Below are positions 1 through 27,032 of a stretch of DNA of 27,032 nt, piece after piece. The DNA is taken from positions 1 to 27,032 of IMG/VR virus record IMGVR_UViG_3300029977_000010. The stretch is one strand, 5' to 3'. The notes beneath the pieces are model-generated. The model made no database searches. It worked only from the letters and a program-made list of their open reading frames with translations, and was not told where the DNA came from. The position numbers and the translations under genes are program-made. The stretch is from a virus. Numbering within the stretch: the stretch's first letter is position 1; each line of letters opens with the position of its first letter.

Positions 1-11
1 CGTACAGGGCC

Positions 12-40
12 TTGACGGCCAGAAGGCGCTCCGCTACAAT
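12..40 (+). promoter_or_regulatory. Sigma-70-type promoter of tRNA-Thr
   Basis: A -35 box TTGACG (12-17) is followed by exactly 17 bases and a -10 box TACAAT (35-40). The tRNA begins ten bases later, where transcription from such a promoter should start. This lies in the host flank, outside the attachment repeat, so tRNA expression survives integration. Identified by consensus only. Confidence 0.75.
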
Positions 41-49
41 ATTTCTGGA

Positions 50-124
50 GCCGGTGTAGCTCAATGGCAGAGCAGCGGAATCGTAATCCGCAGGTTGTCC
101 GTTCAAGTCGGATCGCCGGCTCCA
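50..124 (+). tRNA. tRNA-Thr (anticodon CGT), prophage attachment gene
   Basis: The sequence folds as a full cloverleaf. The acceptor is GCCGGTG with CGCCGGC (one G-T pair), the D stem GCTC/GAGC, the anticodon stem GCGGA/TCCGC with loop ATCGTAA, and the T stem GTCCG/CGGAT with loop TTCAAGT. The discriminator is T and the CCA is encoded. Anticodon CGT (82-84) reads the Thr codon ACG. Bases 55-124 are repeated exactly at 26906-26975, so most of this tRNA was supplied by the integrating element and only the first five bases plus the promoter are host-specific. The gene is structurally intact. Confidence 0.95.
55..124 (+). repeat. Left attachment-site repeat (within tRNA-Thr)
   Basis: Seventy bases are identical to 26906-26975. 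Identity stops at base 54 (g here, t in the other copy) and after base 124 (g here, a in the other copy). The repeat covers the tRNA from acceptor position 6 to the terminal CCA. It is an unusually long shared core, since many tRNA-targeting integrases share only the anticodon-loop or T-loop to 3' end portion. Confidence 0.92.
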
Positions 125-132
125 GATTGGCT

Positions 133-315
133 TCATAAAGCCAAAAAATTGTTTTCATTCTTCCAAGCCACTCCCAATCGATGCCCTTTATTAACAACGG
201 ATTCCGAATCTCTTTCTGGTCGGCCCTCTTCTAAAATTCTACCAAAAAGATCTCTGAGAAGAACTACCAAAGGCCCACTTTTGCCCTCAGTCTCTTCCTT
301 CTTACTGGCCCACAT
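133..315 (-). CDS. Hypothetical small protein, left end
   Basis: This 60-residue ORF starts at an ATG that overlaps the end of the upstream minus-strand ORF (302-505) by 14 bases, an arrangement typical of translational coupling. The product is charged and has an internal hydrophobic stretch (PLVVLLRDLFGRIL). No motif is recognised. It ends a few bases from the tRNA, with its stop inside the small hairpin at 127-144. Support is limited to the coupling pattern and protein-like composition. It could be non-coding. Confidence 0.35.
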   Translation of the reverse strand: MWASKKEETEGKSGPLVVLLRDLFGRILEEGRPERDSESVVNKGHRLGVAWKNENNFLAL

Positions 316-505
316 CGAAGACCACTATAAGGCCAAAACCTTCTCCAAGCTGTCTAGCTTCTTCATCAATTTTTGTCCTGTCTAATACCCCAGAAATGCG
401 AAAAGCCCACTGTTGAGCCAAAAGTTTTCTTTCCAAAGCTTTTGCAGTTTTTGCTCCTCCGGGATACAAGGGAGAGTTTAAGGTGGAATGTACATGCCAC
501 GTCAT
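302..505 (-). CDS. Hypothetical small protein, possibly the 3' part of a longer broken gene
   Basis: The start at 505 was chosen because GGGAGG lies four bases upstream; an earlier in-frame ATG at 526 has no ribosome site. The 67-residue product contains a protein-like stretch (KALERKLLAQQWAFRISG, then EEARQLGEGFGLIVVFD). The frame stays open upstream to about 754 and reads as plausible protein but has no usable start, so this may be the remnant of a 5'-truncated gene, perhaps carried in from a host. Function unknown. The antisense plus-strand ORF 494-751 competes with the upstream part of this frame. Confidence 0.4.
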   Translation of the reverse strand: MTWHVHSTLNSPLYPGGAKTAKALERKLLAQQWAFRISGVLDRTKIDEEARQLGEGFGLIVVFDVGQ

Positions 506-744
506 TGTCCCTCCCAGAGTCACCATCTGATATTGAATACGGGCGATGAAGTGATGAGGAAGCCTATGACCAGAACCGAAGAAATAGCCAAAATAGCTGA
601 CAGAACCACCAGTTCCCCTACTCTTCAGATAGCAAAAAATTCTTCTGGAAGTGATGGCAAATTCTTTCCACGTGAGTGTCCTCCTCAGACCCCCATTTGG
701 ATATTTTCCATGGAAACCAAAATGGCGAAGGGAGGGTTTCTGCG

Positions 745-1035
745 ATGGTAGGAATCAAAGACCGAGTGCATAAGGCTCTGAAGCGTGTCCACAAATTCTT
801 TGTACCGTATGAAAAGCCCAAGTGGGAGGGCTACGAGGTTGACATACCTGTAGGCTGTGGCAACTTCCAAGATCTGGTTTTAGCCCACGTAGAAAGCGTC
901 CGTGCTGAGGCTAAGTACTGGCGAGATATGTACCACTACACCAAGAGAATGGGCGAATTTTGGACCGACATACTCCTCACCACAACTTCCATCCTTGCCA
1001 GTGTTGTATTGTTCACTCTCCTCATGTGTAGCTAA
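745..1035 (+). CDS. Small membrane-anchored early protein
   Basis: The 96-residue product has a basic N-terminus (IKDRVHKALKRVHKFF), a middle region with heptad-like character (VESVRAEAKYWRDMYHYTKRM) and one C-terminal membrane segment (about residues 74-95, ILLTTTSILASVVLFTLL). The start at 745 follows a GGGAGG site. A longer reading from 676 has no such site and adds an unlikely N-terminus. It is the first clear rightward gene of the phage and precedes the regulator at 1078. A tail-anchored protein could act in superinfection exclusion or replication at the membrane, but nothing in the sequence shows this. No family is recognised. Confidence 0.65.
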   Translation: MVGIKDRVHKALKRVHKFFVPYEKPKWEGYEVDIPVGCGNFQDLVLAHVESVRAEAKYWRDMYHYTKRMGEFWTDILLTTTSILASVVLFTLLMCS

Positions 1036-1077
1036 CTCTCACTGGGTCTTGAAGGATGCGTAAGGAGGGGGAAGACG

Positions 1078-1746
1078 ATGACAACCACAGCCAAAGAGAA
1101 AGCCAAGCTTGAGAGGAAGATTATGGCAAAGCTGAGAGCACTACCGTATATGGAGAGCTGGGCACTTTACGGAAGGAATCGGGCATATTCCGGTTCTCTA
1201 CCCTTCGGTAAATGTGACCACTGCCATAGGGATACCCGTATCTACGCCTTTGTAGACGGAAAGGAGGTATGTAGCCGCTGTTATGCAAAGCTAAGAAAGA
1301 CTGAATTCAAGCCTCTCCCTCCTAAGACCACTTTCTTCTACTCTGATGATCGGTTCGTGGATTACATGAACTTCAAGCTCGCTGTGGACAAGGCCCTTGG
1401 GAAGGTTAGCCCCCTGACGAGGCGGATTGCTCACCTCCTCATTAAGGGGTACTCCTACAGGGAAATTGCCAATGAACTTGAGGTACCGCTCAGCACCGTT
1501 GCGGCTAAGGCGAAATACTTGTACCGCCTCATCGCTCGATTTGAGCGCTACCAGAACGAAGACGCTTTGCGAAATAGGCTCGTAGCCCAAAGAGAAGCCC
1601 TTGGGTTGAGCCGAAGGGCAATGGCAAGAGAACTTGGTGTAAAACACCACACATTACGCCTTTACGAACTCGGTGAGGTTCTCCCTCCGCTCAACTTCTG
1701 GGAGAAGTATGAGAGCAAGCTTAACGAACTCAAAGACAACAAGTAG
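1078..1746 (+). CDS. DNA-binding regulator: zinc ribbon plus two helix-turn-helix domains
   Basis: The 222-residue protein has three visible modules. Residues 46-68 hold a four-cysteine zinc ribbon (C46-x2-C49...C65-x2-C68). Residues about 111-150 resemble the sigma-70 region 4/LuxR helix-turn-helix (SPLTRRIAHLLIKGYSYREI...). Residues about 165-205 are an XRE/Cro-like helix-turn-helix (REALGLSRRAMARELGVK...LYELGE). A good AAGGAGG site precedes the ATG. It sits directly upstream of the primase gene, separated by a hairpin that could be its operator. The likely role is control of early transcription or the lysogeny decision. This is the only protein in the prophage that looks like a repressor or activator. 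Domain calls are from motifs; the target is inferred. Confidence 0.75.
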   Translation: MTTTAKEKAKLERKIMAKLRALPYMESWALYGRNRAYSGSLPFGKCDHCHRDTRIYAFVDGKEVCSRCYAKLRKTEFKPLPPKTTFFYSDDRFVDYMNFKLAVDKALGKVSPLTRRIAHLLIKGYSYREIANELEVPLSTVAAKAKYLYRLIARFERYQNEDALRNRLVAQREALGLSRRAMARELGVKHHTLRLYELGEVLPPLNFWEKYESKLNELKDNK

Positions 1747-1750
1747 AAGA

Positions 1751-1822
1751 AAGGAGGTTCTCGAACTGGCGCCCTCTGCCTCTTTTACGCCCCCATACAC
1801 AGAGGGCGCCCCATCCACCATG
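1751..1822 (+). promoter_or_regulatory. SD, perfect 11-bp hairpin, then ATG of the primase gene
   Basis: AAGGAGG (1751-1757) comes five bases after the regulator's stop, but the next ATG in frame is at 1820. Between them lies a perfect inverted repeat, GGCGCCCTCTG (1768-1778) and CAGAGGGCGCC (1800-1810), with a 21-base loop. Folding the hairpin would bring the SD within about 19 bases of the ATG. Alternatives are initiation at the in-frame CTG at 1766, eight bases after the SD, or a DNA-level operator for the HTH regulator. Confidence 0.7.
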
Positions 1823-4489
1823 AGAGCATTATATCTCGATAACCGGAACAATGGCAAGACCTTGTTGGGACACGATGTTATAGAGGCCGCTTGTGCTTAT
1901 CTCAAGCGGGGGTGGAAGGTCATCCCTATAGAGAAGCTTAGCAAGAAACCAACCACCAAAGACTGGCCAAACTTGAACATTAGAGAGGAGGAGGTTGACC
2001 TCTACTTTAACGAAGGAAAGAACATCGGGGTCATTCTTGGTAAGCCTTCCGGTGGATTAGTAGATGTAGACATCGACTACCCCCCCGCTTATGAGGTAGC
2101 TGACTACTTCCTCCCCAAAACCGGTGCAATCTTCGGTCGTAAATCCAAACCCAGATCTCACTGGATTTACTACTGCCCAGATGCAGAAACCACGAAGTTT
2201 AGTTTTAAAGGCCAGATGCTGGTAGAGATTCGTTCCACCGGAGCACAAACTATTTTTCCTCCTTCCATTCACCCCTCTGAGGAACCAATTGAGTGGGAGG
2301 AGGCAAGTGAGGCAGCACACGTAGAGATGGAAGAGTTGAAGAGAGGCGTAGCCAAACTTGCCTCCTGCGCGCTGCTTTCTATTTACTACCCCACAGAAGG
2401 TAGCCGCCAATATGCAGCAATGGCACTTGCGGGCTACCTGCTCCGCAGAGGTTGGAGCGAGGACGAAACAAGGGGGTTCCTCGAAGCCCTGTGTAAGCTC
2501 GCTAGAGACGAAGAAACCCGCATGAGACTGACGCAGATTCGCTACACTGCAACGAAGATTGATCGTGACCTACCCACAACAGGCTTCCCCACACTTTCAC
2601 AGTACTACCCAGAGGATGTTCTACAGAAGGTTGCTGAGTGGCTTGGGCTAAAAACCGAGAAACCCAAAACAAAACAAATTGTAGTCCTGGACAAGTTCTA
2701 CCCCCGTCCCTTCACCGAACGGCTCATTGCCCGCTACCAGTTCTGGTGGCCCGGAGGGAAAGAACCACTCTACTGGTACGACCCAGAAGAAGGCATTTGG
2801 CGGGACGACGGCGAAGAGCTCATCATACATGAACTCAGAACAGCTGTTGAAGAACTGCCCGATGTACAGAAGCGGCGGTACGTCATCGATGAGATTATAG
2901 CCGATGTCAAGGGTGTGTGTTGGAAGGGAAAGCCACTTCCCGAACCACCTCTCCATCTCATTCCTCTGCAGAACGGTGTCTTTGACCTTGAAACCGGGGA
3001 AGTGCGAGAATACCGCCCGGAAGACTTCTTTACCGCGAAGCTCCCCTGGCGCTACAACCCCAAAGCTCAGAGTAAGCTCGTCATCCCTCTTATTGAAAGC
3101 ATTTTGCCTCAGGAAGAGACCATTACCCTGTACGAACTAATGGCGTATTGTCTTTTCCGGGACTATCCGTACCAGAAGTTTTTCCTGCTTTTTGGACGTG
3201 GCTCAAATGGGAAGAGCCTCTTTGCCAAAATCCTTGAACGCTTCCTGGGTAAAGAGAACGTTGCTAGTGTAACCCTTCGCGAGTTCCAGCACGATCGTTT
3301 TGCTGCGTCAAGGCTTTACCGCAAGCTGGGGAATATCTGCAGTGAGCTTGAATATGAGGACATCGAGCGCACGGGGCTTCTGAAGCAACTTTGTGGTGGA
3401 GACATGGTTGAGGCAGACCGTAAGTTCCGAGAACCGATAAAGTTCCGGAACTATGCCAAGTTGATCTTCCTTACCAATGAGGTTCCTCGCAGTACAGACA
3501 CCACAGAAGCCTTCTACCGCCGCCTCTTCCTCATCGAGTTCCCAAAGAAGTTCAAGGAAGACCCAGAACTTGAGGTGCGTGTAACCACAGCTGAGGCAGA
3601 GGAATACGAAGCCTTACTTCTCAAGGTGCTGGAAGTGCTCAAAGCTTTGAAGGACCGCGGATTCGTGTTCTCGAGACACAAGTCCATAGAGGAAACCAGG
3701 GAACTCTACCTTAAGCTTTCCTCACCCCTGCACACCTTTATCGAGGAAAACTGCGAGATTACCTACCAGTCCGATGACTACATCTACAAGTATGAGTTTA
3801 AGGAGCGTTTTGGGCAGTGGTTGAAAGAGAAGGGAAGAACCGCCTATACCGACCAGAGACTTAAGAAAGAAATGCAATCGTTAGGGATTGAGGAAGCCCG
3901 CAAGGGTGCCGATAGCTGGTGGGCATGGGTTGGACTCAAATGGAAGGACACACCGTCAAAACCGTCAAGACCGTCAGGGTTTTACAACCGATATATAGCT
4001 GGGGAAAATCGATTTGAAAACCATGACGGTTCTGACGGTCTTGACGGTACACCTTCAAAACCACACTCAACTATTGAAGAAGAAGTCGTAGACCCCACAC
4101 CCTTTGAGAATAGAACTACCAAGGCTAACCCCTCCACTTTTGAGTTTTCTGACCTCCTCCCTGAGGAAGTCTCCCAGTCTGAAGAATCCCTCTTTACTCA
4201 ACCCACCACTCCTACCCAGAACACAACCACCATTGAAGAGGAACTTACCGACTGGCTTATGGAAACCTCTGAGGAAGAGGAACGGGAAACTACCTCCCTT
4301 AGTGACTCGCCCGCTGAAGAAACTCCACTTCCCTGTTCAGTCTGTACCCACCCCAAGCGCTCCGAGATTGAATACCTTTACGACTCTATGGTCTCTCCCA
4401 AAAGACTAAGCAAGAAGTACCGCATTGATGTTGGAGTTATTAAGACGCATATGGAGGTACATCGGAAGAGTACACCTCCTCCGGTCTAA
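1820..4489 (+). CDS. Primase-helicase: prim-pol, D5-type SF3 helicase, C-terminal Cys/His HTH module
   Basis: This 889-residue replication protein begins with a bifunctional primase-polymerase domain (about residues 15-190). The acidic motif is VDVDID (81-86), followed by SHWIY with H114 and an EIRSTGAQTIFPPS segment. A D5_N-like region follows, then an SF3 helicase with Walker A GRGSNGKS (459-466), ICSELE as the Walker B-like motif, sensor LIFLTNE and arginine-finger segment FYRRLF near 565. After a winged-helix-like part comes a linker (711-743) encoded entirely by the 98-bp iteron repeat. Next is a Ser/Thr/Glu-rich stretch, then a module with CSVC near 838 and HMEVH near the end around an HTH-like sequence. 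The ORF remains open back to 1673, but that N-terminus overlaps the regulator. Expected role: unwinding and priming at the phage origin. Confidence 0.9.
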   Translation: MRALYLDNRNNGKTLLGHDVIEAACAYLKRGWKVIPIEKLSKKPTTKDWPNLNIREEEVDLYFNEGKNIGVILGKPSGGLVDVDIDYPPAYEVADYFLPKTGAIFGRKSKPRSHWIYYCPDAETTKFSFKGQMLVEIRSTGAQTIFPPSIHPSEEPIEWEEASEAAHVEMEELKRGVAKLASCALLSIYYPTEGSRQYAAMALAGYLLRRGWSEDETRGFLEALCKLARDEETRMRLTQIRYTATKIDRDLPTTGFPTLSQYYPEDVLQKVAEWLGLKTEKPKTKQIVVLDKFYPRPFTERLIARYQFWWPGGKEPLYWYDPEEGIWRDDGEELIIHELRTAVEELPDVQKRRYVIDEIIADVKGVCWKGKPLPEPPLHLIPLQNGVFDLETGEVREYRPEDFFTAKLPWRYNPKAQSKLVIPLIESILPQEETITLYELMAYCLFRDYPYQKFFLLFGRGSNGKSLFAKILERFLGKENVASVTLREFQHDRFAASRLYRKLGNICSELEYEDIERTGLLKQLCGGDMVEADRKFREPIKFRNYAKLIFLTNEVPRSTDTTEAFYRRLFLIEFPKKFKEDPELEVRVTTAEAEEYEALLLKVLEVLKALKDRGFVFSRHKSIEETRELYLKLSSPLHTFIEENCEITYQSDDYIYKYEFKERFGQWLKEKGRTAYTDQRLKKEMQSLGIEEARKGADSWWAWVGLKWKDTPSKPSRPSGFYNRYIAGENRFENHDGSDGLDGTPSKPHSTIEEEVVDPTPFENRTTKANPSTFEFSDLLPEEVSQSEESLFTQPTTPTQNTTTIEEELTDWLMETSEEEERETTSLSDSPAEETPLPCSVCTHPKRSEIEYLYDSMVSPKRLSKKYRIDVGVIKTHMEVHRKSTPPPV
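3951..4048. repeat. 98-bp iteron repeat, copy 1 (inside primase gene)
   Basis: Three ACCGTCA units start at 3952, 3961 and 3970, and three inverted units TGACGGT start at 4024, 4033 and 4042, all at exactly 9-bp spacing. They flank a 47-bp core with a central ATATATAGC and partial dyad symmetry (GGTTTT...CGAT on both strands). The reverse complement is found without a mismatch at 21416-21513. Because the period is 9, the iterons read in frame as SKP/SRP and DGS/DGL triplets. Candidate replication origin, or a palindromic mobile repeat. Confidence 0.93.
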
Positions 4490-4618
4490 TTTTGGTTACC
4501 AGTGTTTAGTGAGAGACACACACAACCATTGTGGTCCGTTCAAATAGGTAGGTAGGGAGAGACGGGCATGGCTGGGGTGTGGTGGAGGGGTGAAAAACCA
4601 AAATCCAGGAGGTCAGCC

Positions 4619-4873
4619 ATGCCAGTGGGAACCCTCAAACGCAGGAAGCGCCACTTCCCTGAGTCCTATTCCATTGAGCAAGTTATCTTCGCCGTTCAGC
4701 ATGACCACCCAGATTGGGACACGGAGCGTGTATTAGCGGAAGCAAGGAGGATCTACTCTGCAATCCGTGCCCTCGACATGCAGGAGCTCCGTTCCAATCG
4801 TAGATTCTATGCCCATGAAATTCCCTCCGGCCTTGATCCCCAAAACCAACTGAGAGAAGAAGAGGAGGAATAA
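4619..4873 (+). CDS. Small hypothetical early protein
   Basis: The start at 4619 is favoured by AGGAGG six bases upstream. An earlier in-frame ATG at 4568 has only a weak site. The 84-residue product has a basic N-terminus (GTLKRRKRHF), a helical middle (PDWDTERVLAEARRIYSAIR) and an acidic tail of consecutive Glu residues. Its TAA overlaps the ATG of the phosphoesterase gene (TAATG), so the two are probably translated together. The 130 bases separating it from the primase gene hold no recognisable gene. No family or function is recognised. Confidence 0.7.
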   Translation: MPVGTLKRRKRHFPESYSIEQVIFAVQHDHPDWDTERVLAEARRIYSAIRALDMQELRSNRRFYAHEIPSGLDPQNQLREEEEE

Positions 4874-5757
4874 TGGACTTCGTAAGTGGAATTCCTTGGT
4901 CAGAAGCTGAGATAGAGCAGTTGCGTGTTCTGTATCAGAGTGGCGTTCCTGTGAAGGAGATTGCCTATCGGCTCAATCGTTCCCCTAAAGCTGTTAAGCG
5001 TAAACTCGAGAAGCTTGGGATAAAACGTCAGTCATTGAACTTCCCTCCCGTCTTTGATAAGCCACTATCTTCAAGACCACTCCGCATTGTAGGCAATTGT
5101 GCGGTCACCTCTGACTGGCACGTGCCTTACCACGACCAGAAACTCGCGCATAAACTGTTTGAGGTTTGTAGTAGAGAGCGGATCAGGAAATTAGTCATCG
5201 CCGGTGACTTTCTAGACTTTAACTCACTCTCTCCATTCCTGAGTTGTAATCGTGATCTCAATACAGAGCTGGAAAAGGCTGGAATACTCCTCGAGAAAAT
5301 TGCCTCGTTCTTCGAGGAGGTTTATCTACTGCCTGGGAACCACGAATTTCGACTCTCAAGAAAACTTGAAACTCCTTTATCCTTTAACCATTTGGTCAGA
5401 ATGCTCACCGATGCAAAGAACATTGTACCCACTGACTACGACTTCATAGAGCTGATCTCTGGCGAAAAACGCTGGAGAATATGCCATCCGAGAAACTACA
5501 GTCAGATCAAGTGTAGAGTTGCCTACCGCCTTGCAGCCAAGTTCGAGTGCAATATCATCTCAGCCCATGGGCACTTCTTCGGTCTTACGGTGAGCGAGAG
5601 TGGTAAGTACCTCTGTATCGATTCTGGGGGATTGTTCGACATCAACCTCATAGAGTACTACTGGAACACAACTACTTTCCCTGCATGGAACCAAGGTTTT
5701 GTGGTTATTCGTGATGGTTTTCCTCTGCTTTTTTCCCCCCTACTGGGGAATGTTTGA
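4873..5757 (+). CDS. Calcineurin-like metallophosphoesterase with N-terminal helix-turn-helix
   Basis: Residues 8-50 form a GcrA/Myb-like helix-turn-helix (EAEIEQLRVLYQSGVPVKEI...SPKAVKRKLEKLG). A complete metallophosphoesterase set follows: D81 and H83 (SDWHVPYHD), D112 (AGDFLDF), N156-H157 (LPGNHEF) and H232/H234 (SAHGHFFG), the residues that bind two metal ions in this superfamily. The 294-residue protein is probably a phage nuclease or nucleotide phosphatase directed to DNA by its N-terminal domain. The substrate cannot be told from sequence. Its position after the replication genes fits a role in DNA metabolism. Confidence 0.85.
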   Translation: MDFVSGIPWSEAEIEQLRVLYQSGVPVKEIAYRLNRSPKAVKRKLEKLGIKRQSLNFPPVFDKPLSSRPLRIVGNCAVTSDWHVPYHDQKLAHKLFEVCSRERIRKLVIAGDFLDFNSLSPFLSCNRDLNTELEKAGILLEKIASFFEEVYLLPGNHEFRLSRKLETPLSFNHLVRMLTDAKNIVPTDYDFIELISGEKRWRICHPRNYSQIKCRVAYRLAAKFECNIISAHGHFFGLTVSESGKYLCIDSGGLFDINLIEYYWNTTTFPAWNQGFVVIRDGFPLLFSPLLGNV

Positions 5758-5769
5758 AGGAGGCTTCCT

Positions 5770-5913
5770 GTGAGCACCGAAACTCGACGTTTGTCTGATG
5801 AGGAGCGAGACCTTCTGCTCGTTCAGATCTGGAGAAATGTGGTTGAGATCTTAATGCACCTTGAGAAGTCCCACAGCGAAAAGGAAGAGGAGTTTCCTGT
5901 GGTTTTCCTATGA
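5770..5913 (+). CDS. 47-residue hypothetical protein (GTG start)
   Basis: AAGGAGG stands six bases before the GTG, and the TGA overlaps the next gene's ATG by four bases (ATGA). This strongly suggests a translated small gene. The product is a charged, probably helical peptide (SDEERDLLLVQIWRNVVEI, then Glu/Lys-rich). No motif is recognised. It links the phosphoesterase to the exported transglutaminase-like gene within one operon. Confidence 0.7.
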   Translation: MSTETRRLSDEERDLLLVQIWRNVVEILMHLEKSHSEKEEEFPVVFL

Positions 5914-6461
5914 GGAAGTTCTTATTGCTGGTGTTCCTCGTCGGTTCTCTTGTCCTGTTCCCTTCCTGTGTGGCTGCACTTCCCGAATTCACTACCTCAC
6001 CCTCGTTTGAGGAGTGGATTTCTAGTCTTGGCACATGGGAGGATTTGGAAGACTTCCTCCTTAGGTGTGAGTATGTCTCTGATTTCGTGCAATTCAACAA
6101 GCGAGAGTACGTCCAGACTCCTGAGGAGTTCTTCCACAATCGTAGGGGAGACTGTGAGGATTTCGCCTACTTTACAGCTTATGTGTTTCATCGGAAGTAC
6201 TGGGCCACCGAGACCTTTGTGGTTTCAGTTTCAGGCTTCTACGACGGTAAGGAGATCAGACATACAACAGCGGTTATTCGCGATCTGGGAGGTTATTTTG
6301 TTGTAGATTTCGCCACAATGTACAGGCGATATTCCACCCTTGAAGAGGCTATAAGAGCAAGCTTCCCATTCCAGAGATTGAGAATCTGGGCAGTTCAGGA
6401 GGTCAAAAGCAACCGAAGCTTGGAATCAGTAACCTTATTGAGTGAATTGGCGAGCCCGTAG
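5910..6461 (+). CDS. Exported transglutaminase-like cysteine protein
   Basis: The 183-residue product begins with a clear signal peptide (charged start, hydrophobic core FLLLVFLVGSLVLF, then PSCVAALP around residue 20). C20 could be a lipoprotein cysteine or part of a signal peptidase I site. The mature part carries a transglutaminase/BTLCP-like triad: C82 in RRGDCEDFAYF, H118 in RHTTAVI and D133 in VVDFAT. Such domains act as cysteine proteases or transferases on proteins or peptides outside the cytoplasm. In a prophage this could alter the envelope, exclude other phages, or help lysis. The last ten bases, including the TAG, lie within the tRNA-Trp gene. Confidence 0.78.
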   Translation: MRKFLLLVFLVGSLVLFPSCVAALPEFTTSPSFEEWISSLGTWEDLEDFLLRCEYVSDFVQFNKREYVQTPEEFFHNRRGDCEDFAYFTAYVFHRKYWATETFVVSVSGFYDGKEIRHTTAVIRDLGGYFVVDFATMYRRYSTLEEAIRASFPFQRLRIWAVQEVKSNRSLESVTLLSELASP

Positions 6462-6527
6462 CTCTAACGGCAGAGCGCCGGACTCCAAATCCGGGGGTTG
6501 CAGGTTCGAATCCTGCCGGACTCGCCA
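6452..6527 (+). tRNA. Phage-borne tRNA-Trp (anticodon CCA)
   Basis: All arms fold: D stem GCTC/GAGC, anticodon stem CCGGA/TCCGG with loop CTCCAAA (anticodon CCA at 6485-6487), T stem GCAGG/CCTGC with loop TTCGAAT, discriminator G and encoded CCA. The acceptor GAGCCCG/CGGACTC has one C-A mismatch at the fourth pair. The three bases before the tRNA (GGC) can pair with the GCC formed by the discriminator and the first two bases of CCA. The upstream gene's stop codon TAG is tRNA positions 8-10. The tRNA must be released from a polycistronic transcript unless a hidden promoter lies in the upstream gene. Confidence 0.92.
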
Positions 6528-6598
6528 CCCTCGCCGAGGGATCCTCTGAAGATGTACAAACTCATGCCCGAAAGTTGTTTAAGGAGAGGAGGATCGCA

Positions 6599-6868
6599 GT
6601 GACCAATGGAGTCTTCCACGATGACGCAGAAAGGGACTCAATAATCCTTCGTCTTGATGAACGACTACAGAAAATCCAAGAAGACGTTCGCAGACTCAGG
6701 GAAGATTTCTGTGGGGACCTTCTCGAATTGAAGGAAGGATTCCAGAAGTTGAACTGTAGTTTGCAGGAGTTAAAAACCGATCAAACTCAAACCAAAACTT
6801 GGGTGGGCATCTTTAGTGTGGTCTTTATGGCTTTTATTTCGTACCTCCTTCAGAAGGTGTTGCTCTGA
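6599..6868 (+). CDS. Coiled-coil protein with C-terminal membrane segment (XhlA/holin-like layout)
   Basis: The GTG at 6599 is preceded by GGAGG with a six-base spacer. A TTG further upstream has no such site. The 89 residues form a long amphipathic coiled coil (ERLQKIQEDVRRLREDF and following heptads) and then a single membrane helix (WVGIFSVVFMAFISYLL). This layout matches small holin-associated proteins such as XhlA, but short phage membrane proteins converge on it, so a lysis role is only possible. Its TGA overlaps the ATG of the small terminase gene. Confidence 0.65.
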   Translation: MTNGVFHDDAERDSIILRLDERLQKIQEDVRRLREDFCGDLLELKEGFQKLNCSLQELKTDQTQTKTWVGIFSVVFMAFISYLLQKVLL

Positions 6869-7245
6869 TGGGCCGAAAGACTCTCCTCACACCAGAGAAA
6901 GTAGAAAAAGCGAGAGAACTACGGGCCAAAGGGCTCTCCGACCAGGCTATCTACACCGCATTGGGCATCTGTAAGGATACGTTCTACACTTGGATCAGGA
7001 AAGGCGAGGCTGGACAGAAGCCTTACACAGACTTTGCAGAAGCTGTAAAAAAGGGCGAGGCAGAACTTGAAGAGACTTGCGTCAGTGGCATCCTCGAGCA
7101 GGGACTCAAAGGTAATTGGCAGGCTCTTGCTTGGCTTCTGGAACGTCTATTCCCCGAGAGGTACGCCAAAAAAGACCGGCTTGAGGTTGCCCAGCAGAAG
7201 CCCTTTGAGGTGGTAGTCAAGCTTGTCAACTCAAATCGAGATTGA
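6868..7245 (+). CDS. terS: Terminase small subunit
   Basis: The 125-residue protein starts with a helix-turn-helix (LTPEKVEKARELRAKGLSDQ, then AIYTALGICKDTFYTWIRKG) typical of small terminases that recognise the phage pac or cos site. A helical C-terminal part follows (LEQGLKGNWQALAWLLERLF). It lies directly before the large terminase gene and overlaps it by 23 bases, which suggests coupled synthesis of the packaging motor. The assignment rests on the HTH, size and position. Confidence 0.8.
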   Translation: MGRKTLLTPEKVEKARELRAKGLSDQAIYTALGICKDTFYTWIRKGEAGQKPYTDFAEAVKKGEAELEETCVSGILEQGLKGNWQALAWLLERLFPERYAKKDRLEVAQQKPFEVVVKLVNSNRD

Positions 7246-8407
7246 GGTTATTGAGGAATACTACAAATTCTTCTCTGCTAACACCGATAAAACCACCCTT
7301 GTCATCTATGGAGGCGCAGGCTCTGGTAAGTCTTACGCTGTAGCGCAGTGGCTGATACTCAGATCTCTACAGGAGGACAACAAACGTTTCCTTTGTTCAA
7401 GGAAAAGTCTTCCTTCATTGCGGATTTCCACTCTCCAGCTTATGCTGGATCTCCTAAATCAGCTGCAGGTACCTTATGAGCTCAACCGCTCAGAGCTTGT
7501 GCTGAAAGTACGCAGTAATCTCTTTTTCTTCAAGTCCCTTGATGATAGGGAAAAGATAAAGAGTGCGGAATTCAATTATGCTTGGCTTGAAGAAGCTACA
7601 GAGTTTGACTACGAGGATTTCCTCCAGGTCAAACTCAGACTACGTAGGAGAAACAGCATGAAGAACCAGATTTACCTGACCTTTAATCCTATCGACATCA
7701 ACCACTGGCTGAAGGAGAAGATTGTGGACAAACCTTCAAACGACATGGCCATACTTCGCACAACCTATAAGGTGAACCCATTCCTCTCCGAGCACTACGT
7801 CAAGGAACTCGAACACCTTGCGGAGCAAGACGAGAACTATTACCGCATTTACACTTTAGGCGAATGGGGCATCGTGACGGGCCTAATCTACACTAACTGG
7901 GAAGTCGTTGAAACGATACCTGAAGCCTTTGAACAGATGGCCTACGGCTTAGACTTTGGCTACAATAACCCCACTGCTTTGGTCGAAGTCCGGGTGAAGG
8001 AGAACAGTGTCTGGGTGCGTGAATTGATTTACCAGAAGGGATTGACCAACCAGGAGCTCATTTCACTGATGCAGAAAGTTGGCGTTCAGCGCAAGGTACC
8101 AATCTATGCTGATCCTTCTGAGCCAGAAAGGATAGAGGAAATATACCGTGCCGGTTTCAACATCCACCGTGCTGACAATCGTGTGAAGGACGGCATTGAC
8201 TTCGTGAAACGCCATAAACTTTTCATCCTTACTGATTCAGTGAACACCATCAAAGAATTACGGACCTACAAGTGGAGAGAAGACAAAAACGGCAACATCC
8301 TTGACGAACCGGTGAAGTTCAATGACCACGCTATGGATGCCTTGCGTTACGCACTGACTGGCTTGAGACACCAGAGCGTGGGTGTCGGCATCCGCTCTCT
8401 GTTTTAA
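7223..8407 (+). CDS. terL: Terminase large subunit (ATPase and nuclease)
   Basis: The protein has 394 residues. The ATPase half shows Walker A GGAGSGKS (30-37), Walker B YAWLEEA (119-125) and the coupling motif LTFNP. The RNase H-like nuclease half shows GLDFGYNNPT with D244, ADPSEPERI with D297, and NDHAMDALRYAL near the C-terminus. It translocates DNA into proheads and cuts the concatemer. Translation probably begins at TTG 7223, inside the end of terS. The protein is full length for the PBSX/Terminase_3 type, with no broken motif. Confidence 0.93.
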   Translation: MSTQIEIEVIEEYYKFFSANTDKTTLVIYGGAGSGKSYAVAQWLILRSLQEDNKRFLCSRKSLPSLRISTLQLMLDLLNQLQVPYELNRSELVLKVRSNLFFFKSLDDREKIKSAEFNYAWLEEATEFDYEDFLQVKLRLRRRNSMKNQIYLTFNPIDINHWLKEKIVDKPSNDMAILRTTYKVNPFLSEHYVKELEHLAEQDENYYRIYTLGEWGIVTGLIYTNWEVVETIPEAFEQMAYGLDFGYNNPTALVEVRVKENSVWVRELIYQKGLTNQELISLMQKVGVQRKVPIYADPSEPERIEEIYRAGFNIHRADNRVKDGIDFVKRHKLFILTDSVNTIKELRTYKWREDKNGNILDEPVKFNDHAMDALRYALTGLRHQSVGVGIRSLF

Positions 8408-8425
8408 CAGGAGGGAGAAGCTCTG

Positions 8426-9652
8426 TTGAATCCTTTCAAGTTCCGCTTCAGACGAAAAGAAGAAAAGCAGAGTAGGGCATTCGGTGCCATCCTTTCCACC
8501 ACCCTTGGACAGCCGGTTTGGTCACCAGGGGGCTACGCTTCTTTTGTGCGAGAAGGCTACAAGAAGAATGTCTACGTCTATGCCTGTGTTCGCCTCATCA
8601 GCATGGCTTGTGCTGGAATCCCCTGGCTTGTGTATCAGATGCAGAAAGGTAAGTTAGAAGAGCTACCACCGGAACACCCACTGGCGTCTCTTTTTGTGCG
8701 CCCAAATCCCTGGCAGGGTTGGAGTAGATTCATCGAGGAAGTTGTTGGGTATCTTCTTCTCTCTGGCAATGCATACATCGAGATGGTTGGGCCAGAAGGT
8801 AAGCCACCAAGAGAGCTTTATGCCCTCCGTCCTGATAGGGTCAGGATTGTGCCTGGGAACCCCATCCAGCCTGTGGCAGGGTACATCTACTCCGTGGGTG
8901 GGCACGAAGTTCGTTTCAAGGCGGAGGATGTCTTACATCTCAAATTCTTCAACCCGCTAGATGATTTCTATGGTATGCCCCCAATTGAAGCGGCAGCTTA
9001 CTCGGTAGATCAGAACAACGAGAGCAGGGCATGGAATGTCGCTCTCTTGCAGAATTCCGCTCGCCCTCCAGGAGCCTTTGTCATTCCTCCCCAGGAGAGG
9101 CTTTCTGAAGAAGAATTCGAACGCTTGCGTGAACAGGTGCGAGAGCTCTACCAGGGAGGGAGAAATGCCGGAAAACCACTGCTCCTTGAGGGAGGTCTTG
9201 ATTGGAAACCAATGGGGTACTCTCCGGCCGACATGGACTGGCTGGAAGGCATTAAGCTCTCAGCACGGGAAATAGCCCTTGCTTACGGTGTCCCTCCTCA
9301 GCTCATCGGGGATAGAGAGAGTTCAACCTATGCGAACTACCAGGAAGCCCGTAAAGCCTTCTATACTGAGACTGTCCTGCCACTTATGGATTGGCTCAAG
9401 GACGAGTTCAATGCAAGGCTTGTACCTAAGTTTGGAAAAGACATGTTCGTTGACTACGACCGTGATGAAATTGAGGCATTACAGGAAGACCGGGAAGCTA
9501 TGTGGGATCGGGTTATCAGGGCAGTAGAACGAGGAGTCCTCACTCCCAACGAAGCCAGAGAACTCCTCGGATATAAGCCCGTCCCTGGTGGAGACTCACT
9601 GTTCATGCCTGGTAACCTACTACCCTACTCCTCTATTGAGGGAGAAGAATGA
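8426..9652 (+). CDS. Portal protein, HK97 family
   Basis: The TTG start has AGGAGGGA nine bases upstream. The 408-residue sequence shows HK97-type portal features: an N-terminal VYACVRLISMACAGIPW segment, HPLASLFVRPNPWQGW, GYLLLSGNAYIEMV, and late ALAYGVPPQLIGD and EARELLGYKPVPGGD motifs. The portal forms the ring at the single capsid vertex through which DNA enters and to which the tail attaches. Its stop overlaps the next ATG by four bases. Confidence 0.92.
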   Translation: MNPFKFRFRRKEEKQSRAFGAILSTTLGQPVWSPGGYASFVREGYKKNVYVYACVRLISMACAGIPWLVYQMQKGKLEELPPEHPLASLFVRPNPWQGWSRFIEEVVGYLLLSGNAYIEMVGPEGKPPRELYALRPDRVRIVPGNPIQPVAGYIYSVGGHEVRFKAEDVLHLKFFNPLDDFYGMPPIEAAAYSVDQNNESRAWNVALLQNSARPPGAFVIPPQERLSEEEFERLREQVRELYQGGRNAGKPLLLEGGLDWKPMGYSPADMDWLEGIKLSAREIALAYGVPPQLIGDRESSTYANYQEARKAFYTETVLPLMDWLKDEFNARLVPKFGKDMFVDYDRDEIEALQEDREAMWDRVIRAVERGVLTPNEARELLGYKPVPGGDSLFMPGNLLPYSSIEGEE

Positions 9653-10512
9653 GGCTCAACCTCTTTGCCCGTCAGTATGCCGAAGAACTTCTTCATCTTT
9701 GTGCCCGGTACGAACCACGCATTGTTGAGTACCTGCAGACTCTTTGGCTTACACAGGTTGAGCGCATGCGATGGAAAGAAATCGAGTACGCTGTGACTTA
9801 CAAGGAAGTCCCTCTCGAGTGGATCTTTGCTTGGCAGGAGGACTACGCCACTTTTGTCCATGAGAAGATCGATCCTGCGTGGCGTGTGGCCATAAAAGAG
9901 GCTGGAGGACTCATAGCTGATGTGATTTCGAAAAAGATTACCCCTTTTGAGTTCACACCAACTCGCCTTCAGGTCATGCGATGGATTGAAAACAGGTCTG
10001 GAGAGCTCATTAGGGGACTGACAGATAGGCAGGTTCAGGCGGTTCGGGACATACTTCGCCATTACACCCTTGAGAGTCCGGTCGATCCATCCACATTAGG
10101 GCGAGTCATCCGCTCAGTGGTAGGGTTGACTCCAAGGGAGGCTTTAGCAGTAGCAAGGTTCAGAGACAGCCTGCTTAGCGAAAACCTCTCATTGGATAAG
10201 GTCGAAAAGCAAGTTGAGCGTTACGTGAAGCATCTCCACATGGAACGAGGGCTTCGCATTGCCAGGACGGAGCTGGGTTATGCCTGGAATGTCGGTGAGT
10301 ACGAGGCAGTGACTGAAGCACAGGAAAAGGGGATCTTGCGTGGGCGGCTGGAAAAAGAGTGGATTACAGCAAGGGACGAGCTCACGTGTCCCATCTGTGG
10401 AGAAATGGACGGGGAGGTTGTAGATAAAGACCAGCCGTTTTCCTGTGGTGTGTTACTTCCACCAGCACATGTCAATTGCCGTTGTGCTCATGCATATCTC
10501 GTGGAGGGGTGA
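9649..10512 (+). CDS. Head morphogenesis protein, SPP1 gp7/Mu F-like
   Basis: The 287-residue protein ends with the family signature: GLRIARTELGYAWN, then EWITARDELTCPICGEMDG and LPPAHVNCRC. The cysteines (CPIC...CRC) and histidine could bind zinc. Proteins of this family associate with the portal and a few copies enter the head. The position between portal and protease is canonical. No scaffold domain is visible. Confidence 0.88.
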   Translation: MRLNLFARQYAEELLHLCARYEPRIVEYLQTLWLTQVERMRWKEIEYAVTYKEVPLEWIFAWQEDYATFVHEKIDPAWRVAIKEAGGLIADVISKKITPFEFTPTRLQVMRWIENRSGELIRGLTDRQVQAVRDILRHYTLESPVDPSTLGRVIRSVVGLTPREALAVARFRDSLLSENLSLDKVEKQVERYVKHLHMERGLRIARTELGYAWNVGEYEAVTEAQEKGILRGRLEKEWITARDELTCPICGEMDGEVVDKDQPFSCGVLLPPAHVNCRCAHAYLVEG

Positions 10513-10514
10513 GA

Positions 10515-11567
10515 ATGAAAGAATTCAGGGCCTATCCATTTGAGGTCAAAGCAGTCAGTGAAGAAGGGCTTGTTGAGGGTTATGCTTCTGTCTTCAGTGT
10601 CGTTGACTATGACAATGACGTGATCGAACCAGGGGCCTTTACTAAAACGCTCCAGGAGAGAAAGCACGTTCCCATTCTCTGGCAGCACAACCCTCAGGAG
10701 CCCATTGGTGTTACTGTTCAGGCACATGAAGACACCAAGGGGTTGCGCGTCATTGGGCAACTGAACCTTGATACCCAGCGTGGGCGTGAAGCTTTTTCTC
10801 TGCTCAAGCAGGGTGCGTTGCAGGGATTGTCAATTGGCTTTGATGTAGTGAAGCAGATCTGGGAAGGAAGCGTACGGCGTATTAAAGAGGTTCGCCTTTG
10901 GGAGTGGTCACTTGTGACTTTCCCCGCAAACCCCCTTGCTACTGTGACTTCCGTGAAAGGCGTCGTGCCGTATCAGGATCTCCCACTCGCTGATAGAGAT
11001 CGCCGGTGGGATGCTGACGCAGCAAGAGCCAGAGTGGCACGCTGGGCTGGTGGCCCAGATAAGGACAAGATCGATTGGGGAAAGTATCGTAAAGCTTTCC
11101 TCTGGTACGACGAGGATACACCTGACAACTACGGGTCGTACAAGCTCCCCATTGCTGATGTGATTGACGGGAAACTCTACGCTATCCCTCGTGGCATCTT
11201 TGCCGCTGCAGCTGCAATTCAGGGAGCAAGAGGTGGCGTGGACATCCCTGAGGACGACATCCCAGCAATCAAGCGCCACTTGGAACGCTACTATGCAAGG
11301 CTTGACATGACTCCTCCCTGGAAACAGGAAGAAGCTCTGTCGGTGGCTCTGCTTGACGTAAAGAGTATTGCTCAGGAAATCCTTGAGCAGAAGTATGGCC
11401 GGACAATTTCAGCAGCCAACCGTGCCAAAATCGAGCAGGTCATCGAGATCCTTCAGTCACTCATTGCTGAGGAGCCGCAGGACAGCACTCCTGAAGGCAA
11501 TGAGCCGCTCGAGAAGGCACTCGATGAAGCCCTGCGTAACCTAAAACTCCTCTGCGAGGTGATATGA
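10515..11567 (+). CDS. HK97-type prohead protease with extra C-terminal domain
   Basis: The start at 10515 follows GGAGGGG; an earlier start at 10476 would lie inside the previous gene. Residues 1-145 are the U35/HK97 prohead protease with catalytic H58 (LWQHNP) and S106 (QGLSIGF) and the typical WEWSLVTFPANP. Residues about 150-270 are an added domain (PYQDLPLADRDRRWDADAA ... FLWYDEDTPDNYGSYKLPIA ... RHLERYYARL) seen in other phage proteases or neighbouring proteins. The final part is helical and acidic and could serve as scaffold (delta-like). It should cleave scaffold and capsid N-termini during prohead maturation. Confidence 0.88.
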   Translation: MKEFRAYPFEVKAVSEEGLVEGYASVFSVVDYDNDVIEPGAFTKTLQERKHVPILWQHNPQEPIGVTVQAHEDTKGLRVIGQLNLDTQRGREAFSLLKQGALQGLSIGFDVVKQIWEGSVRRIKEVRLWEWSLVTFPANPLATVTSVKGVVPYQDLPLADRDRRWDADAARARVARWAGGPDKDKIDWGKYRKAFLWYDEDTPDNYGSYKLPIADVIDGKLYAIPRGIFAAAAAIQGARGGVDIPEDDIPAIKRHLERYYARLDMTPPWKQEEALSVALLDVKSIAQEILEQKYGRTISAANRAKIEQVIEILQSLIAEEPQDSTPEGNEPLEKALDEALRNLKLLCEVI

Positions 11568-11568
11568 A

Positions 11569-12687
11569 ATGGAAGAGAAAGTGATGGAACTTATGAAACT
11601 CACTCAGGCTCTGCGGGAGAAGTTTGAGCAGACCGAGAAGGGCTTTGTAACCAAAGCTGAATTCCTTGAGTTCCAAGAAAAGCTGGATAAGGACTTCGAC
11701 GCCATCAAGACTGCTCTCCAACGCCCTATGCTTGCTGGAAAAGACGCAGTAGCGGATGAGAAGAAGGCTGTGTTCCTGAGGTGGATGCGTGGCGAAGCAT
11801 TGACCAGGGAAGAGAAGGCGCTCGTTTCTGATGCTACTGGACAGATTCTGATTCCTGAATCCCTCGAAGCTGAGATTTACCGCTCCCTGCCCAAGATCAC
11901 CATTATCCGCAGCCTTGCTACGGTGCGGCAGATTAACACCGACCGCATCCGGAAGCGAAGCCTGACTGAGGTGCGAGTGGGCTGGGGCAAACTCGAGACC
12001 GGAACTAACCTAACAGAGTCGACGTTGACTCCTTCCGATGACTATCAATATGTTGAGGACCTCTATGGTCTCACCAAGATCGGCGAGGACGAACTGATGG
12101 ACACTGATGTGTCGCTGGAGAGCATCGTGGCCGACTCCTTCGCCAGGGCGATTGCTGAGGCCGAGGACACTGCTTTCGTCGTCGGTCGCGGTCACACCTA
12201 TAAAGAGCCAGAGGGCATCCTCAACGACAGTGATGTAGAGGTCGTCGAAGCTGGGCAGGCTGGAGCCATTACCATTGACGATGTGATCTCTCTCTGCTAT
12301 GCACTGCCTCCTCAGTACAGGAAGAACGCTGTGCTCATCATGAACTCCCAGACCGAGAAGGCCCTGCGCCTACTCAAGACCACCGATGGCGTTTACCTCT
12401 GGCAGCCCAGCCTCCAGGCAGGAGCCCCAGCAACATTCAACGGGTACCCGGTCTATAACCAGGACGACATTCCCACCATCCCCCAGGCCGGCACTGGAGC
12501 CAAGGTCATCATCTTTGGTGACATCAAGGCTGGGTATCGGGTGCTTGACCGCCTTGGCGTGACGATCCAGCGTCTGACCGAGCTCTACGCCGAGCAAGGC
12601 CTTGTTGGCTTCAAGGTCCACTTCCGCGTTGGTGGCGGAGTGATTCGCCCCGACGCCATCAAGGTCCTGATGGTGCCCGAGGCATGA
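11569..12687 (+). CDS. Major capsid protein, HK97 fold
   Basis: The 372-residue protein has an N-terminal coiled coil (about residues 1-60), expected to act as an internal scaffold and be removed by the protease. The HK97-fold body follows, with typical segments: ILIPESLEAEIYRSLPK, EDELMDTDVSLESIVADSF, FVVGRGHTYKEPEGIL, VLIMNSQTEKALRLLK, GYPVYNQDDIP and FRVGGGVIRPDA. The codons are somewhat richer in G and C at third positions than in neighbouring genes, as expected for the most highly expressed virion protein. Its stop overlaps the next ATG. Confidence 0.93.
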   Translation: MEEKVMELMKLTQALREKFEQTEKGFVTKAEFLEFQEKLDKDFDAIKTALQRPMLAGKDAVADEKKAVFLRWMRGEALTREEKALVSDATGQILIPESLEAEIYRSLPKITIIRSLATVRQINTDRIRKRSLTEVRVGWGKLETGTNLTESTLTPSDDYQYVEDLYGLTKIGEDELMDTDVSLESIVADSFARAIAEAEDTAFVVGRGHTYKEPEGILNDSDVEVVEAGQAGAITIDDVISLCYALPPQYRKNAVLIMNSQTEKALRLLKTTDGVYLWQPSLQAGAPATFNGYPVYNQDDIPTIPQAGTGAKVIIFGDIKAGYRVLDRLGVTIQRLTELYAEQGLVGFKVHFRVGGGVIRPDAIKVLMVPEA

Positions 12688-12932
12688 AGGTGCGAGTACT
12701 CCGGAGCATTGCTACAGGGAGCCGGGCCTATGAGCCCGGCTCTGTCATTGAAATAGACGACCTACTCGCTGAGGTATGGCTTCGGGCCGGCGTGGTTGAG
12801 CTGGATGGCTCTCACGAGCCAGAGGAGGTAAAAGAAGAGGATGTTCCTTCAGAAGATTGGGCTGAGAGAGGAGTTACCACTTCTCGAACAGGCAAAGCAG
12901 CATCTCCGAGTAGACGGAAACGAAGAGGATAG
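12684..12932 (+). CDS. Small head protein after the capsid gene
   Basis: The 82-residue product has a small beta-rich N-terminal region (KVRVLRSIATGSRAYEPGSV...EVWLRAGVVEL) like short proteins often found just after phage capsid genes, where an SH3-like fold or head-decoration role has been proposed. The rest is charged and probably disordered. It overlaps the capsid stop by four bases and the next gene by 92 bases. A strong hairpin lies within its first 20 codons. Confidence 0.65.
   Translation: MKVRVLRSIATGSRAYEPGSVIEIDDLLAEVWLRAGVVELDGSHEPEEVKEEDVPSEDWAERGVTTSRTGKAASPSRRKRRG
12719..12742 (+). other. Strong hairpin just after the capsid gene
   Basis: GAGCCGGGC (12719-12727) and GCCCGGCTC (12734-12742) form a perfect 9-bp GC-rich stem with a six-base loop, about 30 bases beyond the capsid stop and inside the next reading frame. 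No T-run follows, so it is not a standard terminator. It may protect or define the capsid mRNA 3' end. Confidence 0.6.
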
Positions 12933-13380
12933 CTACATTACCTCCCTCATTACTGCCGCCAGAGAAGCAATTGAGGATTACACTCTCTCCTCGATTGCAC
13001 TTCAGGAGTTGGAGGCACGGTACAACAAAGTGAATGGTGTTCTACTCCTTCCCAGACCACCCATCCAGGAGATCATCTCTGTAACAGTTGACGGAGTGGA
13101 TGTAACTGAGGCGTGCTCACTCATCAGCACAAGGGCTGTCTACTTTGACCAACCGTTTCAGGCTTCAAGACCTGGTGGTGTGGTGATAAGGTATGTTGCT
13201 GGGTATGCGGACGTCCCACAGGTATTGAAACAGGCTATCCTCCTCCTTGTAGCCCACCTCTATGAATCAAGAGAGGGTCAGGCTTCAGAGGTCAAGTACA
13301 ATGCTCAGGTACCGTCAGGAGTAAGTCTCCCTCCAACTGTAGCACAGCTTGTGCGTAGGTACAGAGTGTGGCTGGTATGA
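12841..13380 (+). CDS. Head-tail connector, gp6-like
   Basis: The 179-residue protein has the usual opening of this family (LLEQAKQHLRVDGNEEDSYI, then TSLITAAREAIEDYT), the middle LLLPRPPIQEIISVTVDGV and a C-terminal helical part (VLKQAILLLVAHLYESRE). gp6-like connectors form a ring below the portal. The ATG lies after GAAGAGG, within the preceding gene, giving a 92-base overlap in another frame. Confidence 0.87.
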   Translation: MFLQKIGLREELPLLEQAKQHLRVDGNEEDSYITSLITAAREAIEDYTLSSIALQELEARYNKVNGVLLLPRPPIQEIISVTVDGVDVTEACSLISTRAVYFDQPFQASRPGGVVIRYVAGYADVPQVLKQAILLLVAHLYESREGQASEVKYNAQVPSGVSLPPTVAQLVRRYRVWLV

Positions 13381-13697
13381 GAACTGGAGATCTTCGCCAC
13401 CGCATCACACTTCAGGAATTGGTAAGCATTCCAGACGGAATGGGTGGTTTCTCTGAAGGGTGGCAAGATGTAGCCACTGTCTGGGCTTCTGTAGAACCCC
13501 TACGTGGCCAGGAACGCTACCTTGCCCAGCAGGCCGTTCAGGAAATCACCCATAAGGTTACCATCAGGTACCGCAAGAGTGTGTCACCTAAAATGCGGAT
13601 TCTGTTTGGTAACCGTGTTCTTTCGATCGTAGCCGTCATCGACCCTGGTGAACGGCGCAAGTGGCTTGAACTTCTGTGCTTGGAGGTTACATCATGA
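13377..13697 (+). CDS. Head closure protein (SPP1 gp16/HK97 gp9-like)
   Basis: The ATG overlaps the connector stop by four bases. The 106 residues match the head-tail joining family: GDLRHRITLQELVSIPDGMG, WQDVATVWASVEPLRGQE, THKVTIRY and the ending VDP/IDPGERRKWLEL-type strand. It plugs the connector after DNA packaging and receives the tail. Confidence 0.87.
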   Translation: MRTGDLRHRITLQELVSIPDGMGGFSEGWQDVATVWASVEPLRGQERYLAQQAVQEITHKVTIRYRKSVSPKMRILFGNRVLSIVAVIDPGERRKWLELLCLEVTS

Positions 13698-14023
13698 GCG
13701 TCAAACTTACCGTCAGAGGAGTCGAAGCAGCCATTGCTGCAGTAAAGGCTAAGGCCCAAAAGTACGTGGAAAGGGCTTCCCAAACTGTCGCTGAATCAGC
13801 CCTGAACGTTGCGCGGGAAGCGAAGAACCTTGCCCCAGTGAGAACTGGGTATCTCAGGAATTCCATCCAGGTTGAGTTCCCGGAAAAACTCAAGGCTTAC
13901 GTTAAAGCTTATGCCTCCTATGCCCATTTTGTTGAGTATGGCACCAGAAAGATGAGTGCCAGGCCCTTCATGCGCCCGGCCGTGGAAATGGTGCGGTCAA
14001 GGCTTAGGAGTGGCAGGAAATGA
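13694..14023 (+). CDS. HK97 gp10-like tail-joining protein
   Basis: The start at ATG 13694 follows GGAGG and overlaps the preceding stop. The 109-residue protein shows the hallmark NLAPVRTGYLRNSIQVEF and HFVEYGTRKMSARPFMRPA segments of the gp10/minor tail family. These proteins act at the head-tail interface in siphoviruses. Confidence 0.88.
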   Translation: MSVKLTVRGVEAAIAAVKAKAQKYVERASQTVAESALNVAREAKNLAPVRTGYLRNSIQVEFPEKLKAYVKAYASYAHFVEYGTRKMSARPFMRPAVEMVRSRLRSGRK

Positions 14024-14397
14024 CAGGCGCTGTTCAGAAAGCAGTTTACGCTAAGCTCTCACAGTCACTCTCTGTTCCTGTTTATGATAGTGTTCCTCAT
14101 GGCGCCCAACTCCCCTACGTTGTCCTTGGCGAGGACTTTATCACCGACTTCTCGACCAAAGACATCTTTGGGGAGAACTGCCTCCTATCCCTTCACGTGT
14201 TCAGTGGCTACCGTGGAATGCGTGAGGTCAAGGAAATTGTGGACATGGTAGTGGATGCCCTGCGTAATGGGGTCCACTCAGACACATTTGTGGTTGCTTT
14301 TTCAGGGCTGGATAACATCCGCTTTTTCAAAGAAGAAGATGGTGTCCAGCATGGTGTTGTACAAATTCGCATGAAAATCTTAAGGCGAGGTGAATGA
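14020..14397 (+). CDS. Tail terminator/completion protein (DUF3168-like)
   Basis: The 125 residues follow the gp10-like gene with a four-base overlap. The features fit the family: an N-terminal helix, VYDSVPHGAQLPYVVLGED, LHVFSGYRGMREVKEIVD and a C-terminal beta strand (HGVVQIRMKI). Such proteins cap the tail tube at its head end. The assignment comes from motif pattern and gene order. Confidence 0.82.
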   Translation: MTGAVQKAVYAKLSQSLSVPVYDSVPHGAQLPYVVLGEDFITDFSTKDIFGENCLLSLHVFSGYRGMREVKEIVDMVVDALRNGVHSDTFVVAFSGLDNIRFFKEEDGVQHGVVQIRMKILRRGE

Positions 14398-14399
14398 AC

Positions 14400-14807
14400 A
14401 TGGCAACTCGAGGCGTTGACGTTCTGATCTATGTCAATACTGGTAGTGAGACAGAGCCGACATGGACGGCAATTGGTGGACAGAGGAACGCAACACTCAC
14501 AGAAACGGTTGAAACGATTGACATCAGCACCAAGGACTCCGAGTGGCAGGAATTTGAGTACGCTCTTGGAACCTGGACGCTGTCCTGTGACGGCATCTAT
14601 CTGGACAACGATGTAGCGCTCGAGAAACTCATTTCTGCCCTCAGGAGCCGTGCGAAGGTCAAGGTGCGGATCAAGGAAGGTGAAACCTTCACTCAGGAGG
14701 GACTTGCTCTGGTTACCAGCGTCGAGCGCGCTGCTCCCTATGATGACGTCAAGACCTATTCTGTCGAGCTCCAGGGAGCTGGTCCGCTGACAACTCCTAG
14801 CATTTGA
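14400..14807 (+). CDS. Major tail (tube) protein, TP901-1-like
   Basis: The ATG at 14400 is seven bases after GAGGTG, better placed than the ATG at 14394. The 135-residue protein has the tube-protein pattern: GQRNATLTETVETIDISTKD, TWTLSCDGIYL and the end of a beta-barrel (YSVELQGAGPL). It polymerises around the tape measure to form the tail tube. Confidence 0.88.
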   Translation: MATRGVDVLIYVNTGSETEPTWTAIGGQRNATLTETVETIDISTKDSEWQEFEYALGTWTLSCDGIYLDNDVALEKLISALRSRAKVKVRIKEGETFTQEGLALVTSVERAAPYDDVKTYSVELQGAGPLTTPSI

Positions 14808-14825
14808 GGTCTGAGGTGACAAAAT

Positions 14826-15137
14826 ATGCCTAAAGCCTTCACGAAGATCAAGCTCGATAAGGAACGCACGCTGAGATTCACCGTTAAGTCACTCCTTGAA
14901 CTCGAGGAACACTTTGGTAGGCCTTACCACCAGTTCAAACCTGAGGAGTGGACTTTGAAGGACCTCGCCTTCATCCTGGCGTGTGGGCTGAAGCACGAGG
15001 ACCCTGAAATGAACCTTGACAAAGCTGCCGAACTTATGGATGAGGCTGAGGATCTTGGCTATGTCTTTGAGAAACTTGCTGAGGCCTACACTTCAGCATT
15101 CGTAGGAAAAAAGGGGGCGAAGAGTCAGGATACGTAG
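14826..15137 (+). CDS. Tail assembly chaperone, short (gpG-like) form
   Basis: The 103-residue protein (TLRFTVKSLLELEEHFGRPY, LKDLAFILACGLKHED) lies between tube and tape-measure genes, the fixed position of the siphovirus chaperone. Its codons near the end form the slippery heptamer A_AAA_AAG, and the reading frame that continues in -1 is open into the second half. The short form is the unshifted product. Confidence 0.85.
   Translation: MPKAFTKIKLDKERTLRFTVKSLLELEEHFGRPYHQFKPEEWTLKDLAFILACGLKHEDPEMNLDKAAELMDEAEDLGYVFEKLAEAYTSAFVGKKGAKSQDT
15107..15113 (+). promoter_or_regulatory. Programmed -1 frameshift site A_AAA_AAG
   Basis: The zero frame reads GGA AAA AAG GGG, so the heptamer is in the X_XXY_YYZ register known from dnaX-type slippage. 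It is followed by a run of five G. The zero frame stops at 15137, while the -1 frame is open from here to 15433. Position and phase match the lambda G-GT arrangement. Confidence 0.85.
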
Positions 15138-15433
15138 TCGCTCTGACGTATGACGAGGCCGTTCGTCTGGGCAGCGGCCTCCTTGGGCTCCCACTAAGCG
15201 AGGTTCTTTCAATGACCCCACTTGAGCTCATCTGGGCAGTGGAAGGCAGGAGCGAGTTCCACAATTTCCTCTACGAAAGCATGGTTACTGCTGGCTGGCT
15301 CTCCGCTGCCCTTGAGCGTCAAAAACGCATTCCTCCTCTTGAGAAGCTTCTCAAGTGCAAGAGAAGGGTGAAGAGTAATGAGGAAGCCCGAAAAGAATTT
15401 GAGGAGTTAAAGAGGGAATTCGCAGATGGCTGA
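15113..15433 (+). CDS. Tail assembly chaperone C-terminal (T-like) part, made by frameshifting
   Basis: This -1 frame has no plausible independent start near its beginning; the first ATG is at 15212 and lacks a good ribosome site. It continues directly from the slippery site, giving a 202-residue fusion (96 residues of the short chaperone plus 106). Segments are YDEAVRLGSGLLGLPLSEVL, LIWAVEGRSEFHNFLYES and a charged helical end. In lambda the T domain recruits the tube protein to the tape measure. The stop overlaps the tape-measure start by eight bases. Confidence 0.82.
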   Translation, partial: GGEESGYVVALTYDEAVRLGSGLLGLPLSEVLSMTPLELIWAVEGRSEFHNFLYESMVTAGWLSAALERQKRIPPLEKLLKCKRRVKSNEEARKEFEELKREFADG

Positions 15434-18400
15434 CGCCACAATTGTCGTTGAAGTCATAGGCGACATCTCAAAAGTTAATAGTGCCCTCCAACAGTTCGAG
15501 AATACGACAAAGGATACCTTCGGCAAGCTTGAGGGATTAGGAAAGACGCTCTCGGCTACCGTCACAGCACCACTTGTCGGGGTGGGGACTGCAGCCATCA
15601 ATGCGGCAATGAATTTCAATAGCGCCATGGCCAACGTTGCGGCCCTAATTCCCGAGAATACTCAGAGGGTTGAGGAATTGAAAAGTGCTGTTCAGTCCCT
15701 CTCAACGGAACTTGGGAAATCCACCGACGACCTTGCTAAGGGTCTGTACGAGGTCATCTCAGCATTTGGTGATTCCGAAGAGACAATGGGGCGACTGGAG
15801 GCTGCTGCAAAACTTGCCAGGGCTGGTGTGGCGGATACTACTGAATCCATCAGGATGCTCGCTGTAGTCACAAAGGCTTACGGTGATACTTCCCTCGAGG
15901 CTGTCCAAAAAGTCTCCGACTTTGCCCTGATGACCGTCAAGTTAGGGCAGACAACCCTCCCTGAACTCGCAAACGCCCTTGGCAAAGTAGCCCCCATTGC
16001 CTCGACGTTGGGCGTCTCCCTTGAGGAGCTCCACACCGTCTTTGCTACTCTCACTGGGGTCACCGGAAATGCCGCCGAGGTGGCCACCCAGTTCAGGGCA
16101 ATCCTGAGCGAATTCCTAAAACCCAGCGAGGAACTCGCAAAGGTCATCGCCGAGATGGGATATGAATCCGGTCCCGAGTTTATTAGGACCATGGGGGGTG
16201 TTGTCCCCGCTATAAAAGCCCTGTACGAGCACGTCAACAAAGACGAAGCGGCATTTTCAACACTATTCGGAAGGATTGAGGGCATCAACGCCGCACTGGC
16301 GCTCGTCGGCCCTCAGGCGGAAACTTTCAGCGAAAAGCTCCAGCAAATGGGGCAGGCTGCCGGGTTCACAGAGGAGGCATTCAAGGCACAGACACAAGGT
16401 ATTAACGCTGCTGGTTTCGCCTGGGAGCAGTTTAGGGCAAAGCTGCAGGTGTTCATGCAGCAGATTGGCGACAAGCTCCTCCCTGTTCTCGCCCGACTTC
16501 TTGATAACGTCTCAGTTCTCTTTGATTGGTTCTCCAAGCTACCTCCCAAGGTGCAGGATTTCCTCATCATCCTTGCTGGTGCTGCCGCTGCTTCCGGTCC
16601 CATTATGATGGCTGTGGGTGCTATTGGTCAGGCCACAAGTGCTTTTGGTTCCTTTGCCTCTTTGTTTGCCGCAGGAGGAGTGTTAGGCCCATGTGGTCTG
16701 GTTGCTGTGGGTGTGGCCGCAGTAGCCCTACTTATCTACCAGAACTGGGACAAAATCAAGGAATTCCTCCTAAACACCTGGGAGGGAATCAAGTCTGCTG
16801 CTGAGGCAGTTTGGGGAGGCATTAAAGGGTTTTTCACCAGGCTATGGGACGGCTTAATAGAGTACCATCGGACCACGATGGAGGCGTGGCATTCCCTCTT
16901 CTCCACAGCTTGGGAAGGAATCAGAGGCGTTGCTGAGACCGTCTGGGGTAATATTAAGGGCTTCTTCCTCAAGATCTGGGACGGCCTTGAAGCCTACCAC
17001 CAGGCCTCCATGGAACAGACCCACAGCATTCTTTCCTCTATCTGGGAGAAGACCAAAGGGGTTGCCGAAACCATTTGGGGTGGCATCAAGAGTTTCTTTC
17101 TCAGGGTTTGGGAAGGTGTTAACGCTTACCACGAGGCCTCGATGGAGCAAACCCACAACATTCTTACTACCACATGGGCACTGATTAAAAAAGGTGCTGA
17201 GACAACCTGGGATGGTATCAAGAGCTTTTTCCTAAGCCTCTGGGATGGCATCAAGACGAAGTGGGAAGCCGCCTGGGCAGGTATTGGTGGTTTTCTGGAA
17301 AAGACTTGGGAAAGCATTACCGAAAAAGCCTCAAAGGCCTGGAGTAAGATTATATCAGGGGCACAGTCGCTGTGGGATAAGCTCGTTGGACACTCTATTA
17401 TTCCCGACATGGTTACCGCCATCAACGAAGAGTTCAATCGTATTGACTCCTCTATAGCTGTGAAGAGGATGAAAACCTTGGAGCAGAAGTTCCCAGAGAT
17501 CTCCGGGGCACTTGTGGTAAGCGCGAAGCAGATGGTCCAAGAGCTCAATGGTGTCTTTGGGAGTCTCAACATTGCGCCCGCTGCATCAGAGATCGAAGGC
17601 TTTGGAATGAGCTTTGAGGCTTCTATTGACAAGGTCTTGCGGGGAGCCCTGCAAATGGAGGAGGCCTTTGGTGGGGTTATTAACTGGAATGCTCAACTTA
17701 AAGCCTCCTTTGACTCTCTCGAGATGGGTGTAGAGAGTACCACAAAATCGATAGACGCCCTGATGGATAAAGTTCTTGGTGTGGTTAACCAGATAGGGAA
17801 CATTGTCATCAACATGAGCTTCGGCGAACAGCCCACGGTAGGGCAGGTCGGCGGTTTACTCTCCAGCATCCTAAACTTCTTTGTGGGGATTCCCAAATGG
17901 ATCTCTACCGTACTTCAGACGATTTTCGGCTGGATTGATAACTACAGAAAGAAACTCGAGGAATTGATTAAGAGCGTTCTCGGGCAGATGACTGGAGCCC
18001 TCAAGGAGTTCTTTGAGGCTCCCTCCCTCCAGCAAGCCATAAACACCTTTGGTGAAAGACTCAAGAATATAGTGTACCAAATGCTTGTTGACGCTGTAGT
18101 GAAGGCTATTGTGGCTAGCGAAGCGGTGAGGAGCGCAGCAGAAGCCCTTGGGAAGGCTATAAATGAAGCCATCAAGAAGGCTACGGCTGGAGGTGTGTTT
18201 GACCCCCAGACCTTCATGTCTATCGCTGGTCCTGCCATAAATGCTTTTGCCCAGTTCTGGCAAAACACAATGCTTCCTGTTCTTGAGCAGACTTTCCAAG
18301 CACTTCAGCCCTACAACCCACTCGCCGGAGAGCCACAGTATGTTACCGTGAGTGGTACATTTACCAAGTCGTTAGATCTCGGATGGGTAGCGAATACTGA

Positions 18401-18542
18401 GAAAACAACAACCGTTGCGAATATCGGGGACATAAACATCAACATCAATGTGGCTGAGGGTAATCCTGAGCTTATCGCTTCACAGATTTGGGACGAGTTG
18501 AGCTTTGAGGCTCGACGACGTGGGGTGGAGTGGTGGCCATGA
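15426..18542 (+). CDS. Tape measure protein, TP901 family
   Basis: The protein has 1038 residues. Residues about 55-300 match the TP901 tape-measure core (NFNSAMANVAALIPENTQRV, LSTELGKSTDDLAKGLYEVI, LGVSLEELHTVFATLTGVTG). Hydrophobic segments occur near residues 380-440. Then comes a tryptophan-rich set of 44-residue repeats (16779-17264), followed by helical regions. Length sets tail length: at the usual 1.5 angstrom per residue, about 150 nm, a rough estimate. It may also help DNA or a lytic activity cross the envelope, but no peptidase motif is visible. Confidence 0.93.
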   Translation: MADATIVVEVIGDISKVNSALQQFENTTKDTFGKLEGLGKTLSATVTAPLVGVGTAAINAAMNFNSAMANVAALIPENTQRVEELKSAVQSLSTELGKSTDDLAKGLYEVISAFGDSEETMGRLEAAAKLARAGVADTTESIRMLAVVTKAYGDTSLEAVQKVSDFALMTVKLGQTTLPELANALGKVAPIASTLGVSLEELHTVFATLTGVTGNAAEVATQFRAILSEFLKPSEELAKVIAEMGYESGPEFIRTMGGVVPAIKALYEHVNKDEAAFSTLFGRIEGINAALALVGPQAETFSEKLQQMGQAAGFTEEAFKAQTQGINAAGFAWEQFRAKLQVFMQQIGDKLLPVLARLLDNVSVLFDWFSKLPPKVQDFLIILAGAAAASGPIMMAVGAIGQATSAFGSFASLFAAGGVLGPCGLVAVGVAAVALLIYQNWDKIKEFLLNTWEGIKSAAEAVWGGIKGFFTRLWDGLIEYHRTTMEAWHSLFSTAWEGIRGVAETVWGNIKGFFLKIWDGLEAYHQASMEQTHSILSSIWEKTKGVAETIWGGIKSFFLRVWEGVNAYHEASMEQTHNILTTTWALIKKGAETTWDGIKSFFLSLWDGIKTKWEAAWAGIGGFLEKTWESITEKASKAWSKIISGAQSLWDKLVGHSIIPDMVTAINEEFNRIDSSIAVKRMKTLEQKFPEISGALVVSAKQMVQELNGVFGSLNIAPAASEIEGFGMSFEASIDKVLRGALQMEEAFGGVINWNAQLKASFDSLEMGVESTTKSIDALMDKVLGVVNQIGNIVINMSFGEQPTVGQVGGLLSSILNFFVGIPKWISTVLQTIFGWIDNYRKKLEELIKSVLGQMTGALKEFFEAPSLQQAINTFGERLKNIVYQMLVDAVVKAIVASEAVRSAAEALGKAINEAIKKATAGGVFDPQTFMSIAGPAINAFAQFWQNTMLPVLEQTFQALQPYNPLAGEPQYVTVSGTFTKSLDLGWVANTEKTTTVANIGDINININVAEGNPELIASQIWDELSFEARRRGVEWWP
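16779..17264 (+). repeat. Tryptophan-rich 132-bp tandem repeats in the tape measure
   Basis: Three complete units begin at 16779, 16911 and 17043 and a partial fourth at 17175, each starting with a TGG codon. Each encodes 44 residues of the pattern WEGIK..AE.VWGGIKGFF, then LWDGL.AYH..SMEQTHS. The first unit diverges most, and units two and three are the closest pair. The period is exact although the DNA has drifted. Confidence 0.9.
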
Positions 18543-18859
18543 AGCTTGGTGGGTATGTACTACCGGAACCAAATGAGTACAGCATAGTAAGTGAAACACG
18601 AACAACTGAAACCGTGCTTGTCGATGGATCCAGGCGGTACATTAAAATGCCTAGAAAGCGTACTCTTGTCCTGCATTGGGTTCTCATCGACAAGGCTACT
18701 AAAGAGCTCATTGAGGAGCTGAACAGCAAGGAAATACCAATGCTGCTTGAACTTGACACCCACACCCTTTGGGTTGTTGGGTATTCAGACCCTGAATTTC
18801 GGCGAGTAAAGGGAACGCAAGAGAGGTACTCCTGCTCCTGGGAGTTGAGAGAGCCATGA
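18539..18859 (+). CDS. Small tail-tip protein following the tape measure
   Basis: The ATG overlaps the tape-measure stop by four bases, and the gene overlaps the next by four. The 106-residue protein is mostly beta (YIKMPRKRTLVLHWVLIDKA, EIPMLLELDTHTLWVVGYSD). Its position suggests a distal-tail or baseplate component joining the tube to the hub. No definite family is recognised. Confidence 0.72.
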   Translation: MKLGGYVLPEPNEYSIVSETRTTETVLVDGSRRYIKMPRKRTLVLHWVLIDKATKELIEELNSKEIPMLLELDTHTLWVVGYSDPEFRRVKGTQERYSCSWELREP

Positions 18860-21378
18860 AGTCATTGCGGGGTACGGAGAACAACCCGATACCGTTGACA
18901 CAGGAAGACTTTGAGACCACAATTGTACACCCATTTGCCAAGGTTTATGTGTACAAGAATGGGTGGCAGCTTGTCCCAGATGTGGTGAGCTTCGATCTTG
19001 ATTTTGAGGTTGGGGATACCCACAACGTTGTTTCGGCAGGCCTCAACCTTACCGTCGATGATAGCGAGCGAAAGTACCACCCTCTTTCAGGCACTGAGTA
19101 CAGCGATTACTTCGCTGTTCGACGTAAGATCAAGGTCTATGTTGGAATAAAGAAGGACGTAGATGGTGATGGTGTCCCCGAAACTCCATACACCTGGCCA
19201 TACTTCGAAGGTATCATTGCCAACGCCAACTTTGAAAAACTTGCAGGACGCAGACAAGTCAAAATCAAAGCGTTAGACTATTGCAGTTTATTGCAGGGAT
19301 ACCGGTTTGACGACATGGCCTACTGGGGTTCGAGCACCACAATCTACATCACGGAAAACGAGTTTGAGTACGATTTACCCTCAGAGGCTACTGGTGTTTT
19401 CAGGTGCAGGCTCGAGGGTGCCGACTTCAACGATTGGACTTACAACTTCGAGACTGGAAAAATCGCCATCACCAAAGACGGTGTTTCTGGGAGACTAACA
19501 GTATACTACTTTACACCACAGAGTCTTATTACGGTGATGCGAGATATCCTCCTTGCGTCCAGGGCCATTTCCTCTGCTTCAGACTTCGTTTATCAGGACC
19601 CTGGGAAAATCATTCAGAGGGTGTGGTTTGACAAAGGAACAACCGCACAGGAAGCTATAGAAAAACTCTCACAGCTCGTGCCTGGGTACTATTTCTTTTT
19701 CGACGGCGATGGCAAGGCCCACTTCCACTCCCTCTCTCCTGAAGAGAGTGTCTTCACCTTCTCAGAGGGCAAAAATATCGAGTCTGTTGAGGTAGTCTCC
19801 TCTGACAGGGCCTTCTACAACGGGGTGGAGGTAAAAGGGGAAGAACGCATAAGAAATGAGTACTACCGCAAAGAAATCGTACTTGGAACAGCAAGCGGGT
19901 CGCTCGATGCATTTACGATTTCCAAGGAGCACAATTTTGAGTTTACTGGAACCTGGAAACTGCGCTACGAGCTGAATGTTGGGAACAAGAACGGAATCTC
20001 TTCGGAACTTCGTGAGACACCTCAGGGAGCAAGGATTGTTGTTACCCACAATCCTGAGTACTCTCGAGAGGAAACCGAGACTTATCTTGGTTCTATTGAA
20101 GGCACCCTTGGAGTACTGAAAAACACAGAGGAAAAACAGACCCTGACGCACGTAGCTGCCACAAGGGTTAGATGTGTTGTCGATGAGAGCGTGAACAGGT
20201 ATGGTTTGACCACCTCTTTGGAAAGGAAAGACTTCTGGACTACAGAGGTTTCGGTGTCTCATGACCCACTGCGTAATCTCTCAGGGACGGTCGTCACACT
20301 TGGCACGGTTCAGAGTATAGCAAGTCCTGGGGGGAACGAGATTACTATCAGCTTTCCTTCAGGCAAGCTCTTTGGTAGTGTGAAGTGGAAGGCAGAGTAT
20401 GAAACCGGATGGGGAGCACAGTTCCAGAGTGGGTCAAAGACATGGAATATCGCCGGACTGGGAAGTTGGATTGTACAGGTCAACCTATCCCAGGACCATC
20501 TTGGGCAGCACAGGTATGAAGCAACGGTACCGGCTGATATTCCCGATGCGACTGTACTGACTACTATAGCCAGCAATGCGTTCACTATACCGCCCTACAC
20601 TGAGGACTACGTAACGATTGAGGGTGGAGCAGGTGATTACCTCGACGAACAGCTGACCTATCAAGCAGACCCCGGCCTTGAAATACTCGGCATCACGACG
20701 GCATCCCCTATTAACAACCCAAAACAGAATATTTACATTGTATACTTCAAGAATCCCACCAACTCTTCCAAAAACCTTTACCTGACAACAAAAGGGAAAC
20801 TGCGCGGAGTATTCTTCCGTCTTGAGCCCTACGACAGCAGTGATAGCTGGGTTCGGTTCAAGATAACCGTGACTGGGAGGCCAAGCTGGACTGGTACACG
20901 TACTTTCTCGGTGAATGTTTACTCCAGACGCATGCCTCATAACACGAGGGTCAATCAGGTTTACGAAGATGGTACCAAGGCGGTCTTCGTTGCTACCTGT
21001 GATTGGGGAAATCCTCCTGTGACTATTACTTGCACTGGACAGGAAGCAATCCCAAGGCACTACAAGGTGCTTCTCTATGGACTAAGACTGATTCCTCGTG
21101 ATTACTACATCACTCTTTATGGGCGTGAGCAGGTGCCAAAGCTTGAGCAGAGTGTGTATACAGTGAGAAAGCTTGCCGATGATGTAATACTGGCAACTGG
21201 TGGGCCCAAGTTTCTAAGTATCCGAAACCACCTCATCCAGTCCAAGGAGGAGGCTGACGCACTGGCACAGCAGCTACTGAACAGGTTCTCTACTCTTACC
21301 AGTCGGTATAGGATTCAGGTGACTTGCCCACCTCCAATTGAGGTGGGAGATACGATAAGGTGCGTCGGAACTTATTGA
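18856..21378 (+). CDS. Tail hub/baseplate protein, apparently C-terminally truncated
   Basis: The protein has 840 residues. The N-terminal third has the look of gp27-like hub proteins (VVSFDLDFEVGDTHNVVSAG, YFEGIIANANFEKLAG, RRQVKIKALDYCSLLQGYRF, PGYYFFFDGDGKAHFHSLSP). The middle is beta-rich, and the end returns to the hub fold (DALAQQLLNRFSTLTSRY, then PPPIEVGDTIRCVGTY). In this fold the VGD segment is normally followed by a last beta hairpin. Here a stop follows, and such a hairpin is instead encoded at 21531-21611 beyond the iteron repeat. Everything upstream is intact. Confidence 0.8.
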   Translation: MKSLRGTENNPIPLTQEDFETTIVHPFAKVYVYKNGWQLVPDVVSFDLDFEVGDTHNVVSAGLNLTVDDSERKYHPLSGTEYSDYFAVRRKIKVYVGIKKDVDGDGVPETPYTWPYFEGIIANANFEKLAGRRQVKIKALDYCSLLQGYRFDDMAYWGSSTTIYITENEFEYDLPSEATGVFRCRLEGADFNDWTYNFETGKIAITKDGVSGRLTVYYFTPQSLITVMRDILLASRAISSASDFVYQDPGKIIQRVWFDKGTTAQEAIEKLSQLVPGYYFFFDGDGKAHFHSLSPEESVFTFSEGKNIESVEVVSSDRAFYNGVEVKGEERIRNEYYRKEIVLGTASGSLDAFTISKEHNFEFTGTWKLRYELNVGNKNGISSELRETPQGARIVVTHNPEYSREETETYLGSIEGTLGVLKNTEEKQTLTHVAATRVRCVVDESVNRYGLTTSLERKDFWTTEVSVSHDPLRNLSGTVVTLGTVQSIASPGGNEITISFPSGKLFGSVKWKAEYETGWGAQFQSGSKTWNIAGLGSWIVQVNLSQDHLGQHRYEATVPADIPDATVLTTIASNAFTIPPYTEDYVTIEGGAGDYLDEQLTYQADPGLEILGITTASPINNPKQNIYIVYFKNPTNSSKNLYLTTKGKLRGVFFRLEPYDSSDSWVRFKITVTGRPSWTGTRTFSVNVYSRRMPHNTRVNQVYEDGTKAVFVATCDWGNPPVTITCTGQEAIPRHYKVLLYGLRLIPRDYYITLYGREQVPKLEQSVYTVRKLADDVILATGGPKFLSIRNHLIQSKEEADALAQQLLNRFSTLTSRYRIQVTCPPPIEVGDTIRCVGTY

Positions 21379-21415
21379 TCCTCCTCAATACTTGAGTGTC
21401 TCATTGTAAGGTTCC

Positions 21416-21513
21416 ACCGTCAAGACCGTCAGAACCGTCATGGTTTTCAAATCGATTTTCCCCAGCTATATATCGGTTGTAAAACCCTGACGGTCTTGAC
21501 GGTTTTGACGGTG
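21416..21513. repeat. 98-bp iteron repeat, copy 2 (inverted, late region)
   Basis: This is the exact reverse complement of 3951-4048. Identity ends sharply at both sides (c21415 and c21514 do not continue the match). A further single ACCGTCA lies at 21534-21540. The copy is in a non-coding gap that seems to have been created inside the hub gene. The minus strand reads through it in the same frame as the primase linker, but no gene starts there. Confidence 0.93.
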
Positions 21514-21614
21514 CCCTGGCTTTGTTGGGGTACACCGTCAAGTCCATTGTGGATTCCAGCCGAATTCGACCAACGTTGGTTCTTCGTCGGTACCCCACAA
21601 GACAGGTTCAATAG
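21513..21614 (+). pseudogene. Detached C-terminal remnant of the tail hub gene
   Basis: Directly after the repeat a frame reads ALALLGYTVKSIVDSSRI and then RPTLVLRRYPTRQVQ before TAG at 21612. This is a good final beta hairpin for the hub fold. The TAG overlaps the next gene's AGGAGG, which is the packing seen elsewhere in this operon and marks this as the original gene end. No start codon or ribosome site precedes it, and the frame contains a TAA within the repeat (21480), so it is probably not translated alone. Confidence 0.65.
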
Positions 21615-21626
21615 GAGGTGTCTACA

Positions 21627-22124
21627 TTGCCTGTTACCTCTGATAACTTGAAGTTTTATGGTTCTCAATACATGCCAAACAACGACACTGACATCAATGG
21701 AGGCGCCATTGACCTAGGCAAACCCCTTACTGGCCTCATTGATGAGGTGTTTTCCGGCCTGTACTCGGACGAACCTGGTGGTTCTCCTGTCGTGCAGTAC
21801 AGGAAGATATTCATACGTAATGAGAGTTCCTCCGACCTCCTTGAAGCCAAGGTTTGGATTGACTACGATCCCTTGAACCAGCTCAAGATAGCCCTTGAAC
21901 CAGTTAAAAATGGCACAGATACCTCATCTGACCGTGTCACTGCTCCGGCTGGGTATGAATTTGTCGATGCCCCAAATGAAGAAAATGCCCTTCCTGTTCC
22001 TGAAGGTATACTTGGCGCTGGAGAGTGCATCGGCGTCTGGCTTAAAGTAGAAATAGAGCCCGGAATTCCTCCAGTTGATTTGGTTACGGCCAGAGTAAAG
22101 ATTAAGGGCAAGACAACCGCTTAG
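21627..22124 (+). CDS. Virion-associated tail protein
   Basis: The TTG at 21627 is eight bases after AGGAGG; the GTG at 21618 overlaps the site itself. The 165 residues are beta-rich (NLKFYGSQYMPNNDTDINGG, VVQYRKIFIRNESSSDLLEA, GECIGVWLKVEIEP), resembling phage tail-surface or appendage-attachment proteins. It begins the fibre cluster after the hub. A conserved family is suspected but not named with confidence. Confidence 0.7.
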   Translation: MPVTSDNLKFYGSQYMPNNDTDINGGAIDLGKPLTGLIDEVFSGLYSDEPGGSPVVQYRKIFIRNESSSDLLEAKVWIDYDPLNQLKIALEPVKNGTDTSSDRVTAPAGYEFVDAPNEENALPVPEGILGAGECIGVWLKVEIEPGIPPVDLVTARVKIKGKTTA

Positions 22125-22146
22125 AGCCTTCGGGTGATATCTTTCC

Positions 22147-22599
22147 ATGACTCTCCGCTTTGGCCAGATACGCCTCGGAAAACTAAGATTTGGTGCACCA
22201 CTTTCAGTAACCGGCATTGAAGAGGTCATTCGCCATCTCAACATCCGTTACTACGTTCCAGCGCTATTCCACACAACCGTAGACATCAAATATTGGTACT
22301 CAAGTGCGGTTTCTCACCACACCCCTGTTGCTTACTGGTACTATTCCTATGTAGGGAACACCACAGCCCTTCGATACTCATTACTGGCACTAACCTCTTT
22401 TGAATACAATGTCAGGTACCGGATTACCAATATCTTCTACAGCTCCAGTGACATCCGCTACACACTGGCTGCTATGGTTGCCAAGGGTGTGGTTATCCCA
22501 TACCGTATCCATACAATATGGGTTGCTGGTCTCGTGAAAGGCATACGCTTCAACTTTGGTGCTGGGAAGTTCTCCTCAACTATCGAGATCGGGGGGTAG
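22147..22599 (+). CDS. Hypothetical aromatic, beta-repeat tail protein
   Basis: The 150-residue protein is unusually rich in Tyr and has repeated strands such as LNIRYYVPALFHT, VDIKYWYSSAVSHH, VAYWYYSYVGNTT, ALRYSLLALTS and DIRYTLAAMV, spaced about 20 residues apart, suggesting a repetitive beta structure. The ending GIRFNFGAGKFSSTIEIGG is echoed in the small gene that follows. It probably forms part of the tail-fibre complex, judging only from position. GGGTGAT lies upstream of the ATG. Confidence 0.65.
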   Translation: MTLRFGQIRLGKLRFGAPLSVTGIEEVIRHLNIRYYVPALFHTTVDIKYWYSSAVSHHTPVAYWYYSYVGNTTALRYSLLALTSFEYNVRYRITNIFYSSSDIRYTLAAMVAKGVVIPYRIHTIWVAGLVKGIRFNFGAGKFSSTIEIGG

Positions 22600-22604
22600 C
22601 CTCT

Positions 22605-22751
22605 TTGACGCAGGTTGTTGAGTGTGAGCTGGACATTACCTACAGGATCCTTGCAAATATACTTGTGGGGGTTCTCAGAAGTCTGAGATTCAGTGCCAGA
22701 GCGGGAGTTATAACCGCGACCCTTGAGTTTGAAGGAGGCTCTACTACATGA
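22605..22751 (+). CDS. 48-residue protein related to the previous gene's C-terminus
   Basis: The reading starts at TTG 22605, five bases beyond the previous stop, and ends overlapping the next ATG by four bases. The product (TQVVECELDITYRILANILV, then SLRFSARAGVITATLEFEGG) mirrors the strand pattern and terminal GIRF...GAG...TIEIGG of the previous protein, so it looks like a partial tandem duplicate. The ribosome site (GGGGGT) is weak; translation may be coupled. Confidence 0.6.
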   Translation: MTQVVECELDITYRILANILVGVLRSLRFSARAGVITATLEFEGGSTT

Positions 22752-23986
22752 CCTGGTTGAATTACAACACTGCGGGCGTTTTGATAGAAGCTGAAAGGGT
22801 TGACGTTCCCCAGTCAGCGCCATATGGAGTACGCCTGAAGCACCACTACATTAAGAAGGAAACACCCTCTTGTGTCGAAATATGGCAGTACCCGGACAAA
22901 AGTGGTTCATCCCTCACTGAGGAGCCCTACACTGGGTCTGTTTCTGAGTCTGGTAAATTCCAGGTGGACTACGAAGGAATGGAAGACGGCGATGTTCAGT
23001 ACTGCAATACCATTCTCTTCCACCCAAGCCAGGCAGGGACGATTTGGTACGTCTGGTACAAGAGCTGTGGTGATGTTGTAGATGCAGAAATAGTCAACGA
23101 TCTCGACAACAGGCTCCAGTCTGTAGAAGCCTGGGATAGTGATGGGGACGGCATTGTTGATAGAGCCAGAGAGGCCGATAACGCACAGGCTCTAAGTGGC
23201 TATACCATTGACGATATTGCCCTTAGAGATCACAATCACGACTCTACCTATGCTCCACTTTCACACACTCATTCTGGGAGTGATATCACCTCTCCCGTAG
23301 AGGACGCCAATAAGGTTGGGGGTTACCAGGTGAGTACAAGCGCCCAGCCAAACACTGTGGCTGTGCGTGACAACAATGCCAGCCTCTCAGCCTCAACCTT
23401 CAATTCCACGGCTACGGGGAGTACTCCACCTCTTACGGTTCAGAGCTCTACGAAGGTAGCGAATCTCAATGCCGATCTGGTTGACGGGTACCATGCAGGG
23501 AACTCCAGTGGTGAAGTAGCAGTCTCAAATGGGACTGTTTGTACCAACCTCAATGCTGACATGTTGGATGGTCAGCACGCCTCAGCTTTTGCCAGCGCTT
23601 CTCACAACCATGACTCTGTCTATGTCCGCAAAGCCACTGCCGATACCATTACTGCGGTCCACACCTTCAATCCTCCCTCAGCGGGAGCCCCGTTCACCTT
23701 GGGTACCAATGCCCAAGGCCAGCTGGTGACTGGTCTCAACGCTGACAAGGTTGATGGATACGATGTTGGGAACAACTTAGGACAGGTGCCTGTCTCAAAC
23801 AATACTGTTTGCACTGGCCTTAATGCTGATAGAGTTGACAGTCTCCACTTCTCTGTCAGCAGCAACCAGTTGCAGTTTTCCCAGGATGGATCTAGCTGGA
23901 GAATGGTACGGGTAACTTATATTTCCACAAACGCCCCATCCTCAAGCGATGGGGTGGACGGAGATGTGTGGCTCCGATACCAGTAA
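22748..23986 (+). CDS. Tail fibre with NADxxDG repeats
   Basis: The protein has 412 residues. The N-terminal part is globular (about 1-125, PYGVRLKHHYIKKETPSCVE). The C-terminal part holds fibre repeats of the form L(N)AD.(V/L)DG.H/D: NLNADLVDGYHAG, NLNADMLDGQHAS, GLNADKVDGYDVG and GLNADRVDSLHFS. Histidine clusters (HNHDSTYAPLSHTHSG, SHNHDSVYV) are interspersed. Such repeats build trimeric beta-structured shafts that contact the host surface. The four NAD repeats arose by duplication, since the VSNGTVCTNLNADML and VSNNTVCTGLNADRV segments are close. Confidence 0.85.
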   Translation: MTWLNYNTAGVLIEAERVDVPQSAPYGVRLKHHYIKKETPSCVEIWQYPDKSGSSLTEEPYTGSVSESGKFQVDYEGMEDGDVQYCNTILFHPSQAGTIWYVWYKSCGDVVDAEIVNDLDNRLQSVEAWDSDGDGIVDRAREADNAQALSGYTIDDIALRDHNHDSTYAPLSHTHSGSDITSPVEDANKVGGYQVSTSAQPNTVAVRDNNASLSASTFNSTATGSTPPLTVQSSTKVANLNADLVDGYHAGNSSGEVAVSNGTVCTNLNADMLDGQHASAFASASHNHDSVYVRKATADTITAVHTFNPPSAGAPFTLGTNAQGQLVTGLNADKVDGYDVGNNLGQVPVSNNTVCTGLNADRVDSLHFSVSSNQLQFSQDGSSWRMVRVTYISTNAPSSSDGVDGDVWLRYQ

Positions 23987-24044
23987 TAGAGTTGCTACAA
24001 AATCGTGCTCGCCTTGTTCGCCTCCCCATAAGGAAAGGAGAGAA

Positions 24045-24087
24045 GGATTCCCTCCTCGAAGGAAAGAAGAGGAGGATTCCTTCCTCC
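24045..24087 (+). promoter_or_regulatory. Purine/pyrimidine repeat and hairpin before the collar gene
   Basis: CCTCCTC (24051-24057) can pair with GAGGAGG (24069-24075), and GGATTCC occurs twice around it, so the only strong SD-like sequence in the 128-base gap can be hidden in a stem. The actual start at 24115 has only GAGGT nearby. This might set the level of the last fibre protein. Speculative. Confidence 0.4.
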
Positions 24088-24114
24088 GAGATAAGAAACG
24101 CGAGGTAGTAGACT

Positions 24115-25254
24115 ATGCCTGTTTACGTTAAGCAGGGCGGCGTTTGGAAAGAAGTAGTTGAACTAAAGGTAAAGGTCAGCGGAACGTGGAGGGCTGTATC
24201 AGAGTGCTACGTCAAGGTCAATGGCGTCTGGAGACAGGTTCCTCTCACTCTTCCTGTCCCAGCAGGGATAATTGTGCCTTTCAATAGCTCTACCATCCCA
24301 AGTGGGTGGACATCATACAGCATCAGTGATCGTCTCATCCTTACCCATGGCTCGAGAAACCCGAAGAGTACAGGCGGTAGTTGGAATGTAACCATAAACA
24401 CCACTACTACTGGTGCTCACTCTGGGTCTTCTGGCTCCTCCTTTAGAACCCGTGTCCAGGCCACGACGGGGAGCGACTACGGTGGAGGTACTGCCGGAGA
24501 CCATTCACACTCAGCCACCCTCTCCCTTATTCCACCATATGTAAAGATCAGGTTCATTAAGGCTACCCAGGATCAGCTGTACTTCCCAGCTAACACAATA
24601 CTCCTGACCTATAATACCACACCAGTTGGGTTCTCTGAGTATACCACGGGACATAACAGGTACCTGATGGGTGGTAGTACGAGTGGAACTGGTGGTACAA
24701 CAAGTATTTCAGCTACCACTGACAGCAGTGGTGTTCACATGCACACCGGTCGTGCGTACTATACTTATTCGTACTCAGGAAACGCCTACGACGTTGCGAT
24801 GTACCATACACACTCACTTTCTGGATCTTTTGAACCACTGATCAGTAGAGCTCTCCTGGCGGCATGGACAAAGATTGAGTCGTATGGGCCCTTTCCTGGT
24901 GCAATAGCCTTCTGGGAGAGCACAACCCCGCCTGCTGGGTGGCGTATTTGCGATGGTACGAATGGCACTCCAGACCTAAGGAACTGCTTCATTTACATTG
25001 TGTCCTCAAGCTCTCAGGGGACGAAGACTACTTACGGCACCTGGCAGGCAAGAATAAATGTCACTGTTGGCTCCAACAGTTGGTCTCACTCCCATGCAGC
25101 TGCCAGTATTTCTGACGCATCTGCTGCCGCCTATCACGGTACTCTCTCTGTTTCCCACACCCACTCTATCAGTGGGGCTGACACCAACAATAACCTGTAT
25201 GTTTCCTACACACCACCTTATTACGTGCTGGTTCCGATAATGTACAGTGGCTAA
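24115..25254 (+). CDS. Receptor-binding tip protein with three tail-collar-like modules
   Basis: The protein has 379 residues. A short repeat start (VYVKQGGVWKEVVELKVKVS, then CYVKVNGVWRQV) precedes three modules, each opening with a collar-like line: GIIVPFNSSTIPSGWTSY, NTILLTYNTTPVGFSEYT and GAIAFWESTTPPAGWRICDG. The third continues with the family signature NGTPDLRNCFI. His-x-His pairs recur (DHSHS, HMHT, YHTHS, SHSHA, SHTHS), as in metal-bound tips of phage fibres. It ends the fibre cluster and is the likely host-recognition protein. Confidence 0.85.
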   Translation: MPVYVKQGGVWKEVVELKVKVSGTWRAVSECYVKVNGVWRQVPLTLPVPAGIIVPFNSSTIPSGWTSYSISDRLILTHGSRNPKSTGGSWNVTINTTTTGAHSGSSGSSFRTRVQATTGSDYGGGTAGDHSHSATLSLIPPYVKIRFIKATQDQLYFPANTILLTYNTTPVGFSEYTTGHNRYLMGGSTSGTGGTTSISATTDSSGVHMHTGRAYYTYSYSGNAYDVAMYHTHSLSGSFEPLISRALLAAWTKIESYGPFPGAIAFWESTTPPAGWRICDGTNGTPDLRNCFIYIVSSSSQGTKTTYGTWQARINVTVGSNSWSHSHAAASISDASAAAYHGTLSVSHTHSISGADTNNNLYVSYTPPYYVLVPIMYSG

Positions 25255-25272
25255 GCCTGAGGAGGTAAGAGC

Positions 25273-25680
25273 ATGTTCATTTTCGATGTCCAGTTCGGCA
25301 GAGTCTCCGTTGCCTTCTTCGATGGTGAGAATGAGTACGGCTGGTTATGGAAGAAGTCAGAGTTTGAGAACGAATTTGGTGTCAAACTACCAGACTGCTA
25401 TTACGCTCACTATGAAGACGACCACGGCATTGTATTTCTGGACAGGAACACCGTTGCCGAAGAGAAGGTCATTCAGAACTTCGTTGAACTCGTCAAGAAC
25501 AACGAGGAACGCATAAAGACCACGATCCTAAGTAATATGGACGAAGAAAGGCGAAGAGCACTTGAAGAGAGCGTAAGAGTACAGCAAGAAATCGGAGGAC
25601 TCAAGAGGAGAGTGCAGGAGCTTGAGGCTATTGTTTTAGCACTGTCAGAACGTGGTCTGAGAGAACCAACTGGACAGTAA
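25273..25680 (+). CDS. Hypothetical protein with C-terminal coiled coil
   Basis: GAGGAGG is placed seven bases before the ATG. The 135-residue product has a small N-terminal domain (FIFDVQFGRVSVAFFDGENE, YGWLWKKSEFENEFGVKLP) followed by a long charged coiled coil (about residues 80-125). No signal peptide or membrane segment is visible. It is the last rightward gene, where lysis or morons often lie, but nothing shows such a function. Confidence 0.7.
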   Translation: MFIFDVQFGRVSVAFFDGENEYGWLWKKSEFENEFGVKLPDCYYAHYEDDHGIVFLDRNTVAEEKVIQNFVELVKNNEERIKTTILSNMDEERRRALEESVRVQQEIGGLKRRVQELEAIVLALSERGLREPTGQ

Positions 25681-25697
25681 GTAACAGAGGTCATGGA

Positions 25698-25905
25698 CCC
25701 TACGCCTGAAGGCGTAGGGCTTGGGTTGGTGGGCCCAGGGGAAACTCCGTGACTAGGCTGAGGACGGCGCCTGCCGTCCTACGCCTGGCGGGCTACCAAG
25801 GAGGCCGGGATGCCCCCATAGTCCTGGCCTCTCTGGCAGAACCGCTCAATGTCACGATAAATACGGCAAGGAAGCCCACGACTTTAGTCGTGGGTGACTG
25901 ACTAA
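25698..25905 (+). ncRNA. Four-hairpin element, IS200/IS605 right-end or omegaRNA-like
   Basis: Four strong stems follow each other. CCCTACGCC/GGCGTAGGG has loop TGAA (25698-25719). AGGACGGC/GCCGTCCT has loop GCCT (25761-25780). A 10-bp stem GAGGCCGGGA/TCCTGGCCTC spans 25801-25831. CCCACGAC/GTCGTGGG has loop TTTA (25875-25894). The last, in its setting GGAAGCCC...GGGTGACTGAC, closely resembles the right ends of IS200/IS605-TnpB elements, where this part forms the 3' scaffold of the omegaRNA. No tnpA or tnpB is present. It may be a non-autonomous element, a domesticated guide-like RNA, or a structured 3' end shared by the convergent late and integrase transcripts. No T-run typical of a terminator follows any stem. 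Confidence 0.55.
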
Positions 25906-26825
25906 ACCCTTTTGAGCCTTCTTACCTCAAAGATTTTCAGGGGCGAGCTCTTATTGTGCTCGCTCTTCAAATCATCATTAGTGAGAGCAAGGTAACGTTT
26001 TGTCATCGTTAAGTCTGTGTGTCCCAAAATCCTCTGGAGTGCGAATGGATTTATTCCCTCTCGGAGGGAGTAGAGCGCAAAGGTGTGTCTCAAGTCGTAT
26101 GGCGTCACTCGGTAACCTATCTTTTTGCTGTACTCACGGAGAATGTGGCTCCAAGTGTACTCGCAAAGCGGCTTGCCATCCTGAGAGCAGAAGACAGGTA
26201 CATCATTCCCCCAACACTTAGGACGTACCTGGAGTAGTTTTCTCACCCATAGGCAGGTCAATGGAGAGAGTGGTAAAGTACGGCTGGTTTTCGTTTTAGC
26301 TACCTCCTTGCGGATGACGACCTCCCGAGCTTCCAGGTTAAAGTCTTCGGGGAGTAGCTGAATGGCCTCCCTTGGTCGAATACCAGTGTCTAAGGAGAGA
26401 AGCAGAAGGGTGTAATTGCGAAGGCCTGTAAAGGTTCTTTTGTCTGGAAGGTCCAGGAGTTTTTCAACAACCTCTCGAGGCAAAGCTCTGGCTTTGCCCT
26501 CGTCCTTGCGAGCCCTTATTCCCTTCAAGGGGCTTTCCGATAGTACTCCCTGGGCAATAAGATAGCTGAAGAAGTTGTTTAAATAAGCCCGGCGAAGGTT
26601 AAATGTGGCTGGAGCAATCTCTCCCCCTAAGTACTCCAGACACCTCCTGCGCAAAGCCTCAAAGTCCTGCAGGTCTCCCTCATATCCCTGGAAGAAGCGG
26701 CTCACGTGGTAACAGTAATCTCTGATGGTTCTCTCCCTACACCCAGCAAGTTGCTTCTCCATAAGGAAATCCTGAAAGTACTCCTCCCAGGTTTTGGGAT
26801 AAACAACACGTAAGACTCTTCGCAT
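25902..26825 (-). CDS. int: Tyrosine recombinase (phage integrase)
   Basis: AGGAGGG lies seven bases before the ATG at 26825; a TTG at 26831 is too close to it. The protein has 307 residues. The N-terminal SAM-like core-binding domain (TWEEYFQDFLMEKQLAGCRE...) is followed by the catalytic domain: Arg in TGIRPREA, Lys in the VIRKEVAKTK beta hairpin, PYDLRHTF, LGHTD and the nucleophile Tyr in TKRYLAL. The usual first His of the HxxR box is Tyr here (PYDLR), a tolerated variant. It sits beside the right repeat and should insert into and excise from tRNA-Thr. No excisionase was found. Confidence 0.94.
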   Translation of the reverse strand: MRRVLRVVYPKTWEEYFQDFLMEKQLAGCRERTIRDYCYHVSRFFQGYEGDLQDFEALRRRCLEYLGGEIAPATFNLRRAYLNNFFSYLIAQGVLSESPLKGIRARKDEGKARALPREVVEKLLDLPDKRTFTGLRNYTLLLLSLDTGIRPREAIQLLPEDFNLEAREVVIRKEVAKTKTSRTLPLSPLTCLWVRKLLQVRPKCWGNDVPVFCSQDGKPLCEYTWSHILREYSKKIGYRVTPYDLRHTFALYSLREGINPFALQRILGHTDLTMTKRYLALTNDDLKSEHNKSSPLKIFEVRRLKRV

Positions 26826-26905
26826 GTCCAAGCCCTCCTATGAGCAACGGATTCGCCGATTTTGCGTGAACTGGGAGTGGCTTGGAAGGGCTTAAAATAA
26901 GGGTT

Positions 26906-26975
26906 TGTAGCTCAATGGCAGAGCAGCGGAATCGTAATCCGCAGGTTGTCCGTTCAAGTCGGATCGCCGGCTCCA
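26906..26975 (+). repeat. Right attachment-site repeat (tRNA-Thr 3' copy)
   Basis: Seventy bases are identical to 55-124. The five bases before it do not restore the acceptor helix (GGGTT instead of GCCGG), so four of the first five acceptor pairs are lost and this copy should not yield a working tRNA. It marks the right end of the prophage. The following 57 bases are host chromosome without a recognisable feature. Confidence 0.92.
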
Positions 26976-27032
26976 AGGAGTGAATTTCAAGGCTTTCTGG
27001 AATACCCCTTCCTGTGCTCTTCTTTCTCCCTT

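Follow-up and report, generated by a model that had tools for sequence, protein, structure and literature searches.

The alpha protein of P4 joins a primase of the Toprim type (PMC4234260) to an SF3 helicase and a C-terminal winged-helix origin-binding domain. Its short iterons (word GGTGAACAG) lie outside the alpha gene in inverted groups, spaced at 9 bp in crr, and P4 has two sites, one of which, crr, directly adjoins the 3' end of the alpha gene while the other, ori, lies elsewhere, with two 120-bp repeats. ORF904 of the archaeal plasmid pRN1 is composed of PrimPol, SF3 and winged-helix domains, and deletion mapping showed that a stem-loop of ~100 nt located 3' of its gene is needed for replication (PMC4234260). 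The pRN1 authors described this origin as a stem-loop without iterons, with recognition motifs that were not yet identified (PMC4234260). In the initiator helicases SaPI Rep and SCCmec Cch2, the C-terminal domain recognizes iterons that follow the helicase gene directly on its downstream side (PMC7581432, citing Ubeda et al. 2007); there the primase is a separate protein and the iterons are outside the gene, which differs from the locus reported below. This kind of origin is known from P4, SaPI, SCCmec and pRN1, while placement within the gene of a primase, exact duplication of the element and covariation between wing and iterons look new when judged against open-licence papers.

Lambda O is not a primase-helicase; it acts through P and the host DnaB, and the layout of its origin is different. 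The lambda O gene contains its own origin, ori-lambda (PMC6022878), and the initial annotation had cited it as a precedent. As an example of an initiator gene that harbours an origin the comparison is fair, yet the protein studied here, with SF3 helicase and primase domains of its own, has much nearer counterparts in P4 alpha, SaPI Rep and pRN1 ORF904.

We analyzed a 27,032-bp stretch of viral DNA, hereafter the window, whose record is a 27-kb provirus with an integrase and 70-bp direct repeats at both ends. The tRNA-Thr gene at the provirus ends is 93% identical to a tRNA of a Synergistota genome (G006), which suggests a host in or near Synergistota. A second tRNA gene, tRNA-Trp (CCA), lies within the provirus at 6452-6527, just ahead of the terminase genes, and a 132-bp tandem repeat (16925-17165) occurs in a tape-measure-like gene at 15426-18542. 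Primase and SF3/D5 helicase are joined in one window protein (PF09250, PF08706 and PF19263, with E 2.5e-21 for the DUF5906 match) in the domain order PrimPol - SF3 - winged helix, and its gene is interrupted in frame by a 98-bp element (Table 1). This element is very probably a landing site for the protein encoded by its host gene, judging from sequence comparison, and we consider it likely to serve the primase-helicase whose gene it interrupts as an iteron-type replication origin of the P4-alpha/pRN1 type, or as a site equivalent to an origin, as crr is in P4, bound through the wing.

Table 1 Features of the window, numbered from its first nucleotide
Feature	Position	Strand	Evidence or remark
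Exact 70-bp direct repeats over tRNA-Thr (CGT) gene	55-124 and 26906-26975		Mark provirus ends
PrimPol-SF3 primase-helicase gene, 889 aa, proposed origin-binding initiator	1820..4489	+	Pfam and PHROGs matches; start ATG 1820, stop TAA 4489
PrimPol domain, residues 24-163	1889..2308	+	PF09250 E 2e-14
D5_N + DUF5906 / SF3 helicase region, residues 319-568	2774..3523	+	PF08706, PF19263
C-terminal winged helix, residues ~654-708, proposed iteron-binding domain	3779..3943	+	AlphaFold pLDDT ~90 and over; fold matches RFX-DBD and P4 origin-binding domain
Wing hairpin EEARK...WWAWV, proposed word-reading part	3890..3931	+	Model strands 91-95 and 100-104; covariation of corresponding hairpin in actinophage family
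Element copy 1, in frame, residues 711-743	3951..4048	+	Three ACCGTCA iterons, centre, three inverted iterons
Core TTTTACAACCGATATATA, 18 bp	3980..3997	+	Common exactly to the Acetomicrobium element
Cys/His module PCSVC...HMEVH at C-terminus	4331..4462	+	Lacking in L007 and L057
Element copy 2, 98/98 identical, between late genes	21416..21513	-	Inverted relative to copy 1

The element consists of three inverted pairs of a 9-bp iteron (ACCGTCA plus two nucleotides) flanking a 47-bp centre. In copy 1, ACCGTCA is found on the plus strand at 3952, 3961 and 3970, and TGACGGT at 4024, 4033 and 4042. We found 8 exact matches to the pattern ACCGTCANNACCGTCA, compared to 0.12 expected at up to two mismatches (100 shuffles, largest 1). 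A lone additional ACCGTCA at 21534-21540, ~20 bp beyond copy 2, could be due to chance. The core TTTTACAACCNATATATA alone had 11 matches in viral contigs, all of them without iterons, and these were taken as chance. GC skew of the window was uninformative on origin position.

Copy 1 was confirmed to encode the residues to which the initial annotation had assigned it, with the translation PSKPSRPSG...DGSDGLDG. Codon statistics in this frame were 0.26 for the main gene and 0.20 for the 146-aa extension behind the element, both of which look coding and translated, and -0.09 for the element itself, which is not coding-shaped, as would follow from a constraint on its DNA other than coding. The AlphaFold model showed the linker encoded by the element to be disordered and the winged helix before it to be of high confidence.

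The predicted fold of this winged helix matched the P4 origin-binding domain (1ka8) with Z 7.6 and an rmsd of 2.6 over 74 residues, while that of a member of the actinophage family described below matched the same P4 domain with Z 8.3. The best fold match was the RFX DNA-binding domain (Z ~10); Foldseek ranked RFX and an ASFV PrimPol above P4, which we took as fold similarity only. RFX1 reads DNA with its wing. X-box half sites of RFX such as GTTACC (PMC2375033) resemble the actinophage iteron GTTAC, although RFX is a eukaryotic transcription factor and the likeness extends only to fold and word. From sequence and domain comparison, the window protein would work like P4 alpha, but its domain make-up is closer to pRN1 ORF904, with a PrimPol (AEP) primase where P4 has a Toprim one and an identical distant copy of the element where P4 has its 120-bp repeats. 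The ~100-bp inverted element behind the winged-helix codons of pRN1 is likewise comparable to the 98 bp found here, the differences being that it is present as a single copy outside the gene and belongs to an archaeal plasmid. By its presumed crr/ori-like mode of working and the pRN1-like domain order we assign the window element to this type of origin, from whose known examples it differs by its position within the ORF and its exact duplication.

The window primase had few close homologues, with one in genome contigs, an Acetomicrobium provirus (L007), and one more in viral contigs. The helicase region of L007 is 66% identical to that of the window, and its 95-bp element comprises GTAACAGAA repeats, an identical core and then inverted repeats. 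The L007 protein ends right behind the winged helix and has no Cys/His tail. Its TAA lies within the first iteron (4107-4109, GTAAC), as does that of another primase gene, L040 (2311-2313, GTGTAAGTT), so that it depends on the word whether the gene stops or continues through the element. A further homologue, L057, is 81% identical to L007; its protein also ends after the winged helix without the Cys/His module, and two tandem origin-like elements with a layout related to that of the window follow the single primase gene at ~4350-4645. These two elements have a central CAATTTTTCTGAGTGTATA in common, while their words differ (GGAAC type versus GAACA/GTAACAG type). The element is outside coding sequence in L007 and L057, as opposed to its in-frame position in the window ORF, and the L007 and L057 elements together indicate that the element is old, its place fixed, its word changeable and the Cys/His tail not required. 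In a survey of 185 Synergistota genomes, more distant homologues had inverted iterons with other words just 3' of the gene, and the word differed by a single base (GGGCACTT, GAGCACTT) between the closely related L030/L031 and L032. The array detector found 0 iteron arrays in 1.37 Mb of shuffled sequence.

These comparisons also bear on which part of the protein would bind the iterons. The initial annotation had correctly identified a primase-helicase of the SF3 type (confirmed by the Pfam matches) and the CSVC and HMEVH motifs (at about residues 839-881), and had proposed that the C-terminal Cys/His module binds the iterons. Codon statistics show the module to be translated, and its make-up resembles short zinc/HTH modules (by inspection, with weak tblastn matches at E 0.1), but it is lacking in the element-bearing L007 and L057, while the winged helix is common to all element-bearing primases and in actinophages the word covaries with the wing that precedes the element. 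Binding through the Cys/His module is therefore very improbable. Searches of Pfam, PHROGs and solved structures returned nothing solid for this module, and no homologue bearing it was found. The broader proposal of the initial annotation, that the primase binds iterons contained in the gene encoding it, is very likely correct given the comparison with homologues, which show iteron covariation.

Two copies that are identical up to the element ends and no further, one of them inserted in frame in a disordered linker, are what a mobile or selfish palindromic repeat, similar to a MITE or a Rickettsia palindromic element, would leave when inserted in the primase gene and between late genes. Such a repeat would not account for the homologous L007 element, which has an identical core but another word and occupies the same place, nor for a place behind the winged helix that is constant even in unrelated primases; moreover, the element has so far always been tied to a primase and never scattered in related genomes. 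We give this explanation hardly any credence, although a copying event of some kind could still account for copy 2.

The exact window iteron pair was found in viral contigs only in two large actinophage contigs (L005 and L006), where a primase-helicase unrelated to that of the window has the same element in its ORF, at the corresponding place. Within this actinophage family, 28/28 close members that reach far enough carry the element in frame within a single long ORF, with an exonuclease/polymerase-like part, by inspection, past the element (L068-L098), and in distant members it is either within the ORF or just behind the stop codon. A strict four-copy test was passed by 48 of 76 regions, compared to 0/76 upstream coding windows and 0/228 shuffles. 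By the same strict rule, 28 of the 76 relatives had no four-copy element near the gene, and none was detected near the gene in the isolates LuckyBarnes, OscarSo, Wyvern and Isperia. One 5-mer was common to all four iterons in each measurable close member (26/26), and differed between phages in five classes (GTACC, GTTAC, GTAAC, GTTCC and ATTAC), with at least 12 class switches on the tree. A second inverted GTACC element was present 42-49 kb from the primase copy in all genomes tested of one clade (8/8), while six other genomes had one element. In L098, the second element (L198 1159-1241) is ~48 kb from the primase copy beside virion-like genes, and has the same iteron word as the primase copy with a different centre. 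A recurrent inner inverted GTTAAC/TATAAC motif was observed in the element centres of L068-L098, constant across iteron words.

We also considered an origin of the stem-loop or cruciform type, along the lines proposed for pRN1, in which the protein recognizes the structure of the arms and not a repeated word. The pRN1 mutational data (PMC4234260) speak for such an origin, as does the folding energy of the 98-mer (-30.4 kcal/mol, z -8.6). Among the actinophage elements, free iteron positions matched the dyad partner in 84% of cases, compared to 62% for the tandem neighbour along the array and 45% for other genomes, which suggests that a hairpin or cruciform may matter besides the iterons and that dyad symmetry is probably also under some constraint. 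However, a pure stem would not need the 5-mer to be constant at all four places, tandem neighbours included, nor would it explain why the word covaries with wing residues, and the stems are broken at free positions in L071, L078 and L085. Recognition of arm structure instead of the word thus seems unlikely. The pRN1 stem-loop itself contains TGTCCA four times, inverted and with a 9-bp period. It is the only clean iteron case among the three pRN plasmids inspected, as pDL10 has no clean iterons and pHEN7 has TGTCAC words in its left arm and an imperfect right arm.

Covariation between wing and word was assessed in the actinophage family, as the window's own lineage has three members here, by correlating the word with each column of the protein alignment, with overall distance controlled for (residue numbers follow L068). 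Comparison across homologues had been suggested by the initial annotation, and we found that the iteron word covaries with the wing in this family. The top two word-correlated columns were 718 and 720, and a purity test across 748 columns returned 718, 720 and 742 as error-free predictors of word position 4, together with two iteron-encoded columns; alignment columns 775-789 predict the word but are iteron-encoded and were excluded. Residue 718 is Tyr with A at position 4 and Arg, Lys, Trp or Val with C. Residue 720 is Lys or Arg with C, Val or Ile with GTTAC, Leu with GTAAC and Ala or Pro with ATTAC, and residue 722 is Phe or Tyr with ATTAC. In the AlphaFold model, residues 718, 720 and 722 are on one strand of the wing and 741/742 on the other.

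The probability that an unlinked binary column fits the position-4 pattern on the tree is ~2.5e-5 or less, as a single-column value with 748 columns scanned, and the 4-5 independent switches at position 4 on the tree were all concordant (sign test p 0.125, underpowered). Among held-out sequences, the 720 rule was kept in L148, L157, L158 and L163 and may be broken in L147, while L137 (GTTAC) kept the 720 rule and broke the 718 rule. By eye, and with approximate residue correspondence, anecdotal comparisons pointed in the same direction, with EEARK in the window wing with ACC versus ESGQK with AAC in L007, and KDKKK with TGTCC in pRN1 versus KSQKR with TGTCA in pHEN7. We tentatively propose, rating the chance at a little short of even, that a small wing recognition code, in which basic residues accompany C and uncharged or aromatic ones A at position 4 while neighbouring strand residues set positions 1 and 3, allows a few substitutions to change the origin word of a phage or an archaeal plasmid. 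This would give such phages and plasmids private, mutually incompatible origins, located within the initiator gene or directly after it, and the pRN1 stem-loop origin would then consist of inverted iterons.

Short inverted repeats are also typical of operators, and copy 2 lies between late genes in a provirus with an HTH-protein gene at 1078-1746. A transcription operator or silencer, at which a phage repressor or, in self-regulation, the primase would act, would be consistent with these features, as would a site for packaging or partition. Yet the element is constantly linked to the 3' ends of primase-helicase genes and not to promoters, the word in relatives covaries with the primase's own winged helix, and the precedents in P4 and pRN1 are origins, such that a role other than that of an origin appears improbable.

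In the origin reading that we favour, protein-DNA binding, origin activity, helicase loading, the role of copy 2 and the direction of evolution are inferred. The C-terminal winged helix, mainly via its wing, would read the word repeated every 9 bp (here xxACCGTCA), and the inverted arrays would set two groups of initiator head to head flanking the core, where the SF3 helicase may open the duplex and the PrimPol domain may prime. Copy 2 may represent a second binding site or origin, similar to P4 ori plus crr. The ancestral position of the element was presumably just 3' of the gene, right behind the winged-helix codons, with the in-gene position arising when the word lost its in-frame stop. With a period divisible by three and no in-frame stop in the xxACC word, the window ORF can continue through the element into a C-terminal extension.

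The replication start site is still unknown for most temperate phages, and a simple rule, that inverted short words every 9-10 bp right after winged-helix codons, whether within the gene or behind it, mark a candidate origin, yields such candidates in dozens of phages. The same rule suggests the residues that decide the word, such that origin incompatibility among phages, satellites and plasmids becomes directly testable, and it may reconcile the P4 iterons and the pRN1 stem-loop as two descriptions of one kind of origin. For origins embedded in coding sequence, evolution of the DNA site can alter the protein, as a stop-bearing word ends the gene and another lets it run on. Among isolated phages, two AGCACAGAT iteron groups were observed between gp68 (primase) and gp69 of Mycobacterium phage Angelica (L114 3590-3772), which makes this gap a candidate for an unannotated origin.

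Follow-up and report, generated by a model that had tools for sequence, protein, structure and literature searches.

A 98-bp bipolar iteron array in exact inverted copies in a 27-kb prophage, a proposed replication initiation site of its P4-family primase-helicase

The prophage and its two arrays

The window, that is, the whole 27,032-nucleotide stretch of viral DNA analysed here (IMG/VR record IMGVR_UViG_3300029977_000010), is a 27-kb prophage lying between tRNA-Thr direct repeats, with a tyrosine integrase at its right end (Table 1). Its primase-helicase, whose length in Table 1 is counted from the first possible start codon of the reading frame, contains Prim-Pol, D5_N and DUF5906/P4-family primase_Cterm domains according to Pfam, and it passes the TIGR01613 model at 172.1 bits (cutoff 108.7), as does the P4 alpha protein at 108.7 bits. 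It also matches the 797-aa DNA primase of PDB 7ola (E 3e-13), which we take to be SaPI5 Rep. What looks like a C-terminal winged helix is predicted in this protein only by its position and by a weak secondary-structure prediction, with a single-sequence structure model (pLDDT 45) being too poor to use. The putative winged helix is followed by the array-encoded linker PSKPSRPSGFYNRYIAGENRFENHDGSDGLDG and then by a Cys/His and HTH-like C-terminal tail. No close relatives of the primase-helicase were found among viral contigs, and the window DNA had no match in named phages. The prophage also carries a complete tRNA-Trp (CCA) gene at 6452-6527, a transglutaminase-like protein (DUF553, 5910-6458) between the replication and packaging genes, and two tandem 22-nt repeats, 82% alike, inside a tail-region gene (21870-21913).

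Table 1. Features of the prophage, of its primase-helicase gene and of the two arrays (positions in the window).
Feature	Position	Strand	Remarks
Left att, 70-bp direct repeat within tRNA-Thr (CGT), prophage edge	55..124	+	
Primase-helicase ORF, 938 aa	1673..4489	+	Pfam, TIGR01613 and PDB 7ola match
Copy 1, 98-bp bipolar iteron array	3951..4048	+	Coding; encodes PSKPSRPSGFYNRYIAGENRFENHDGSDGLDG in frame
Copy 1, ACCGTCA iterons x3	3952..3976	+	9-bp spacing; exact units start at 3952, 3961, 3970
Copy 1, core, 47 bp	3977..4023	+	38% GC vs window 50%
Copy 1, inverted iterons TGACGGT x3	4024..4048	-	9-bp spacing; exact units start at 4024, 4033, 4042
Copy 1 flank, degenerate seventh iteron ACCTTCA	4051..4057	+	1 mismatch
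Copy 2, exact reverse complement of copy 1	21416..21513	-	Non-coding; 239-bp gap, tail genes
Copy 2, ACCGTCA iterons x3	21416..21440	+	Exact units start at 21416, 21425, 21434
Copy 2, inverted iterons x3	21488..21512	-	Exact units start at 21488, 21497, 21506
Extra exact iteron near copy 2	21534..21540	+	28 bp (start to start) past copy 2
Tyrosine integrase	25902..26831	-	Pfam PF00589, E 5e-30
Right att, 70-bp direct repeat, prophage edge	26906..26975	+	26,851-bp unit

An earlier note on this DNA had described a perfect 98-bp inverted pair, each copy with a 47-bp AT-rich core flanked by three ACCGTCA units on one side and three inverted TGACGGT units on the other, spaced at 9 bp, and self-comparison of the window bears this description out in full. 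The two arms are 100% complementary over all 98 nt, without a mismatch and with a separation of 17,367 nt, while the second-best inverted pair in the window is only 27 nt long at 81%, and ten dinucleotide shuffles yielded exact inverted repeats of at most 14-17 nt vs. the 98 nt of the window. The units follow each other as 9-9-(54)-9-9 in both copies, giving 8 tandem unit pairs where 0.12 are expected, and four lone ACCGTCA sites (13311, 13709, 15558 and 15933) are at chance level. Given that the array itself is nearly palindromic, only the asymmetric core allows its two copies to be called "inverted". Copy 1 falls in the 3' part of the primase-helicase coding sequence, and copy 2 in the second largest gap of the structural operon (21379-21617), with the next gene starting at 21618; the distance between them is 17.4 kb in the window and 9.4 kb along the remaining arc of the excised circle. 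The conserved position of copy 1 after the helicase C-terminal domain, and the seventh unit by copy 2, had been missed in the earlier note.

Perfect 98-bp inverted repeats might recombine, and the resulting inversion of the packaging-to-tail block, which had also been foreseen, has the right geometry; it would bring the primase-helicase frame to a stop four codons past the array (..DGGTLQ*), so that the C-terminal tail is lost and the end of this protein is exchanged. That the 17.4-kb block works as such a phase switch is nevertheless extremely improbable, given that its late genes lie on one strand and would be turned by the inversion, that the replication protein would be truncated, that no dedicated invertase was found among the proteins searched, and that the inversion shows no sign of use.

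The array beside the helicase genes of other lineages

A search with three ACCGTCA units mostly retrieved collagen-like DGADGADG coding repeats, and therefore this pattern alone was dropped as evidence. A collagen-like coding repeat, as in DGADGADG tail fibres, was excluded as an identity for the array itself, since the array is bipolar and has an exact non-coding copy, and since homologous arrays lie in other frames or after stops. The bipolar word was searched as well, and it was found in 2 viral and 4 bacterial loci, among which it lies directly 3' of the helicase C-terminal domain in those we number L096/L097, L098, L099 and L100, with L101 ending at a contig edge. Arrays after this domain occur in loci of Dehalococcoidia, Phycisphaera, Crenobacter and soil phages, and the arms are convergent in 11 viral stretches vs. 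reversed in 2. Pattern searches gave two further genomes among 400 of Chloroflexota, and nothing besides the starting genome among 399 of Pseudomonadota; in the parts of the literature available to us, TGACGGT together with primase or iteron matched primers and nothing bearing on the array.

We then consider 33 viral loci that were picked by protein similarity alone, in an alignment of a divergent helicase family. The commonest 9-bp-spaced 7-mers 3' of their winged helix are ACCGTCA and its variants, the arrays are bipolar by eye, and the word differs by lineage (ACCGTCA, ACCGTCC, AGCGTCC, AGCGTTCC, ACCGTCTAC, GGCGCAAA and CTTCCGTTG), with the iterons being read in the PS/DG frame, in the TV/DG frame, or lying beyond the stop codon. 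A word-free 9-bp-period score of at least 3 was reached by 22 of 32 protein-chosen segments vs. 3 of 679 control segments taken from these loci (MWU p 1.6e-21), the segment start having been moved by hand in several loci after their arrays had been viewed. Because the word and the frames change among lineages, and some arrays lie past the stop, the array is kept, as judged from these sequences, as a DNA site and not as a protein motif. The strong constraint on DNA function suggested by the earlier note is thus well supported, with array geometry and gene context persisting as the letters change, and its contrary case, in which only the encoded protein is conserved, disagrees with arrays found in several frames or after stops.

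Among named phages and plasmids, AcaML1 (words TGACGG/CCGTCA), Javan633, R23.1, MacnCheese, a Loigolactobacillus plasmid and pRN1 have arrays well above the controls shortly downstream of the primase-helicase. Phage BPP-1 has a perfect 2+2 array, with TTGCCTCGT twice and inverted twice, about 470 bp downstream of the gene, and in pATHE01 of C. bescii, which has a RecA-type ATPase and shares 41% identity with the window in the Prim-Pol region, the array is inside the gene, right after the HTH domain. No array was found near the P4-family genes of 9NA, KarinMuster, Vibrio 13VV501A, vir515 and pHTUR06. In L117 the array is near a DnaB-type helicase, and a self-loading helicase may therefore not be the binding partner in every case. 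In L113, several nested bipolar arrays follow the HTH domain of a RepA-type helicase gene.

Within one related helicase family, words with GGACG go with K/R at the wing position two residues ahead of a conserved Arg; with TGACG, this position holds a residue other than K/R, mostly Gly, in 13 of 14 cases. This covariation between wing residue and iteron word is suggestive only: it is the best of 518 columns, at 0.98 bits, and with relatedness counted it comes down to 3 independent pairs and loses significance (p 0.25).

The persistence of one gene context also bears on two other roles that had been proposed for the pair. A palindromic mobile or copied repeat having no replication function, and recently duplicated into the tail-gene gap, would agree with one copy being coding and the other non-coding, and with a perfect identity that ends exactly at the outer iteron edge on both sides. 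It is quite improbable all the same, given that no third copy of the 98-bp sequence exists elsewhere in the viral record, that the region of copy 1 has no plasmid match, and that other lineages hold the gene context and the spacing while the letters vary, which is the opposite of a spreading element. Iteron arrays of such size also act as partition sites, and copy 2 lies in the late region, as might be expected of a partition, packaging (pac/cos) or other nucleoprotein site. Such a site is very improbable: across lineages, including small plasmids without packaging, the array keeps to the 3' side of the helicase winged-helix domain and tracks this gene and not terminase or Par, and no Par gene was found in the window among the families searched. 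Of the roles offered in the earlier note, it is the duplicated replication origin that the comparative evidence favours.

Two-site phages and known origins

Two separate arrays with the same word at both are found in the phages L122, L137, L143 and L156, and in L146 the word also recurs in a second array at another place in the phage. The two of L122 are 4.2 kb apart, in opposite orientation and both non-coding, one being just 3' of a DUF3631/Toprim helicase, and in L137 and L143 they are about 6 kb apart, with the second after a putative integrase gene. In the L122 pair the iterons are retained and the cores have diverged; therefore, the identity of the window cores would be most readily accounted for by recent copying or gene conversion, both among the causes given in the earlier note, and not by a constraint on every base. 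The complete AcaML1 genome has one array, so two sites are not universal. That both window copies act together as a two-site origin has, in our judgement, only a little better than an even chance.

The same plan is known from phage P4, with the comparison resting on the annotated P4 record. There, crr (4291-4590) is immediately 3' of alpha (4636-6969) and ori1 (9310-9413) is about 5 kb from crr, with type 1 repeat spacings of 9-43-18-14 in crr and 10-11-22-43-10 in ori1. Like P4, the window has a P4-family primase-helicase, both passing TIGR01613, short iterons of about 9 bp spacing (9-10 bp in P4) in both orientations around an AT-enriched spacer (about 43 bp in P4), one site at the helicase-gene 3' end, in the crr position, and a second array kilobases away. 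They differ in the iteron word (GGTGAACA in P4, ACCGTCA in the window) and in the primase, which is of the Toprim type in P4 (PMC4234260) and Prim-Pol in the window. Furthermore, ori1 and crr are unlike each other in layout, whereas the window sites are one identical 98-bp 3+3 array, with site 1 within the coding sequence and not beside the gene as crr is beside alpha. The ori1 layout (F10F11F22R43F10F) is in neither window copy, both being 3+3, and thus the window, P4-like in plan, is not classed as a P4 ori1/crr pair.

The lambda ori, embedded in the initiator gene O, is another origin within an initiator coding sequence. The oriV of the IncU plasmid RA3 also sits in the 3' end of repB (PMC9455977). 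Both are like copy 1 in being embedded, and unlike the window in having unrelated initiators, a single site and another architecture. The helicases of SaPI and SCCmec use their C-terminal domain to bind iterons that lie right behind their genes, and SaPI Rep reportedly binds as two hexamers (PMC7581432). SaPI Rep and SCCmec Cch/Cch2 share with the window, whose helicase matches PDB 7ola, the iterons at a self-loading helicase gene, and differ in that their sites are past the stop codon, single and of other iteron words.

An archaeal case is pRN1 of Sulfolobus, which, like the window, has a Prim-Pol, an SF3 helicase and a C-terminal winged helix (PMC4234260), the last being putative in the window. 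Its origin is an inverted structure of about 100 bp downstream of orf904, required together with the replication operon and relocatable, and its authors described a stem-loop without iterons and proposed hairpin recognition (PMC4234260). In the origin arms (L157, 4607-4700) we find TGTCCA twice and TGGACA twice, each at 9-bp spacing, and by its sequence this "stem-loop" is a bipolar iteron array of 9-bp period. Both pRN1 and the Bordetella phage BIP-1/BPP-1 resemble the window in these domains and in having a site of about 100 bp, inverted, 3' of the gene, and differ from it in having a single one. Given that the pRN1 site is experimentally needed, it lends experimental weight to an origin function of the class, and its iterons suggest another way in which this site may be recognised.

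Proposed initiation at the arrays and a possible common origin module

With a probability of roughly 0.8, we propose that the prophage's own P4-family primase-helicase binds the arrays and that they are sites at which replication is initiated. The position of the array and its geometry are conserved across lineages with changing letters, the protein belongs to the family, and a function as an origin site of the P4/SaPI type would follow these. The C-terminal winged-helix domain would bind the units, three to either side of the core, so that two helicase rings could assemble face to face over the AT-enriched 47 bp, an arrangement we infer by analogy with the binding of SaPI/SCCmec helicases; the rings would then melt the core, prime, and start bidirectional replication, at whichever copy is used. 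Copy 1 would occupy the crr-equivalent position, the SaPI, SCCmec and pRN1 origins being also 3' of the helicase domain, and would differ from them in lying inside the gene, in the linker after the putative winged helix, while copy 2 would be the second identical site, placed as ori1 is relative to crr in a two-site system. In the best reading, the window has an initiation site of the P4/SaPI type in two identical copies, one of them inside a coding sequence.

Iterons often double as copy-control sites, and the array might instead be an operator, at which a replication protein or another phage protein controls transcription or copy number (autoregulation, handcuffing), in keeping with the gap of copy 2 being ahead of a gene start and with the L117 array not being beside a self-loading helicase. 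This is unlikely, because the array is at a gene 3' end and not at a promoter, because P4 crr and ori1 are annotated as replication elements, and because replication of pRN1 requires the equivalent site, which also functions when moved (PMC4234260).

Beyond the initiation sites proposed for the window, it is rather probable that a single origin module, defined by its geometry and not by its letters, serves the winged-helix primase-helicases of bacterial and archaeal viruses and plasmids, with the word drifting together with the winged helix. The module would consist of bipolar words of about 7 bp, with a 9-bp period and a core of about 45 bp, at or inside the helicase 3' end; two separate arrays within a phage may share its word, and it would often be accompanied by a P4-ori1-like second part (three tandem words, one inverted, a spacer of about 45 bp, and two tandem). 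If this is true, the "stem-loop" origins of pRN1 and BPP-1 would be iteron arrays, and the window the symmetric two-copy form. The P4 ori1/crr, the SaPI/SCCmec iterons and the pRN1 stem-loop have so far been described as separate origins with differing ideas on their recognition, and a conserved spacing common to all of them would bring them together and would allow origins to be found by sequence only in unannotated phages and plasmids. The reason for two sites, the choice between iterons and hairpin in pRN1, and the winged-helix residues that set the word would become testable, with the window as a clean test case, given its two identical symmetric copies, one coding-embedded.

As to the second part of the module, the ori1 spacing recurs, with other words, in second arrays such as those of L122 and L143. 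When 1.42 Mb were scanned for this spacing irrespective of the word, nine loci matched and no shuffled locus did, with one shuffle per locus as control, with spacing ranges chosen after P4 and these loci were seen, and with some of the scanned loci retrieved via the ACCGTCA pattern; the matches are in P4, MacnCheese, a Halomarina plasmid, L117, L122 (twice), L139, L143, L144 and L153. Simple 2+2 arrays are at 29 sites in 25 loci, and none in the shuffles. The L144 match (762-880), with the word AGCGTCC, is far upstream of the helicase gene, whose own 3' array is weak. In the Mycobacterium phage MacnCheese (L165, 5053-5295), the word GGCACA is spaced F9F10F23R43F9F, near-identical to P4 ori1, and this array lies in the gap after the primase/helicase gene, making it a candidate origin. 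In the Halomarina plasmid (L171, 6616-6870), two P4-ori1-like modules with the word GAGTCAAT together make up one large palindrome, which lies about 520 bp past the 3' end of the primase gene.

Follow-up and report, generated by a model that had tools for sequence, protein, structure and literature searches.

Origins of the PICI/SaPI type consist of two iteron sets around an AT-rich region and lie just 3' of rep; the initiator binds the iterons and melts the core (PMC6092414, PMC7581432). In SPP1, the initiator gene contains oriL; about 12-13 kb from it, in the late region, is oriR, where the bound initiator is thought to stall the fork and to trigger the switch to concatemers (PMC6316719, PMC3485210). 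In pRN1, a 100-bp hairpin origin is located behind the Prim-Pol/SF3 gene and works when relocated (PMC4234260).

We analyzed a stretch of 27,032 bases (hereafter, the window), which is the whole of virus record IMGVR_UViG_3300029977_000010. The window is a prophage bounded by a 70-bp direct repeat in tRNA-Thr, and a domain search located a tyrosine integrase at its right end. It contains two inverted copies of a 98-bp unit, copy 1 inside the gene of a Prim-Pol/D5 primase-helicase and copy 2 behind the stop codon of a tail hub-like gene (Table 1). The unit is quite probably the iteron origin of this primase-helicase, duplicated into the hub gene, where copy 2 would most likely be a second initiator-binding site.

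The unit resembles SaPI/PICI origins in its two iteron sets, in the AT-rich region that they flank and in its place by the end of a primase-helicase gene. The initiators of those origins have a C-terminal DNA-binding domain, for which the predicted winged helix is a candidate in the window. Both copies show opposed iteron sets around an AT-rich region, but only copy 1 lies at the primase-helicase gene, where genes of this kind have their 3' end. Unlike these islands, the window belongs to a phage that carries capsid and tail genes itself, its putative origin is read through by the initiator frame, and the unit is present in two identical copies. As in SPP1, one site lies within the gene of the initiator and another among the late structural genes, the sites of the window being presumed origins. 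Both SPP1 origins are bound by the same initiator. SPP1, however, uses gp38 with a helicase loader and a DnaB-type helicase, whereas the presumed initiator of the window is a Prim-Pol/D5 protein; the SPP1 origins are similar in organization but are not one identical inverted unit of 98 bp, and oriR lies in an intergenic segment whereas copy 2 lies in a truncated tail gene. The pair may work like oriL and oriR without being a member of that class, since its presumed initiator is not of the gp38 family with helicase loading of the gp39/gp40 type. The unit shares with pRN1 a hairpin-forming sequence of about 100 bp just 3' of a gene for Prim-Pol, SF3 helicase and winged helix, but the pRN1 origin has no iterons and is present in a single copy. 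In satellite phage P4, a single primase-helicase initiator is served by two sites in cis, ori and crr. The second does not reproduce the first in full, and the P4 iterons differ in sequence from those of the window. The winged helix of P4 (1ka8) is similar to the fold predicted in the window. P4 alpha has a Toprim primase, unlike the Prim-Pol of the window (PMC4234260).

Table 1. Features of the window that bear on the duplicated unit
Feature	Position	Strand	Basis
attL, 70-bp direct repeat within tRNA-Thr	55-124	+	Repeat search, tRNA call
Prim-Pol / D5_N / DUF5906 primase-helicase, presumed initiator	1673-4489	+	Pfam PF09250, PF08706, PF19263
C-terminal winged-helix domain of the helicase, presumed origin-binding	3632-3949	+	AlphaFold model, structure search
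Copy 1, within the primase ORF (about aa 760-792)	3951-4048	-	Inverted match, primase alignment
Part of the primase gene with homology to the left flank of copy 2	4051-4083	-	Flank alignment
Tail hub-like protein (phrog_1887 C-terminal match), about 30 C-terminal residues probably lost	18856-21378	+	Profile match, alignment
Probably donor-derived left flank of copy 2	21379-21415	+	21379-21412 homologous to primase coding DNA by copy 1
Copy 2, 98-bp origin-like unit	21416-21513	+	100% inverted match to copy 1
Possible severed hub C-terminus, GYTVKSIVDSSRIRPTLVLRRYPTRQVQ-stop	21528-21615	+	Length fit, TAG overlap with SD, weak profile support
Tail gene that follows, starting at TTG after AGGAGG (21614-21619)	21627-22124	+	ORF list; alternatively GTG at 21618
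attR, identical 70-bp repeat	26906-26975	+	Repeat search

Structure of the 98-bp unit

An earlier note on this DNA had described a 98-bp repeat, and the repeat proved to be real: copy 2 was the exact reverse complement of copy 1 (98/98, 100%), 17.4 kb away. What the earlier note had overlooked is the likely identity of the unit as an iteron origin that is at home in the primase-helicase gene. Copy 2 reads ACCGTCAAG / ACCGTCAGA / ACCGTCA, followed by an AT-rich core and the inverted TGACGGTCT / TGACGGTTT / TGACGGTG, that is, three 9-bp iterons (ACCGTCARR), a core and three inverted iterons. The AT content was 64% in the core and 50% in the window. Inverted iterons of period 9 were expected zero times in shuffled sequences, and the unit folded as DNA formed a hairpin of -29.6 kcal/mol (z -8.3). 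A search of viral_contigs with an exact 25-nt pattern revealed no copies beyond the two in the window. An exact direct repeat beside copy 1 was also considered and rejected; the letters there are ACACCTTC, not ACACCGTC.

Primase-helicase and position of copy 1

The best sequence match of the primase-helicase in the PDB was 7ola, a DNA primase. Its ORF reads through copy 1 in frame, and the predicted winged helix (AlphaFold pLDDT 83.7) is encoded directly before copy 1. Structure comparison of this domain gave matches to the RFX DNA-binding domain 1dp7 (Z 10.4) and to the P4 origin-binding domain 1ka8 (Z 7.8, 2.3 A, 73 residues), and the C-terminal domain of AsfvPrimPol was also among the matches. 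A Z score below 8 would be weak by itself, but here both the domain and the type of protein correspond to those of P4.

When the window primase was aligned with nine D5 primases from the survey described below, it followed them to their C-termini. The nine proteins end roughly ten to twenty residues past the point aligned with WVGLKWK in the window, at which copy 1 begins. Copy 1 thus sits close to where the primase genes of relatives end and their putative origin starts. A peptide search of viral_contigs revealed no neighbours of the window primase.

Iteron clusters at other D5 primase genes

Ten D5-type primase loci from diverse phages and plasmids, fetched regardless of repeats, were scanned for tandem-plus-inverted short repeats. 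A cluster was found near the primase gene in seven of the ten (0 to 0.3 expected per locus), behind or at the end of the gene in most of these and 520 bp behind it in one. The iteron sequence varied among loci; AcaML1 had the same TGACGG/CCGTCA core, 19 bp after the primase stop. The C. bescii plasmid pATHE01 (L078, 1737-1910) had six ATTCACTCT iterons and their inverted partners within coding sequence; its AAA-ATPase gene (18-2174), which matches the Prim-Pol protein of the window, reads through this origin-like cluster.

A second survey covered viral contigs and gave at least 121 loci, nearly all found by TGACGG at period 9 three times. Among the matches listed, an inverted partner was present in 12 of 121 loci, several of which are close relatives, leaving perhaps five independent cases. 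A D5 gene adjoined 11 of these 12 by HMM and the twelfth by ORF inspection, compared with 0 of 109 listed loci without an inverted partner (Fisher 9e-15). Most surveyed clusters were 100-105 bp long, and the gap from stop codon to putative origin was 2-110 bp in 16 of 17 loci. The same plan at D5 genes of phages and plasmids suggests that many phage origins could be found from the 3' end of a D5 gene.

Other arrangements were also observed in the contigs. In L043 (2965-3125), three GGTGGACAC repeats, a spacer of about 110 bp and three inverted copies directly follow a helicase-like gene (1347-2906) that by eye is possibly DUF3987-like; the origin plan is the same and the initiator type is another. 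In L051 (760-815), a GC-rich phage contig, CCGTCAG / CTGACGG iterons lie within the last codons of a helicase-like gene. L101 and L144 contain several TGACGG period-9 triples in one orientation, without an inverted partner.

Insertion at the 3' end of the hub gene

The hub ORF encodes 840 amino acids, stops with TGA at 21376-21378 and ends in IEVGDTIRCVGTY. The stop directly behind the GD segment, pointed out in the earlier note, leaves 8 residues beyond the GD column in the alignment, compared with 33-58 in 13 tail proteins that are members of the hub family or relatives; the outermost values belong to L205 and L006, whose alignments are doubtful, and the other eleven have 38-49. The phrog_1887 match on the C-terminal region of the hub breaks off at column 622 of 670. 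The distance from the hub stop to the next gene start is 248 bp, the largest gap in the late operon, where the gaps next in size measure 128 and 74 bp and the majority of genes overlap. Because of the short C-terminus relative to other proteins, the interrupted profile match and the size of the gap, truncation of the hub at this position is well supported.

Searches of viral_contigs, genome_contigs and phages revealed no close hub relative, and none of them gave the uninterrupted homologue that the earlier note had asked for. With the peptide IEVGDTIRC, a degenerate DNA search gave two matches, both to unrelated fibre-like proteins. Capsid relatives carry other tail modules, so an empty site cannot be read from their hubs. 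A near relative is represented by two contigs, L005 and L040, from another sample (IMGVR 3300043280), with identities to the window of 97% over 11682-16765 and 91% over 8555-11804, respectively; the hub region is outside this cover (8555-16765), and the window is the one record that spans it.

From the first base past the hub stop codon onward, the sequence is homologous to coding DNA of the primase that adjoins copy 1 on the corresponding side of the unit. Over 21379-21412, 25 of 34 positions were identical (score 17, reached by 0 of 2000 dinucleotide shuffles). The motif TCAATASTTGAGTGT was present in the window in these two flanks only (0.09 expected at up to 2 mismatches). The right flank of copy 2 showed no homology to the surroundings of copy 1 in the flank alignment. 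Since a truncated hub and an abnormal gap are accompanied by donor-flank homology from the first base after the stop, it is well supported that about 135 bp (roughly 21379-21513) were inserted where the hub gene ends. This size is within the 130-160 bp proposed earlier, and the insert extends beyond the unit; from the flank homology, it probably came from a primase gene that already carried the embedded unit. The target duplications for which the earlier note had wanted the flanks searched were absent, the longest shared word being 5 nt, which is chance level.

The two copies differ at 0 of 98 positions in the unit and at 9 of 34 in the co-copied flank (Fisher 2e-6). The core of copy 2 therefore seems to be maintained: if unit and flank are of one age, the unit was held constant by selection or gene conversion. 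The complete identity could alternatively come from a recent copying of the unit from a relative with a diverged flank, or from gene conversion, and in both cases copy 2 could be without function.

Reading frame downstream of copy 2

A frame beyond the repeat whose TAG overlaps the AGGAGG before the next gene had been noticed earlier and is present (GYTVKSIVDSSRIRPTLVLRRYPTRQVQ). Its length and TAG position fit an interpretation as the severed end of the hub. The 28 residues suit the missing piece in length, and when they were joined at the hub end, the phrog_1887 score rose from 20.0 bits for the hub alone to 23.0, compared with 19.4-22.1 for 17 control tails; two other join variants scored 20.3 and 20.7. 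With an HMM built from the 13 tail proteins, however, the join was matched or beaten by 454 of 500 shuffles. Pairwise comparison with tail proteins and codon usage gave nothing in favor of the frame as hub C-terminus, and a degenerate DNA search with GYTVKSIVD matched 0 contigs. The 28 residues are thus a plausible candidate for the lost hub C-terminus, with thin homology support, and we regard the chances for and against as balanced.

Possible role of copy 2 and alternative explanations

From the architecture and position of the unit, the identity of its copies, the flank homology, the hub truncation and the winged-helix fold prediction, all read from the sequence, we infer initiator binding, origin activity of the copies and a possible role for copy 2. 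Both inverted iteron sets would be bound by the winged helix of the primase-helicase, and the AT-rich core that they enclose would be opened by the helicase. Copy 1 would be the original origin, located as usual where the initiator gene ends, except that here the reading frame continues through it. About 135 bp, comprising the origin and about 35 bp of adjoining primase DNA, may have been transferred as an inverted copy to the 3' end of the hub gene, an insertion that would have removed or cut off roughly the last 30 hub residues. Copy 2 may then have been kept intact as a second or late origin, or as a fork barrier with bound initiator.

We lean slightly toward such an active role of copy 2 as second origin or fork barrier. 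More tentatively, the prophage may represent a temperate phage with a D5/PICI-type initiator and two identical inverted origins, in which the initiator-occupied late copy, through a programmed block of the fork or as a late origin, switches replication from circles to concatemers, a convergent equivalent of SPP1 oriR obtained at the cost of the hub C-terminus. An apparently broken tail gene would then become a replication feature. If this is true, a second exact late copy would be an independent oriL/oriR-like arrangement with an unrelated initiator, and the late-origin role, as fork barrier or start site, could be tested with a single-protein initiator.

Alternatively, copy 2 may be a passive duplicate of the origin that arose by illegitimate recombination or template switching during replication and landed in the hub by chance. 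Two clusters were found in the window alone among 15 records with TGACGG-type origins (0 of the 14 others, several of which are fragments), a structural gene was damaged, and a target duplication is absent, all of which fit such an event. GC skew also shows no sign of copy 2 use: at fourfold sites it did not differ between the segments bounded by the copies (p 0.10), and the cumulative extremes at 4399 and 20479 were rejected as a sign of origin use because fourfold-site skew shows no such difference. A perfect core beside a drifted flank, however, is unexpected for a neutral duplicate of one age unless it was homogenized, and we consider a passive duplicate somewhat unlikely.

It is improbable that copy 2 acts on RNA or transcription, with an mRNA hairpin or DNA-bound initiator limiting expression or stabilizing the mRNA of the hub and the next gene. 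The strong hairpin, seen in the DNA fold, does lie in the largest gap of the late operon. However, the unit has no terminator-like site, its exact core and iteron identity exceed what a hairpin needs, and copy 1 has the same sequence in a replication gene.

A short palindromic element that is mobile (MITE/REP/RPE-like) and had entered the primase in frame and the hub destructively would account for the palindrome, the sharp ends and two copies of which one lies within a coding frame. The earlier proposal that the unit can move is borne out to the extent of one duplication in one record and found no parallel in the 14 others. Against an element of this kind, unrelated iterons in the same plan occur at D5 genes of distant phages and plasmids, with one cluster per record, and the copied segment takes in primase coding DNA. 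With two copies in the window, none in viral_contigs by the exact 25-nt pattern and no target duplication of the kind that many such elements leave, a generic mobile repeat was rejected in favor of a duplicated D5-type origin, and we judge it very unlikely.

A wrong assembly join at the repeat could be suspected from a 98-bp repeat in a single record, but a join error would not be expected to leave an exact core next to a homologous flank that has drifted, and the gene order is sensible at both sites (tail operon, primase frame), which makes an artefact hardly credible. Least probable of all is a hub made whole again by bypassing during translation or by excision of the insert from the RNA, as the earlier note had allowed: a downstream frame of fitting length is present, but it differs from the hub frame and thus would not be reached by stop-codon readthrough, no bypass or intron features were seen, the primase reads the unit through in frame, and the hub identity of the fragment is unproven.

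Minor features were also observed in the prophage. Behind copy 1, the primase has a C-terminal extension of about 145 aa (4052-4489) with no Pfam match, in which a CxxC and a helix-turn-helix-like sequence are visible by eye. A tRNA-Trp gene with anticodon CCA is located at 6452-6527.

Follow-up and report, generated by a model that had tools for sequence, protein, structure and literature searches.

A HEARO-like (IscB omegaRNA) element without an open reading frame beside the integrase gene of a tRNA-Thr prophage

The window, by which we mean the whole 27,032-nucleotide stretch analysed (positions 1–27,032 of IMG/VR record IMGVR_UViG_3300029977_000010), is a prophage integrated in tRNA-Thr(CGT). 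Its genes include those for terminase, portal, protease, capsid, tape measure and integrase, and the element described here lies between the last small plus-strand ORF and the convergent integrase gene. When the flank and tRNA were searched for in the phylum of G024, a Bacillota MAG, the top match reached 89% over 91 bp, a similarity that suggests, short of proof, that the prophage host belongs to that phylum. The features that frame the element are as follows.

55–124, plus strand: attL within tRNA-Thr(CGT), a 70-nt perfect direct repeat of 26906–26975
25273–25680, plus strand: small ORF upstream of the element, 135 aa, with no convincing family
25902–26831, minus strand: tyrosine integrase (Pfam Phage_integrase, E 4.7e-30), whose stop codon takes in the element's final base
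26906–26975, plus strand: attR, the tRNA-Thr copy of the 70-nt repeat at 55–124

Elsewhere in the prophage, a tRNA-Trp(CCA) gene (6452–6527) is located downstream of a transglutaminase-like ORF. The prophage also carries a 98-nt inverted repeat, 100% identical, one copy of which (3951–4048) lies within a primase/D5-type ORF (1673–4489) and encodes KPSRPSGFYNRYIAGENRFENHDGSDGLDG, while the other (21416–21513) is intergenic among tail genes (21379–21617). The ends of this repeat bear ACCGTCA-type repeats that face each other; a small module, either mobile or linked to replication, is a possible explanation.

The sequence-only reading had described four strong hairpins within about 200 bases at 25698–25905. 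Strong structure was found there, with a fold energy of -113 kcal/mol compared with -81.8 ± 4.75 in 200 dinucleotide shuffles (z -6.56), none of which matched it; the count was revised, since five hairpins are present. The element begins at a GTCA at position 25690, 8 bases 5′ of 25698, which pairs with the TGAC at 25750–25753. Its G+C content is 62%, compared with 50% for the whole window. Hairpins at 25786–25850 and 25874–25895 each have a z score of -4.0, and the element is composed of the following parts.

25690–25902, plus strand: HEARO-like (IscB omegaRNA) element without an ORF, matching positions 1–211 of the Rfam RF02033 model at 49.5 bits
25690–25697, plus strand: 5′ strand of adaptor helix P1, GTCATGGA, 8/8 pairs with 25746–25753
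25698–25719, plus strand: hairpin SL1, CCCTACGCC-TGAA-GGCGTAGGG, z -6.0
25720–25739, plus strand: hairpin SL2, preceded by conserved GGGCTTG, z -2.7
25746–25753, plus strand: 3′ strand of P1, TCCGTGAC, followed by the TAG nexus; TGAC is nearly invariant in an alignment of 19
25753–25788, plus strand: P2 hairpin, GAGGACGGC..GCCGTCCTACG, with a conserved CTACG motif, z -5.4
25800–25832, plus strand: core hairpin with conserved GGGATGC...AGTCC and CTCT
25837–25869, plus strand: expected site of the conserved HEARO 3′ third, with its AACATTGGCGA and the 3′ partner strands of the long-range helices; unrecognisable, with pairs mostly broken
25870–25902, no strand assigned: IS200/IS605-type end hairpin, readable as a HEARO 5′ end (minus strand) or as a TnpB-type right end (plus strand)

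IscB is the transposon ancestor of Cas9, and HEARO is its omegaRNA. The covariance-model search that the sequence-only reading had proposed identified HEARO and no TnpB omegaRNA-type family. The RF02033 match surfaced with permissive Rfam thresholds and has E values of 2.7e-9 (401 bp, all Rfam families) and 4.4e-11 (single family over the record); its 49.5 bits fall below the Rfam gathering score of 83. No other omegaRNA-type Rfam family matched the element region at E ≤ 5. When all sequence after 25868 is deleted, and the right-hand hairpin with it, the score is still 48.0 bits; because of this persistence, the identification rests on the interval from 25690 to about 25836, the part in which the HEARO homology is well supported. 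The earlier view thus holds in that the locus is an omegaRNA-like orphan, belonging to the IS200/IS605 superfamily and without a nuclease gene; its assignment to the TnpB type does not hold, since the body matches HEARO. TnpB was likewise rejected as the main identity on the ground that nearly all of the HEARO score is independent of the right-hand hairpin.

The helices agree with this identification. Compared with the commonest pairs in 54 other HEAROs, pairs 6 and 7 of P1 carry compensatory changes, altered on both strands with pairing kept, while a T-G wobble forms pair 5. An 8-bp P1 closed by TGAC arose by chance in 200 of 50,000 shuffles. Aligned with 18 canonical copies, the element retains GTCA, CCC, GGGCTTG, TGACTAG, GATGC, AG and CTCT..G. 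The features that define HEAROs, namely SL1/SL2, the nexus AG, P2-CTACG and the GGATGC/AGTCC core hairpin, are all present, along with the GTCA..TGAC form of P1, and the element begins, as HEAROs do, at GTCA directly 3′ of the flank. It differs from RF02033 in having no downstream iscB and no 3′ third AACATTGGCGA. A similar P1 subtype, GTCATAGA, was found in the HEAROs L093, L249, L251 and L254. These belong to a HEARO subtype, GTCATAGACCCC, with which the element shares the P1 5′ strand GTCATRGA rather than GTCAACTA; the remaining sequence is too diverged for blastn, and L249, L251 and L254, unlike the element, have complete HEARO 3′ ends.

Alignment to the HEARO model collapses after about 25836, and the conserved 3′ third (...TAACATTGGCGA...) is not recognisable in the element by model alignment. 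A pseudoknot test gave a 4-bp match, no better than shuffled loops. Canonical ISC elements, as defined by repeated copies, begin exactly at GTCA and finish with an imperfect hairpin and, after it, an ATGA/ATAAA-like motif; this canonical 3′ end is absent from the window sequence. A six-frame search of the whole record detected no IscB (RRXRR) domain in the window, and directly 3′ of the element lies the opposite-strand integrase, not an HNH/RuvC nuclease ORF. The earlier statement that the prophage contains neither a transposase nor tnpB was borne out among the window ORFs scanned.

The terminal string noted earlier, GGAAGCCC-ACGAC-TTTA-GTCGT-GGGTGACTGAC, is present at 25870–25902, and its likeness to an IS200/IS605 right end was confirmed in that the hairpin resembles the TnpB right ends of the surveyed genomes. 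Those ends read GGAAGCC...GGAGGTAGTTCAC or ...TTCAGTCATGGGCGGTTCAC, and the element shares with this TnpB right end, or omegaRNA 3′ hairpin, the arrangement GGAAGCC-stem-TTYA-stem-GGG. Against the full TnpB pattern GGAAGCC..TTYA..GGG..TTCAC, the 5′ side agrees and the terminus is TGAC. Read on the minus strand as GTCAGTCACCCACGAC-TAAA-GTCGTGGGCTTCC, the hairpin is shaped like a HEARO 5′ end (compare L089) and scores 18.5 bits against the R1 model (E 0.012 over the window); the hairpin is not assignable to either type, because a genuine TnpB right end (L203) scores 18.6 bits on the same model. A complete second HEARO was considered here and rejected, since the match is confined to the hairpin and Rfam alone gives no HEARO call. 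The right-hand hairpin is an IS200/IS605-type end distinct from the HEARO body, and its orientation is inverted.

Exact copies of the 3′-end patterns were found in neither the viral nor the genome collections, exact copies of the core pattern were absent from the viral collection, and blastn of the element returned no matches in phages or plasmids. No relatives were found through the integrase, the upstream ORF or the tail protein, and the terminase relatives (62% and lower) have neither a HEARO nor an empty site. The element is single copy in the record, and because these searches yielded no second copy or empty site, its insertion is deduced from anatomy only.

We surveyed HEAROs in genomes to ask how common ORF-less copies are. 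HEAROs occurred in 24 of 103 genomes in the Thermotogota survey, more commonly than in the other groups surveyed (12/391, 5/97 and 0/35); the class of G024 is among those with few (5/97). Considering only loci with at least 1.4 kb of downstream sequence (n = 53), iscB was full in 27, partial in 7 and missing in 19. Several genomes carry, in multiple copies, ORF-less elements about 340 bp long or deletion forms that are shorter, and ISC copies without an ORF or with an internal deletion are found repeatedly in the same genome (for example, L184/L185/L187, L176/L177 and L168). These stand-alone omegaRNAs or ORF-less ISC derivatives (L184, L185, L187, L176, L177, L172, L179, L168 and L178) resemble the element in having an omegaRNA without a nuclease gene and an internal ISC deletion. 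They differ in keeping the canonical ISC 3′ end, whereas the element has an inverted IS200/IS605-type end and is single copy. Stand-alone omegaRNAs are already known, and the element is a modest new example.

The survey yielded further observations. One genome (G457) contains about a dozen near-identical ISC elements of about 900 bp (L142–L156), each with a HEARO RNA and about 230 aa of the C-terminal part of IscB; these are a spreading deletion derivative. In the G024 MAG, a HEARO at 46386–46589 of contig C257 (L082) scores 104.8 bits, above the cut-off; neither RRXRR (IscB) nor Cas12f1-like TNB (TnpB) was found in this MAG, and L082 is an apparent further orphan omegaRNA. Three partial HEARO 5′ parts continue straight, without iscB, into the 5′ regions of apparent host genes that by eye are Lgt-like (L109), ROK-kinase-like (L133) and FliG-like (L093). 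In G068, two HEARO-like RNAs of 32–34 bits (L107 and L111) precede a partial or near-complete iscB-like ORF and, from their sequences, would represent a divergent HEARO subtype.

We consider it likely that the element is an ORF-less, 3′-truncated derivative of an ISC (IscB-encoding, IS200/IS605 superfamily) element. Directly observed are the HEARO homology of its 5′ two-thirds, the intact helices there, the absence of iscB and of a canonical 3′ part and end, and the widespread presence of copies without an ORF. In this model, a HEARO omegaRNA gene would have inserted into the tRNA-Thr prophage, in the gap that separates its last late gene from the 3′ end of its integrase gene. Losses would have removed iscB together with the 3′-terminal third of the RNA and the usual terminus of the element, leaving a remnant that now adjoins a second, inverted IS200/IS605-type end hairpin. 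The element is probably mostly a passenger or relic. Read-through from the late genes would give it a 5′ guide copied from the terminal part of the late operon, and at best a host IscB or IsrB could use it in trans, a possible role. Against this reading stand the score below the Rfam gathering value and the pseudoknot match that is no better than shuffled loops; ongoing selection on the RNA could also explain why the helices are intact and compensated.

In IscB and IsrB omegaRNAs, the guide is a 5′ extension of the RNA (PMC9755519, PMC9581776). The guide had earlier been placed after 25905, antisense to the integrase 3′ end; with HEARO guides at the 5′ side, the main candidate moves upstream of 25690.

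25666–25689 (approximate), plus strand: candidate guide, the 5′ flank of the RNA, comprising the end of ORF 25273–25680 and spacer, placed by analogy with IscB/IsrB

An unlikely alternative is that the element functions as a stand-alone omegaRNA: co-transcribed with the late genes, it would load into a host IscB or IsrB, whose targets would match 25666–25689, for example in a phage relative with an empty site. The guide-proximal parts (P1, SL1, SL2, nexus and core) are intact as it would require, stand-alone omegaRNAs that function with IscB are reported in work to which PMC9581776 refers, and more than 16% of fragments encoding HEARO nucleases are of likely viral or prophage origin (PMC9755519). 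However, the candidate guide has no exact 20-nt match in viral contigs, a local scan found no promoter-like site near the element, and the 3′ third is unrecognisable, its S2 partner strand and 3′ hairpins among the parts affected. Because IsrB activity is lost when the pseudoknots are broken and lowered when SL7/8 is truncated (PMC9581776), and the 3′ part is unrecognisable here, a passenger or relic is likelier than an active guide RNA.

Still less probable is a TnpB omegaRNA, or the right end of a TnpB element, with its guide after 25905. The GGAAGCC 5′ of the right hairpin and the TTTA loop, as in the TnpB right ends L200, L203 and L206, would fit it, but the preceding 150 bases are HEARO, with neither tnpB coding sequence nor a TnpB omegaRNA; the ORF list contains no tnpB coding sequence overlapping the scaffold and no ORF upstream of the right hairpin. 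The terminal TGAC, moreover, is nearer to HEARO ends (TTGAC) than to TnpB ends (TTCAC), and the HEARO-model scores are equal for the right hairpin and a TnpB end. We give little credence to a bidirectional transcription barrier between the convergent late and integrase transcripts with no transposon link: the site between convergent genes and the strong hairpins would suit one, but no U-tract follows the hairpins and the HEARO match is left unexplained. An intrinsic terminator was separately rejected, the only nearby terminator-like site being a weak, 5-bp one on the minus strand (25700–25688). It is most improbable of all that outward omegaRNA ends on both strands form a two-ended guide element, with guides from the late-operon end and the integrase 3′ end used in trans by host IscB/TnpB against related phages or alleles without the element, for a homing or exclusion advantage.

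With the locus read as an ISC derivative, the TnpB assignment is corrected to IscB, of the Cas9 lineage, and the candidate guide shifts to the opposite end. A sub-threshold Rfam HEARO match can be a genuine ORF-less derivative, and ORF-less copies are frequent, making up about a third of the HEAROs in the surveyed genomes. Should these copies be expressed, many guide RNAs encoded in trans, prophage ones included, could direct IscB nucleases.
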